Source: Candidatus Omnitrophota bacterium
GTDB lineage: Bacteria; Omnitrophota; Gorgyraeia; Gorgyraeales; Gorgyraeaceae
NCBI GenBank assembly: GCA_030691625.1
Contig: JAUYDX010000047.1
Location: 1 to 40,151 of the forward strand
DNA length: 40,151 nucleotides
Direction of reading: 5' to 3'
Shown: piece by piece, positions 1 to 40,151 of the stretch
How the letters are laid out: the number at the start of each line of letters is the position of its first letter
Numbering within the stretch: position 1 is the stretch's first letter
Position numbers and translations under genes: made by a program
Notes under the pieces: generated by a model
What the model was told of the DNA's origin: nothing
Database searches by the model: none
Seen by the model: the letters and a program-made list of their open reading frames with translations, nothing else

Positions 1-357
1 CCTCTTATCAAGGAGCCTACGATATGCGTGGCCATGAACGGCCCGTCCTTCAGGAAATACGAATCAAAGGTGAAAGCAAAAGGGCTTCTTATAATGAATA
101 AATCTATCACAGACGCCGAGGCCAAGAGAAAAGATATTGAAATTTTGAACATACCTATTACGGAACTGGCCAGGGAAGCGGGCGATCACAGGATAGGCAA
201 TATGGTCGCGCTTGGAGCGCTTCTCGGAAAAAAGAAAATCGTTACGCCGGAGTCTTTGATAAACGGGCTAAAGGATATTGTTTCCAGCGCTTATCACGAT
301 CTCCTGCCTGTCAATGAAAAGGCGATAAGAAAGGGTTTTGAATATGGTTCGCGTTAG
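1..357 (+). CDS. 2-oxoacid:acceptor (ferredoxin) oxidoreductase gamma subunit, 5' truncated by window edge
   Basis: Frame 1 is open from base 1 (PLIKEPTICVAMNGPSFRKYESKVKAKGLL...); ITELAREAGDHRIGNMVALGALLG is typical of KorC/PorC-type gamma subunits. Confidence 0.8.
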   Translation, partial: PLIKEPTICVAMNGPSFRKYESKVKAKGLLIMNKSITDAEAKRKDIEILNIPITELAREAGDHRIGNMVALGALLGKKKIVTPESLINGLKDIVSSAYHDLLPVNEKAIRKGFEYGSR

Positions 358-1615
358 ATTTGCGCCAAGCCCCACAGGCCATCTGCATATAGGAAGCGTG
401 AGGACAGCGCTTTTTAACTGGCTCTACGCAAAGTCCCAGGCAGGCGTATTTATATTAAGGATAGAGGATACTGACCAGAAGCGCTCAAGCGATGTTTATA
501 TGGAAAGCATCCTTCAGGATATGAAATGGCTTGGCCTGAACTGGGACGAAGGCCCTTATTTCCAGTCAAAGAGATTCGATCTCTACAGGTCTTACGCCCA
601 GAAATTCCTTGAAAAGGGCCTGGCGTATAAAGACGGCGAAGCGGTCATTTTTAAAATACCTGACGAGAAAATAAAGATCTACGATCTTGTGCACGGCGAG
701 ATAGAGGTGGATAACGCGCTTATAGACGACCTGGTCCTGATGAAATCAGACGGAAGCCCTGCCTTTAATTTTGCGTGCGCAATAGATGACATAGAAATGC
801 AGATAACGCACGTAATAAGAGGCGACGACCATATCTCTAATACCAATAAACAGTTAGCTGTTTATAACGCCCTGGGGGCCAAGCCTCCGAAGTTCGCGCA
901 CATACCTTTAATACTAGGGCCTGACAAGGCGCCTCTTTCGAAACGCTTCGGCGCTGTTTCAATAACTGATTACCGGGCAATGGGGTATCTGCCGCAGGCC
1001 ATGATTAACTATCTTTCTTTATTGGGATGGGCGCCTGGAGATAATAAGGAGTTTATGGGAGCGGAAGAGGTTATAAAAAAATTCAGCCTGAAGCGCATCA
1101 ATAAGACAGGCGCGGAATTTAACCTGGACAAATTAAGATGGATCAATGGAGAACACATAAGAAAGCTCACCCTGGATGAATTTGTAAAGGTAGGTTTAGA
1201 TTTTATTAAGCCGGAATGCGGAGAGGCATGGTTCAGAAAATTTGCAGAACTCTATCACGGCAGAGTAAAGACTTTGGTAGAATTTAAAGAAGAGTTTAAT
1301 ATATTCATATCAGATGACGTAAAGTATAATGAAGAGGCTGTGGAAAAGTTTTTGAAAAAAGACAAGGTTTCGGATATACTAAATATAACAAAGAAGCGGC
1401 TTGAGGCCATAGAGCCTTTCACGCAAGGTAACATAGAAAAAGAAGCAAGGGCACTGGTGGCAGAGCTAAAGATAGAAAGCGCTGACCTTATACATCCTTT
1501 AAGAGTGGCTGTCACAGGCAAAAGCGTTTCAGCGGGCATATTTGAGGTATTGGAGCTTTTAGGCAAGAAAAAGGTCATAGCCAGGCTCGGCAGTATTTTA
1601 AACAAAACAACTTGA
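344..1615 (+). CDS. gltX: Glutamyl-tRNA synthetase
   Basis: MVRVRFAPSPTGHLHIGSVRTALFNWL (HIGH-type motif), RIEDTDQKRS, PLSKRFGAVS (KMSKS-type motif). ORF track starts at a TTG at 338; ATG at 344 is more likely. Overlaps the upstream gene. Confidence 0.95.
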   Translation: MVRVRFAPSPTGHLHIGSVRTALFNWLYAKSQAGVFILRIEDTDQKRSSDVYMESILQDMKWLGLNWDEGPYFQSKRFDLYRSYAQKFLEKGLAYKDGEAVIFKIPDEKIKIYDLVHGEIEVDNALIDDLVLMKSDGSPAFNFACAIDDIEMQITHVIRGDDHISNTNKQLAVYNALGAKPPKFAHIPLILGPDKAPLSKRFGAVSITDYRAMGYLPQAMINYLSLLGWAPGDNKEFMGAEEVIKKFSLKRINKTGAEFNLDKLRWINGEHIRKLTLDEFVKVGLDFIKPECGEAWFRKFAELYHGRVKTLVEFKEEFNIFISDDVKYNEEAVEKFLKKDKVSDILNITKKRLEAIEPFTQGNIEKEARALVAELKIESADLIHPLRVAVTGKSVSAGIFEVLELLGKKKVIARLGSILNKTT

Positions 1616-1648
1616 CACTACAAACATTGTCACAAGTGTAAAGTTGTT
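1606..1648. repeat. 43-bp imperfect palindrome, copy 1
   Basis: AACAACTTGACACTACAAACATTGTCACAAGTGTAAAGTTGTT; 15-nt arms (AACAACTTgACACTa / aAGTGTaAAGTTGTT). Matches the reverse complement of 30439-30481 with 1 mismatch in 43. Confidence 0.9.
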
Positions 1649-1657
1649 TGGGGCGGG

Positions 1658-2032
1658 ATGAGGCGGGATATGGAAGAGAGCAGGAAATTTGTAAGGATTG
1701 AATGGCCTGTTGTAATAAAATACAAAACCGCGGAAGAACCTCGCACCCAGGACCAGATAGTGGGAAAGGATATATCAGAAGGCGGGGCAAGGTTTGTGGT
1801 CTATGAGCGTCTTATGAAAGGCACAGGATTAGAGCTTCAGCTCGAGGTGCCCTTTGATTCAATGCCTATCTCTGCCAGAGGAAATGTGGCCTGGATAAGG
1901 AAGATAGGCGAGGAAAACGAAAAAAAATTTGAAATAGGGGTTATATTTACAGAGATCAATCCCAGGGACCAGAAGCGTTTCAAGATGTATCTCGAGGAAG
2001 AGGTAAAAAAGCGCAGGTCCGGTTCTGTATAG
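1658..2032 (+). CDS. PilZ domain protein
   Basis: ESRKFVRIEWPVVIKYK (RxxxR) and GKDISEGGARF (D/NxSxxG), the two PilZ c-di-GMP-binding motifs. Confidence 0.85.
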   Translation: MRRDMEESRKFVRIEWPVVIKYKTAEEPRTQDQIVGKDISEGGARFVVYERLMKGTGLELQLEVPFDSMPISARGNVAWIRKIGEENEKKFEIGVIFTEINPRDQKRFKMYLEEEVKKRRSGSV

Positions 2033-2047
2033 ATTTAAAATATTAAT

Positions 2048-2121
2048 TGGAGGATCGTCTAATGGTAGGACACAGGTCTCTGGAACCTGTTATGATGGTT
2101 CGAATCCATCTCCTCCAGCCA
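2048..2121 (+). tRNA. tRNA-Gln (anticodon CTG)
   Basis: TGGAGGA...TCCTCCAGCCA acceptor; anticodon stem ACAGGT/ACCTGT with loop CTCTGGA; GGTTCGAATCC T-arm. Confidence 0.93.
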
Positions 2122-2180
2122 ATTTCTTCTCAGTTACTCCAAAGATAAAATTTCCCGCAATAGACCGTAAAATCCCAAGA

Positions 2181-2225
2181 CTTATACCCAGGTACAATTG
2201 ATTACATTCTGAATTCCTTCATAAT
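2181..2225 (+). promoter_or_regulatory. Repeated promoter cassette, copy P1
   Basis: CTTATACCCAGGTACAATTGATT-16 bp-CATAAT; matches three other copies in the window with identical spacing. Confidence 0.75.
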
Positions 2226-2307
2226 GCTATCTATCATGAAACTCGGGGAATTTTTTAGCGCTGTGCCGGATAACCGCTTTAATCACCGCGAACTTAACGG
2301 AGGAGAG

Positions 2308-2685
2308 ATGCTGCCCAAGACAGTAATGATAATCGATGATGACAGAGAATTTTCAGAAGAGCTTGAAGAGGCCTTAAGGTTAAGCGATTATGAGACAATA
2401 ACGGTTAAAGATCCCGCGCTGGCTTTGAGAGAAGCTATTTCTAAAAAACCGGATGTGGCGTTACTCGATCTTAAGATGTATGGACAAAACGGGTTCCTGC
2501 TCGCGAATGAGTTTAAAAATTCCAGGAGATTTGCAGATATGCCGATTATCGCGATGAGCGGTTGTTTTAAAAATAAGGACAGCGAATTTCTGAATACTTA
2601 CGGATTCAAAGGTTATTTAGAAAAACCTTTTAACCCCGCGGATGTAATAGCAAAAATAAAAGACGTATTGAAAAGCGTATTTTAA
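2308..2685 (+). CDS. CheY-like response regulator receiver protein
   Basis: TVMIIDDDREFSEEL...DVALLDLKMYGQNGF...YLEKPFNPADV. Start assigned to ATG 2308 after GGAGGAGAG; the ORF-track start at 2224 overlaps the predicted -10 box. Confidence 0.85.
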   Translation: MLPKTVMIIDDDREFSEELEEALRLSDYETITVKDPALALREAISKKPDVALLDLKMYGQNGFLLANEFKNSRRFADMPIIAMSGCFKNKDSEFLNTYGFKGYLEKPFNPADVIAKIKDVLKSVF

Positions 2686-2716
2686 AAAAGAGGATAAAGA
2701 GGAGGAGGATTCTATA

Positions 2717-2950
2717 ATGAAAAAACTGACAGGGGTATTTCTTCTGTTAATATTTTTAAGCGGATGCGCGGTTACCGCGTCTTCAGGCACGCGGACCGAG
2801 TATGAAGATAAAATGAAAACAATAGAACAAGACTACAGAGAGGGGAAAATAACCAAGGAAGAGTATACCCAGCTCAAGAATCAAGCTAGTCAGCAGGGAG
2901 AGGTTGGCCGGGAAACCGGCTCAACGGGTTCTGGTCAAAGATATCCTTAG
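2717..2950 (+). CDS. Small lipoprotein
   Basis: Lipobox LIFLSGC; C-terminal YREGKITKEEYTQLKNQ resembles a SHOCT-like motif. Confidence 0.6.
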   Translation: MKKLTGVFLLLIFLSGCAVTASSGTRTEYEDKMKTIEQDYREGKITKEEYTQLKNQASQQGEVGRETGSTGSGQRYP

Positions 2951-2987
2951 GGAAATTAAAGCTGGTTTAAAAAAAGGGGGGTGAAGC

Positions 2988-3152
2988 ATGATGGATGGAC
3001 ACAATTATTACAAGACAGGCGTAGCTGAGTGTATCAAGAAAAATGCTTATGAATCATTGGAGAACGACGGACGCAGACAGGGCCGCGATAAGGATTATTG
3101 GCTGGATGCTGAAAAGGCTGTAATGGCGCAGATCAGGGAACAATATTCATAA
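2988..3152 (+). CDS. DUF2934-like small protein (54 aa, below ORF-track cutoff)
   Basis: GGGGGGTGAAGCATG start context; MMDGHNYYKTGVAECIKKNAYESLENDGRRQGRDKDYWLDAEKAVMAQIREQYS; AYE...GR..GRD.DYWL.AE is the DUF2934-like pattern. Confidence 0.75.
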   Translation: MMDGHNYYKTGVAECIKKNAYESLENDGRRQGRDKDYWLDAEKAVMAQIREQYS

Positions 3153-3182
3153 AAACTTAGCAAATAGATAAAGGAGGGGAAG

Positions 3183-3677
3183 ATGAAAAGTTTAAAGGTT
3201 ATAAGCGTACTTCTTGTGTGCATATTTTTTTCAGCAGCGGTAGCTATTTGCGCCCAAGAGCAGAATACCATTAACATTCTGGAGCAGTTAAGTCAGGAGT
3301 TAGAGAGAGGCAAAGTAGTCACTCCGCGGGAATGGAGAGCCATAAAAAATCCGATCAGGAATATGCTTAATCAAGGAGCAACCAGGGAAGACTTAAGGAA
3401 TATGCTTGAGGATTTATCCAGGAAAGACCTTAGAGGCAGAGATCTAGAGAACACGGTTAATGCTGTTAATGATTTGGTAAATAAAGGCGAAAATCCAAAG
3501 GAAGCTGGAAATATCGTCTCCCAGGCAGCGCACGCAGCGCAGGCGCAGGGATTAAAAGGAAAAGATTTGGCTGCCAAAGTCCATGAGGCTGTAGGCCAGA
3601 GAAAGCAAGAGCTGGAAAAGACGCAGAAGATGAAACAAGAGGGCAAGGGCCGCGGAGTAAATAAAGGGAAAAAATAA
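3183..3677 (+). CDS. Hypothetical secreted protein
   Basis: RBS AAGGAGGGGAAG; N-terminal signal peptide; Lys/Gln/Gly-rich C-terminus. Confidence 0.7.
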   Translation: MKSLKVISVLLVCIFFSAAVAICAQEQNTINILEQLSQELERGKVVTPREWRAIKNPIRNMLNQGATREDLRNMLEDLSRKDLRGRDLENTVNAVNDLVNKGENPKEAGNIVSQAAHAAQAQGLKGKDLAAKVHEAVGQRKQELEKTQKMKQEGKGRGVNKGKK

Positions 3678-3688
3678 GGAGGCGAGGT

Positions 3689-4429
3689 ATGAAAAAAACT
3701 ATTATTTATCTATTTTTGTCTATCATGGTCATGTCCCTCTCGGGGGGGCCGGCGTATGCAAAAAATAACAAAGACAACCAGGGCATGATGAAACAAAAAG
3801 ACATGGATATGAATAACGACGGCAGTATCACGCTTGAAGAATGGCGGGCGTATTTTGATAACCACGATTGGAATGGCAACGGCGTCCTCTCAGGCGATGA
3901 ATTAAAGCCCGGCAAGCGTCGTCCGGAAGCAAATTCAGTTTCTTCCAATCAGTTTCGCGCGTTAGATCGCGACAATAATGGCGCGATCTCTCCCGGCGAA
4001 TGGACTGGCACGATGCAGGACTTTAATAGCCTGGACCAGGATCATAACGGAAATTTAAGCGTTAATGAGTTTCACCAGCGCTCGGGGTTAGATCTATTTA
4101 GCGAGCTAGATTACAATAACAACGGGTTTATCTCATACGAGGAATGGCGTAACACCAAAGGGTCATTTGAAGCGCTGGATCTAAACCGCGACGGAAAATT
4201 GAACCGCGATGAGTTTTATAATCAGCAGCAGTATCCCGTTTCCGTTTTCCGGGAACTCGATCAAAACAACGACTGGAGGATATCTCGCGGCGAATGGCGC
4301 AGTACGGCCGACGCCTTTAGCAATCTGGACATAAACGGGGATAACCTTTTGAGCGAGGATGAATTTAACGCCCGTCAAAGCAATACCCTTGTTGAACAGA
4401 TCTTTCAGGAGATCTTTAGGAAGCGATGA
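3689..4429 (+). CDS. Secreted EF-hand protein (8 EF-hand loops)
   Basis: Signal peptide, then DMNNDGSITLEE, DWNGNGVLSGDE, DRDNNGAISPGE, DQDHNGNLSVNE, DYNNNGFISYEE, DLNRDGKLNRDE, DQNNDWRISRGE, DINGDNLLSEDE. Confidence 0.88.
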   Translation: MKKTIIYLFLSIMVMSLSGGPAYAKNNKDNQGMMKQKDMDMNNDGSITLEEWRAYFDNHDWNGNGVLSGDELKPGKRRPEANSVSSNQFRALDRDNNGAISPGEWTGTMQDFNSLDQDHNGNLSVNEFHQRSGLDLFSELDYNNNGFISYEEWRNTKGSFEALDLNRDGKLNRDEFYNQQQYPVSVFRELDQNNDWRISRGEWRSTADAFSNLDINGDNLLSEDEFNARQSNTLVEQIFQEIFRKR

Positions 4430-5022
4430 TAAAAAAGATATATCACATTGCCGCGTTCATTGTCCTGGCCCTGTTCTTATCCAGGGATTCTTATTGTGAA
4501 AATAAGGATCCCGCGCCCGGAAAGAATTACATGTCTTTTGCGGAGATAGAACTGCCGGCCAGCTTATCCCAAGACTATGCGCGTTATCTTGGCATAAAGC
4601 ATGGCAGGAAGACAAGATTTTCAGAGATAAAGTCAGAGGGCATTATATTAGAGGTATTTAACGTGTATTGCCATAACTGTCAGAAAAATGTGGCTAATAT
4701 GAATAAACTATACAGATTGATAGAAAATGCCGGGCTTAGTTCAAAAATAAAAATGCTCGGAGTCGGGATATCCAACTCGGAGACGGAGGTAAGCGTATTC
4801 AGGAAAAAATTCAACGTAGCTTTTCCGGTTTTCGCAGGTCCTGATAATAGCCTTTACGACAGGATTTTAGGAAAAATAGAATTTCCGTATATAAATATAT
4901 TAAAAAGGGACTCGGGCGGAAACCTTGAAAAGGCTTTTGCCATTGAAAGAGACTTGCCTGAGCCTGAAAAAATGTTCAAGGTCGTGAGCGAAGGCCTGGG
5001 GATGACCCAGGAACCGAGATGA
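4426..5022 (+). CDS. Thioredoxin-fold / TlpA-like protein
   Basis: Signal peptide; EVFNVYCHNCQKNVANMNKLY (CxxC) and a peroxiredoxin-like continuation. ATGA-type overlap with upstream stop. Confidence 0.7.
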   Translation: MIKKIYHIAAFIVLALFLSRDSYCENKDPAPGKNYMSFAEIELPASLSQDYARYLGIKHGRKTRFSEIKSEGIILEVFNVYCHNCQKNVANMNKLYRLIENAGLSSKIKMLGVGISNSETEVSVFRKKFNVAFPVFAGPDNSLYDRILGKIEFPYINILKRDSGGNLEKAFAIERDLPEPEKMFKVVSEGLGMTQEPR

Positions 5023-5426
5023 GCATATATATGTCAAATAATAACACCATGGAGCCAGAATCCCCGGGCCTTAAACAAATTTTTATTGTAGATGACGATG
5101 AATCAGTGCGCCGCTCGCTGAAAGCCCTGCTGGTTGCTCACGGTTTCAGAGTTTCGACCTTTCCTGGCGCAGAGGAATTTTTCAAAGCTGTGCCGAATAG
5201 CGCCCCAGGCTGTCTGATCCTGGATATCTATATGCCGAGGTTGGAGGGATGGGAAACGCAGAAACGTCTTCTAGAGTCAGGATCTAAGCGCCCGGTCATT
5301 ATTATTTCCGCGGAAAAAAACGGAGACCTTAAAACGCATGCATTGGAAGCAGGGGCAGCGGGTTTTTTACAGAAACCGTTTGATGGCCAGGAGTTAGTCG
5401 ATTTAATCAATAAATGCGAAAACTAA
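5019..5426 (+). CDS. FixJ-type single-domain response regulator
   Basis: IFIVDDDESVRRSLKALL...GCLILDIYMPRLEGWE...FLQKPFDGQELVDLI; no output domain. Confidence 0.88.
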   Translation: MSIYMSNNNTMEPESPGLKQIFIVDDDESVRRSLKALLVAHGFRVSTFPGAEEFFKAVPNSAPGCLILDIYMPRLEGWETQKRLLESGSKRPVIIISAEKNGDLKTHALEAGAAGFLQKPFDGQELVDLINKCEN

Positions 5427-5448
5427 AAAACAGAAAAGGAGGTGTTCT

Positions 5449-6129
5449 ATGAACGTAAACTGTTATTCAAAGGTGCTTATAGCGGTTGTAGCCGCTCTAT
5501 TAGTCACCAGCGCGCCTCTGCGCGCTTCCGATAAGGCAGAGAATGTAAGAGTTGTCCAGGTTTCGGGAGAAATCTCCGAGATCGATGTTAAGCGCGGCAA
5601 GCTAGAGCTGGAACAAGACGCATCCCGGGACAGAAGGGATCCCACAAGGTACAGCATTAATCAGAATGACACCCGTGTAGTTGACCCCAGAGATAAAAAG
5701 TTTCTCAAGCTAGAGGATTTGCAGGTAGGTCAGCACGTCCTGGTAGAATTTAATTATATTAATGGCGAGATAGGAATGGATCCTGTTGCTCAAAAGATCA
5801 TCGCTGAACATATGTCGAGACCTGTTTTCCAGGAAGCCTCCGGCGAACTTAAAGCTATAGATGCTCAAGCCGGAACACTCGCCATAGAGGAGAGACCGGG
5901 AACCGGAAAACTGACCTATTTTGTGTTTGAACCAAATAATATCATAGTTATGCAAAGCCCGAGCAGGGAATCTGTGCGATTGGCGCTGAATCCAGGTGAT
6001 ATGGTGAAGGTTGAATTTGTGGTAAGACATGAAAAGCGGCATGCGCGCTCCATCATGTTGTATCCAGCGTCGTCTGTAGCTGCAAGCACAACCACTGTAA
6101 CGACAACGAGTACAACCACAACGCAGTAA
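5449..6129 (+). CDS. Hypothetical secreted protein with two internal repeats and Thr-rich tail
   Basis: RBS AAAAGGAGGTG; signal peptide; repeats GEISEIDVKRGKLELEQ... and GELKAIDAQAGTLAIEER...; tail TTTVTTTSTTTTQ. Confidence 0.65.
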   Translation: MNVNCYSKVLIAVVAALLVTSAPLRASDKAENVRVVQVSGEISEIDVKRGKLELEQDASRDRRDPTRYSINQNDTRVVDPRDKKFLKLEDLQVGQHVLVEFNYINGEIGMDPVAQKIIAEHMSRPVFQEASGELKAIDAQAGTLAIEERPGTGKLTYFVFEPNNIIVMQSPSRESVRLALNPGDMVKVEFVVRHEKRHARSIMLYPASSVAASTTTVTTTSTTTTQ

Positions 6130-6173
6130 TTGGTAAAAATAGCTGGCTTAAATTATCGAAGGAGGTGAGAAAG

Positions 6174-6362
6174 ATGTCGTTGATTTCAATATTGATCACT
6201 TTGATTATTGTTGGAGTGATTCTGTGGTTAATTAATAGTTACATACCAATGGATGCCAAGATCAAGGCGATTTTGAATGTCGTAGTGGTTATTATAGTGA
6301 TCCTTTGGCTATTGCAGGCATTCGGGGTATTAGGTAACATTAACGGGGTACGTATTAGGTGA
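6174..6362 (+). CDS. Thivi_2564-like small membrane protein
   Basis: GGAGGTGAGAAAG then ATG 6174; MSLISILITLIIVGVILWLINSYIPMDAKIKAILNVVVVIIVILWLLQAFG. Confidence 0.75.
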   Translation: MSLISILITLIIVGVILWLINSYIPMDAKIKAILNVVVVIIVILWLLQAFGVLGNINGVRIR

Positions 6363-6423
6363 TAAATTTACGCATAAGTAAGCGGTAAAGCCAAAAAATA
6401 GGCTAATATAACAAGGAGGGACC

Positions 6424-6888
6424 ATGGTAAAGAAACTATTGCAAACGTTACAGGTTTTGGTCTGCGCTGTTTTAATTGTTCAGATGGCAGGCTGCGGTAC
6501 CCTTATGTATCCTGAACGCAGAGGGCAAACAGGCGGAAGGATAGACGCCGGTGTCGCTATTTTAGACGGTATTGGGCTATTGTTTTTCTTGATTCCCGGC
6601 ATCATCGCCTACGCTGTTGATTTTTCTAACGGAACGATTTATCTGCCCGGGACAAATACGGGTTCCCTGGATATAAAGGATATAAAACAGGTAAAATTTG
6701 ATCCAAAACATTATACTGTTGCAACAATTGAAAAAATCATTAAAATGGAGACCGGATATGCGGTAAAGATGAACCAGGGCAATGTAGAGGTTTATAAATT
6801 AAAATCTTTAGATGATATGATGGTGTGTTTTGCGGAGGTTTTACCAGAAATACAAAATACCCACATCGCCTTGTTAAGCAAGAAATAA
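6424..6888 (+). CDS. Lipoprotein, uncharacterised
   Basis: Lipobox QMAGC; GTLMYPERRGQ...LDGIGLLFFLIPGIIAYAVDFSNGTIYLP. Confidence 0.7.
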   Translation: MVKKLLQTLQVLVCAVLIVQMAGCGTLMYPERRGQTGGRIDAGVAILDGIGLLFFLIPGIIAYAVDFSNGTIYLPGTNTGSLDIKDIKQVKFDPKHYTVATIEKIIKMETGYAVKMNQGNVEVYKLKSLDDMMVCFAEVLPEIQNTHIALLSKK

Positions 6889-6911
6889 TACGGGTTGTCG
6901 TTACTATAGTT

Positions 6912-6948
6912 ATCTTGCCTTCTCTTGCAAGTAAAGAGAAGGCAAGAT
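6912..6948. repeat. 15-bp perfect inverted repeat (intercistronic hairpin)
   Basis: ATCTTGCCTTCTCTT-gcaagta-AAGAGAAGGCAAGAT; no following T-run. Confidence 0.8.
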
Positions 6949-6969
6949 TAACCAGGAGAGGGAAGTTTT

Positions 6970-7329
6970 ATGAAGCTTGTATTGATTTTCTTTTTAATAG
7001 GATTAGTTATTTTTCTTAGTTTTAATATCTCTGTGCTGAGAAAAGAATTGCGGGATACTATAGAACATGCCGAATTTATGGAAAAAGGAAATGACAAATT
7101 GAGAATAGAATTAATTAGCTTAAGAAGAATTAATAGCGGAAACGAACAACTGCTGAATGAATTAGACCAAAGCCTGAAAGAATTAAATAGCAAAGTTCCC
7201 TTCGCGACCATGGATAAGTATATTCCTAAACAGGTATGGAATGACATAAAACCGATCATCGACCGGCTTCAGATTTTTCAAGAGGCAAGAGGAAAAAGAC
7301 TTTCGCAAAGTGTGTATAATAATCCTTAA
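6970..7329 (+). CDS. Hypothetical membrane-anchored coiled-coil protein
   Basis: CAGGAGAGGGAAGTTTTATG; N-terminal TM helix then charged heptad-like region. Confidence 0.6.
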   Translation: MKLVLIFFLIGLVIFLSFNISVLRKELRDTIEHAEFMEKGNDKLRIELISLRRINSGNEQLLNELDQSLKELNSKVPFATMDKYIPKQVWNDIKPIIDRLQIFQEARGKRLSQSVYNNP

Positions 7330-7380
7330 TTAGCCCATAGTTTTATCTATAAACCGCGCTATTTTTCTGCATAAAATTTA

Positions 7381-7408
7381 TTGACAACTTTTTTATTTTT
7401 AGTAAAAT
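7381..7408 (+). promoter_or_regulatory. Sigma70-like promoter upstream of the HK/FixJ pair
   Basis: TTGACA-16 bp-TAAAAT about 70 bp upstream of the 7478 ORF. Confidence 0.5.
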
Positions 7409-7477
7409 ATATAATAGAATAGGTATTTTTCAGATTATTCTTTTTGGGCGAAAAAGGCCGCGAAACAGCCGCTATAA

Positions 7478-8785
7478 ATGAAAATGACAAAGAAAAATAA
7501 AACTAAAAAGTCCTTATCGGAAAATAAAGTCCGAAACGGGAAACGCGCGCGTCTTGAAAAGATAGTAGCCGGTTTGCGTAAAAATCGCAGCGGTTTGAAA
7601 GATAAAATCCGGCAGCAAACCCATGAGTTAAAGGTAAAAAATGGAAAATTGAGAAATGGGATAAAGCAACAGATGCGGTCAAAGGAGCAGACGCACATCC
7701 ATACTAAAGCTATGGAATCTGCTGTTGACGGTATCTTTATTATTGATGCCCAAAAGCCCAATTTTCCTGTTATCTACTCCAACAGATCATTTCAGAAGAT
7801 GACTGGTTACGCGAAAAAGGAAATCCTGGGCCGGGATTATTTCTTACTGCATGGAGCTGGCGCCGATCCCCGCATCATTGAAAAAATAAAAAACGCGATA
7901 CATCATAATAAGTCTTTTCACGGAGAGGTACTCAGTTTTCAAAAGGATAATAAAAAATACTGGAATTTACTGCGCATTACGCCGGTGCATGATAATAGCG
8001 GCGCGATCACTCATTATACGGGGATCCAGACAGATGTTACCTTAATACAACAGAGGGATTTAGAGATTCAAGAACAGCGCGAGGAGCTTTTGCATGTCAC
8101 CAGGGTGGGAAAGCTCGCGGAATTTGTCTCGTCCCTGGCTCATGAGATCAGCCAGCCTCTTACGGCTATTCTCTCCTACGCCCAGGCTGGCCAGCGCATG
8201 CTCGGAGACAGGGATCCTGAACTGCAGAAGATCCTATCGTACATCGCTGATGATGACCAGCGGGCGGGCGAGGTTATCCGGCGGCTAAGGTCACTATTGA
8301 AAAAGGGTAAGCCGGTATTTGAGCTTCTCGATATCAGCACCCTTATTAATGAAACCATTGTGCTCATGGCGACCGATGCCACCGTGAGGAACAGTATCAT
8401 TAAAACCGAATTAGGTACGGATCTTCCGCGAATCCTTGGCGACCGGATACAATTACAGCAGGTTCTTCTGAATCTCATCAGTAACAGTTTAGACGCGATG
8501 GAGGATAGCAAAAATTCCCGCGAGATCTTGATTCGCGCGTCGCGTAAAGATACCAACATGATTATCGTGGAGGTGAAGGATTCAGGATGCGGTATTTCAG
8601 AGGATAACATGAAAAAGATCTTTAAACACTTTTTTACCAGTAAGTCTGACGGCTTGGGTATGGGATTGTCTATCAGCCGTTCTATTATTGAAGCCCATGG
8701 CGGCCGCCTGGAAGCTAAGAATAATCCCGGCGGCGGGGCAATTTTTTATTTTATTATTCCTATCGCCAAAAAGGACGCATCATGA
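7478..8785 (+). CDS. PAS-domain sensor histidine kinase (FixL-like)
   Basis: PAS region DGIFIIDAQKPNFPVIYSNRSFQKMTGYAKKEILGRDYF; H-box SLAHEISQPLTAILSYAQ; N-box LLNLISNSLDAM; G-box GLGMGLSISRSII. Confidence 0.92.
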   Translation: MKMTKKNKTKKSLSENKVRNGKRARLEKIVAGLRKNRSGLKDKIRQQTHELKVKNGKLRNGIKQQMRSKEQTHIHTKAMESAVDGIFIIDAQKPNFPVIYSNRSFQKMTGYAKKEILGRDYFLLHGAGADPRIIEKIKNAIHHNKSFHGEVLSFQKDNKKYWNLLRITPVHDNSGAITHYTGIQTDVTLIQQRDLEIQEQREELLHVTRVGKLAEFVSSLAHEISQPLTAILSYAQAGQRMLGDRDPELQKILSYIADDDQRAGEVIRRLRSLLKKGKPVFELLDISTLINETIVLMATDATVRNSIIKTELGTDLPRILGDRIQLQQVLLNLISNSLDAMEDSKNSREILIRASRKDTNMIIVEVKDSGCGISEDNMKKIFKHFFTSKSDGLGMGLSISRSIIEAHGGRLEAKNNPGGGAIFYFIIPIAKKDAS

Positions 8786-9408
8786 CTAGTCTCAAGCCGA
8801 TCATTTACGTTGTAGATGATGACGCTTCTATCCGCAGGTCACTCTCTTTACTGTTAAAATCGCACGGGTTTAAGGTTGAGGCGTTTATGGCCGCAGCGGA
8901 CTTTCTGGCGTTCAAGCACCTTAAATTGCCGTCGTGCCTGGTCTTGGATGTCCAGATGCCGGATATCGACGGCATTGCTCTCCAGGACGCCATGGCGCGG
9001 CAAAAACTTATCATCCCGATAGTTTTTATTACCGGACACGGGAATATCCCCATGAGCGTAAAAGCGATGAAGGCAGGGGCCATAGATTTTCTACCCAAAC
9101 CGTTCACTAAAAAAGAACTTCTGGATGCCATTGAGCGCGCCATCGCGAAAAACAAAACCCACAACAAGGAAGAAGCAGAAATAAACAGGATTAAACGGCG
9201 CATCAAGACGCTCTCTCCCAGAGAGCTTGAGGTTTTCCGTTTGGTGGCAAGCGGCATGCTGAGTAAACAGATCGCATTCAAGCGGGGGACCGCGCTCCAA
9301 ACGATCAAAGTTCACCGCAGCCGGGTCATGCAGAAAATGCAGGCTAAAACCGTAACAGAACTTATCCATTTAGCCCAAAAAGCGGGCTTAGTTTCCTCCC
9401 AGAGCTGA
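8782..9408 (+). CDS. FixJ/NarL-type response regulator with LuxR-type HTH
   Basis: IYVVDDDASIRRSL...CLVLDVQMPDIDGI...FLPKPF and SPRELEVFRLVASGMLSKQIA...TIKVHRSRVMQKMQA; ATGA overlap with HK. Confidence 0.93.
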   Translation: MTSLKPIIYVVDDDASIRRSLSLLLKSHGFKVEAFMAAADFLAFKHLKLPSCLVLDVQMPDIDGIALQDAMARQKLIIPIVFITGHGNIPMSVKAMKAGAIDFLPKPFTKKELLDAIERAIAKNKTHNKEEAEINRIKRRIKTLSPRELEVFRLVASGMLSKQIAFKRGTALQTIKVHRSRVMQKMQAKTVTELIHLAQKAGLVSSQS

Positions 9409-9452
9409 TTTCAAAGACAAATTTTCCACACGATACCGTAAAATCCCAGGAT

Positions 9453-9495
9453 TATACCTCAGTTCAATTGATTTAAATTATATTGGTTCTAAAAT
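9453..9495 (+). promoter_or_regulatory. Repeated promoter cassette, copy P2
   Basis: TATACCTCAGTTCAATTGATT-16 bp-TAAAAT; upstream ACCGTAAAATCCCAGGA matches P1. Confidence 0.72.
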
Positions 9496-9506
9496 AGCGC
9501 TATAAA

Positions 9507-10739
9507 ATGAAAGCCATGTATAAAACAAAAGAAGGATCGCTTACGCAGCTTATAGAATCGCGGCAGCAGCGCGCCGGGATAGAGATATCGGAGAAGACGC
9601 GCGAGACCGCTCTTTACGCTTCAGAAATCCGTTTCCGCAGGCTCTTTGAGACTGCGCAAGACGGCATACTGATTCTCGACGCGGAAACAGGCCAGATCAG
9701 GGAAGTAAATAAATTTTTAATAGACATGCTGAGTTATTCCCATGAAGAATTTTTAGGCAAGAAACTCTGGGAGGTTGGGGCTTTTGTAGATATCGACAAA
9801 AGCAAAGCCGCCTTTCAGGAATTGCAGACCAGGGGATATGTCCGATATGAAGATCTGCCGCTTCGAACCAAGGATGGCCGCCTGATCAGTGTGGAATTTG
9901 TCAGCAATGTGTACAGCGTTGACCGCGCCAAAGTGATCCAATGCAACATCCGCGATATCACAGAGCGCAAGCGATTAGCAAGCGAACTATTTAAAGTTAA
10001 CAGCGAGCTTGTGAAGGCGAATACGCGGCTGCAAGAATTAGATAAGATGAAGTCTGATTTTGTTTCTGTGGTGTCGCATGAACTGCGGACGCCGCTTACT
10101 TCGATAAAGAGCGCGGTCAGTACTTTATTAAAGGCAGGGCTGAAAAAACGCCAAATAGATGTGACGGAAAAGAAATTACTGGACATTATTTTAAATAATA
10201 CTGACCGTCAAACGCGCATGATAGATGATCTGCTGGATTTATCTAAAATAGAAGCCGGGGCCATGGAAATGGTAATGGAACGCGTAGATATGGCGAGTTT
10301 GGCAAGAGATATAATCAATTCTTTTCGGTTCCAGCTCGACAGCAAAGATATAAAGTTAAGCGCGATATTGCCTAAACACGTTTCTCCGCTTTTGCTTGAT
10401 TCTGAAAAAATAAGGAGAGTTTTCGCTAATCTGATTTCTAACGCGATAAAGGCTATTCAGGGCAATGGAACAATAATCGTAAAATTGGAGGAGAGGTGGG
10501 GCGATATTAAGGTAACCATAACTGATACCGGTATAGGGATAAGCAAGGGAGACATGGGAAAGATATTCAATAAGTTTCAGCGCGCCGGGGATATTACTGC
10601 GCGCAGAAAAAATGGGACCGGTTTAGGGCTGATGATCTCAAAAGGAATAGTGGAAAATCATGGCGGAGAAATATGGGTGGAATCCGAGGTTGGAAAGGGG
10701 AGTTCGTTCTGCTTCACTTTACCGATTGTCAAAAAGTAA
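9507..10739 (+). CDS. PAS-domain sensor histidine kinase
   Basis: PAS FETAQDGILILDAETGQIREVN; H-box VVSHELRTPLTSIKSAVS; FANLISNAIKAI; GTGLGLMISKGIVENHGG. Confidence 0.92.
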   Translation: MKAMYKTKEGSLTQLIESRQQRAGIEISEKTRETALYASEIRFRRLFETAQDGILILDAETGQIREVNKFLIDMLSYSHEEFLGKKLWEVGAFVDIDKSKAAFQELQTRGYVRYEDLPLRTKDGRLISVEFVSNVYSVDRAKVIQCNIRDITERKRLASELFKVNSELVKANTRLQELDKMKSDFVSVVSHELRTPLTSIKSAVSTLLKAGLKKRQIDVTEKKLLDIILNNTDRQTRMIDDLLDLSKIEAGAMEMVMERVDMASLARDIINSFRFQLDSKDIKLSAILPKHVSPLLLDSEKIRRVFANLISNAIKAIQGNGTIIVKLEERWGDIKVTITDTGIGISKGDMGKIFNKFQRAGDITARRKNGTGLGLMISKGIVENHGGEIWVESEVGKGSSFCFTLPIVKK

Positions 10740-10751
10740 GCGGGTGCGGCT

Positions 10752-11132
10752 GTGAAAGGAAATAAAGTACTTATAATTGATGACGAACCAGATATCGTCA
10801 GCACGATAAAATATCTCCTGGAAGAGGCGGGATATTATGCCTTTAGCTCTGATAATGGACAGGAGGGGCTGCGAAGAGTGAAACAGGATAAGCCTGATCT
10901 GGTTATTTTAGATCTAAACCTGCCGAAACTTCCCGGTGAAGAGGTATGCCGGGAAATAAAAAAAGACGAGAAGACAAAAGGCATCCCTATTATCATGCTC
11001 ACCGCGAAAAAATCCGATGTTGACAGGGTTCTTGGCAGGGTTATCGGCGCTGATTATTATATGGTTAAGCCTTTCGATCCAGATTTATTGAACGATAAAA
11101 TAAGGGAATTACTGGACAGGCGTCTTTTGTAA
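10752..11132 (+). CDS. Response regulator receiver protein
   Basis: KVLIIDDEPDIVSTI...DLVILDLNLPKLPGEEV...YMVKPFDPDLL; GTG start. Confidence 0.9.
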   Translation: MKGNKVLIIDDEPDIVSTIKYLLEEAGYYAFSSDNGQEGLRRVKQDKPDLVILDLNLPKLPGEEVCREIKKDEKTKGIPIIMLTAKKSDVDRVLGRVIGADYYMVKPFDPDLLNDKIRELLDRRLL

Positions 11133-11159
11133 CCAGCCGGCCCTGAAAAATCCAAAGGT

Positions 11160-11202
11160 TATACCCAAGTTCAATTGATTTAATTACCACGGCTCCTATA
11201 AT
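11160..11202 (+). promoter_or_regulatory. Repeated promoter cassette, copy P3
   Basis: TATACCCAAGTTCAATTGATT-16 bp-TATAAT; the -10 ends 6 nt before ATG 11209. Confidence 0.8.
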
Positions 11203-11208
11203 GACATC

Positions 11209-11598
11209 ATGAAACCAGAAAAGTTGCGCCTTAAACAAATTTTTATTGTGGATGACGACGAATCAATATGCCGCGCGCTCAGCGCCCTTTTGGTTACGTA
11301 CGGGTTTGGCGTGGATACCTTTACTTCCGCGGAAGGATTTTTTAGCGTTGTGCCGAATAGCGCTCCGGGCTGTTTGATTCTGGACATCCATATGCCGGGA
11401 CTGGACGGATGGGAAACCATGCGGCATCTTTTCGCGTCAGGATCCAGCCGTCCGGTAATTATTATTTCCGCGGATAAAAACGCAAGGCTTAACGAGAAGG
11501 CTTTAAAAGCGGGCGCCAGGGGTTTTTTACAAAAACCGTTTAATAACGAAGAGTTGGTTGATCTTATTAATGGTACGTTTGAAGAGAAAAGGAGGTGA
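11209..11598 (+). CDS. FixJ-type single-domain response regulator (paralogue of 5019-5426)
   Basis: IFIVDDDESICRALSALL...VPNSAPGCLILDIHMPGLDGWE...GFLQKPFNNEELVDLI. Confidence 0.88.
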   Translation: MKPEKLRLKQIFIVDDDESICRALSALLVTYGFGVDTFTSAEGFFSVVPNSAPGCLILDIHMPGLDGWETMRHLFASGSSRPVIIISADKNARLNEKALKAGARGFLQKPFNNEELVDLINGTFEEKRR

Positions 11599-11696
11599 TC
11601 GATGCGTATATTTAAGGTAATAACGACAACAGGTGTGGCTGCAGCGCGGTAAAGGGTAACAATAAAAATGAAGTTAACTAAAAAAGGAGAGCAGTC

Positions 11697-12692
11697 ATGA
11701 AATTACAACATATGTTCAGATTAGGGATGATTTTGTTGGGCGTGACAGGTTTTGTCGTTGTGGAAGGTTGTAGCAGTTCGCTTTGCAGCAGGAGGGCTGG
11801 TCTTGTTGAAGGCGGTACCTCTAATGTTAGTAACTGCGCTGGTGAACGCGCTGACCTTGTCGGCGCGCGTGGTCCTGCTGGTTCTGTTGGCCCTCAAGGG
11901 GAACGGGGTTTAACCGGACCCAAAGGCGCATCTGGTGTTGCTTTAAGAGGTGTGCGTGGTGAAATGGGACCTACGGGTCCTGCGGGTGAACGAGGCCTTA
12001 CTGGTTCAAGAGGGCCGATAGGTGATGTTGCGAGAGGTCCTGTAGGCGTAGCCGGACCGCGTGGTGATAGAGGTCAGCAAGGTCAAGTTGGTATAAGGGG
12101 AGAACAAGGGGATAGTTCAGCTGGTTTTGCCGGCGCAAGGGGTCCTGTTGGTTCTCAAGGTGTAAGGGGTCCTGTTGGAGAAGCGGGCGTTAAAGGTCCA
12201 ACTTTGTACGGCCCACAAGGTCCTGCTGGTTATGAAGGTTCTTCAGGTGAACAGGGAACGATCGGAGGACAAGGTTCTAAAGGTAATATTACGGCTGGTA
12301 TCGCTGGTCCAGTTGGTCCTTCAGGATTATCAGGATCTGTAGGCAGCATGGGAGCGACTGGTGGTCAGGGCGTTGCAGGCGCTATTTGTTACTGGAATCT
12401 TTATAGGGAATTCAATTTCTATTCTAATGATACCAGTCTTAGTTCTGCAGACATGAAAAGCGTGAGCGAAATTGCGGATTATTTAAACAGAAACCCATCG
12501 TTACGGCTCGGAATTGATGGCACCGCAGTTAGTTCAGGAGATCAAAATATAAATGATCTTCGTGTCAACGCGATTCGCACCGCATTGATCAATGCCGGTG
12601 TGTCACCAGATGAGATCAGTACGGGCGTGGTGATAGACAACAAGGATTTTAGGCGCAAGGGACGAGTAGCCGTGCTTTTTACCACCGACTGA
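11697..12692 (+). CDS. Lipoprotein with collagen-like Gly-X-Y repeats and C-terminal OmpA-like domain
   Basis: VEGC lipobox-like; GPAGSVGPQGERGLTGPKGAS... Gly-X-Y triplets; C-terminal REFNFYSNDTSLSSADMKSVSEIADYLNRNPSLRLGIDG...NDLRVNAIRTALINAGVSPDEI. Confidence 0.8.
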   Translation: MKLQHMFRLGMILLGVTGFVVVEGCSSSLCSRRAGLVEGGTSNVSNCAGERADLVGARGPAGSVGPQGERGLTGPKGASGVALRGVRGEMGPTGPAGERGLTGSRGPIGDVARGPVGVAGPRGDRGQQGQVGIRGEQGDSSAGFAGARGPVGSQGVRGPVGEAGVKGPTLYGPQGPAGYEGSSGEQGTIGGQGSKGNITAGIAGPVGPSGLSGSVGSMGATGGQGVAGAICYWNLYREFNFYSNDTSLSSADMKSVSEIADYLNRNPSLRLGIDGTAVSSGDQNINDLRVNAIRTALINAGVSPDEISTGVVIDNKDFRRKGRVAVLFTTD

Positions 12693-12786
12693 TCGTGAAC
12701 GCGATTGACGGTTCTTTGATGGCGGCTGGCTGGTACGAGACAGAGATTACCAGCCGGCCGTTCTCAATATCGTAAAGGAGAATGAT

Positions 12787-12918
12787 ATGAAAAAACTTAC
12801 TTTATTAATGCTGGCGGTTCTATTTTTAATGATCTCAACTGTAGGATGTAACGCGACAAGAGGCGCGGGGACAGATATAAAGAGCGCAGGGGAGCATATT
12901 GAAAATATCGGTAAATAG
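12787..12918 (+). CDS. Entericidin-like small lipoprotein (43 aa, below ORF-track cutoff)
   Basis: AAAGGAGAATGATATG; MKKLTLLMLAVLFLMISTVGCNATRGAGTDIKSAGEHIENIGK. Confidence 0.82.
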   Translation: MKKLTLLMLAVLFLMISTVGCNATRGAGTDIKSAGEHIENIGK

Positions 12919-12950
12919 GAGAAATCGCTCTAATTACAGAGAGGTGGAAA

Positions 12951-13178
12951 ATGAAGACGTTAGCGTTGTTGGCATTATTAGTTGTCCTGGTTTCTTTTAT
13001 CGGTTGCGCGAACAATAGGACAAAGATAGGCGAAGGGGCTGGCATAGGAGCCGGCGTTGGAGCAATCGCAGGGGGTATCATAGGTTCCCAGAGCGGAAAT
13101 ACCATGGGAGGCGCTTTGGTAGGCGGCGCGTTAGGCGCGGGCAGCGGGGCGGCAATCGGGTCGCAGATTGAAAAATAA
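12951..13178 (+). CDS. Glycine-zipper lipoprotein
   Basis: Lipobox VSFIGC; GAGIGAGVGAIAGGIIGSQSGNTMGGALVGGALGAGSGAAIG. Confidence 0.85.
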   Translation: MKTLALLALLVVLVSFIGCANNRTKIGEGAGIGAGVGAIAGGIIGSQSGNTMGGALVGGALGAGSGAAIGSQIEK

Positions 13179-13201
13179 GTTACTCAACAGGGGGTAAGAA
13201 A

Positions 13202-13324
13202 ATGAAGATGTTAACGTTGTTGGCATTGTTAGTTGCCTTGGTTTCTCTGGTCGGATGCGAAAGGGGAAATTCAATTTCCTTCAAAGCGCCGTCAGGAGAG
13301 ACGACTTCGGTAACGGTGAAATAG
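13202..13324 (+). CDS. Small lipoprotein (40 aa, below ORF-track cutoff)
   Basis: MKMLTLLALLVALVSLVGCERGNSISFKAPSGETTSVTVK; signal sequence nearly identical to that of the 12951 gene. Confidence 0.72.
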   Translation: MKMLTLLALLVALVSLVGCERGNSISFKAPSGETTSVTVK

Positions 13325-13345
13325 GATCAAATGTTTTAAATAATG

Positions 13346-13377
13346 GGTTCCGCCCGGGTTTTAACCCGGGCGGAACC
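13346..13377. terminator. Strong GC-rich hairpin (terminator-like or attenuator-like)
   Basis: GGTTCCGCCCGGGTT-TT-AACCCGGGCGGAACC, 15-bp perfect stem; no T-tract follows. Confidence 0.5.
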
Positions 13378-13399
13378 TTATCTGTAAGGAGAGGTTTTC

Positions 13400-16072
13400 T
13401 TGAAAATTGATATAAAGGCAAGAAAAGAGATCGCCAGGTTTTTAATCGCGGGGACCATTGCCGGCGCGACAGACTTTGGCATTTATTATTTTTTAATCCA
13501 CTTTTTATCTTTCAACCTGGCGAAAGGGATCTCTTTTACGTGCGCAGGTCTTGTATCGTATCTGCTCAATAAATACTGGATATTTCAATACAACCGGTCG
13601 TCATCGTATCCTGAAGTGGGCCGCTACGTACTAATTAATTTTTTAGCTTTAGGAATTAATGTTTTAACTAATCAAGGCATCCTCGAGCGTTGGCCGGGAG
13701 CTGTTTTTTTAGCTTTGATCATTGCCTCGATGCTGACAGGTTTGTTTAACTTTATTTGCTTTAAATGGTGGGTTTTTAGGACATTGCTGAAAGAGGGGGT
13801 TTATTTTATGTGGTGGAGATGGTTCCCGTGGAGATTTTTAGTAAGAGATGCCGCGCGCAAGCAGGGTTTTTTAGACCCTATTAAACTTATTTCTCAATTA
13901 CAGAATTTTACGCAGCCCTCAGAGGTGGCGGCGCCTATGGAACTGCTGCGCTCGGGCGTTGTCCTGCACGCCCGCGGTTTGATCAATAGTTTAGCTATCC
14001 AGCATAACCTTGATTGGATCTGGCCTTACTGGGTGGAATGTCAATATGATCCCCTGAACAAGGCTTTTATACCGCGGTCTTTTTCATTGACCCAAATCAA
14101 TCTTACCCATAGAAATTGGACAGCTCTGGGAGTTCCTGACGGTATTGAATTTCCTATTGTAGATCCCCGCGGCCTTGTTACCCCCCATTACGATGGCTGG
14201 TCTATAGATGTTTGGGTTATTCCGGAAGAGGGAGAGCCGTTGATCCCGTCGCGCGGCCCAAGCGTGTCGCAAAAGATGGTTATGGACGACAATCTTTGCG
14301 TGATCACAGAATCGAGCCTCGATCAATCAAAGCTTCGGTTGAAAGCGCAGGTTATTGGTTCAGGAGCGCCTATCTGTCAGATCAAAATCACAGGATCCGC
14401 TTCTGTAAAGGCGCGGATAGCGGTCTCTCTCAGGCCTTATAACCCCGAAGGCGTAAGCTTTATAAATAACATCACTCTTCTTGAAGATTCGCCGGGCTGG
14501 CAGGTAAACCGGGAAAGATTTGTCTATTTTGATAAGCCTCCTGACCAATGTATATTTTCGGATTATCACCGGGGCGATGTTTATAGCCGTTTGTCATCGA
14601 ACGAATTTGAAAAAGAAATTTCATGCAAAGTCGGCATGGCCAGCTCCGCGGCGTTATATGTATTGGAAGCAGGGGTTCCGCGAGAGATCATCATCTCGAT
14701 GCCTTTAACGAAAAACAAAATTGAAAAAGAATCATACTTGAGCTATCAAGAAACCGCTCAATTGTCCTGGAAGAAAAGTCTTCAAGGCTCTGTTAAATTG
14801 CAAATCCCGGATAAACATTTTCAATTCCTTTACGAAGCCGCTATTCATACCATGGTTTTGCATTCTCCCAGGGAAGTTTATCCGGGGCCGTTTATTTACA
14901 GGCGGTTCTGGTTTCGCGACGCCGCTTTTATATTAAACGCCTTGTTATGCGCCGGGTTAAAGGAACGCGTCCTGCGCGCCCTGGATTGTTTCCGCTCCCG
15001 TCAGACAGCCCAGGGTTATTTCCTGTCTCAGGAAGGGGAGTGGGATTCTAACGGAGAGGCCTTGTGGATCATGCGCCAGTATTGCGAGATGACCGGGAAT
15101 GTTCCGCCAAAAGAGTGGATGGATTCGATCAATAAAGCGGGTAAGTGGATTTGTAAAAAGAGATTGCCTGATAACTCGCAGTTCCCTCACGCAGGCTTAT
15201 TGCCTTCGGGATTCAGCGCCGAGCATTTAGGGCCCAATGATTTTTATTATTGGGATGACTTTTGGGGCGTCGCTGGATTAAAGGCAGCTGCTTTTTTGCG
15301 CGGCTCTTACAAGGATGATAATTCTATTTATTTTGAAAGCCAGTCAAGGGCATTACTGGAGAGCATTGATCAAAGCTTAAAGAAAGCAGGCGTCCGTTTA
15401 AATAGACCTGCCATACCAGCCTCTCCCTATCGCCGTTTAGATTCTGGAGCGATCGGCTCTTTGGCCGCCAGCTATCCGCTTCGCATTTTTGAACAAAACG
15501 ACCCAAGGATCTTAGACACAGCTGATTTCTTAATGAAAAATTGTTTAGTTCATGGAGGATTTTTTCATGATATGACTCACTCCGGTATCAACCCTTACTT
15601 AACCCTGCATTTAGCCCAAGCGCTTTTACGCGCCGGGGACCCAAGGTATTTTGGTTTAATACAAGCGGTGGCTAAGCTGGCTTCACCGACGGGACAATGG
15701 CCTGAATCCATACATCCGCATACAGGCGGAGGATGCATGGGAGACGGACAGCACGTATGGGCAGCGGCGGAATGGGTAATGATGATAAGAAATTGTTTTG
15801 CGCGCGAAGAAGACAACAGGTTAATTTTATGTTCAGGTATCCCGCGAATGTGGCTGGAGAAAAATCAAACAATCGCGTTTGGGCCTGCGCCTACCATTTT
15901 TGGGGACATTAAAGTTTCCGTAACGCCCCTTGGGCAGAATATCCTTGTAGAATGGCAGGGACTTTGGTTCACAAAAGAGCCGGCGATCGATATCCAATTG
16001 CCTGGTTTTGTAAAGGTGAGGGTTTTGCCAGGAACCAGTTCTATTGAATTGAAATATGAGGCGGATAAATGA
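13400..16072 (+). CDS. GtrA-like membrane domain fused to a large alpha/alpha-barrel (glycosidase-like) region
   Basis: N-term RFLIAGTIAGATDFGIYYFLIHFLSF...LSYLLNKYWIF-type GtrA; then ~730 aa including YPGPFIYRRFWFRDAAFILNALLCAG, LSQEGEWDSNGEALWIMRQY and DFYYWDDFWGVAGLKAAA. TTG start. Confidence 0.7.
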   Translation: MKIDIKARKEIARFLIAGTIAGATDFGIYYFLIHFLSFNLAKGISFTCAGLVSYLLNKYWIFQYNRSSSYPEVGRYVLINFLALGINVLTNQGILERWPGAVFLALIIASMLTGLFNFICFKWWVFRTLLKEGVYFMWWRWFPWRFLVRDAARKQGFLDPIKLISQLQNFTQPSEVAAPMELLRSGVVLHARGLINSLAIQHNLDWIWPYWVECQYDPLNKAFIPRSFSLTQINLTHRNWTALGVPDGIEFPIVDPRGLVTPHYDGWSIDVWVIPEEGEPLIPSRGPSVSQKMVMDDNLCVITESSLDQSKLRLKAQVIGSGAPICQIKITGSASVKARIAVSLRPYNPEGVSFINNITLLEDSPGWQVNRERFVYFDKPPDQCIFSDYHRGDVYSRLSSNEFEKEISCKVGMASSAALYVLEAGVPREIIISMPLTKNKIEKESYLSYQETAQLSWKKSLQGSVKLQIPDKHFQFLYEAAIHTMVLHSPREVYPGPFIYRRFWFRDAAFILNALLCAGLKERVLRALDCFRSRQTAQGYFLSQEGEWDSNGEALWIMRQYCEMTGNVPPKEWMDSINKAGKWICKKRLPDNSQFPHAGLLPSGFSAEHLGPNDFYYWDDFWGVAGLKAAAFLRGSYKDDNSIYFESQSRALLESIDQSLKKAGVRLNRPAIPASPYRRLDSGAIGSLAASYPLRIFEQNDPRILDTADFLMKNCLVHGGFFHDMTHSGINPYLTLHLAQALLRAGDPRYFGLIQAVAKLASPTGQWPESIHPHTGGGCMGDGQHVWAAAEWVMMIRNCFAREEDNRLILCSGIPRMWLEKNQTIAFGPAPTIFGDIKVSVTPLGQNILVEWQGLWFTKEPAIDIQLPGFVKVRVLPGTSSIELKYEADK

Positions 16073-17538
16073 CAGAGGCCTTTACAGATAGATTTAAAGA
16101 TTTTATCACATTGAATTCATGGGAAAAGATCTACCCGGAAGAGATCGAGGGTATCTATACAAAGGTCGCTCCTGTCAAAGAAATGTGCGTCTTTACAGTC
16201 TCCGGGATGAAAGGCGCCAGGGGGTCGAAAGTTCTTTGGGCTGTCATCCAGCCGGATCTTGATAAGTTCAGGGAATTCGGAGAAGTGAATCTGCGCTTCG
16301 TCCTTAAGGAGAGATTTGATAATGCTTCGCTATTGCTCCCGATTTACAAAAGGCTCAAAGGTTTTACTATCGCGCTTGAGGATCTTCCGCATAATCTGTT
16401 CGGCAAGTTAGAAAGATACGCGGTCAAGAAAATATATGAACCCAGAGTGATCGCGGGGATAGAAGGCGCTCTCCCTGTATCAGGAGAGCTTTCGAGAGAG
16501 GATCTCCTATTGACAGGATCCGATATTGGCATAAAAATTTTGAAGTGCCTGGATGAGCAATGCCTCGAGGATCAATATGATATTAGAAGGCCTATAATAC
16601 TTGAGGATTCCTTAGAGCTGGACCTTGGCATAGATTCATTAGGCAGGGTAGTACTTGCTACGCGCCTTGAGGCGGCTTTTAACGTAGATATAAAAGATGA
16701 GGCGATCTCGAGGGCCTTTAGCGTAAAGGACCTTATTCTGGAGGTAACGGATGCGTTGAGAGGGGCTAAAGGCATACCTCCGGAGGACCAAGAGATATCC
16801 TTAGGGCCGGACTACTGGAAAGAAAATTTACAGGTATTGCCGAAAAAAGAAAATCTGGAGCTGCTCGAATTGGGTACCGGTTATTACGCCTGGCTGTTTC
16901 GATTTATTTTAACAGCCATAGATTGTCTGATTTTCAGGTTGTTTTTTAGTATCAAGGAAGAAGGAGCGGAGAACGTGCCCAGGGAAGAGGCTTATATTAT
17001 ATACGCCAACCACACGAGTTTTCTTGATGGGCCCGCCATTGGCGCAAGTTTGCCGCGCAGGCCGGTGTTTCAGCTTTTTTACTTTGTCTTCGGGCCGTAT
17101 TTTTTCAGGCCGTTTGTAAAATCCCGCGTATTAATGAATCTCGTAAAGATGGGAAGGTTTATTCCCTTTGATTTTTCAACGCATTTTCTGGAGGCGCTGC
17201 GCAGCTGTTATTTTGTATTAGAACGGGGCAAAGGTTTGTGTTTCTTTCCGGAAGGGCTGCGCAGTAGTACCGGTGAAATCGGGAAATTTAAAAAAGGGTT
17301 TGGTGTCCTGGCTAAAGAGACCGGGGCAAAGCTTGTGCCTGTGGCTATAGAGGGAACTCATGAGGCATGGGCCAGTACCGCGAAGTATCCCAAGAGACAT
17401 CCGATCAGAGTGAGATTCGGCAAGCCGCTTCTCCCGGAAGATCTGGAAAGGGAAGGGCTGGCAATGGGCTCACAAGATTGTTACGACGCTATATGCGTGG
17501 CGGCCAGAAAAGCGCTCGTGGAATTAAAGGAGAAATAA
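16069..17538 (+). CDS. AMP-binding C-terminal domain, acyl carrier protein and PlsC acyltransferase chimera
   Basis: IYPEEIEGIYTKVAPVKEMCVF (AMP-binding C-term); LELDLGIDSLGRVVLATRLE (phosphopantetheine Ser); NHTSFLDGPAIG (HX4D) and FFPEGLRSSTGEIGKFKKGFG (PlsC). Confidence 0.8.
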   Translation: MTEAFTDRFKDFITLNSWEKIYPEEIEGIYTKVAPVKEMCVFTVSGMKGARGSKVLWAVIQPDLDKFREFGEVNLRFVLKERFDNASLLLPIYKRLKGFTIALEDLPHNLFGKLERYAVKKIYEPRVIAGIEGALPVSGELSREDLLLTGSDIGIKILKCLDEQCLEDQYDIRRPIILEDSLELDLGIDSLGRVVLATRLEAAFNVDIKDEAISRAFSVKDLILEVTDALRGAKGIPPEDQEISLGPDYWKENLQVLPKKENLELLELGTGYYAWLFRFILTAIDCLIFRLFFSIKEEGAENVPREEAYIIYANHTSFLDGPAIGASLPRRPVFQLFYFVFGPYFFRPFVKSRVLMNLVKMGRFIPFDFSTHFLEALRSCYFVLERGKGLCFFPEGLRSSTGEIGKFKKGFGVLAKETGAKLVPVAIEGTHEAWASTAKYPKRHPIRVRFGKPLLPEDLEREGLAMGSQDCYDAICVAARKALVELKEK

Positions 17539-19262
17539 TGAGGATTCTCATGATGACGAATACCTATTTTCCGATTGTAGGAGGGTTAGAGCAATCAATC
17601 TATTCTTTTAGCGAAGAATTTAAAGCCTTGGGACATGAGGTTCTGATTGTTACTCCGGCCTTTAACGGGATGCCGGCAGAGGAACCGGGCATTATCCGTA
17701 TTCCAGCTATACAAAAATTTAGCGGGACTATTTTCTCGGTTAACTTTCCTATCTCCGGGCTCTTAACGCGATACATGAAAGAATTCTCTCCGGATATGGT
17801 GCATAGCCATTGTCCGTTTTTCATGGGAGATTTTGCGTTACGCCTCAGCAGGCAGCACGCTATACCACTCGTATTTACTTATCACACGATGTTTGAGCAG
17901 TATATACATGATTGGCCGGTCCAGAATGAGGGAGTGAAACGATTTATGGTCAAGCTAGCCGCAGGATATGCGAATTTGGTGGACCATGTGATAGCCCCAT
18001 CGGAAAGCGTGCAAGAAATTTTACTCACGAGAGGCGTCAAGACTCCCATAGAGGTTGTTCCTACAGGGGTAGATGTGAAACATTTTTCAAAAGGCAATGG
18101 AAAGGCTTTTCGCGAACGGAATCAGATCCCTCCAGATGCCTTAGTGATCGGACATGCGGGGCGTCTGGCGCCGGAGAAGAATTTGGAATTCCTGACAAAT
18201 TGTCTGGTAGAGTTGTTAAAAAAAGATGCAAGGGTTCATGTTCTAATCGTGGGCCTTGGCCCATCGGAGAAAATGATCAAAGACACCTTTTGGCAAGCCG
18301 GCCTTGAAAAAAGACTGCATTTGACCGGAGTTTTGCATTATCAGCATTTGGTTGACGCTTATTTTGCCATGGATGTTTTCGCGTTCGCTTCATTAAGCGA
18401 AACCCAGGGGATCGTTCTGATCGAAGCCATGGCAGCAGGCCTTCCTGTGGTGGCTTTGGATGCGCCCGGAGCGCGGGAGGTTATAGAAGATCATGTGAAC
18501 GGTAGATTGCTCAATGAGATGGATCAGCAAAGTTTTATTGACGCGCTTCTGTGGGTTTTACGCCGCTCTAACGAAGAGCTGCAAGCCATAAAGCAAGCTG
18601 CGAGAATGACAGCGCGGAAATACCCGATTAATTCTGTTGCCAAACGCATGTTAGAAATTTATGAAAAAATTAGATCTAGAAAATCTATTTCCCTGGGCAA
18701 GAAAAATAGTTCGCAGTATCTCTTTCTGTGGCGCATGAAAGCGGAGTGGGATGTTTACAGAAATTATATTAAATCCGCGGTCACGTCGGTGTTCGAAGGG
18801 AAATTTCAGGAAACAGAACCCATAAAGATTAATGATACGACGTTTGACCTTACGGACGCTGATAATGTTCTGCTTCAAGCGAAGAGAGAAGGGGAAAATC
18901 CGGTAGTCTTAGAAAGGAGAAAGTTGATAAGGCTTAGTCCCAGGCCGGGCACGAGAATAGAAGTAGTCGATTCCTCTGACAAAGAAAATGTTGGAGCCTT
19001 ACAGATAGCCGACATCTCTAAAGAAGGCGCGTTGTTCTTTTCCACTCAGGACATTCTTGGTGAAGAATTTTTGAGCCGTATCTATCGCCCAAAAAACGCA
19101 TCTCCATTTGAGCTTACCTGTAAAGTGAAACATAAGAGGAAATCGGAGAACGAGCTCTATCGCGTTGGTGTTTATTTTCCAGATATCTCCGAGAGCAGTA
19201 AAGAAAAATTATCAGAATGTATTGAATCTCCAAAGATTAATGATATGGCAAAGCGCTCATAG
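17538..19262 (+). CDS. GT4-family glycosyltransferase with C-terminal PilZ domain
   Basis: ATG 17538 overlaps previous TAA; MTNTYFPIVGGLEQSIYSFSEEF, HAGRLAPEKNLEFL, SETQGIVLIEAMAAGLPVVALDAPGAREV (GT4); C-term RRKLIRLSPR (RxxxR) and ADISKEGALFF (DxSxxG). The ORF-track start at 17367 is an in-frame extension. Confidence 0.85.
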   Translation: MRILMMTNTYFPIVGGLEQSIYSFSEEFKALGHEVLIVTPAFNGMPAEEPGIIRIPAIQKFSGTIFSVNFPISGLLTRYMKEFSPDMVHSHCPFFMGDFALRLSRQHAIPLVFTYHTMFEQYIHDWPVQNEGVKRFMVKLAAGYANLVDHVIAPSESVQEILLTRGVKTPIEVVPTGVDVKHFSKGNGKAFRERNQIPPDALVIGHAGRLAPEKNLEFLTNCLVELLKKDARVHVLIVGLGPSEKMIKDTFWQAGLEKRLHLTGVLHYQHLVDAYFAMDVFAFASLSETQGIVLIEAMAAGLPVVALDAPGAREVIEDHVNGRLLNEMDQQSFIDALLWVLRRSNEELQAIKQAARMTARKYPINSVAKRMLEIYEKIRSRKSISLGKKNSSQYLFLWRMKAEWDVYRNYIKSAVTSVFEGKFQETEPIKINDTTFDLTDADNVLLQAKREGENPVVLERRKLIRLSPRPGTRIEVVDSSDKENVGALQIADISKEGALFFSTQDILGEEFLSRIYRPKNASPFELTCKVKHKRKSENELYRVGVYFPDISESSKEKLSECIESPKINDMAKRS

Positions 19263-19282
19263 AGCTGAAAGGATAAGAATAA

Positions 19283-20023
19283 ATGGAGAGTGAACGTAAT
19301 CGTTTCTTGATGACCGAGGACGGGAAGCGCATCGCCCTGATTCACATTAAAAGAGGGTTTTCCAAGGTTGTTATTATCGCGCATGGTTTTTATAATAATA
19401 AGGATACGGTTTTGTTCAGGGGGATAGCTGACGCGTTCAGCAAAGAGTACGATGTTATCATATTCGATTTCCGGGGGCATGGCAAGTCTAGCGACGTGTT
19501 TACCTGGACTGCTCATGAACAAAAAGATTTACGGGCGATCATCGCCTACGCCAAAGTTAATCACTATGAGAAAATCGGAGTGATAGGTTTTTCCTTCGGC
19601 GCGGCGATCGCGTTGATTGAAGCGAGTTTCCGCAAGAACATTGATAGCGTGATAGCTGTCAGCACTCCGGCAGATTTAGGAAGCATTGACTATCATTTTT
19701 GGGAAAAAGAGATGTGGGAAGATTTGAAGCTTAATTTTGGGATTAAGGGTAGAGGTAAGGGTGTCAGGCCGGGCAATCCTTCTTTAGAAAAGATACGGCC
19801 ACTTGATATCGTTGATAAGATATCGCCCGCGCCAATCCTTTTCATTCATGGCGAAAAAGACTGGCTCATCAAGCCAAGGCATAGTCAGCGTTTATTTGAA
19901 AAGGCAAAACCTCCCAAGAGTCTGACAATTATTAAAGATGGGGGACACGCGGAAAGGATGTTTGATGTTTTTCCCGATCAATTTATGAAAATATGCCTAG
20001 ACAGATTCAGGGAGACTTTATGA
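19283..20023 (+). CDS. Alpha/beta hydrolase
   Basis: VVIIAHGFYNNKD, FDFRGHGKS, GVIGFSFGAAIAL (GxSxG), FIHGEKDWLI, GGHAERMF. Confidence 0.85.
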   Translation: MESERNRFLMTEDGKRIALIHIKRGFSKVVIIAHGFYNNKDTVLFRGIADAFSKEYDVIIFDFRGHGKSSDVFTWTAHEQKDLRAIIAYAKVNHYEKIGVIGFSFGAAIALIEASFRKNIDSVIAVSTPADLGSIDYHFWEKEMWEDLKLNFGIKGRGKGVRPGNPSLEKIRPLDIVDKISPAPILFIHGEKDWLIKPRHSQRLFEKAKPPKSLTIIKDGGHAERMFDVFPDQFMKICLDRFRETL

Positions 20024-20745
20024 AGATCAATAAAATACTTATTGTATCGGCAACAGTTTTAATGATCTTTACAGGCAGTAATTTATTGAATGTAGAAGCT
20101 AATATTTATGATTATGCCGGAGAGAGGATCCAGTATCTTATAAGCCCTCTTGGAAGAACGGAATACGATAATATTGGAATAGTTGATTTAGAAGGGATAA
20201 AGGTTAATTTGATAACGCTTAAGACTAAAGTATTATTGATCAAAAGGACAGAGAAGATTTATAGCGACCCGGAAAGCTTATTGCCATATAAAGTAGAGCA
20301 TATTATTTCCAAACTGTGGGGGAAAGAATACATAACAGAGGAATACGATCAGGAAAACTTTACAGTTGTAATAAAAAATTTTAGAGGCAAAAAATTAGTA
20401 AAAGAACGGACAATTAAAGCAGATGGCCCGATTAGTAACGCGGTCCTCTTGCCTTTTTATCTGGCCAGGAACGCAGATCTTGAAATAGGCTGGTATTTTA
20501 CCGCGCTAGTGCCAGCTGAAGTTAAATTAGAGTTAATTTCCATAAGAGTAGAATTAGTTTCAATAGATGAAATAACGGTTCCTGCCGGTAAGTTCCAGGC
20601 TTACCATTTTAAAAGTATACCCGATAAGGTTGAAATCTGGATCAACAAAAATACCCCGCAAGTCCCGCTTAAAATAAAAGTTAAAAGCGCTATCAATTAT
20701 CTTGTATTAATGAAAGAATACAGCCTTAACGGGGAGACTTTATGA
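20020..20745 (+). CDS. DUF3108-like protein, tandem copy 1
   Basis: Start ATG 20020 overlapping the upstream stop; YDYAGERIQYLISPLGRTEYDNIGIV...ITVPAGKFQAYHFKSIPDKVEIWINKNTPQVPLKIK. Confidence 0.7.
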   Translation: MKINKILIVSATVLMIFTGSNLLNVEANIYDYAGERIQYLISPLGRTEYDNIGIVDLEGIKVNLITLKTKVLLIKRTEKIYSDPESLLPYKVEHIISKLWGKEYITEEYDQENFTVVIKNFRGKKLVKERTIKADGPISNAVLLPFYLARNADLEIGWYFTALVPAEVKLELISIRVELVSIDEITVPAGKFQAYHFKSIPDKVEIWINKNTPQVPLKIKVKSAINYLVLMKEYSLNGETL

Positions 20746-21431
20746 AGATCAATAAAATATTTATTGTATCGGCAATAGTTTTAATGAGTTCCGCAGGTTG
20801 TAATCTCTCGAACGAAAAAGCCGGCGTTCATGATTACGCTGGAGAGAGTATCATTTATCTTGTAAGCCCTTTTGGAAAAGCGGAATATAATGATCTCGGG
20901 GTGGTTGATTTAAATGGCGTAAAGGTTAATCTGATAACATTTAAAACGATAGTATTCTTGTTTGAAGATACTGAAAAGATTTATAGCGACCCGGAGAGTT
21001 CGTTACTGTACAAGGTAGAACGCACTATTTCCGGGGTCAGCGGGAAGGAATATATAACAGAAGAATACGATCAGGAAAAATTTACAGTCGTAATAAAAAA
21101 GCTTAAAGACGGTAAGCAGGTAAGCGAGCGGACGATCAAGGCAAATGGCCCTATTCATAATGCGATCCTGCTTCCTTTCTATCTGAGTAGACGCCCTGAC
21201 CTTGAAATAGGCTGGCATTTTACCGCGAGAGTCCCAACAGAATTTAAATTGGAGTTAGTTTCAATAGATGAAATAACGGTTCCTGCCGGTAAATTCCAGG
21301 CTTTTCATTTTAAAAGCACCCCTGATAAGTTTGAGATATGGATCAATAAAGACAGCCCGCGAGTTCCGCTTAAAATAAAAGGCAAAAGTTATTCCTTACT
21401 GATGAAAAAGTATAGTTCCCATAATGATTAA
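20742..21431 (+). CDS. DUF3108-like lipoprotein, tandem copy 2
   Basis: Close paralogue of the preceding ORF; retains lipobox (SSAGC). Confidence 0.72.
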   Translation: MKINKIFIVSAIVLMSSAGCNLSNEKAGVHDYAGESIIYLVSPFGKAEYNDLGVVDLNGVKVNLITFKTIVFLFEDTEKIYSDPESSLLYKVERTISGVSGKEYITEEYDQEKFTVVIKKLKDGKQVSERTIKANGPIHNAILLPFYLSRRPDLEIGWHFTARVPTEFKLELVSIDEITVPAGKFQAFHFKSTPDKFEIWINKDSPRVPLKIKGKSYSLLMKKYSSHND

Positions 21432-22419
21432 AACTGCCTGTTGCGCATCGTTACAATTGATTTATCAAGGGGGATTGGCAATTTTGTTACTATTTGCCGG
21501 TTTTCTTTTTATAAAACCGATACGCACCCGCCATCTCGTTTCAAAAATAAATCCATCCCGCAGTTATCAGGAAAGTCTCAGGCGTATTAATAATTTACGC
21601 ATTCTCGACGGGGGGGATGTTGCGTCGGACGGGCGCCTTATTTTCTTGGCACACGGCGAGAAAACGCGGAAGACAATCGTGTTTTTCCATGGGAACACCA
21701 ACAGTCCCAGGCAATTCGAAGCGCTGGGAAGGATCTTTTATAAAAAAGGATATAACGTTCTGATCCCCCGGATCCCTCACCATGGTCTTAAGGACCGGAT
21801 GACCAAAGACCTCGTCAGACTTACTGCTTTGGAACTGACCAAATTATGTGACGAATCTGTTGATATTGCCCAGGGACTGGGTAAGCATATTACGGTCGTT
21901 GGTTTTTCCATGGGCGCGAACATGGCCGGTTGGGTCGCGCAAAATAGAAGCGATGTTGATAAAGCTGTTATCATCGCTCCATTTTGGGGGTGGAAAGGGC
22001 TGCCGACAGGTTTTTTCAAACCGCTCATTAACCTCTCATGTATTTTGCCCAATATGTTCGTGTGGTGGGATAGAGAGGGAAAGACGGCGCTCACAGGGCC
22101 AACGTCCTCCTATTACCGGTTTTCTACCAGAGGGGTGGCTCAGATCATGCGCCTTGGCTGGTCAGTTATGAAAGAAGCCAGAAGTGTTGCGCCAAAAGCT
22201 CGGGCCATCGTTGTTATCACGAGCGCGCTGGATGATACGGTCAATGAGAAAAATCTCGATCGGGTCGTAGACGAATGGCAGAGGCACGGTGGCGTTAAGA
22301 TTACACGCTTTCAGTTTGATAGAAGCTTGGATGTGTTTCACGATCTGATCGACCCCGAGCAACCTTACCAGAAGACCGCAGTGGTTTATCCCAAGCTTAT
22401 CGAGTTGATAGAGAGTTAA
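21424..22419 (+). CDS. Alpha/beta hydrolase, membrane-anchored
   Basis: N-terminal TM; TIVFFHGNTNSPRQFEALG, VVGFSMGANMAGW (GxSxG), FDRSLDVFHDLIDPEQ. Confidence 0.8.
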   Translation: MIKTACCASLQLIYQGGLAILLLFAGFLFIKPIRTRHLVSKINPSRSYQESLRRINNLRILDGGDVASDGRLIFLAHGEKTRKTIVFFHGNTNSPRQFEALGRIFYKKGYNVLIPRIPHHGLKDRMTKDLVRLTALELTKLCDESVDIAQGLGKHITVVGFSMGANMAGWVAQNRSDVDKAVIIAPFWGWKGLPTGFFKPLINLSCILPNMFVWWDREGKTALTGPTSSYYRFSTRGVAQIMRLGWSVMKEARSVAPKARAIVVITSALDDTVNEKNLDRVVDEWQRHGGVKITRFQFDRSLDVFHDLIDPEQPYQKTAVVYPKLIELIES

Positions 22420-22429
22420 GATTGTTGCA

Positions 22430-22468
22430 CCCAGGTACAATTGATTTAATTTTGACCTGCTCTATAAT
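22430..22468 (+). promoter_or_regulatory. Repeated promoter cassette, copy P4
   Basis: CACCCAGGTACAATTGATT-16 bp-TATAAT upstream of the 22490 ORF. Confidence 0.8.
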
Positions 22469-22489
22469 AAGATTAGATAGGGGGATACC

Positions 22490-22879
22490 ATGGAGAAGGC
22501 CAAGAAACTCATACTTAGCATACTTATTGTATTTATTGCAATGCCGATTTATGCTGCTGATGAGGCATTAAAGCCGATAGACACTCCTGCGACTCCTGTT
22601 ATTTATTACCCAGTACATATACTTATGATAAAGCCTGTTGAATATACGAATTTTTCTGACTGGGTAAATACCGCAAAGAAAGATACAGAAGATGATAATG
22701 ATACATTGCGAGCCGAGTGGAAACAGGCGCTTGGAGTTGATATCTTCTATCTGCACTTTAAAGCAAAAGAAATAACGCATAAAATAGAAGAAAAAAGCAA
22801 GTTCAGGTTATTTAACATGCGCGGCAGGGCGAAAATCAAAGAAGACTCGGCGACTTATACCTTCAGTCATAAATTCTAG
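22490..22879 (+). CDS. Hypothetical exported protein
   Basis: Signal peptide ILIVFIAMPIYAADE; RBS AGGGGG; own cassette promoter (P4). Confidence 0.65.
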   Translation: MEKAKKLILSILIVFIAMPIYAADEALKPIDTPATPVIYYPVHILMIKPVEYTNFSDWVNTAKKDTEDDNDTLRAEWKQALGVDIFYLHFKAKEITHKIEEKSKFRLFNMRGRAKIKEDSATYTFSHKF

Positions 22880-22939
22880 TATGTCCACCTTCCCGGGATT
22901 GGCATCCTGCAGCATTTTTCCTCTTATTTTCCAATTTTC

Positions 22940-22968
22940 TTGATATTTGGCGTTATGTTCTATATAAT
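22940..22968 (+). promoter_or_regulatory. Sigma70-like promoter for tRNA-Leu
   Basis: TTGATA-17 bp-TATAAT, 75 bp upstream of the tRNA. Confidence 0.65.
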
Positions 22969-23043
22969 AGGCTTGCTTGCGCTAAGAGATAGAGTTATGA
23001 CCTCTACAGCTTAGGGTAGCCGGATTTTTAGAAGGAAAGATTT

Positions 23044-23130
23044 GCGCGGGTGGTGGAATTGGCAGACACGACAGTTTGAGGGGCTGTTGGGAGCAATCCT
23101 TTGCAGGTTCAAGTCCTGTCCCGCGCACCA
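23044..23130 (+). tRNA. tRNA-Leu (anticodon GAG)
   Basis: GCGCGGG...CCCGCGCACCA acceptor; anticodon loop TTGAGGG; long variable arm; GGTTCAAGTCC T-arm. Confidence 0.92.
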
Positions 23131-23164
23131 ATCCCTGGTTATAAAAGCTAAACAATCATTGTGA

Positions 23165-24226
23165 ATGGAAAATTTAGAAGATATCCTGGTTTCCGTTATA
23201 GTAGTGAACTGGAATGGCTTGCGATATCTGCGCAGTTGTTTAGCTTCGATACTCTTTCAGACCTGCAAAAAAATAGAAGTCATAGTAGTAGATAATAACT
23301 CCACAGACGGCTCAGTAGATTTTATCAAAAAGGAATTTCCCCAGGTAAGATTAATCAGAAATAGCAAAAATTACGGGTTCGCCAAAGGCAATAATATAGG
23401 CATTAGAATCGCAAGAGGCGAATACATCGTCACTGTAAATAATGATACAGAGTTAGAGGCGGGGTGCGTACAGGAGCTGGTCAGGGCTGTCAATATTTCT
23501 TCCGATATCGGTATGTGCGCCGCCAAGATATTGTTGTTTAATCATAGAGATTTGATAGATTCAGCAGGCATGCTTTTATATCCTGACGGTTTAGCTATAT
23601 GCAGGGGGCATCTGGCAGCGGATGCGGGTAATTTTAATACAGCCGAAGAGATCTTCCTGCCCACAGCCTGCGTTGCCCTATACAGAAAAGAGGCAATCGT
23701 AAAGGCGGGTTATTTTGACGAAAACTATTTTGCGTATTGCGAAGACACAGACCTGGGCTTAAGGATCAGGATGCTGGGATATAAGTGTGTTTATGAGCCC
23801 AGGGCGCGGGTTTACCATCATTATTCAGGCACAACAGGGCAGGACCTTTCCTTAAAGATTTATTTATCAGAAAGAAACAGGGTGTATACTATTATTAAAT
23901 GTTATTCCCTCGCAGGTTTAATAGAATCTCTCTATCATACGTTAATCAGGTATATTTTATATATATACGCCGCATCTTTTAAAAATCTTGGGCAGATCAA
24001 GGATTTTACCAGGAAAAGCCCCAGGATCAAAATAGCCTACATATTGCTAAAGACTTACAGCTGTTGTATATTGAACATAGTAATACTCTTAAAGAAAAGG
24101 GTTAATATAATGCGCGACAAGGACATGAGGCATGAAAAAATACACTCATTGCCGGCAAAATTTAAAATGAACGCGAGGACGCTGGCGCTGGAACGAAGGA
24201 TATATGTCGATCAACCTTGCCTATAG
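23165..24226 (+). CDS. GT2-family glycosyltransferase (rhamnosyltransferase-like)
   Basis: VSVIVVNWNGLRYLRSCLASIL, VVDNNSTDGSVDFI, NNDTELEAGCV, YFDENYFAYCEDTDLGLRIRMLGYKCVYEP. Confidence 0.88.
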   Translation: MENLEDILVSVIVVNWNGLRYLRSCLASILFQTCKKIEVIVVDNNSTDGSVDFIKKEFPQVRLIRNSKNYGFAKGNNIGIRIARGEYIVTVNNDTELEAGCVQELVRAVNISSDIGMCAAKILLFNHRDLIDSAGMLLYPDGLAICRGHLAADAGNFNTAEEIFLPTACVALYRKEAIVKAGYFDENYFAYCEDTDLGLRIRMLGYKCVYEPRARVYHHYSGTTGQDLSLKIYLSERNRVYTIIKCYSLAGLIESLYHTLIRYILYIYAASFKNLGQIKDFTRKSPRIKIAYILLKTYSCCILNIVILLKKRVNIMRDKDMRHEKIHSLPAKFKMNARTLALERRIYVDQPCL

Positions 24227-24911
24227 GCCTTTGGAAAAAATAAAAGTCAGGAACCCTGTTTATCGAATCCCGTATATTTTAAGGTATTGTAAAAATAAAC
24301 GCGTCCTGGACATTGGATGCTATGATGAGGCCGCGGTGTTTAAAAAAGGCACGGGGCACTGGCTTCACGAGGAGATAAAAGGCGCGGCTTCATATGTTTT
24401 AGGCATAGATAATTCTTCCAGCATACCGGACGCGGGTATTATTAGTGACAAGGACAGGATAATAAAAATGGACGCCTGTAACCTGGATAAAAAATTATTT
24501 GAAAATAATGATTTTGATTTAATCGTGGCAGGGGAACTGATAGAGCATTTACCTGATACGGCAGGTTTTTTTCAACACCTGAAGAATAATTTTTCAGGCA
24601 AACAACTGATATGCACCACACCAAACGCTTTTTACCTGGGGAATTTATTATTAGGGGCTTTTAAGCGGGAATGCACGCATGCCTGCCATCTTCAGATATA
24701 TTCATACAAGACATTGAATATTATGTGCGAAAGGGCCTGTTTCAGCGAGTGGGAGATCATCCCATACCATGTTTATTTTACAGAAGCAATATTTAAAACC
24801 AGAGGAGTCAAAAAGGGCATGTTCAAAATTATTGAAAGATGCGTCAACGCCCTTGAATATATAACGCCTCTTTTATCCGGCGGGCTGATCCTGCATGTAA
24901 AAAAGATATGA
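24204..24911 (+). CDS. Class I SAM-dependent methyltransferase
   Basis: CKNKRVLDIGCYDEAAVFKKG, LGIDNSSSI, FDLIVAGELIEHLPDTAGFFQHLKN. Confidence 0.8.
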   Translation: MSINLAYRPLEKIKVRNPVYRIPYILRYCKNKRVLDIGCYDEAAVFKKGTGHWLHEEIKGAASYVLGIDNSSSIPDAGIISDKDRIIKMDACNLDKKLFENNDFDLIVAGELIEHLPDTAGFFQHLKNNFSGKQLICTTPNAFYLGNLLLGAFKRECTHACHLQIYSYKTLNIMCERACFSEWEIIPYHVYFTEAIFKTRGVKKGMFKIIERCVNALEYITPLLSGGLILHVKKI

Positions 24912-26734
24912 AAAAAGAAAAAACCAAAAACAGCGTTATAGAAAAAAGAATCCCGCATTATATTATAATAATATTATTATTTCTAACAGGGCTCGTGGCC
25001 TATAAAGGGGCGTTTATCAAAGGCATATTCCTGTTTGATGATCAGGCCCTGATAGTAGACAATCCGTTCATAAAGGATTTTTCGCATATAAAAGACGTAT
25101 TTACCACGCACCTTTTTAAAGGAAGCGGGGTCTACAGCAATTTCTACAGGCCCATGCAGGCGTTTTCGGCAATGATAGAATATCATTTCTGGGGGCTAAA
25201 GCCGTTTGGATATCATCTTGTGAATGTTGTCATACATATGCTTACCTCAATAGCAGTATATTTCTTCGGGTATATTTTATCCAAAAGGCAGATTGTAGGC
25301 ATAACCGCGGGTTTATTATTCAGCGTCCACACGGTTTTATCAGGGCCTGTTCATTATATTTCAGCAAGGGCTGATTTGCTCATGGCCTTATTTTCTGTAA
25401 TAGCCATAAATTTTTATATGCTTTACAGGGAAACAAAAACGCGCGGGGTATTATTCTATGGTGTTTCTTTTTTAAGTTTTTTAGCCGCTATCTTAAGCAA
25501 GGAAACCGCGGTAATGGTACCATTTTTAGCCTTATTTTATTTGTACTGTTTTTCCGACAGAAGGGCTAATCTGGAAAACAGGAAGCCAAATTTATTGTGG
25601 CCTTTTTTTATTGTTATAGCCCTTTACGGATGGCTCAGATTTACCGCATTGGATTTCTCAGAAGGAAAACTCATAGAAACAACCACAGGCGTGCTCCCTA
25701 TGCACATCAGGCTTCTGACTACAAGTAAGGTCCTTATGCTATATTTACGATTACTGGTTTTGCCTGTGGGTTTGCATATGGAATGGGATATAGCGCCTGC
25801 GGTTTCGTTTTTTCAGGATGAGGTTTTTCTGTCCATAGTGGGATTATTGATAATAGCCGGGTTTATTTATTTTCTATTCAGGAATTCCAGGCTCAAATTT
25901 TTTGCCATAGGATGGTTTTTTATAACGTTAATACCATACCTCAATATATTTCCTATTAATTATTTCATGGGAGAAGGCTGGCTATACGTGCCTTGCATAG
26001 GGTTTTTCATATTAATAGGACTGTATCTTTCGGAATTAGGAAGCAGGTCTAAGTTCCTGTCCTGGGCAGTTATTTTTATATTGCTATCTTTTACGCTATT
26101 TTACGGCGCCCTTACTTGCAGGCGGGCATATGTCTGGGCAGATCCCGCGAGATTATACAAAGAGGTTTTGAAATATTCCCCTAATAATACGAAGGCCAGA
26201 ATTAACCTGGGCATGATCCTGGCGAAATCAGGGGACAGGGAAGAGGCGATTAAAAGGTACAATGAGGTGGCTAAGATTACACCGAACGATTCAGGGGCGC
26301 ATGCCAATCTCGGATCTTTATATGCCGAAAAGAAGATGAATGACAAGGCCATGGAGGAATTTAAAAAGGCTGTTGAGCTGAATCCAAAGGATTATGTGGC
26401 CCACAATAATATAGGTATTTTATACAAGATGAAAGGCGATATTAAAAAGGCAATGGAAGAATACACAAAGGCGCTGGAACTTAATCCGAGTTATCCTCTG
26501 ACATATAATAATATAGGCAATATATATCTGGACTCAAGACAATATGAAGCAGCCATAAGGTTTTATAACAAGGCTATAAGTATAGATCCGAATAAGGCGG
26601 CTTTTTACTCCAATTTAGGCAAGGCGTATAAAGCCAAAAGGATGCCTGAAAAGGCCAGAGAGGCGTTTGGAAAGGCGTTACAGCTGGAACCGGGACATAA
26701 GGAAGCTGTCAGCGAACTTAAAACTATCAGATGA
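24908..26734 (+). CDS. TMTC-like multi-TM (GT-C-like) protein with C-terminal TPR repeats
   Basis: Multi-TM N-terminus with LIVDNPFIKDF, YRPMQAFSAMIEYHFWG.KPFGYHLVNVVIH, HYISARADLLMALF; C-terminal TPRs (AHNNIGILYKMKGDIKKAMEEYTKALELNPSYPLTYNNIGNIY). Confidence 0.82.
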   Translation: MKKEKTKNSVIEKRIPHYIIIILLFLTGLVAYKGAFIKGIFLFDDQALIVDNPFIKDFSHIKDVFTTHLFKGSGVYSNFYRPMQAFSAMIEYHFWGLKPFGYHLVNVVIHMLTSIAVYFFGYILSKRQIVGITAGLLFSVHTVLSGPVHYISARADLLMALFSVIAINFYMLYRETKTRGVLFYGVSFLSFLAAILSKETAVMVPFLALFYLYCFSDRRANLENRKPNLLWPFFIVIALYGWLRFTALDFSEGKLIETTTGVLPMHIRLLTTSKVLMLYLRLLVLPVGLHMEWDIAPAVSFFQDEVFLSIVGLLIIAGFIYFLFRNSRLKFFAIGWFFITLIPYLNIFPINYFMGEGWLYVPCIGFFILIGLYLSELGSRSKFLSWAVIFILLSFTLFYGALTCRRAYVWADPARLYKEVLKYSPNNTKARINLGMILAKSGDREEAIKRYNEVAKITPNDSGAHANLGSLYAEKKMNDKAMEEFKKAVELNPKDYVAHNNIGILYKMKGDIKKAMEEYTKALELNPSYPLTYNNIGNIYLDSRQYEAAIRFYNKAISIDPNKAAFYSNLGKAYKAKRMPEKAREAFGKALQLEPGHKEAVSELKTIR

Positions 26735-27662
26735 TTTTTCTGCGTTCTTTTACGTAGTTACTGCCAGGAAGGCTTTTCGCGTACTCTTTTAATTCCGCTC
26801 CTATCTCTCCTACCTCTCCCACGTGGTTTATCTTTCTCTTTTCATTGGTGACCACGCCTATGGATATTGATAATAACGGAATTTTCCTGGTCTTTTTTTT
26901 CCTGTCCTGGCCTATGATGTATCCTTTTTCCAGGTCTTCCCTGTTGTACAGCCCCGGGACCATGGAGTTGAAGTCAGCTATGATTTTTTTGCACAGATCG
27001 TCCGTTTTATCAGGGATAGTCACTACCACGAAATCGTCCCCTCCTATATGCCCTATGAAATCCTGGGGCGTGCCTTTTTCCTGCACGGAGTTTATCAATA
27101 TCCTGGCGGTATTTTTTATTACCTCATCGCCTTTTTCAAAACCGTATTTATCATTGAAGGCCTTAAATTTATCAAGGTCGGCGTAGCACACGGCGAAAGG
27201 CGTGTTTTTATCTATGCGGTTCCGTATCTCGTTTATTATAGAGACGTTTCCAGGGAGCCTTGTCAATGGGTTCGCGTCCAGATCCCTGGCGGATCTTCTC
27301 AAAACCATTTTTACCCTTGCCACCAGTTCCTGCGGTTCAAAGGGTTTGACCACATAATCGTCAGCGCCAGCGTTTATACCGTGTATCTTGTCTGTGATTT
27401 CGCCTTTGCCGGTGAGCATTATAATAGGCATGTGTTGTATGAGTATATCCTGTTTTAATGTTTTGCACACCTCGTCCCCGCACATCCGGGGCATCTTAAA
27501 ATCCGTGATAAGGAGGTCCGGGGATGATTTTTTTACCATCTCCAGGGCTTCCTGGCCGTCGTGCGCCTCTATCACCTGGTAGCCTTCCGCCTCAAGCGTT
27601 ATCCTTAAGACGTCTAATATATCCAGGTCGTCGTCTACGATGAGTATCTTTTCTTTTAACAT
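26727..27662 (-). CDS. Response regulator with GGDEF-family domain (GGDDF motif)
   Basis: ILIVDDDLDILDVLRITL...DLLITDFKMPRMCGDEV...YVVKPFEPQELVARV; DLDKFKAFNDKYGFEKGDEVI...FIGHIGGDDFVVV. Confidence 0.88.
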   Translation of the reverse strand: MLKEKILIVDDDLDILDVLRITLEAEGYQVIEAHDGQEALEMVKKSSPDLLITDFKMPRMCGDEVCKTLKQDILIQHMPIIMLTGKGEITDKIHGINAGADDYVVKPFEPQELVARVKMVLRRSARDLDANPLTRLPGNVSIINEIRNRIDKNTPFAVCYADLDKFKAFNDKYGFEKGDEVIKNTARILINSVQEKGTPQDFIGHIGGDDFVVVTIPDKTDDLCKKIIADFNSMVPGLYNREDLEKGYIIGQDRKKKTRKIPLLSISIGVVTNEKRKINHVGEVGEIGAELKEYAKSLPGSNYVKERRKII

Positions 27663-27677
27663 TTGCGCTTACTCCTT

Positions 27678-27725
27678 GGTTCTCGACTGGGCTCACATGA
27701 ATAGCCACAATGTCCGCTCGAACGA
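27678..27725 (-). repeat. Hairpin repeat element, copy A
   Basis: Minus strand: TTCGAGCGGACATTGTGGCTATTCATGTGAGCCCAGTCGAGAACC; shares conserved arms with copy B at 30599-30645. Confidence 0.65.
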
Positions 27726-27727
27726 TA

Positions 27728-29197
27728 TTAATATTTTGGTATCGTGAATGTAAACCTGGTTCCTTTGCCCAGCCTGGTGTCGAACCAGATCTTGCCTTTA
27801 TGGGCCTCCACTATTTTTTTAACAAGCGACAGGCCCAGCCCCGAACCCTTTATATTCTGGTCCATCGCATTGTCTGCCCTGAAGAATTCCTGAAAGACTT
27901 TCGGGATGTCCTGGGAAGGTATGCCTATGCCCGTGTCCTCTACGCTGAACTGTACATATCCGTCCCCGTCTTCTATGCCAACGGTTACCTTTCCGTTATC
28001 CGGGGTAAATTTAACCGCATTGCTCAGCAAGTTCACTAACACCCTTTCCATCTGGCCCTGGTCAGCCCTTATCCTGTCCGATTTTATACCCGTGTTTATT
28101 TTTAAAGAGATATTTTTTTCTTTAACCTGAGGCGCTATTATATCCACAACCGAATCCAGTATTTCTTTTATAGAAATATCTTTCATATCCATCTGGACTT
28201 TTCCTGACTCTATCCTGGCTATATCAAGAAGGTTGTTTATCAGGTGCACCAGGCTGTTAGAGTGCTTATCTATTTTTTCAAGCCTCTCCTTTTGCGCCGG
28301 CTGTACTTCTCCCAGCTTGCCTGTCATGAGTATTGAGGCATAACCCTTTATGGATGTCAGAGGGGTCCTTAGCTCGTGAGATACGGCTGATATGAAATCG
28401 GATTTCATTTTATTCAATGTTTTAAGTTCCTGATTCAGTTTTTCAAGCTCTCTTGTTCTTTCCGAGACCCTCCTCTCGAGTTCCTTGTGGGAACCGAAGA
28501 GCTCTGTGTAGAGTTTCGCGTTTTCAATGGCTGTCCCTATCTCGCCGGTGAGTATGGATAAAAGTTCCGAATCTTTTTCGCTGATTTTTTCATACGCGGA
28601 ATCATTTCCCATGATTATAAATCCGACCGGCTCCTCTCTTACTATAACAGGGGCCGTTACAAAAGATTCCATTTTCAGCATATCCAGAAGATTCCATCTC
28701 CGGTCCACGCTTTCCGCGAACCTGTCAACCAGTACCGGTTTTTCCTTTTTAAACAGAAAACCCGCGAATTTAGTCTTGTTGAGTTCCGGTTCTATTAGTT
28801 TTATCTCAGCTTCAGAATAGCCTATAGAACTTTTTATAACCATGGTTTCCGATGACCCATCCTTTAGCATGAGCAGTAATTTAGAGTATCCTAATTTTGC
28901 TAAAAAAGGCTGGTTTATCATGCTGAAAAGGGCTTCTGTATTAAAGGTGGAACTTATCTTTTTATTGAGTTCATGAAGCGCGTATAAGCTTGTTATTTTC
29001 CTGCCCAGCTCTTCTTGTATCTTATTAAGGGCCAGATCGGTTTTTATGATAATTTTCGCCTGGCTGTCCAGCTGGTCAATTATTCCTCCCAGTTTTTTAT
29101 TTGATTTTTCGAGTTCTATGCGCCTCCTGGTTTCTATATGATACAGCATAAACAAAATGCAGCTTATTAAGACAGAAATTATCATGTATGTACCCAT
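27728..29197 (-). CDS. Sensor histidine kinase with GAF-like domain
   Basis: N-terminal TM; GAF-like region; H-box AVSHELRTPLTSIKGYAS; LVNLLSNAVKFTPDNG; GSGLGLSLVKKIVEAHKG. Confidence 0.9.
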   Translation of the reverse strand: MGTYMIISVLISCILFMLYHIETRRRIELEKSNKKLGGIIDQLDSQAKIIIKTDLALNKIQEELGRKITSLYALHELNKKISSTFNTEALFSMINQPFLAKLGYSKLLLMLKDGSSETMVIKSSIGYSEAEIKLIEPELNKTKFAGFLFKKEKPVLVDRFAESVDRRWNLLDMLKMESFVTAPVIVREEPVGFIIMGNDSAYEKISEKDSELLSILTGEIGTAIENAKLYTELFGSHKELERRVSERTRELEKLNQELKTLNKMKSDFISAVSHELRTPLTSIKGYASILMTGKLGEVQPAQKERLEKIDKHSNSLVHLINNLLDIARIESGKVQMDMKDISIKEILDSVVDIIAPQVKEKNISLKINTGIKSDRIRADQGQMERVLVNLLSNAVKFTPDNGKVTVGIEDGDGYVQFSVEDTGIGIPSQDIPKVFQEFFRADNAMDQNIKGSGLGLSLVKKIVEAHKGKIWFDTRLGKGTRFTFTIPKY

Positions 29198-29199
29198 AG

Positions 29200-30390
29200 C
29201 TACTCCGAAAACAGCGTTATGGAAATACTGTGGTTATTAAAATTACACTGGCCGTGCGATTCCTTTGCGTCAGATGGCGCGTATTCCCCGAAGGTATAAC
29301 ATCCCAGTATGGGTATATTTCTGCCCAGGACTTCTTTTACCGCGTCCATTTCCTTGTAAGCGTCATCTTTTAAGACTAAAAGCCTGGCCATGTCGCTGAA
29401 TATCGCAGCAAATTTTATTTTCGCATAACTGATATCTTTTACCGCTGATGTTGCCGCCTTTTTGGCGGATTCCAGTACAGCATCCTTGTCCCCTATCATC
29501 AGGCTTATATCATCCTCTTCTTTTATGTCCCCGTTTAACAGGAGCCCGCCGGCATCATCTATAGCGATAGGCACCCTGGTAATATAATCGTCAAAATTAG
29601 CTGATCTTGTCCCAATCGGATAGGTTATGCCCAGCGCGCAGATACCATAGTTTTTAAGCTCTTCAATGGATTTCTCAAAGTATTCTTCGTACAACCTGAC
29701 AGCTATTTTTTTATCTATTTCTTTTATGGTATTGGATCTGGCTTTTGTGATTTTATGGGTTTTTCCTAAAGGCTGCCAGCCATTGGATGTCCCAATGCCT
29801 AATCTGATATCGCCTGATATGAGCGCCCCGGACACAGAATCTGATAGCGCCTCGCTATCCATATACTGATATGTTTTCCGGTCGCATGTCTTATTGCACG
29901 CGCCGCCCCCTATTATGGGAAAACCTGTACCGAGTACTTCCTGGGAACCTCTTAAGATATTAGCGCTTTGTCCGGATGCGCCGTCAGAAAACATCATATA
30001 GGCTTGTTTGAGTTTGGATTTATTAGTTAAGCCAAGGGCCTTTATGACAGTCTTATTCCCGGCTAAACCAGGGCTTTTGGAAACCTTATCCCCTATCCCG
30101 CAGGAAAACAGCATAGAATCAGAGCTTATTATAAATACAGCCACGGAATCCTTATGGGAACCGTAGCTGGAAATAGCGCCTATGCTGGAGCATCCTATAA
30201 GCTGTGTATCTCTTGTTATCGATCTTATGCCCCTTATTGTTTCCTGTTGGTCAAATATAGGAGATATAAAAGTAATTACTATGCCGGGGTCATTTTTCCC
30301 GATCTGATAATAGGCATTCAAGGCAGCTTCTTTACCCGCTGTGAAAGAATCCAGTTTAGCGCTTATGCCTGTGCCTAATAATGTAGCCAT
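29200..30390 (-). CDS. FIST N/C domain sensory protein
   Basis: SFTAGKEAALNAY...DTQLIGCSSIGAISSYGSHKDSVAVFIISSD...GFPIIGGGACNKT...AAIFSDMARLLVL...IPILGCYTFGEYAPS. Confidence 0.82.
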   Translation of the reverse strand: MATLLGTGISAKLDSFTAGKEAALNAYYQIGKNDPGIVITFISPIFDQQETIRGIRSITRDTQLIGCSSIGAISSYGSHKDSVAVFIISSDSMLFSCGIGDKVSKSPGLAGNKTVIKALGLTNKSKLKQAYMMFSDGASGQSANILRGSQEVLGTGFPIIGGGACNKTCDRKTYQYMDSEALSDSVSGALISGDIRLGIGTSNGWQPLGKTHKITKARSNTIKEIDKKIAVRLYEEYFEKSIEELKNYGICALGITYPIGTRSANFDDYITRVPIAIDDAGGLLLNGDIKEEDDISLMIGDKDAVLESAKKAATSAVKDISYAKIKFAAIFSDMARLLVLKDDAYKEMDAVKEVLGRNIPILGCYTFGEYAPSDAKESHGQCNFNNHSISITLFSE

Positions 30391-30403
30391 AGCTTTATTT
30401 TAA

Positions 30404-30432
30404 ATAATACACAATAATATCATATGTGTCAA
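30404..30432 (-). promoter_or_regulatory. Sigma70-like promoter for the FIST-HK-GGDEF operon
   Basis: Minus strand TTGACA-17 bp-TATTAT just upstream of the FIST start. Confidence 0.65.
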
Positions 30433-30438
30433 TGTTAA

Positions 30439-30481
30439 AACAACTTTACACTTGTAACAATGTTTGTAGTGTCAAGTTGTT
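30439..30481. repeat. 43-bp imperfect palindrome, copy 2
   Basis: Reverse complement AACAACTTGACACTACAAACATTGTTACAAGTGTAAAGTTGTT equals copy 1 except for one base. Confidence 0.9.
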
Positions 30482-30502
30482 TGGTTTTGTAAAAATTTGG
30501 GC

Positions 30503-30530
30503 TTGACATTTTGAAAAAAATCATTAGAAT
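30503..30530 (+). promoter_or_regulatory. Sigma70-like promoter, probably for tRNA-Glu transcript
   Basis: TTGACA-16 bp-TAGAAT. Confidence 0.6.
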
Positions 30531-30598
30531 AATATCTGCGCTTTAGAAATGAACAATAGCTCATTTACAAGAAAAACTCAATAGTGTTATACAGGCAG

Positions 30599-30645
30599 GT
30601 TTCTCGACTGGGTTTCCGAGGTAAGTCAGGATGCCCGCTCGAAGA
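30599..30645 (-). repeat. Hairpin repeat element, copy B
   Basis: Minus strand: TTCGAGCGGGCATCCTGACTTACCTCGGAAACCCAGTCGAGAAAC; same arms as copy A, divergent centre. Confidence 0.65.
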
Positions 30646-30753
30646 ATATTTTATAGTTTAGCATAGTTAGGCAATTGCAGATAAACATACGTTCTTTAAT
30701 ATAGCTAAGGGGATAGTTCATAGGCCTGGACCGATGCAGATTAGAGAACTATA

Positions 30754-30831
30754 GGCCCTATCGTCTAGCCTGGTCTAGGACATATGGTTCTCAGCCATAA
30801 GACAGGGGTTCAAATCCCCTTGGGGCTACCA
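30754..30831 (+). tRNA. tRNA-Glu (anticodon CTC)
   Basis: GGCCCTA...TGGGGCTACCA; anticodon stem TATGG/CCATA with loop TTCTCAG; GGTTCAAATCC T-arm. Confidence 0.92.
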
Positions 30832-30915
30832 AATTAACCGTATCAAAACCGTATCATAACTGTATCATTTTATCGTAACTTAATATAAACAGGCAAGTTA
30901 AGAAAGGGGGAGTAA

Positions 30916-31164
30916 ATGGGTAAAGGTTATAAGTTATTAGAAGTTAGCACTGTAGTTTTCAAGGTTTTAGCATGGGTTTCTCTGGGAATAGGCATAGTGG
31001 CCAGTATCGTCATATTTATAGGCGGAGGTACTCCAGAAGCCCCTAGATCAACGGGTTTTATAGGCATTTTATTGGGAGTGGTATATTTCTTCATGTTCCT
31101 GGTCACAGCAGAGATAATAAAGCTACTTTTAGAAATCCGTTCAAAAGTCGAGAAGGGAGCATAG
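30916..31164 (+). CDS. Small membrane protein, hypothetical
   Basis: AAGGGGGAGTAAATG; two predicted TM segments (VLAWVSLGIGIVASIVIFIGGG; GILLGVVYFFMFLVTAEII). Confidence 0.65.
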   Translation: MGKGYKLLEVSTVVFKVLAWVSLGIGIVASIVIFIGGGTPEAPRSTGFIGILLGVVYFFMFLVTAEIIKLLLEIRSKVEKGA

Positions 31165-31223
31165 TTTTTAGAAGTATTCCTCGCATATAATTTTACTTCT
31201 TTAACTTATTTAAGAAGTTACTC

Positions 31224-31252
31224 TTGACAAACACTATATTATAATATATACT
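31224..31252 (+). promoter_or_regulatory. Sigma70-like promoter for the riboswitch/giant-gene transcript
   Basis: TTGACA-17 bp-TATACT. Confidence 0.75.
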
Positions 31253-31332
31253 ATATGTGTAAGATAGAAGTATATATTTACTTTTTTTCCAGTTAAATTA
31301 ACGATATTTAAAAAGTATTTTAAATATATTAA

Positions 31333-31432
31333 ATCCTCTCCGATAATAGCAAACCATGAGTAATCATGGGGCGCAAAACCAAGGGTCCGCCACCACTTAA
31401 AGTGGTGGCGAGATAGCCGAGTTGCCAAAGAG
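31333..31432 (+). ncRNA. Cyclic di-GMP-I (GEMM-I) riboswitch aptamer
   Basis: AGCAAACCATGAGTAATCATGGGGCGCAAAACCAAGGGTCCGCCACCACTTAAAGTGGTGGCGAGATAGCCGAGTTGCC matches the GEMM-I layout: GCAAACC, P2 hairpin, GG.CGCAAA.CC, P3 hairpin, AGC.G.GTTGCC. Confidence 0.87.
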
Positions 31433-31461
31433 AGATAAAAACAAGGCAATTCGGCTTTTTT
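31415..31461 (+). terminator. Intrinsic terminator overlapping the riboswitch 3' strand
   Basis: AGCCGAGTTGCC ... GGCAATTCGGCT followed by TTTTT; the 5' arm is the aptamer 3' strand. Confidence 0.85.
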
Positions 31462-31493
31462 ATTAAATCAATTAAATCGCGGGGGCGAGGCCG

Positions 31494-34400
31494 ATGTTAG
31501 ACTGGCAGAATAAAAAATGGATTAAAGTAATAGCCTGTGTATTGGTTATTACTTTTCTTGCTTACGACATAGCCTGGGCCACAGACTTCTCCCCTATTGC
31601 TCTGCATTCAGCTATTCCCGGTACCCCCGGTATTTTCCCCAAGATAACAAGCTTTATATCCGAGAAGATCTTTAAGAAAACAGACAAGACAAAAAAACCC
31701 GAAGAAACAGAGATTTCTTTCAGAAGCCAGCTCGTCCCTTCGAAAAAATACGAAGAGAGGTCTGGCTTTTTGCGTTTAGAGGCTGTCAGGGATATGATAA
31801 AGCGCCAGATGGATGAGATGCAGCGCCGTCAGCAGATAGAGCAGGAACGCGTTAATAGATATATCATAGATTCTGATATCAATAAAGGCCTATATATAGA
31901 TGCTGTGGAAAAGGCGCAAGAGGCCCAGTCTATCAATCAGCAGATAATGAAGGCAAGGGGCGAAACCATGGGTGCTGCAGCAGCAACCAGCGAGTTTAAC
32001 TACGTGATGAATAAAGACGGCTCAAAGGTGAACTACATAGACGGCCTTCCATCCTCAATAGAAAACGAACAGATGGCGGATTCCTATGGCTACGTGAGCA
32101 TAAAGAACACAAAGAACATGAAATACAATAGCTCTCGCCTTTTAACCTCCTATGATGCCGAGGTAATAGACCCCAAAGGCAATATCACTAAGATCAACTG
32201 GTATGACGCGGTCTATAGCCCTGATTCAGTCTGGTGGGCTGACAGCACTACAAAGGCCGGTAAATACATGCTCAGTTACAAAGAGATCATCACTGATCCG
32301 CAAGGCACAGTTATCCAGCGGGAATGGTCAACCGCAAAAGAGAATTATGATTCGCTGAAAAGGCCCATGACCTACAGGGAGACGATAAAAGACGCCATAG
32401 GGAATACCATTTCTACCTCAGACTGGTCAAATGGCATATATGACGGAGACAAACTCAAAAGCTATCACCAGGTTACTAAAGACGCTTACGGAAACGTGAG
32501 TACCCTTGACTGGGAGGCTGAATATAATAATTTTGGCTATATCAAGAAGTCATCTTCAAAAGAAAAACTTGAAAAAAGAGACCATTCCACTTCTTTTACC
32601 GAAAGCGCCACCACGTATGATTATGACTCTAACGGGACATTAAATACAGCATCCGGGACCAGCGCGATTACCGGAGAGGATGAGTACGGCAATAGAAATA
32701 CAGGCACTACCACGCAGCACTATGAAACAATAAACGGACAGGTAAAACTTACCAAGAATTTGTCCATAGTGGATTACGAAAATATAGACGGTTCCACCGC
32801 TCACAGCGAAAGCGTTGTGGAATACACATATGATTCCAGAAATCTTCTGATAGGGGCAGAGGGCATTACAGGGACAACCGGCAAAAATATATTTGGGAAT
32901 GGGTATAAGACAATCACGACAGATACTTATGAGATAATCGCAAGCCAGGCGAGGCGGGTCCATTCAGTGTCTATAAGCGATGAAGAAGACCTGTTTGGTT
33001 CAAATACACATTCAGAAACAATCAATGATTACAAATATGACGCTAAAACAGGGGATCTCATATCAGCTACAGGTTACACAGATACCCTGTCTGAAGACCT
33101 GTTTGGCAACCAGTCGGTTACGCGCACAGACCACATCTATCAGATTATTAATGGCGAAGCAAGGATGATCGGGTCTGAGACAAGAGGCGACCTGGTAAAT
33201 CCAGGAAGCGAAATGGGCCAGATTATATCAGGCATACAGGATTTTTTAGAATCTTACGCCGCACTCGCCACCCCAGAGGCAAAACAGGCAAAATTACAAG
33301 AGGCTGGATTAGCAGGCCTTGGATTAAAATTAGCTGACCTTACAACAGCAGGTGCCCTTAAAATCGCAGTGTGGCTGTTCAGGGCATCTACAAACCTCAT
33401 AAACTGCGCAATAAACGCAGTCTATAATATACTTTCAAAATTAGGCATTACAGTTACAAAGAAGGAACTGATCCAGAAGGCTGTGCTGATAGATGTGCTC
33501 AGCGGCGTAATAACACCTGAAAACGCCAGCGGCGACCTGATGCTTTCCATGTATTCTATGGTCAAGGCAGCCCAGGCAAAAGGTATTACACTTTACGGCG
33601 CGAATGTGACAATAGAGCAATTGAAATCCATAGGCAAGCCTGTAATAGCGCATGTAGGCGGCGATCACTATATTGTGATAAAGTCCGTAGGCGATTCCCA
33701 GATCACTTATATCCAGGATAATGAGGAAAAGATCATGGGCCTGGCAGAATTCTTGAGCGTATGGGAAGGCAATATCGCAACCCAGGATGTGCCAAGCGGT
33801 GTCACAGCCATGAATGAAGAGGCGCTTAAAGCAATAACAGGCGCGGAGGCGCAATATCGTTTGCCAAGGCCAAAGAAACCTACAGATCCTGCAACAGGCG
33901 TTAATCCTCCTCAATGGAGCGCGCCTGAGGATTCTGTAAAGCCAAAAGACGCGAAGTCTTCCCAGTGGGAAGATGTGTCTGGATGGGAATGGCAGTGTGA
34001 ATGGAATGATTCTGAAGATCAATGGGAATGGAAATCTGTCTATGTAGAAAAGGCAAAGATCTCCTGGCAAAAAGACGGCAAAAATTATTACCAGATATTC
34101 GGCAAGAATCGCGAAAATAAATGGGAGGCCATAACTAATACTGAAGGGAAACCAACAGGGCCAGCGTATAATTCTGATTATAATAACAGCAGGCCGCCTG
34201 ATGGCAGGGCGTTTCGGCCTCCGCCTCTTGATGAAAAACGCGAAATGAAGGTGAAAATAAAAGATGGCATTTATGTGACATTCAGGTACAGCAAGTCTGT
34301 GCCTGTAATTGATATAGAAGGCAAAGTAGCCTATTTTACTTATTACCTTGTGTTTACAGACCCTGTTACGAACAATGACCAGGAGGTAGAATGGGTTGAT

Positions 34401-37400
34401 TCATCAAGCTGGGAATGGGAAAAGATTGATGGAGAATGGATGTCTGTGTGGAAAGAAAGGGCAATGATTTCATGGGCACAGAGCAACGGACCTGATAAGG
34501 AAGAAAACAGGTATTCCAAGACGTTTGAAGAGAACTCAGACGCCAGCGGCTGGGTTATATCAGAAGGCACCAATGGTTTTGGCGGATTTTTAAAAGAGAT
34601 TATTGAGGTAAAAGGCGATCCTAACGGCAGGCATGTGGCGCAGTGGAGCGATGATGGCCAGAGCGGGTTTGAGCTGTTCAGAAAGGGCGAGCCAAATACA
34701 GGGTCTTATTACTTATATTACCTGACTTGGAATTATAAAGACGGAAAACGCGAAGAGAGCCTGACTATAATAGAAGGTTTTAATATTTATATGAAGTCCC
34801 AGAATGACAAGGGCACGACTGTTACCGAGGCTGAGCGCAATCAGAATGCCAGCGGGGTTAACTGGGCGAATATTTGGAATAATAATACAGAGACAAAGTC
34901 TGTGATGCTGGCAAAAATAAAGCGGGAAGGGAATTATTATCATATTGACGGAGAGTCTGTTATGTACGAAGGCCTCTTAACAGTGATTGTCTCTTTGAAG
35001 CGCGAAATAGGCAAGGATGAAGCAGGGGTCCTTGACAGAAAGGCGTATTTTATAAGGAACGACTCTTTTGTTGACTGGCCTGAACTTGTAAAGCAGTTAA
35101 AAGACAATATCTCCGCTAAATTTGTTTATGATGAATTAGGCATGGGCCTGTTCGCAAAGGTGGTTTTATCAAGGAAAACCGGGGGCGATGGGGATTTTAA
35201 ATTCACTATAGATCTTGATGAACTGTGGGAATACCCTGAAAAAGAAGGGGATGAATTCATCTTTAAATTTATCCAGAACGGGACGTCAAAGACATATACA
35301 GCCGGATCAATGACCCTGGACTATACTACAGGATATATTGTAAGGGATGAAGACGGCAATATTGTAGAAGATCATACAAGCATAGATCGCGAAATCGCGG
35401 ATATCAAAGCAGTAGTTACAATAACGTGGGTGGATGAAGAAGGAAAACCTGTAAAAGCCGGGGAATCGCCCAGAGGTTACAAGATAAGAGTGACAATACA
35501 AAGCCCTTCAATAGAGCAAGGCTTTGATCCTTCTGAACCTGATGAGAATGGAAATGTGACAGAGACTATAAACCACAAGATAGTTTATAACGAGACCTCG
35601 TTTGAATTCACCATTGATATAGATGTTGAAAATATGTCCAGCGGAACTGACCTATCCATGGATGCCGGGAAACTTTATCAGGAATTCCTAAAGGATAAAA
35701 CAGATGAGTATAACAAGCAGAATAACGAGTCCCTCACAGTGGAACAGTGGCTGGATAAGAATCCATTGTATAAAAATCCAGCGCTCAGGGCGGTATTCGA
35801 CCAAAAGATAAAATTAATCAAAGGCAAAAATGCAGGGGAATGGATACCTGAAATTACCAGGACTTACAAAGACGGAGCAACAACGATAGGCACAATGAAG
35901 CTAACTACTATGAAGCTTCACACATTATCAAAGGAATTGAACGATTTAAAATCAACAGCTACTTACAAGGAAAACCTGGCATTTATGCCGGAATCGCTTT
36001 TAATAAAGGATATGAAGATTGCTACAAATGGAGTGCTTGATTATACGTATGAAATCAGCAGTGACGGCGTTATCAGCGGGGCTGAACTTCTCCCGAATAA
36101 TACCACACCCGCCATTGATACTAATCCTCCGGAGCCGTTAGTAAGAACTACTGAACCCAGCGCAGCGGGCGCCCTGGGCGTTTTCAGCCCTCTAGGCCTG
36201 TCATCTTTATTGAGGGGCCAGACTGTTATAAGCTTTGACTCTGGCAATAACGTGGAAAGCATTGTGATGCCTGACAGATCAGGGAACATAGTAAAATATA
36301 CGCTCAAATCTGTTGTGTCAGAAAATAAATTCAGGATGAAATCAGGGAGTTTAAATATCCCTGACATTATCTTAACGCTTGATAAGGAAGGTAATATAGC
36401 TATTGAGGCTGTGGATTCAGGAAATCCTCCGATACTTATACAGCTTGCAGACGGCAAGGCAATAGGCCAGGCAAGAGGCGCTGAAACAGAGGGGGTCTAT
36501 GAAATTTCCCAGGATATATCCGGCAATAAGATAATGCTGATAGATTTTCAGGCTAAGGAACTAAAGGAAGAAAAAAGCATAAAGACAGCCACGAGCATAA
36601 TCGAGGCCATTAAAAAATTCCTGGAAGAAAAGATGCAGGCAATAGGCGCTGTCCCTGATAAGATAAGAAATGCCATAAATACTCTGGGAGGCGTAACTAA
36701 ATTTTTAAAATGGCTTACACAGATGGGCACGTATCTTATAAACTGCGCTGTCATTGCGGCAAAGGCCGTGCTTGCAAAGGCAGGGGTGAATCTGGGAGTC
36801 CAGGAGATAGCGGTTGATATGATCTTACTGGACCTGATGGCAGGGAACATTAACCCCAGGACCACAGCCATACTTTACAGCACATTTTCCGCGATAGAAA
36901 AGATAATAAAGAATAACGGCGTTAACATGAAGACCATGTATTTTACAAGGAGCCAGCTTGAGAATATCACCACGCCTGTTATCGCGCATGTAGGCGGAGA
37001 TCACGCAGTGGTGGTCACAGGGGTCTACAATGGAGAGGTCTATATCATAGAGTCAGACGGGAAATTATACAACGTGCCTATCAATAAATTCCTGGAGGAA
37101 TGGAGCGGTTTTATGATCGCGGAAAGGGCTCCGCCTATGACAGGGGCACCGGATACCGCGATCAGTATCCCCGAGCAGATTCCTTCCCAGGGTTTTATTG
37201 CCACGCCGCAGGAAAAACTCATACCGCAGGCAATAGAAGACAGATTAAAAAAAGCTTCTGAAATACCTTCATCAGATCAAAAAATAATCCTTGTAACCAA
37301 GTTAAAAGAACCTGAAGCAGACTTATTTGACCACAGCCGCGTACATGAATCCAGCCCTGATGTCATAACCACTATAGGGATTGACGGCTCTATAACCTAT

Positions 37401-40151
37401 ACAAAGAGCTGGGTAAAATATGAATATGACGCAGACGGCAGGCTTATCAGCGCCAGCGGAGAAGACTATGTATGGGGAGAGGATATATTCGGGAATTCTT
37501 ACAGGACCACCTCTACCTCCACGTATCTGATAATAGGAGGCCAGGCAAAGAAGGTAAGATCCGAATCTATTACCGAGTCAGAGACCCTGGATGGGTCAAA
37601 CAGCGCTACCACAGGGACTGTTAATTACGAATACACAGACGGCACTGAAGACCCGTCTACATTACCTTCGGCATACACAGATGAAGATGGGAATGTGCTC
37701 AAGGGGCTTTTAAAACACGCAGACGGGAGCAGCGTTACTACAGGTTCGGATGTATTTGGGAATGGCTATACCACAAGAAGTACTGATACTTATGCGATTA
37801 TAAATGGAGAAGCAAGGGTTCAAAAAAGCGTATCTAATACAGAAAGCCAGACCATATCAGGCGCGTTGAATAAGACCACGTCCACTATTGAATATCTCTA
37901 CGCGGATGGCACAGAAGACCCTGATTCTCTTCCCGCGGAATGCATTAATGAGGACGGCAAAATAATTGTCGGCTCATTAAAAGGCGCCAATGGCCTTGTG
38001 CAGTCTTCCTCAGAAGATGTATTTGGCAATGCCTACACCACCACCACAATAGATACCTACGGGATACTGGCAGGCAGGGCAAAGGTCCTGCAGTCTAATT
38101 CAATAACAAAATCCGTGTCCCTTGATGGCCTTATAAATACCAATACAGGCCGCATTGAGTATGAATACAGCGTAACTGAAGATCCTTATGTGAACCCTGA
38201 GACAGGGAGATCCGGCATAGGGGTTTTGGTTGGCGCAAAGGGCGGAAATATTGTAGAAGGCGAAGACGTATTTGGAAACAAATATTTCACCACCACCACA
38301 AATACCTATACCATGAGCATGAGCGGCCAGGCAAAGGTACTGGAAGCTGTTTCCCTGACCGAATCAGTTAATATAGACGGCTCTATAAGAAGGGATGAGA
38401 ATTTTATAACCTATCACTATACAGACGGCACAGAAGACCCGGCAACGCTTGGACCTGAATATTTTGACAAAGACGGCAATATAATAATAGGCATTTTAAA
38501 ATCAGCTGAAGGCCATGGCCAGACAACAGGCGAGGACGCATTTGGCAATAGATACACTACAGTAAGCGCCAATAGATATATCTACAGGAAAGGCGAGGTG
38601 TTTGTTGAGGGGGTGGACAGCGTTACAACCGGCAGAGACCTTTTTGGCAATTCTTATACAACCACAACCTGGATGGATTATTCTTTCGGCAGTCTTAAGA
38701 AGGGTGAAAAAGGCGCTCTCAGAGACGCTGATTTTGTGATATCCGGGATTGGCGCAAAAGGAGGCGGATCTGTAACTGTAGGCAGGGATCTGTTCGGAGC
38801 AGAATACAATACCGCAGTTACCAACACATATATATTTAATAAGGGACAGTTGTATGTTAACAAAGTGGACAGTCTGACAAAAGGGTCTGACGCATTTGGT
38901 TCCAGCTACACATCAATAGGTTTTGTTGAATATCTATACAGCAGCCTTAAAAAAGGAGAAAAAGGCGCGCTAAGGGATGCTGATTTTATATTGATAGACG
39001 CCAGAGGCGGAAATGAAAATACATCCATAGATGTATTTGGGTCGAATTCCATTACCACTACCACAAATACCTATATCTATAATAAAGGCCAGGTTTATGT
39101 GCTTGTCTCAGACAGCGTGACTACTGGTTCAGATTTGTTTGGGTATAGCTATGCTACCACAGGGTCTATTAATTACAGCTATGGCCAGTTATTAAAAGGC
39201 GAAAACGGCGCTCTCAGGAACGCGGAGTTTGCGATAAAAGAAGCCGCAGGCGGGTCTAGTAACGTAACCCATAATGTATTCGGCGAATTAACCACCAGCG
39301 TAACGACAAATATATACAAAATAGTAAAGGGCCAGTCATTAATAGATACCTCAGTGGTTGTTACAAGCGGCACAAATCTATTTGGAGAGTCATATGTTAC
39401 CACAACCATCACGAAATATACGTATCATGAAACCCCTGAAGGGCCTAACAAGGCGTATGGGGAGCTAAAAGACGCGATAACAGAGTCTAATACCGAAGGC
39501 AGTGATGTATGGGGCTCAAGTTATGCCACTATATCCACATCCTATTATACGAATATAAACAACAGGGCGCTTGTATCAAAGGTTATGGCTCAGACCACAG
39601 GCGAGAATCTGTTTGGAGAAAGCTACACAACAGAATCTATTACTGAATATTTCTATTATGATGGAAAAACAGGGCCTGATAAGGTATATGGCGAGATCAG
39701 GGATGCTAGAAGCGTCAACATAACAACAGGCCTTGATGTTTGGGGTTCAAGTTACCAGACCACATCCACAACCAAATTTATAATAATAAAGAATAAACCC
39801 CTGCAACAGGAAGTTACAGCTGTGACAGCAGGCTCTAACCTGTTTGGAGAAAGCTACACTACATATTCCACTACCACCTACACCTATAAAGATACTGAAG
39901 GCGGAGACGCCAAGGAAACTAGCCTTGGCCAATTGGCCAGTACCGCGAGTAATAGCGTTACTAACGGCACCGACGTCTGGGGCGCCACATACACGACTAC
40001 ATCCGAGACCAAGTTCACCCAGATAAATAACAGGCCTTTTGCTGAAAAAGTCACAGCCGTTACAACCGGCACAAACCTCTTCGGCGAAAGCTACACCACA
40101 TACTCAACCACCACCTACGCCTATAATGACAAAGGAGAGATACTCTCTACC
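31494..40151 (+). CDS. Giant secreted repeat protein with two C39-like domains, 3' truncated by window edge (at least 2,886 aa)
   Basis: ATG 31494 (MLDWQNKKWIKVIACVLVITFLAYDIAWATDFSP..., signal peptide). I translated this frame by eye to 40151 and found no stop. Not in the supplied ORF track. Confidence 0.93.
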   Translation, partial: MLDWQNKKWIKVIACVLVITFLAYDIAWATDFSPIALHSAIPGTPGIFPKITSFISEKIFKKTDKTKKPEETEISFRSQLVPSKKYEERSGFLRLEAVRDMIKRQMDEMQRRQQIEQERVNRYIIDSDINKGLYIDAVEKAQEAQSINQQIMKARGETMGAAAATSEFNYVMNKDGSKVNYIDGLPSSIENEQMADSYGYVSIKNTKNMKYNSSRLLTSYDAEVIDPKGNITKINWYDAVYSPDSVWWADSTTKAGKYMLSYKEIITDPQGTVIQREWSTAKENYDSLKRPMTYRETIKDAIGNTISTSDWSNGIYDGDKLKSYHQVTKDAYGNVSTLDWEAEYNNFGYIKKSSSKEKLEKRDHSTSFTESATTYDYDSNGTLNTASGTSAITGEDEYGNRNTGTTTQHYETINGQVKLTKNLSIVDYENIDGSTAHSESVVEYTYDSRNLLIGAEGITGTTGKNIFGNGYKTITTDTYEIIASQARRVHSVSISDEEDLFGSNTHSETINDYKYDAKTGDLISATGYTDTLSEDLFGNQSVTRTDHIYQIINGEARMIGSETRGDLVNPGSEMGQIISGIQDFLESYAALATPEAKQAKLQEAGLAGLGLKLADLTTAGALKIAVWLFRASTNLINCAINAVYNILSKLGITVTKKELIQKAVLIDVLSGVITPENASGDLMLSMYSMVKAAQAKGITLYGANVTIEQLKSIGKPVIAHVGGDHYIVIKSVGDSQITYIQDNEEKIMGLAEFLSVWEGNIATQDVPSGVTAMNEEALKAITGAEAQYRLPRPKKPTDPATGVNPPQWSAPEDSVKPKDAKSSQWEDVSGWEWQCEWNDSEDQWEWKSVYVEKAKISWQKDGKNYYQIFGKNRENKWEAITNTEGKPTGPAYNSDYNNSRPPDGRAFRPPPLDEKREMKVKIKDGIYVTFRYSKSVPVIDIEGKVAYFTYYLVFTDPVTNNDQEVEWVDSSSWEWEKIDGEWMSVWKERAMISWAQSNGPDKEENRYSKTFEENSDASGWVISEGTNGFGGFLKEIIEVKGDPNGRHVAQWSDDGQSGFELFRKGEPNTGSYYLYYLTWNYKDGKREESLTIIEGFNIYMKSQNDKGTTVTEAERNQNASGVNWANIWNNNTETKSVMLAKIKREGNYYHIDGESVMYEGLLTVIVSLKREIGKDEAGVLDRKAYFIRNDSFVDWPELVKQLKDNISAKFVYDELGMGLFAKVVLSRKTGGDGDFKFTIDLDELWEYPEKEGDEFIFKFIQNGTSKTYTAGSMTLDYTTGYIVRDEDGNIVEDHTSIDREIADIKAVVTITWVDEEGKPVKAGESPRGYKIRVTIQSPSIEQGFDPSEPDENGNVTETINHKIVYNETSFEFTIDIDVENMSSGTDLSMDAGKLYQEFLKDKTDEYNKQNNESLTVEQWLDKNPLYKNPALRAVFDQKIKLIKGKNAGEWIPEITRTYKDGATTIGTMKLTTMKLHTLSKELNDLKSTATYKENLAFMPESLLIKDMKIATNGVLDYTYEISSDGVISGAELLPNNTTPAIDTNPPEPLVRTTEPSAAGALGVFSPLGLSSLLRGQTVISFDSGNNVESIVMPDRSGNIVKYTLKSVVSENKFRMKSGSLNIPDIILTLDKEGNIAIEAVDSGNPPILIQLADGKAIGQARGAETEGVYEISQDISGNKIMLIDFQAKELKEEKSIKTATSIIEAIKKFLEEKMQAIGAVPDKIRNAINTLGGVTKFLKWLTQMGTYLINCAVIAAKAVLAKAGVNLGVQEIAVDMILLDLMAGNINPRTTAILYSTFSAIEKIIKNNGVNMKTMYFTRSQLENITTPVIAHVGGDHAVVVTGVYNGEVYIIESDGKLYNVPINKFLEEWSGFMIAERAPPMTGAPDTAISIPEQIPSQGFIATPQEKLIPQAIEDRLKKASEIPSSDQKIILVTKLKEPEADLFDHSRVHESSPDVITTIGIDGSITYTKSWVKYEYDADGRLISASGEDYVWGEDIFGNSYRTTSTSTYLIIGGQAKKVRSESITESETLDGSNSATTGTVNYEYTDGTEDPSTLPSAYTDEDGNVLKGLLKHADGSSVTTGSDVFGNGYTTRSTDTYAIINGEARVQKSVSNTESQTISGALNKTTSTIEYLYADGTEDPDSLPAECINEDGKIIVGSLKGANGLVQSSSEDVFGNAYTTTTIDTYGILAGRAKVLQSNSITKSVSLDGLINTNTGRIEYEYSVTEDPYVNPETGRSGIGVLVGAKGGNIVEGEDVFGNKYFTTTTNTYTMSMSGQAKVLEAVSLTESVNIDGSIRRDENFITYHYTDGTEDPATLGPEYFDKDGNIIIGILKSAEGHGQTTGEDAFGNRYTTVSANRYIYRKGEVFVEGVDSVTTGRDLFGNSYTTTTWMDYSFGSLKKGEKGALRDADFVISGIGAKGGGSVTVGRDLFGAEYNTAVTNTYIFNKGQLYVNKVDSLTKGSDAFGSSYTSIGFVEYLYSSLKKGEKGALRDADFILIDARGGNENTSIDVFGSNSITTTTNTYIYNKGQVYVLVSDSVTTGSDLFGYSYATTGSINYSYGQLLKGENGALRNAEFAIKEAAGGSSNVTHNVFGELTTSVTTNIYKIVKGQSLIDTSVVVTSGTNLFGESYVTTTITKYTYHETPEGPNKAYGELKDAITESNTEGSDVWGSSYATISTSYYTNINNRALVSKVMAQTTGENLFGESYTTESITEYFYYDGKTGPDKVYGEIRDARSVNITTGLDVWGSSYQTTSTTKFIIIKNKPLQQEVTAVTAGSNLFGESYTTYSTTTYTYKDTEGGDAKETSLGQLASTASNSVTNGTDVWGATYTTTSETKFTQINNRPFAEKVTAVTTGTNLFGESYTTYSTTTYAYNDKGEILST
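33390..33800 (+). other. C39-like peptidase domain 1 within the giant ORF
   Basis: TNLINCAINAVYNILSKLGI (Cys codon 33405-33407) ... KPVIAHVGGDHYIVI (His codon 33666-33668) ... ITYIQDNEEKIMGLAEFLSVWEG. Confidence 0.7.
36723..37125 (+). other. C39-like peptidase domain 2 within the giant ORF
   Basis: TQMGTYLINCAVIAAKAVLAKAGV (Cys codon 36744-36746) ... TPVIAHVGGDHAVVV (His codon 37002-37004) ... YIIESDGKLYNVPINKFLEEWSG. Confidence 0.7.
37470..40151 (+). repeat. Degenerate protein-level tandem repeats in the giant ORF (FG/WG-signature units)
   Basis: About 18 copies of [GS]xD[VL][FW]Gx.Y.TT signatures, e.g. GEDIFGNSYRTTS, GSDVFGNGYTTRS, GRDLFGNSYTTTT, GTNLFGESYVTTT, GSDVWGSSYATIS, GTNLFGESYTTYS. 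Confidence 0.88.

Follow-up and report, generated by a model that had tools for sequence, protein, structure and literature searches.

A 40,151-nt stretch of a contig from a Candidatus Omnitrophota bacterium (the window) contains four near-identical promoter-like elements, P1-P4, located upstream of genes of different kinds. This raises the question of whether they belong to one regulon and which protein controls them. The original prediction considered them to be under one activator, perhaps the FixJ/LuxR-type regulator encoded in the same window. According to our analysis, P1-P4 are probably (with a probability of about 0.8) sigma70-type promoters of a single regulon, which would be activated from a class II position by the FixLJ-like system encoded at 7478-9408.

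Promoters and Genes of the Window

All four copies, with their 16-bp spacers, were found at the predicted positions (Table 1). The pattern ACCYMRGTWCAATTGATT has four exact matches in the window; when up to three mismatches are allowed, there are five matches, whereas 0.42 would be expected and none of the shuffles gave as many. The motif ACCCARGTWCA, previously noticed next to the −35 hexamer, is indeed shared by the copies; however, the conserved unit is larger and represents an 18-bp palindrome (dyad) that overlaps the −35. The downstream genes encode a receiver (P1), a PAS kinase (P2), and an exported protein (P4), as had been proposed, whereas the expected FixJ-type product behind P3 turned out to be a single-domain receiver and not a full FixJ protein.

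Table 1. Promoters and genes of the window discussed in the text.
Feature	Position	Strand	Details
P1	2181-2225	+	dyad 2181-2198, −35 TTGATT 2198-2203, −10 CATAAT 2220-2225
Receiver gene behind P1	ORF from 2224 or 2236, stop 2685	+	Shine-Dalgarno and ATG at 2308
Lipoprotein gene after the P1 receiver	2717-2950	+	
Promoter of the kinase-regulator operon	7381-7408	+	near-consensus housekeeping TTGACA-N16-TAAAAT, read by eye
FixL-like PAS histidine kinase	7478-8785	+	4-bp overlap with the regulator gene
FixJ-type response regulator	8782-9408	+	receiver and LuxR/GerE HTH, 208 aa (Pfam, NCBIfam)
P2	9451-9495	+	dyad 9451-9468, −35 9468-9473, −10 TAAAAT 9490-9495
First gene behind P2	9507-10739	+	PAS histidine kinase (Pfam)
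Second gene behind P2	10752-11132	+	single-domain receiver (Pfam)
P3	11158-11202	+	dyad 11158-11175, −35 11175-11180, −10 TATAAT 11197-11202
Gene behind P3	11209-11598	+	single-domain receiver (Pfam); ATG 11209 is the predicted +1 (probably leaderless)
Gene after the P3 receiver	11697-12692	+	protein with collagen-like repeat and OmpA-like part
P4	22424-22468	+	dyad 22424-22441 (left half GTTGCACC), −35 22441-22446, −10 TATAAT 22463-22468
Gene behind P4	22490-22879	+	exported 129-aa protein, Shine-Dalgarno leader

The P1 receiver gene has its own Shine-Dalgarno sequence and start codon; therefore, the region 2226-2307 may be a leader. P2 starts approximately 43 bp 3' of the FixJ-type regulator gene. 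P4 is conserved in genome G004, and the product of the gene behind it had no match in the Pfam and NCBIfam searches. In other genomes, proteins similar to the collagen-OmpA protein that follows the P3 receiver (L121 cluster) are encoded behind a dyad promoter of their own. A tRNA-Gln gene (CTG) is located immediately 5' of P1, at 2048-2121. The window also contains a c-di-GMP-I riboswitch (31338-31429; Rfam, 58 bits) and genes for PilZ and GGDEF proteins.

In the genus, promoters of unrelated genes share an upstream block TTTTC..ACAC....GTAAAATCC, which in the window occupies positions 2140-2180 and 9410-9450. Possibly, it is an UP element or a second, weak regulator site.

The FixJ-Type Regulator and Its Proposed Partner Kinase

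The product of gene 8782-9408 contains a receiver (Response_reg, 1.7e-27) and a LuxR-type HTH (GerE, 1.6e-15) according to Pfam, and it is the only protein with a DNA-binding domain among the window proteins scanned. The kinase encoded by the overlapping gene 7478-8785 is proposed to be its partner. The promoter of this operon does not contain the dyad.

By sequence, the PAS domain of the kinase is LOV-like. The LOV photoreceptor reading was rejected, as the photoactive cysteine is replaced both in the window protein, where its position reads GRDYFLLH, and in the orthologs with a readable motif, several of which have NYFL there.

Palindrome and Promoter Consensus

The proposed operator is an 18-bp palindrome, RTTATACC-NN-GGTACAAT, overlapping the first base of the −35 hexamer (TTGATT). 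When mirror symmetry was analyzed in 161 sites, a single clear centre was found (0.668, versus 0.432 for the runner-up). The consensus derived from 132 well-formed sites in numerous genomes is (A/G)TTATACCYNRGTACAATTGATTYATTTT, a C-rich spacer end, TANAAT, and A..A.CA. The conserved unit thus also includes TTGATT, the T-rich start and C-rich end of the spacer, and CA at the start site. Consensus columns within the seed pattern are biased by the seed itself; outside it, the upstream flanking T and A, the downstream T run, the C-rich spacer end, and the start CA are still conserved. The spacing, which had been thought invariant and is so among the four window copies, varies elsewhere: the spacer is 16 bp long in 93 of these sites and 17 bp in the other 39.

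With +1 placed 7 nt after the −10, the centre of the palindrome is at −42.5 for the 16-bp spacer and at −43.5 for the 17-bp spacer. The palindrome therefore has the features of a class II site, being two-fold symmetric, overlapping the −35, and centred near −42. The −10 takes the forms TATAAT, TAGAAT, or TAAAAT. The −35 differs by lineage (TTGATT, TTGACC, TTGTCT, TTGGCC, TTGTTT) and the palindrome remains unchanged; the latter is therefore an element distinct from the core promoter. The seventh base after the −10 is the A of an ATG in 40 of 157 sites, compared with about three sites for any other offset; this coincidence indirectly supports the predicted start site. A receiver gene or another gene often begins directly at the ATG at +1, and many of the mRNAs are therefore probably leaderless.

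The placement of the operator also bears on the direction of control. It is unlikely that the FixJ-type regulator acts as a repressor, blocking the −35 at the dyad until a signal releases it. The overlap of the dyad with the first −35 base would suit such a blockade, but the distance from the dyad to the −10 is constant within 1 bp across families, and repressor sites usually tolerate more placements. The −35 itself is off-consensus (TTGATT), in contrast to the TTGACA of the regulator's own operon, which also argues against repression.

Association of the Site with the Regulator Gene

To test the link between the palindrome and the FixJ-type regulator, 30 loci were analyzed that had been chosen solely by homology to the window regulator (64-100% identity, 11 families). 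Among the 29 loci with enough flanking sequence, 28 have a same-strand site 3' of the regulator gene, in 27 cases within approximately 160 bp; the farther exception is at 278. No opposite-strand sites were found behind the regulator in these loci. The gene downstream of the site varies, while the site is kept. L084 has a weak near site and a strong one at 518; G149 has no site directly behind the regulator, yet it has six elsewhere. Since the same palindrome promoter stands just behind a closely related regulator gene almost everywhere such a gene is present, this regulator very probably controls the promoters. Feedback is suggested by G072, G212, and G355, in which the kinase-regulator genes are themselves preceded by a further site.

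Co-occurrence was analyzed across the class (384 genomes). Of the 44 genomes with a regulator match, 33 contain the motif with at most one mismatch, compared with 15 of the 340 genomes that have no such match (P ~1e-26, a value that overstates the evidence because genomes of one phylum share ancestry and are not independent). A full-length ortholog (64% or more) is encoded by 32 genomes; 28 of them contain the strict motif, and the remaining four contain the motif with an altered −35 (TTGACC, TTGTCT, TTGGCC).

Approximately 11 genomes have convincing sites, and the ortholog was not detected in them. In two, this can be explained by the regulator gene having been broken off or having decayed. 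In G004 (L034, 10268-10903), which retains three dyad promoters, the gene behind the kinase ends about 17 codons in, at a transposase-like sequence near the contig end. In G008 (L029, 160-310), just about the last 17 regulator codons are left; directly 3' of them is a dyad promoter, still intact, and then a short ORF (MKLEELQL). For the others, incompleteness of the bins, loss of the gene, or another regulator may be the explanation.

Paralogous Regulators and Altered Palindromes

Paralogues of the regulator with 40-55% identity often also have a palindrome behind the gene, but a different one, and the differences follow the start of the recognition helix. The helix ALQT (ALQTIKVH) corresponds to the palindrome ATTATACC; TEKT or SEKT corresponds to ATTGGACY-NN-RGTCCAAT, located in the same place behind the gene, and SIKT to ATGAGACC. 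An 18-bp palindrome with at least seven of eight pairs was found within 90 bp in six of ten paralogue loci, and five of these six palindromes contain the exact ACY-NN-RGT core. Separately, the paralogues of L227, L231, and L233, with the helix AEKTIRKH, have a common palindrome-like box GRCATTTGTCSCATA behind the gene.

The ATTGGACC-NN-GGTCCAAT version, with at most one mismatch, occurs in five of the 384 genomes, three of which (G029, G368, and G255) are carriers of the paralogue. The other two ATTGGACC matches lack promoter features and are apparently due to chance. This version is thus essentially limited to carriers of that paralogue. G029 and G368 have extra copies of it on other contigs, before genes that, judged by eye, encode an exported protein, a lipoprotein, and a flavodoxin-like protein.

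These data bear on whether the dyad could belong to another DNA-binding protein, so that the FixJ-type regulator gene would simply lie next to one of that protein's targets. There are three other LuxR-type HTH proteins encoded in the genome, and the genomes with sites and no detected ortholog would agree with a different owner. We nevertheless regard this as even less likely than repression, as the site behind the regulator is preserved across 11 families though the next gene varies, and the altered palindromes track the altered recognition helices of the paralogues. The assignment of the promoters to one regulon under the window's own FixJ/LuxR-type regulator is thus supported in three ways: the motif and the regulator occur together, the site lies behind the regulator gene, and the palindrome changes along with the recognition helix in paralogues.

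Distribution of the Motif and Its Target Genes

The source genome has a length of 1.44 Mb in 101 contigs. Beyond P1-P4, it contains two more copies of the dyad. The C47:36516 copy is full, with a 17-bp spacer; the C29:14806 copy is partial, consisting of the dyad and the upstream box, and has no convincing −10, because the likely start codon follows too closely. Another match with two mismatches is located inside a coding gene and was attributed to chance.

Among 99 genomes around the source genome, the motif is present in the genus and a small number of other families; three-mismatch matches in the genus are mostly noise according to a reversed-pattern control. A search for the dyad, −35, and −10 together in one genome per species (84,980 species) revealed 83 stretches, nearly all from Omnitrophota, with one each labelled Auribacterota, UBP3, 'Elusimicrobia', and 'Sphingobacteriales'. 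The 'Sphingobacteriales' match (L135) and a single viral-contig match lack a proper −10 and are considered chance. Across these 84,980 species, the motif does not extend beyond Omnitrophota and near relatives. The enrichment anticipated for a wider motif scan was observed: the motif is strongly enriched, stands upstream of genes, and is conserved in 11 or more Omnitrophota families.

A downstream gene could be assigned to 146 sites. Forty-five of these genes belong to one cluster of receiver-containing proteins and kinases. Other targets encode MlaE permeases (six), autotransporters (five), low-affinity iron permeases (four), and collagen-OmpA proteins (four). Single targets or small groups encode Fe/Mn superoxide dismutase, Ysc84, transglycosylase-associated, DUF3309, DUF1328, DUF883, BON, hemerythrin, DUF6515, DUF2959, PilZ, GGDEF, CheW, polysaccharide export, sugar transferase, and OmpA proteins; the stress-type families among them include superoxide dismutase, hemerythrin, BON, DUF883, and DUF3309. 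Many targets are receivers, kinases, or proteins of no known kind. Superoxide dismutase, BON, DUF883, transglycosylase-associated, and DUF3309 proteins are typical of general stress regulons elsewhere. A stress role of the regulon is suggested by this minority of targets, taken as raw counts.

It is very improbable that the copies arose by recent duplication of a single promoter cassette and have no common regulation. P1 and P2 do have upstream TAAAATCCCA and TTTTC boxes that also occur at other promoters in the genus; outside the genus, however, the flanks are not conserved, and the dyad, −35, and −10 persist before unrelated genes in many families. The least probable explanation is that an alternative sigma factor recognizes the motif, which would then not be an activator site: the −10 and −35 region lies within the conserved block and the genome encodes three clear sigma70-family proteins, but the −10 is of the plain type, the −35 varies where the dyad does not, and the two-fold palindrome is the best-conserved part.

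Proposed Mechanism and Its Significance

For activation by the FixLJ-like system, the following scheme can be proposed. The FixL-like kinase would phosphorylate the FixJ-type regulator, and a regulator dimer would then bind the palindrome at the edge of the non-consensus −35. The bound regulator may recruit RNA polymerase as a class II activator. The output would comprise receivers, sensor kinases, and stress-type and envelope or surface proteins, with many transcripts probably beginning at the A of the start codon. The sequences themselves show the motif and its two-fold symmetry, its constant position with respect to the −10, its linkage and co-variation with the regulator, and the classes of genes behind it; the binding, activation rather than repression, the signal, and the stress role are inferred.

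In the literature library searched, there was no paper on an Omnitrophota regulon; the operator and the regulon of this uncultured phylum are previously undescribed. We could find no earlier case of a defined operator and promoter with a predicted regulator in Omnitrophota, which has hardly any cultured member. The motif predicts start sites well enough for members of the regulon to be found from sequence alone, and the pairs of paralogues and palindromes represent a natural data set on the choice of operators by FixJ-family recognition helices. A broader suggestion is tentative, and the odds are somewhat against it: duplicated FixJ-type regulators, each with a palindrome readable from its recognition helix, might direct a phylum-wide Omnitrophota stress response through often leaderless sigma70 transcripts, in the role that alternative sigma factors have in other phyla.

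Comparison with Known Systems

StyR controls styrene degradation. Its structure (PDB 1yio) is the best solved-structure match to the window regulator; both have the same layout of a receiver and a LuxR-type HTH, that of the FixJ subfamily of NarL/FixJ proteins.

The system shares with FixLJ the adjacent genes of a PAS kinase and a FixJ-type regulator, which overlap in the window, and, in the promoter region, a palindromic operator approximately 18 bp long. The rhizobial FixJ sites GTAMGTAG and TAAGTAATTTCCCTTA are 18-bp imperfect palindromes (PMC4999443). The Omnitrophota palindrome is unlike either of them. The window proteins score below the cut-offs of the curated NCBIfam models (207 bits versus 255 for FixJ, 231 versus 850 for FixL). 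No fixK or nifA was found among the annotated targets; in this different phylum, the targets are receivers, stress-type genes, and envelope genes. Given the shared layout but differing cut-offs, operator, and targets, the system can be described as FixLJ-like in its working and not as FixLJ itself.

Some target families are common to the regulon and to the general stress regulons EcfG-PhyR, SigB, and RpoS. Unlike in those systems, specificity here would be provided not by an alternative sigma factor, but by the palindrome of a response regulator at a sigma70-type promoter.

Follow-up and report, generated by a model that had tools for sequence, protein, structure and literature searches.

Among described systems, the closest to the locus reported here are the Geobacter cGAMP riboswitches (GEMM-Ib; pilM/Gm0970 and GSU1761). 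In pilM of G. metallireducens, which has been characterized by NMR, the terminator sequesters the ligand-pairing C75 (equivalent to C92), and ligand binding blocks termination (PMC9262584). The contact nucleotides of the Geobacter cGAMP riboswitch are G8, A11, A12, U13, A14, C15, A41, A42, G74, C75, and C76 (PMC7288161). One Geobacter aptamer with A20 and U19 prefers cGAMP about 1,600-fold (PMC8835794), and position 20 has been described as a factor in selectivity, not a strict filter (PMC9262584). In Bacillus thuringiensis, the Bc2 RNA that precedes the surface protein gene cap is a c-di-GMP-I ON switch acting by antitermination (PMC4933901).

Giant open reading frames (ORFs) are already known from Omnitrophota, where they reach 39,678 amino acids in V. 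archaeovorus LiM (PMC10066038), and the main text of that paper contains neither "riboswitch" nor "c-di-GMP." A literature search that excluded preprints and most subscription journals returned no description of GEMM control in Omnitrophota, and nothing was found in the literature search on when their giant ORFs are expressed. The combination of a GEMM switch with a giant Omnitrophota ORF, and the conservation of this combination, appear to be new. The novelty is nevertheless smaller than the original prediction claimed, because both c-di-GMP-I ON switches before surface adhesins (PMC4933901) and the giant ORFs themselves (PMC10066038) were known. Giant ORFs are a prominent and unexplained feature of the phylum, and a conserved cyclic-dinucleotide ON switch would, for one family of them, supply a signal amenable to testing in vitro with no need for a culture.

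Organization of the locus

The window, i.e., the whole stretch of 40,151 nucleotides analyzed, is one entire contig of a genome of 1.44 Mb in 101 contigs, with an estimated completeness of 91%. Judged by the N-terminal 330 residues of the giant protein, its closest relatives are all "Candidatus Omnitrophota/Omnitrophica" genomes. The following features are referred to below.

26727 to 27662, minus strand: REC-GGDDF response regulator gene
27728 to 29197, minus strand: GAF-HisKA kinase gene, in the same row
29200 to 30390, minus strand: FIST sensor gene, adjoining the switch (whole row, 26727 to 30390)
31195 to 31218, no strand: imperfect inverted repeat ACTTCTTTAA-N4-TTTAAGAAGT, read directly, immediately 5' of the -35 element
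31224 to 31252, plus strand: sigma-70-type promoter TTGACA-17-TATACT, read in the sequence
31307 to 31320, plus strand: leader box TTTAAAAAGTATTT, kept in orthologues
31336 to 31340, plus strand: 5' strand of aptamer helix P1 (CUCUC), pairing with GAGAG at 31430 to 31434
31338 to 31429, plus strand: GEMM-I (RF01051) aptamer, Rfam covariance model (58.2 bits, E = 5.3e-9)
31348, plus strand: Vc2 position 20 (which we take to be Rfam position 11), with A where Vc2 has G and with U31347 before it, from the RF01051 alignment
31415 to 31456, plus strand: intrinsic terminator hairpin, from fold energy, alignment, and transcript folding; its 5' arm (31415 to 31426) is the aptamer 3' strand
31456 to 31461, plus strand: terminator T tract, read in the sequence
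31481 to 31490, plus strand: purine-rich GGGGGCGAGG, read directly, with GGAGG at the same place in three orthologues
31494 to 40151, plus strand: giant ORF, 2,886 codons or more, with no stop codon before the contig end
33366 to 33788, plus strand: first C39-like cysteine-peptidase domain (Pfam PF03412, orthologue alignment, AlphaFold, Foldseek)
36699 to 37133, plus strand: second C39-like domain (Pfam Peptidase_C39, orthologue alignment)

The promoter named in the original prediction is present and is kept in orthologues. Sequences resembling the inverted repeat upstream of it also occur before several orthologues, and the repeat is a possible operator. The TTTAAAAAGTATTT box matches once within the window, and its extended form occurs once in the genome when up to two mismatches are allowed. 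The GGGGGCGAGG stretch is a likely ribosome-binding site. A tRNA gene (30754 to 30828, plus strand) directly precedes the giant-gene leader, as is also the case at many orthologous loci.

The predicted GEMM-I aptamer scored above the RF01051 gathering threshold of 35 bits. Like class I c-di-GMP riboswitches of the Vc2 type, it matches the model, folds into P1, P2, and P3 around a three-helix junction, closes P2 with a GNRA-type loop (GUAA), and carries the ligand-pairing C92 (Vc2 numbering) at C31425; it differs from that type in having A20 rather than G20. The Rfam structure pairs GC at 31349 to 31350 with GC at 31373 to 31374 at the base of P2, and the UU of UUGCC with the AA of CAAAACC in P3. 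The GCAA/TTGC pairing originally proposed for the aptamer was therefore wrong, as P2 and P3 have other partners.

Promoter, aptamer, and overlapping terminator precede an orthologous gene (MLDWQxKKWxKVIA...) at 13 loci, comprising the window and 12 others from the same GTDB family (one contig, G017:C93, begins inside the promoter region). Across these loci, P1 always retains a duplex of 4 bp or more (13 of 13), and P2/P3 cells are paired in 97% of cases, versus 23 to 40% when the alignment is slid. Homologous giant genes from further GTDB families within the class (G027, G047, G151, G163, G227, and G032) likewise have GEMM-I directly upstream, and by eye the terminator again reuses the aptamer 3' strand in G027, G032, G047, and G227. 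On the other hand, no GEMM was found in 39 of 40 regions upstream of additional giant ORFs; most of these ORFs have only the N-terminal segment in common. This rules out the idea that giant genes in general are under GEMM control and indicates that the switch tracks this gene family.

A separate box, AAAAAGGTAG, was present in 5 of the 40 giant-ORF upstream regions (L239 to L278), whereas Markov shuffles predict 0.04. In several of these regions it sits about 20 nt 5' of TTGACA; it is possibly the mark of a regulator common to giant genes.

Terminator and proposed mechanism

The terminator arms, AGCCGAGUUGCC (31415 to 31426) and GGCAAUUCGGCU (31445 to 31456), pair at 12 of 12 positions with one G-U pair around an 18-nt loop. 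The hairpin has a fold energy of -19.2 kcal/mol, versus -5.2 ± 2.2 kcal/mol in shuffled sequences (z = -6.5), with none of 200 shuffles as good. A simple terminator scan did not return it because that scan allows loops of 8 nt at most. As originally proposed, the terminator is built from the aptamer 3' strand: its 5' arm is contained entirely within the aptamer, and C92 falls in the terminator stem. Aptamer and terminator are thus mutually exclusive, as predicted, through the common 3' strand including C92 and not through GCAA/TTGC. The terminator cells are paired in 94% of cases in the 13 aligned loci, versus 18 to 39% when slid. Covariation is weak (both partners changed in 1 of 12 pairs) because the aligned sequences are close relatives, so that the case for conservation is based instead on the persistence of pairing and position. 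In folding of the growing transcript, the aptamer was favored up to about 31450 and the terminator from 31452 to 31454 onward, by about 9 kcal/mol at completion.

We propose that the element is a GEMM-I transcription-termination ON switch. Transcripts from the promoter at 31224 to 31252 would fold the aptamer; without ligand, the terminator 3' arm would take over the aptamer P3 strand and C92, and polymerase would stop at about 31461. A ligand-bound aptamer would keep its 3' strand, and the giant gene would be transcribed. ON logic is expected because the arrangement matches that of Geobacter pilM, where a terminator formed from the aptamer 3' strand likewise sequesters C92. The aptamer, the terminator, their exclusivity, their conservation, and A20 are established computationally; the ON direction, well supported by the likeness to pilM, is inferred, as are the ligand, the link to the neighboring genes, and export of the protein. 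We consider the ON-termination architecture, taken by itself, very probable. Assuming this mode of action, the window switch would also resemble Bc2/cap in combining a GEMM-I switch with an antitermination layout, while differing from it in phylum, target protein, and position-20 subtype.

Position 20 and the ligand

The pilM paper refers to "G11, equivalent to G20" (PMC9262584), in agreement with the correspondence between Vc2 and Rfam positions used above. The assignment to the GEMM-I class in the original prediction stands; c-di-GMP as its ligand is not secured, since the specificity base is A, a point absent from the prediction, which named cGAMP only as a ligand for probing. The G20 of c-di-GMP-selective (Vc2-like) aptamers is replaced by A31348, and the sequence traits of cGAMP-selective (GEMM-Ib) aptamers, A20 plus the contact bases, are found. 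Ten of the 11 contact bases listed in PMC7288161 are identical in the window aptamer (C15 is G within a kept pair), and J1/2 reads G-A-U-A-A-U-A, compared with G8-A9-N-A11-A12-U13-A14 in the Geobacter cGAMP riboswitch. The window switch shares with the Geobacter cGAMP riboswitches the aptamer fold, A20 after U, and C92; it differs from them in phylum (Omnitrophota), in the pairs at the foot of P2, and in the giant-protein gene downstream, and no Hypr GGDEF was found in its genome.

These observations are the basis for the strongest alternative, namely, that the element is a true cGAMP (GEMM-Ib type) ON switch with the same mechanics, responding to 3',3'-cGAMP from an enzyme that is unrecognized or missing from the assembly. 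In addition to the A at position 20, the U at 19, and the contact bases, this alternative is favored by the distribution of A20. All aligned orthologues of the window switch have A20, while the other aptamers in the orthologue-bearing genomes almost all have G20, as do the other three RF01051 aptamers of this genome. Among deduplicated aptamer cores, T19 is followed by A20 in 13 and by G20 in 3, counts that do not represent a probability because the sequences are related. The association spans several separate gene contexts: A20 is found in other contexts in G014, G020, G033, and G050, and it also precedes the homologous giant gene of G047. A20 plus U19 being a cGAMP signature, such a pocket would be a poor c-di-GMP sensor.

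The enzymes encoded argue the other way. The Hypr signature is Ser replacing Asp344 of GGDEF (PMC6456294), and this serine was found in none of 84 GGDEF read-outs, some of them duplicates, from this genome, the other A20 genomes, and some further relatives. This genome has 4 GGDEF, 4 HD-GYP, and 11 PilZ matches and no EAL domains, and its four GGDEF proteins have D, D, D, and F at the Hypr position. A Hypr GGDEF was accordingly rejected as the cGAMP source, as was a SMODS CD-NTase, for which this genome has no match; among 11 genomes tested, SMODS nucleotidyltransferases were confined to G014 and G018. With the genome 91% complete, a Hypr enzyme or CD-NTase was possibly missed. Position 20 also varies between families at homologous switches, and in other families a G20 GEMM-I aptamer mostly occupies this place before the homologous giant gene, which argues for the same messenger. 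Taking both sides together, we rate a true cGAMP switch as a serious contender that is somewhat improbable.

We favor c-di-GMP as the most likely physiological inducer, with about an even chance of being right, because no known cGAMP synthase was found. It would be read by a relaxed A20 pocket; with UA at Vc2 positions 19 and 20, the window pocket belongs to a type whose ligand in Geobacter is cGAMP and which is able to tolerate c-di-GMP. Even with c-di-GMP as the inducer, the aptamer could prefer cGAMP in vitro. The complete explanation, an ON-termination switch with c-di-GMP as its ligand, is the best available, and we give it as much credence as doubt. Overall, the original prediction is partly supported: the observation is confirmed and the mechanism was read correctly, with c-di-GMP as one of two candidate ligands. 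A bolder proposal, which we regard as unlikely, is an Omnitrophota cGAMP branch in which A20 GEMM-I switches turn on a giant exported protein and the synthase is neither a Hypr GGDEF nor a SMODS-type CD-NTase. The presence of A20 in genomes without a known cGAMP synthase raises the question of whether the base at this position is a guide to the ligand beyond Geobacter or whether an undiscovered source of cGAMP exists.

Several minor observations were also made. Pattern-search matches in which position 20 is C or T look like false positives. Other A20 aptamers in the class (L019, L008, and L027) precede smaller genes and have separate, nonoverlapping terminators; the proteins encoded are probably exported, and one is RlpA-like with an ASWYS motif. 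At L149 (G050:C68), a GGEEF domain has Asn at the Hypr position (GHESGN).

Direction of switching and variant loci

Some loci depart from the common arrangement and bear on a second alternative: an OFF switch, or an attenuator independent of ligand, with the terminator as its main element and an aptamer that has degenerated or acts in the opposite direction. One P3 pair (column 46-86) is a C-A mismatch in the window and in some orthologues. The G016 orthologue (L224, 3500 to 4010) keeps the gene and shows a repeated ATGTATACTATATATAGAG promoter-like unit but has lost the aptamer, and a fourteenth locus, in G009 (L199/L227), has two extra hairpins between ACG and CAAA of J2/3, such that this copy may be broken or a natural variant. 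All of this would fit an attenuator. The aptamer core, P1, and the overlapping terminator are nevertheless kept in 13 loci, and the terminator is incompatible with the aptamer's P3 and C92, so that ligand binding, if it occurs, must act in the ON direction. We therefore consider this alternative very unlikely. Chance resemblance to a riboswitch can practically be dismissed given the RF01051 E value of 5e-9, the retention of the element in 13 loci, and the occurrence of the family in 56 of 59 relatives searched, with no evidence found in its favor.

The giant gene and its product

The product of the giant ORF has an N-terminal hydrophobic signal, repeats, and two C39-like domains. The original prediction of a giant secreted protein agrees with this: the N-terminal segment resembles a membrane-export signal, and the protein is probably exported. 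This segment is common to giant ORFs across the class, including a G071 frame whose 39,687 codons nearly equal the 39,678 amino acids published for V. archaeovorus LiM. The window ORF resembles other Omnitrophota giant ORFs in its great length and N-terminal segment and differs from them in its two C39-like domains and GEMM control. An in-frame stop at codon 2029 in G007 was rejected as the protein end, since reading resumes in another frame after a likely frameshift.

The first C39-like domain was modeled by AlphaFold with a mean pLDDT of 91 and matched the C39 peptidase domains of PCAT1, ComA, and HlyB-type transporters in Foldseek (best E = 1e-4; TM by target, about 0.65 to 0.79). In an alignment with 14 relatives and paralogous copies, the Cys and His are invariant; peptidase activity is uncertain because the C39 oxyanion Gln is not evident in the first copy.

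Neighboring signaling genes

The row of FIST, kinase, and REC-GGDDF genes next to the switch may supply the ligand (c-di-GMP) and is perhaps a candidate source. By its motif, the REC-GGDDF product is a putative cyclase of a variant GGDEF form, and one GGDDF domain of Geobacter is active (PMC8835794). All A20 contigs of sufficient length (the window, G007, G008, G012, G014, and G018) have the GGDDF gene on the opposite strand, about 3.9 to 4.3 kb upstream, and it is still in place in G016 despite the loss of the aptamer there.

A different arrangement was observed at L039 (G000:C47:44000-56445), where a G20 GEMM-I aptamer (contig positions 54945 to 54810, minus strand) with its own promoter-like sequence and terminator is oriented so as to read into a convergent REC-GGDDF gene (53313 to 54764, plus strand) from its 3' end. 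The C-terminal part of the encoded protein presumably resembles MshEN. This arrangement is kept in the genus, and the aptamer is a candidate antisense-acting riboswitch.

Follow-up and report, generated by a model that had tools for sequence, protein, structure and literature searches.

A giant, probably exported repeat protein of Omnitrophota with a predicted cyclic-dinucleotide switch in its leader

What kind of gene occupies the last 8.6 kb of this Omnitrophota contig, how would it be switched on, and what might its product do? The window, that is, the whole 40,151-bp stretch of DNA analysed here, is an entire contig (G000:C17) of a metagenome-assembled genome (MAG) of 1.44 Mb in 101 contigs. 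In its sequence the locus holds a coding frame, a riboswitch aptamer, a terminator that reuses the ligand-binding strand of that aptamer, a signal peptide shared with other giants, two C39 domains with the catalytic Cys and His, and beta repeats (Table 1). With moderate confidence, we read it as the 5' part of the gene for a giant, Sec-exported, repeat-rich Omnitrophota protein whose transcription would be under the control of a cyclic-dinucleotide switch and whose likeliest purpose would be contact with surfaces or other cells.

Extent and coding status of the open frame

The giant open reading frame is very probably a genuine coding gene under selection, as judged from its pattern of divergence. 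The earlier note had claimed that frame 3 stays open from the ATG at 31494 to the last base of the contig, and rereading the sequence revealed no stop in these 2,886 codons. The other five frames of 31494–40151 contain 100–223 stops each, so that this opening is not a matter of chance, and the remaining ORFs of at least 100 aa in the 8.6-kb stretch are, as that note had described, all antisense (107–209 aa). In comparisons with two relatives, aligned over 774–876 codons, substitutions per codon position were 0.23–0.29, 0.19–0.22 and 0.54–0.57 at positions 1, 2 and 3, respectively, and the third-position excess moved as expected in a frame-shifted control. This third-position divergence indicates that the giant ORF is very probably translated and under purifying selection.

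The complete orthologous proteins are probably several thousand residues longer than the part visible here. The search for homologues in Omnitrophota that had been proposed at the outset recovered orthologues throughout the same genus and family (labelled f1), and all 17 named-genome contigs that encode relatives belong to Candidatus Omnitrophota MAGs. Nearly all assembled orthologues break at contig ends within the repeats, and the longest open pieces that include the N-terminus reach 3,237 aa. The estimate of several thousand further residues comes from relatives' contigs of 9.3, 11.1 and 17.4 kb, which are gap-free, match the repeat region and are open from end to end. Giant ORFs of Omnitrophota have been delimited as single ORFs of more than 20 kb (Seymour et al. 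2023); the visible length of the present one, up to the contig end, is 8.66 kb.

The stop codon of the giant ORF lies beyond reach because contig G000:C17 ends and the repeat occurs on no other contig of the MAG: searches over all contigs with the full protein and with its repeat part found no second place in the 1.44 Mb. No assembled orthologue has a clear natural 3' end; two of them (L040 and L041) stop earlier, possibly through frameshifts. In L040 (positions 1782–11133, the orthologue of genome G007), the frame ends at 2,029 aa and is followed by 1,103 codons in an overlapping frame, which points to a frameshift or an assembly error.

Table 1. Features of the giant-gene locus, with their positions in the window
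Feature	Position	Strand	Basis
Response regulator with GGDEF-like domain (GGDDF motif), divergent neighbour	26727..27662	-	Pfam; sequence; 77-88% identity in conserved synteny
Histidine kinase (GAF, HisKA, HATPase_c), divergent neighbour	27728..29197	-	Pfam; conserved synteny
FIST sensor protein, divergent neighbour	29200..30390	-	Pfam; conserved synteny
tRNA-Glu (CTC), conserved upstream neighbour	30754..30831	+	Also upstream in most relatives
Promoter-like TTGACA-N17-TATACT	31224..31252	+	11/12 consensus positions, consensus match only; ~85 bp 5' of aptamer
c-di-GMP-I riboswitch aptamer (predicted)	31338..31429	+	Rfam RF01051, 58.2 bits vs cut-off 35, E 5.3e-9
Intrinsic terminator (predicted), 5' arm = aptamer 3' strand including C92 equivalent	31415..31462	+	12-bp main stem and U tract, -21.6 kcal/mol, z -7.0
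Ribosome-binding-site-like GGGGG	31481..31485	+	GGGGG or GGAGG 8-9 nt before ATG in orthologues
Giant ORF, at least 2,886 aa, 3' open at contig end	31494..40151	+	ATG start
Conserved signal peptide, aa 1-29, AWA cleavage site	31494..31580	+	Alignment of 19 long ORFs; profile hits within family and class are mostly giant ORFs
Long helix, probable coiled coil, aa 91-158	31764..31967	+	AlphaFold2 model, low local confidence
First block of short antiparallel beta strands, RHS/YD-like, aa 169-565	31998..33188	+	AlphaFold2 pLDDT about 80-90; best Foldseek match Rhs shell, E 2.4e-10
C39-type cysteine peptidase domain 1 (Cys638, His725), aa ~632-765	33387..33788	+	Pfam PF03412; 6mpz superposition
C39-type cysteine peptidase domain 2 (Cys1751, VIAHVGGDH, IESDGK), aa 1745-1885	36726..37148	+	Pfam best stretch aa 1797-1875; conserved in orthologues
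Thr/Ser/Gly-rich beta repeats GxDxFGxxYTTTT, spacing alternating 34 and 43-50 aa, running off contig	37386..40151	+	Orthologue alignment

The signal peptide and kinship with other giants

The giant ORF begins with a signal peptide, as had been recognised from the sequence at the start. Its N-terminus (MLDWQNKKWIKVIACVLVITFLAYDIAWA, followed by TDFSP) shows the n-region, the h-region and the AxA motif that mark Sec signal peptides. An alignment of 19 long ORFs shows strong conservation of this N-terminus, with W9, F21, W28 and A29 present in all of them, and over the first 36 aa the conservation far exceeds what signal peptides usually show. Within family f1, a profile of these 36 aa gave 26 matches at E ≤ 2.5e-10, every one at the start of a long ORF or of an ORF cut by a contig end, and matches occurred in 77 of 147 genomes of the class. 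Outside f1, 48 of the 59 ORFs matched at E < 1e-6 were at least 1,000 aa long and 35 were at least 2,000 aa long, compared with 8 and none, respectively, of 239 background ORFs.

This signal also opens giant frames across the class, among them matched frames of 45,379 (G041, single contig), 42,913 (G157), 39,687 (G071) and 35,884 codons (G153). Genome G071 is a single contig of 1,974,201 bp, and we take its 39,687-codon frame to be, very probably, the giant of Candidatus Velamenicoccus archaeovorus. The protein reported for that organism has 39,678 aa (PMC10066038). With our own profile, a C39 domain was found in 15 of the 34 class giants whose starts were fetched, typically beginning 100–150 aa after the start; Pfam confirmed C39 in nine of ten other giants tested, and none of the 17 C39 domains aligned, which come from many families, departs from the catalytic Cys and His.

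The earlier note had interpreted the ORF as a surface protein related to the Omnitrophota giants, possibly serving attachment or cell–cell interaction. Its Omnitrophota origin is supported by the 17 named relatives, every one of them a Candidatus Omnitrophota MAG, and the kinship with giants is borne out by the signal-peptide profile and the C39 domain common to frames of 17,000–43,000 codons. The suggested role in attachment or cell–cell interaction gained no direct support. Pfam recognises C39 only, and the likeness of the beta repeats to RHS shells or to single-layer sheets is seen in a predicted model only. The riboswitch and the peptidase domains are additional to that interpretation.

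Several other very long frames were encountered. In another Omnitrophota family, a contig of 135,114 bp (G035:C9, positions 1–135114; loci L217–L223) consists of one 45,037-codon frame that is open at both ends and has two weak C39 matches. The 45,379-codon frame of G041 (L240, position 746 onward; G041:C1:1156745) lies in a 1.55-Mb single-contig genome and has the same type of signal peptide; its first 5,122 aa contain no C39 domain. In L058 (positions 1337–19255), a paralogue of 5,973 aa that shares the signal peptide contains a radical-SAM-like CxxxCxxC motif around aa 3426, which is odd for an exported protein. Besides the giant ORF, the MAG to which the window belongs encodes a second very long exported-type ORF of at least 2,877 aa (L066, positions 2990–12675), which also runs off its contig end.

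Giant Omnitrophota ORFs are already known as a kind. The present ORF resembles those described (PMC10066038; preprint of West-Roberts et al., cited in PMC12057145) in its phylum, its great length, its exported nature and its few annotated domains, in its homologous signal peptide and, as in many of them, in the presence of C39. It differs in that its C39 domains lie at aa 632–765 and 1745–1885, behind the RHS-like repeats, and not near the start, in the riboswitch before the gene and in a visible part of 2,886 aa. No mention of C39, of the signal peptide or of a riboswitch was found in the main paper on Omnitrophota giants (PMC10066038), and our search found no paper combining Omnitrophota with a riboswitch; the West-Roberts preprint lay outside that search, and a prior mention there is possible. 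As far as the literature was searched, both the class-wide conserved export signal with C39 and the riboswitch control are new.

The riboswitch leader and its ligand

The leader of the giant gene is predicted to act as a ligand-ON switch. An aptamer followed by a terminator precedes the ATG by 50–130 nt in 13 orthologous genes from 11 genomes, and the U tract and CGGC core of the terminator are kept in all 13 leaders. In c-di-GMP-I aptamers, C92 pairs with the ligand, and the 5' arm of the terminator (31415–31426) is the very aptamer strand that carries the C92 equivalent. Because the two structures overlap in this strand, ligand binding and termination would be mutually exclusive, implying that the ligand turns transcription on. 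A cGAMP-sensing switch before pilM follows the same logic, with a terminator that sequesters the ligand-pairing C (PMC9262584).

On the available sequences, the switch is a property of this orthologous gene, with few parallel cases. No aptamer was found in any of the eight scanned upstream regions of f1 paralogues that have the same signal peptide and are devoid of the C39 and RHS-like body, so that the association follows the orthologous gene rather than the signal peptide. Among giants of other families, three of about 36 checked have an aptamer (G027, G032 and G100), and with these counts a riboswitch as a general feature of giant genes was rejected. We also rejected the idea that, within the class, aptamers of this family usually serve giant genes, since the downstream genes were mostly ordinary in 40 high-scoring cases. 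Two orthologues form exceptions that count against our main reading, in which ligand and polarity are predictions: L039 (G016) has no aptamer, and that of L050 (G009) is interrupted. The insert that splits the latter (~1440–1620) is rich in inverted repeats.

Aptamers of the c-di-GMP-I type are very common in the class: 259 of 292 genomes have them, and a single genome may hold as many as 14. In the same genome as the giant gene, a second c-di-GMP-I switch, of the G20 type, lies in L066 before a 259-aa winged-helix-like gene, which is followed by the ORF of at least 2,877 aa mentioned above.

The leader shares aptamer sequence and structure, and a terminator that competes for the ligand-pairing C, with c-di-GMP-I (GEMM-I, RF01051) switches and their cGAMP-selective relatives from Geobacter. 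Unlike these, it combines an A at the position of G20 with a genome in which no cGAMP synthase is recognisable, and the gene that it precedes encodes a giant exported protein. The Bc2 RNA of Bacillus thuringiensis offers a precedent: this c-di-GMP riboswitch lies in the leader of the gene for the collagen adhesin Cap (PMC4933901). Both systems place a second-messenger leader switch before the gene for a surface protein; the proteins are unrelated, and the present one has peptidase domains and is far larger.

C-di-GMP is the conservative choice of ligand for the predicted switch. A tentative alternative is that the switch senses 3',3'-cGAMP instead, which would place the giant gene in a cGAMP regulon apart from the c-di-GMP-I switches of the cell. 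We take positions 31348, 31375 and 31425 to be the equivalents of positions 20, 47 and 92 in Vc2 numbering. The first of them is A, not the G20 of c-di-GMP-I aptamers, in all 13 intact orthologous leaders, compared with G in the three other switches of the same genome; A47 and C92 are kept, which yields the A20/A47/C92 set of cGAMP-selective GEMM-Ib. G20 is a determinant of selectivity, and a G20A change lets a c-di-GMP-I aptamer bind cGAMP (PMC7288161; PMC9262584). The strict A20 pattern is also rare in the class relative to the aptamer family as a whole, occurring at 35 places in 30 of the 292 genomes, and 14 of these 35 places precede this giant gene.

The enzymes encoded in these genomes argue against cGAMP. 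Neither a Hypr GGDEF nor a SMODS enzyme was found as a cGAMP synthase in the own genome (MAG 91% complete), and both were rejected as its source of cGAMP. Of the four GGDEF matches in this genome, one is degenerate and the other three carry Asp where Hypr enzymes have their signature residue, and all 31 GGDEF motifs recovered from own and related genomes carry Asp there, most of them as GGEEF; SMODS enzymes occur in only 2 of 11 switch-carrying relatives. Additionally, cGAMP-type aptamers can bind c-di-GMP too, according to work cited in PMC9262584.

A plausible local signal source lies next to the gene, with the GGDDF response regulator as the candidate. The divergent FIST–kinase–GGDDF cassette (26727–30390, minus strand) is complete beside the orthologue in five loci and partial in several more.

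Domain architecture and possible function

The visible protein is built, in order, of the signal peptide, a helix, RHS-like beta repeats, a C39 domain, a middle that models poorly, another C39 domain and, lastly, further repeats that span more than 900 aa. In the AlphaFold2 model obtained for aa 30–790 (pLDDT 70.6), a disordered start is followed by the helix at 91–158, about 25 short antiparallel strands at 169–565 and the C39 fold at ~632–765, and the GxDxFGxxYTTTT units begin at about aa 1965. The middle, aa 1040–1935, yielded a model of such low quality (pLDDT 46.9) that it could not serve in a fold search. A sequence search against solved structures returned chance matches only. No adhesin domain was recognised in the visible 2,886 aa, which, together with the poorly modelled middle, weighs against our main reading.

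Both C39 domains appear to be equipped for catalysis. Pfam PF03412 matches the whole protein in two stretches with E 1.5e-19 (70.6 bits vs a cut-off of 22), and the model of domain 1 superposes on the PCAT1 peptidase 6mpz with Z 10.3 and an rmsd of 2.7 over 119 residues. Cys638 and His725 are invariant in 10 orthologues. The fold and the catalytic Cys and His are thus those of the C39 domains of PCAT/NHLM exporters and FapD; here, unlike there, no ABC transporter is fused to them, as no membrane-spanning or ATPase Pfam domain of ABC exporters occurs in the visible 2,886 aa, and two copies sit inside an exported repeat protein. A further point against the main reading is that ABC exporters are the usual setting of C39 domains.

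The term RHS-like is a description only, because other beta-sheet proteins match about equally well. The best Foldseek match of the N-terminal model is the Rhs shell 8uxt (E 2.4e-10, TM 0.07), and in a second aligner, VIA-align, other long beta-sheet folds such as porins and OspA scored about equally well, at middling Z. Porins and translocases led that alignment list (Z 10–12, rmsd 6–8), which we read as a common beta arrangement and not as kinship. What resembles the RHS/YD-repeat shells (Tse15, 8uxt) is the long runs of short antiparallel beta strands, seen here in a predicted model only; unlike those shells, the protein has no sequence-level RHS match, and the Pfam RHS/YD-repeat models gave none at E ≤ 1, with C39 as the only hit.

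A predation weapon is, on these grounds, an unlikely identity for the protein. In that reading, an RHS-like shell would hold or deliver an effector and the C39 domains would be the proteases that release it, in place of an adhesin function. RHS shells are known for autoproteolysis, which would fit such a role, as would the top rank of an Rhs effector shell in the Foldseek search. The relatives, moreover, are thought to be predators or epibionts (PMC10066038). However, the proteases described for RHS are of a type other than C39, the visible part contains no C-terminal effector, and the missing Pfam match, the poor alignment to whole shells and the equal scores of other long-beta-sheet folds all speak against this reading.

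The C39 domains are also unlikely to be mere peptide-binding modules, which would serve in folding or in docking to an exporter as the C39-like domain of HlyB does. NCBIfam and fold matches of the C39 domains do include the HlyB domain, and the Asp of the triad is variable, being Q741 in domain 1 with D742 adjacent. However, HlyB-type C39-like domains lack the catalytic Cys, whereas Cys and His are both retained without exception in the aligned domains of the class giants and in the orthologues. An artefact of assembly or annotation is strongly disfavoured and very improbable, whether a contig that is chimeric at its end or a gene in decay whose frame stays open by chance. In its favour are the frequent breaks inside the repeats, a sign of difficult assembly; against it are the codon-position pattern of selection, the 2,886 codons without a stop, and the leader, signal peptide and C39 domains that recur in the same order in independent MAGs.

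For the giant exported protein that we favour, the following course can be proposed. Rising c-di-GMP (or 3',3'-cGAMP) would stabilise the aptamer and block the terminator, so that RNA polymerase would continue into the giant gene; the FIST–kinase–GGDDF regulators may be the dedicated input of this switch. The product would be exported through Sec by a signal peptide specialised for giants, and its beta repeats would form a long stalk or shell beyond the inner membrane. The C39 domains might then cut the giant protein itself or a partner after export, thereby anchoring, maturing or releasing it. The purpose would be contact with surfaces or with host, prey or other cells. Attached, predatory or epibiotic life has been proposed for Omnitrophota relatives (PMC10066038), and by analogy with c-di-GMP-controlled adhesins (PMC4933901), combined with this inferred lifestyle, the most likely use seems to be adhesion, whether to surfaces or to the cells of a host or prey.

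On a broader scale, we tentatively suggest that the giants of the class share a single export system, with a dedicated signal peptide and often a self-processing C39 head, to which the present gene would add gating by a cyclic-dinucleotide (possibly cGAMP) riboswitch fed by the FIST–kinase–GGDDF cassette. The 36-aa signal, found in roughly half of the class genomes that were sampled, and the adjacent peptidase present in many cases, probably including V. archaeovorus, offer short, plasmid-sized handles. The riboswitch would be an on-switch operated by a chemical and open to in vitro tests that need no culture of the organism. Through a shared export tag, a protease domain and an RNA sensor, the regulation and export of the largest known bacterial proteins may thus become testable.

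Follow-up and report, generated by a model that had tools for sequence, protein, structure and literature searches.

A unit made up of an export-signal-like segment, a C39-like domain and a G(A/S/G) sequence is common to many giant proteins across the poorly known bacterial phylum Omnitrophota. In the giant protein encoded in the window, that is the whole stretch of 40,151 nucleotides analysed, the first of two C39-like domains (D1) is, judging from sequence comparison and predicted models, probably an extracytoplasmic peptidase with its cut site, after GA784, in the chain to which it belongs. The sequence data suggest more generally that giants carrying a C39-like domain and an adjoining double-glycine-type sequence may trim themselves after export. 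Omnitrophota giants are among the longest predicted proteins in nature, and their ORFs have few annotated domains, are poorly conserved and have poorly understood roles (PMC10066038). The N-terminal module of signal, peptidase and predicted cut site is a feature shared by these giants and offers a first testable biochemical step for them.

Occurrence in the Omnitrophota

Of 292 Omnitrophota genomes, 153 carry a C39-like domain, for the most part within long ORFs, and many genomes hold a single such domain. The longest ORF with the domain has 57,756 codons, and the length of another, 39,687 codons, agrees with that of the giant from V. archaeovorus (39,678 aa, PMC10066038). In most giants examined a conserved export-signal-like segment is followed by the C39-like domain near the N-terminus. 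The term "peptidase" is absent from the text of PMC10066038, and our literature search returned no paper joining C39 with Omnitrophota; a preprint on giant genes (West-Roberts et al. 2023) lay outside the reach of that search and may mention the domain.

Architecture of the giant gene

The giant ORF occupies 31494..40151 on the forward strand, without a stop codon from its start at 31494 to the window end. The gene is incomplete in the window because the contig ends inside it, its 3′ end lying beyond the contig end, and the encoded protein of at least 2886 aa justifies the word "giant" that was applied to it from the sequence alone. Its first 29 residues, MLDWQNKKWIKVIACVLVITFLAYDIAWA (31494..31580, +), resemble an export signal that may be cleaved, and are a relative of the phylum-wide element W[IL][RK]xVAxxxxxFxPEQxxWA. 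A conserved N-terminal region, partly of repeats, extends over residues 30-604 (31581..33305, +) and displays 43-64% identity to relatives in residues 201-604; in this ORF, which the contig end interrupts, D1 begins behind the N-region at residue 605. The stretch from the predicted cut to the second C39-like domain (D2), residues 785-1716 (33846..36641, +), is variable, with 19-44% identity to relatives and large gaps, in contrast to 46-66% in D1. The tail (37371..40151, +) is composed of divergent repeats of the type xxxTTGxDxFGNxYTTTTxxTY... in units of about 80-90 aa and has no Pfam match. A Pfam search of the whole giant ORF returned C39 only, and no transmembrane or nucleotide-binding domain of an ABC transporter (TMD/NBD).

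Upstream, a gene for a FIST-domain sensor (29200..30390, −) is divergent from the giant gene and is its same-contig neighbour in relatives also. It is accompanied by genes for a sensor histidine kinase with GAF-like, HisKA and HATPase domains (27728..29197, −) and a response regulator with a GGDEF domain (26727..27662, −).

The two C39-like domains

D1 comprises residues 605-770 (33306..33803, +) and D2 residues 1717-1885 (36642..37148, +). Two C39-like domains in one giant protein had been proposed in the sequence-only reading, and both exceed the PF03412 cut-off of 22 bits (D1 36.1, D2 43.1 bits) and yield models that match C39 domains. The residues and distances given there proved exact: Cys638 (33405-33407, +) and His725 (33666-33668, +) are separated by 87 residues in D1, Cys1751 (36744-36746, +) and His1837 (37002-37004, +) by 86 in D2, and the domains have in common LINCA, at residues 635 and 1748, and VIAHVGGDH, at 717 and 1829. 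The D1 and D2 stretches align with E = 6e-18 and 33% identity, a likeness therefore beyond chance. They are the only PF03412 matches in the window genome, and the same pair is present in relatives from other genomes of the family. The PF03412 match spans only profile positions ~45-127 of 133 and does not cover the Cys half; a PCAT1 C39 profile match was obtained with E = 2.8e-9.

The fold comparison suggested with the initial claim, performed by AlphaFold and structure search, supports a C39/papain-like fold for both domains as predicted models. The D1 model (pLDDT 85.9, pTM 0.81) finds its best PDB matches in the C39 domain of PCAT1, the C39-like domain of HlyB (3zua), LahT with leader and ComA, with TM-scores of 0.66-0.79 against single-domain targets. 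ComA and LahT with leader are likewise the best matches of the D2 model, with the HlyB domain also among the best. In the D1 model, Cys638 opens helix 34-45 and His725 stands immediately before the central strand 122-128, in agreement with C39 peptidases, whose nucleophilic Cys is located where a helix begins, some 80 residues ahead of the His.

Active-site columns across the phylum

Conservation of the catalytic columns was counted in 130 distinct domains from Omnitrophota. The nucleophile column contains Cys in 100 and Ser in 28 of 128 domains, and nothing else. The His column is kept in 129 of 130, the acid column is Asp or Glu in 119 of 130 (D76, E43), and the spacing between His and acid is 16 in 117 of 130; C39 peptidases have an Asp at that distance. 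At this third position D2 of the window has Glu1853 (37050-37052, +) and D1 has Gln741 (33714-33716, +), Gln being found there in 3 of the 130 domains. In C39 peptidases the oxyanion Gln is located at position −6 from the Cys. Gln at −6 is present in 3 of 128 domains and in neither domain of the window. The contrast previously drawn between a D2 with an oxyanion Gln, eight residues before its Cys, and a D1 without one is meaningless, since relatives have Q, K, R or N at that position; the D2 Gln at −8 is ruled out as oxyanion residue by this lack of conservation.

A double-glycine-leader-like motif behind D1

D1 is followed by a double-glycine-leader-like motif, MNEEALKAITGA, at residues 773-784 (33810..33845, +), with a predicted cut between A784 and E785. 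The motif, LSDxE(A/M/L)xx(I/V)xG(A/S/G), lies about 30 residues downstream of D1-type domains and in its strict form was found after 19 of 66 domains, where 0.16 were expected from shuffles and ~0.24 from background. Among the 110 domains with the motif Gly, positions −12, −4 and −7 are hydrophobic in 97%, 93% and 65%, respectively, and are the three most hydrophobic of positions −13 to −3; position −1 is A, S or G in 92 of the 110. The C39 peptidase LahT reads leader positions −12/−7/−4 (PMC10885120). Within the window's family GA is found at the same distance in every complete D1-type domain except one (L013, IRAA). One clade has a derived version of the motif, AFxWG(S/N/D). In locus L079, which may be that of V. 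archaeovorus, the sequence around the predicted cut is EEAVAKAVQGA|SRKH. The lantibiotic family TIGR03898 matches two of ten motif peptides with scores under its cut-off (E = 0.006 and 0.03), and both matches stop exactly at GA, the last profile position.

The motif is located downstream of the stretch matched by the Pfam C39 profile and is helical in the D1 model, the confidence of which collapses directly downstream. Conservation also falls sharply right behind the motif, at the predicted cut. A downstream GG-type motif is absent after D2 of the window and the other D2-type domains of the family; the sole loose match, MIAERAPPMTGA at 1874, is not common to other D2 domains and was rejected as a site of D2's own. 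Self-processing, one of the options initially raised, gains specific support for D1 from its predicted, phylum-conserved double-glycine-type site in cis, and lacks such support for D2, which has no site.

Proposed self-cutting by D1 and its alternatives

According to the model that we favour, the N-terminus of the giant protein would be exported by Sec, D1 would fold outside the cytoplasm, its substrate groove would take the adjoining leader-like helix 773-784, and the same chain would be cut after Gly783-Ala784. Such a cut would part the signal, the N-region and D1, which together would form a conserved processing module at the N-terminus, from the variable, repetitive remainder, and could be a maturation or release step of a giant surface protein. 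D2, with Cys, His and Glu kept and no site of its own, may cut another site or a partner, or be a binding module.

A smaller but real possibility is that the C39-like domains are non-catalytic binding modules, like the HlyB domain for RTX proteins, and that D1 holds its own leader-like helix with no cut taking place, acting as a clamp on the structure or as a chaperone during export. This would agree with the HlyB domain being among the best structural matches, with the absence of the oxyanion Gln, with Gln at the third position of D1 and with the Ser-type domains. These 28 domains form about one clade, which keeps the His, the acid and mostly the motif, a combination by which scattered dead copies were ruled out; the motif Gly is retained in 25 of the 28, and the motif may therefore serve binding rather than cutting. 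However, a pure binder has no need of the His, Asp/Glu and Cys columns kept at the frequencies given above, and would require mainly −12/−7/−4, whereas G-(A/S/G) at −2/−1 is the need of a cutter. Counted against self-cutting by D1, and calling for caution, are also Gln741, the −6 Gln missing in nearly all domains, the PF03412 match that misses the Cys half, the modest hydrophobicity at −7 and the clade with the derived motif.

It is unlikely that the domains act in trans, with D1 or D2 cutting other exported GG-leader proteins or D2 cutting the D1 site. The Cys, His and Glu of D2 in the absence of its own site would fit such a role, as would L045, where D1 has Ser and a site and D2 has Cys and no site, and other Omnitrophota loci where stand-alone exported C39 proteins adjoin exported proteins with GG-like leaders; against it stand the near-fixed distance of the D1 site in cis and the many genomes with only one such domain. 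Toxin-type papain-like effectors delivered to prey or competitors, as described for Tox-PL-C39 (PMC3482391), are a very improbable reading, as the structure matches do include the papain-like toxin/immunity pair 9l5u and CdiA-CT 8ssk, but the domain is near the N-terminus of the giants rather than in the C-terminal toxin position, is deeply conserved rather than polymorphic, and has a leader-like cut site on its own chain.

Extending self-cutting by D1 to the whole phylum, one may speculate that a self-cleaving extracytoplasmic C39/double-glycine cassette is the ancestral N-terminal module of Omnitrophota giants, each giant uniting a leader peptidase and the site that it cuts in one chain and freeing itself from a Sec-exported leader, with an old sister clade using a Ser nucleophile; we regard this as doubtful at present. 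From the module of signal, peptidase and predicted cut site, the N-terminus of the mature protein can be predicted with single-residue precision, and the prediction can therefore be checked in existing proteomes. A cut at that site would mean that double-glycine processing, a feature of small precursor peptides, also applies to exported proteins that are tens of thousands of residues long.

Comparison with known systems

The C39 domains of PCAT1, ComA and LahT resemble those of the window in the papain-like C39 fold and the Cys/His/Asp-Glu columns, and their helical leaders, with hydrophobic −12/−7/−4 and G-(G/A/S) at −2/−1, resemble the candidate site. In contrast to these, the window domains lack an ABC fusion and lie inside an exported giant protein, the candidate site is downstream on the same chain, the −6 Gln is missing and D1 has Gln at the third position. 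A PCAT-like role was ruled out, the window genome being without a C39-ABC fusion, and the only C39 ORFs in 118 sampled genomes with a length like that of a transporter, 707 and 775 codons, are fragments of long ORFs cut by contig ends.

The C39-like domain (CLD) of HlyB, from RTX type I secretion, has the same fold (3zua), but belongs to an ABC transporter and has no catalytic Cys. MARTX CPD and LapG, acting on LapA, are alike in the processing of very large exported proteins by a cysteine peptidase, but their fold families and sites differ from those of C39-like domains, and LapG acts in trans on LapA. An inactive C39 subgroup is mentioned in the work on FapD, the periplasmic C39 peptidase of the Fap amyloid system in Pseudomonas, which is exported by Sec and in which the C38A mutation abolishes amyloid secretion (PMC5557850). 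FapD is similar in its Sec export and in linking a C39 peptidase to the secretion of a fibre protein of the cell surface, and its profile NF058616 gives weak matches of 16.9 and 12.6 bits, far under the equivalog cut-off of 330. FapD is, however, encoded apart from its target, which is unclear, whereas the giant protein of the window combines a probable peptidase and its predicted site in one polypeptide.

Two C39-like domains in the giant ORF

The giant ORF stays open from 31494 onward until window and contig end together, and its translation carries LINCA at residues 635 and 1748 and VIAHVGGDH at 717 and 1829. The sequence-only reading had placed two C39-like domains here, and its residues and coordinates were borne out: Cys638 and His725 in D1, here delimited as residues 605-770, and Cys1751 and His1837 in D2, here 1717-1885. 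The two stretches are related to each other (33% identity, E = 6e-18) and both exceed the Pfam Peptidase_C39 cut-off, with a profile match confined to the residues beyond the Cys. No other C39 match occurs in the assembled part of this genome, which therefore holds no C39 ABC transporter for the two domains to serve. The ORF continues into a tail of divergent repeats (37371-40151; DxFGNxYTTTTxxTY..., units of roughly 80-90 aa) for which no Pfam match was found.

Confident AlphaFold models were obtained from the window and related sequences, with pLDDT 85.9 and pTM 0.81 for D1 and 81.3 and 0.71 for D2. The earlier proposal depended on a papain-like fold, and this is the fold predicted, since Foldseek groups both models with the C39 peptidase domains of PCAT1, ComA and LahT with leader, and with the inactive C39-like domain of HlyB. 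Among solved structures, profile comparison puts the PCAT1 peptidase domain closest (E = 2.8e-9). Papain-like folds require a Cys at the start of a helix and a His just before a strand; in the D1 model a helix begins with Cys638, and a strand follows immediately after His725.

Distribution and evolution

C39-like domains were found in 11 of 19 genomes of the window's family, often two per long ORF with D1 preceding D2, and the relatives are recorded as Candidatus Omnitrophota. This count is probably a lower bound, since in G003 and G014, which gave no domain match, the same giant N-terminus adjoins the FIST gene and either the stretch examined or the contig ends before the domain. In a quick tree of the domains the window's D1 sits in one supported set of 12 rows and D2 in another of the same size (SH-aLRT 95 and 99), so that the duplication predates the radiation of the family. 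One ORF (L035, genome G002) holds three such domains, D1 and two D2-like copies, and another (L033, genome G016) is broken within D2, at 16324-16370 of that locus, and resumes in another frame, through either a faulty assembly or a true frameshift.

In the phylum as a whole, the domain was matched in 153 of the 292 genomes sampled (135/223 among good ones). The 140 domain-bearing ORFs listed, many of them cut by contig ends, have a median of 3237 codons and a maximum of 57,756; 43 reach at least 5000 codons and 27 at least 10,000. Twenty very long ORFs were examined; the domain starts at residue 105-208 in 17 of them and lies deeper in the other three (L077, L084, L087).

Of the 69 domains located no more than 450 residues from the ORF start, 60 are preceded by a signal-like element, W[IL][RK]xVA...WA, mostly reading W(I/L)(R/K)xVAxxxxxFxPEQ(V/A)(S/A)(W/Q)A, and several of the remaining nine show visible variants. 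The local version is KKWIKVIACVLVITFLAYDIAWA (31494-31580). Judged from its sequence, the element would direct export and be cleaved. As a phylum-wide signature before the C39-like domain, W[IL][RK]xVAxxxxxFxPEQxxWA could help in finding giant genes.

Divergent from the giant gene and upstream of it, genes for a FIST sensor, a histidine kinase and a response regulator-GGDEF protein occupy 26727-30390 on the reverse strand. The FIST gene adjoins the giant gene on the same contig also in G013, G016, G006, G007, G002 and G018, which suggests co-regulation; in G017 the two lie on different contigs.

A leader-like motif after D1

About 30 residues past the last conserved Phe of D1-type and giant-type domains, outside the Pfam match, stands L(S/T)DxE(A/M/L)xx(I/V)xG(A/S/G), in the window MNEEALKAITGA (residues 773-784). 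A regular expression of the leader layout matched after 19 of 66 domains, where shuffling these stretches predicts 0.16 matches and the background rate elsewhere in these proteins about 0.24; as the pattern follows the known double-glycine leader layout but was built after the sequences were seen, the count describes the motif and is not the test of a blind prediction. The C39 peptidase LahT recognizes hydrophobic residues at -4, -7 and -12 (PMC10885120). Between -13 and -3, hydrophobic residues are most frequent at exactly these three positions (93%, 65% and 97%; next highest 45%), which is independent support. Position -1 is A, S or G in 92 of 110 domains that have the Gly. Two of ten 30-residue motif peptides matched the lantibiotic family TIGR03898 to the profile's last position, at GA, and others among the ten weakly matched other GG-leader families, all below curated cut-offs.

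In the D1 model residues 775-780 are helical, and beyond about residue 784 the confidence is under 50. Conservation drops at the same point, identity to relatives being 46-66% in D1 versus 27-44% over the next 516 residues, where a third to half of positions are unaligned. In one clade of giants the same place is taken by a derived version, AF(V/I)WG(S/N/D). D2-type domains are about equally conserved as D1, and no leader-like motif was found after them.

Catalysis or clamp

Most likely, from sequence and models, D1 is a self-cutting exported peptidase. It would be exported along with the N-terminus and then fold, the leader-like helix of its own chain would enter the groove in which C39 peptidases accommodate leaders, and cutting in cis after GA784 would free the N-terminal module from the variable, repetitive remainder.

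The chief competing reading is that of a clamp without catalysis, and active-site columns of 130 distinct domains from 117 loci bear on both. The oxyanion Gln of C39 peptidases at -6 occurs in 3 of 128 domains; its absence agrees with a clamp and is the reason that D1 and D2 are classed as C39-like, not as strict C39 members. The nucleophile column is Cys in 100 domains and Ser in 28, with nothing else, and the existence of the Ser-type domains also leaves room for a clamp. Since one or two changes suffice on the tree, these approximate one old clade (L077, L084, L138, L150 and others), which keeps the His, mostly keeps the cut-site-like motif and is acidic (Asp or Glu) at the third position in 28/28; they are possibly serine-nucleophile C39-type peptidases or binding modules. 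Catalysis is favoured, however, by the almost invariant His and acid (His in 129/130; Asp in 76 and Glu in 43 at His+16) and by G-(A/S/G) at the scissile position. At His+16 the window's D2 has Glu1853 and D1 has Gln741, among three Gln in the family.

Comparison with known systems

Single examples, noted by eye and uncounted, show similar pairings in other Omnitrophota. In L159 and L165, C39 by Pfam, the domain is followed first by a GG-type stretch (ALSGAEMEAQAGG and LLSDARMKAILGG) and next by sequence that is RHS-like. In L156 and L157, exported C39 proteins that stand alone adjoin exported proteins in which GG-leader-like stretches occur (ILSDQELDAVFAGG and YISDDEAATIIGA), possibly as trans pairs; L158 is another stand-alone exported C39 protein.

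C39 peptidases and double-glycine leaders are familiar, and Omnitrophota were already known to have giant ORFs. The literature searched, which did not include the key giant-gene preprint, gave no report of a peptidase and its leader-type site in one exported giant chain, conserved across the phylum. The one-contig genome G093 encodes a 39,687-codon ORF that, from its size, may be the 39,678-aa giant protein of V. archaeovorus (PMC10066038). A precedent for an exported C39 peptidase is FapD, which leaves the cytoplasm by Sec and on whose active-site Cys amyloid secretion depends (PMC5557850).
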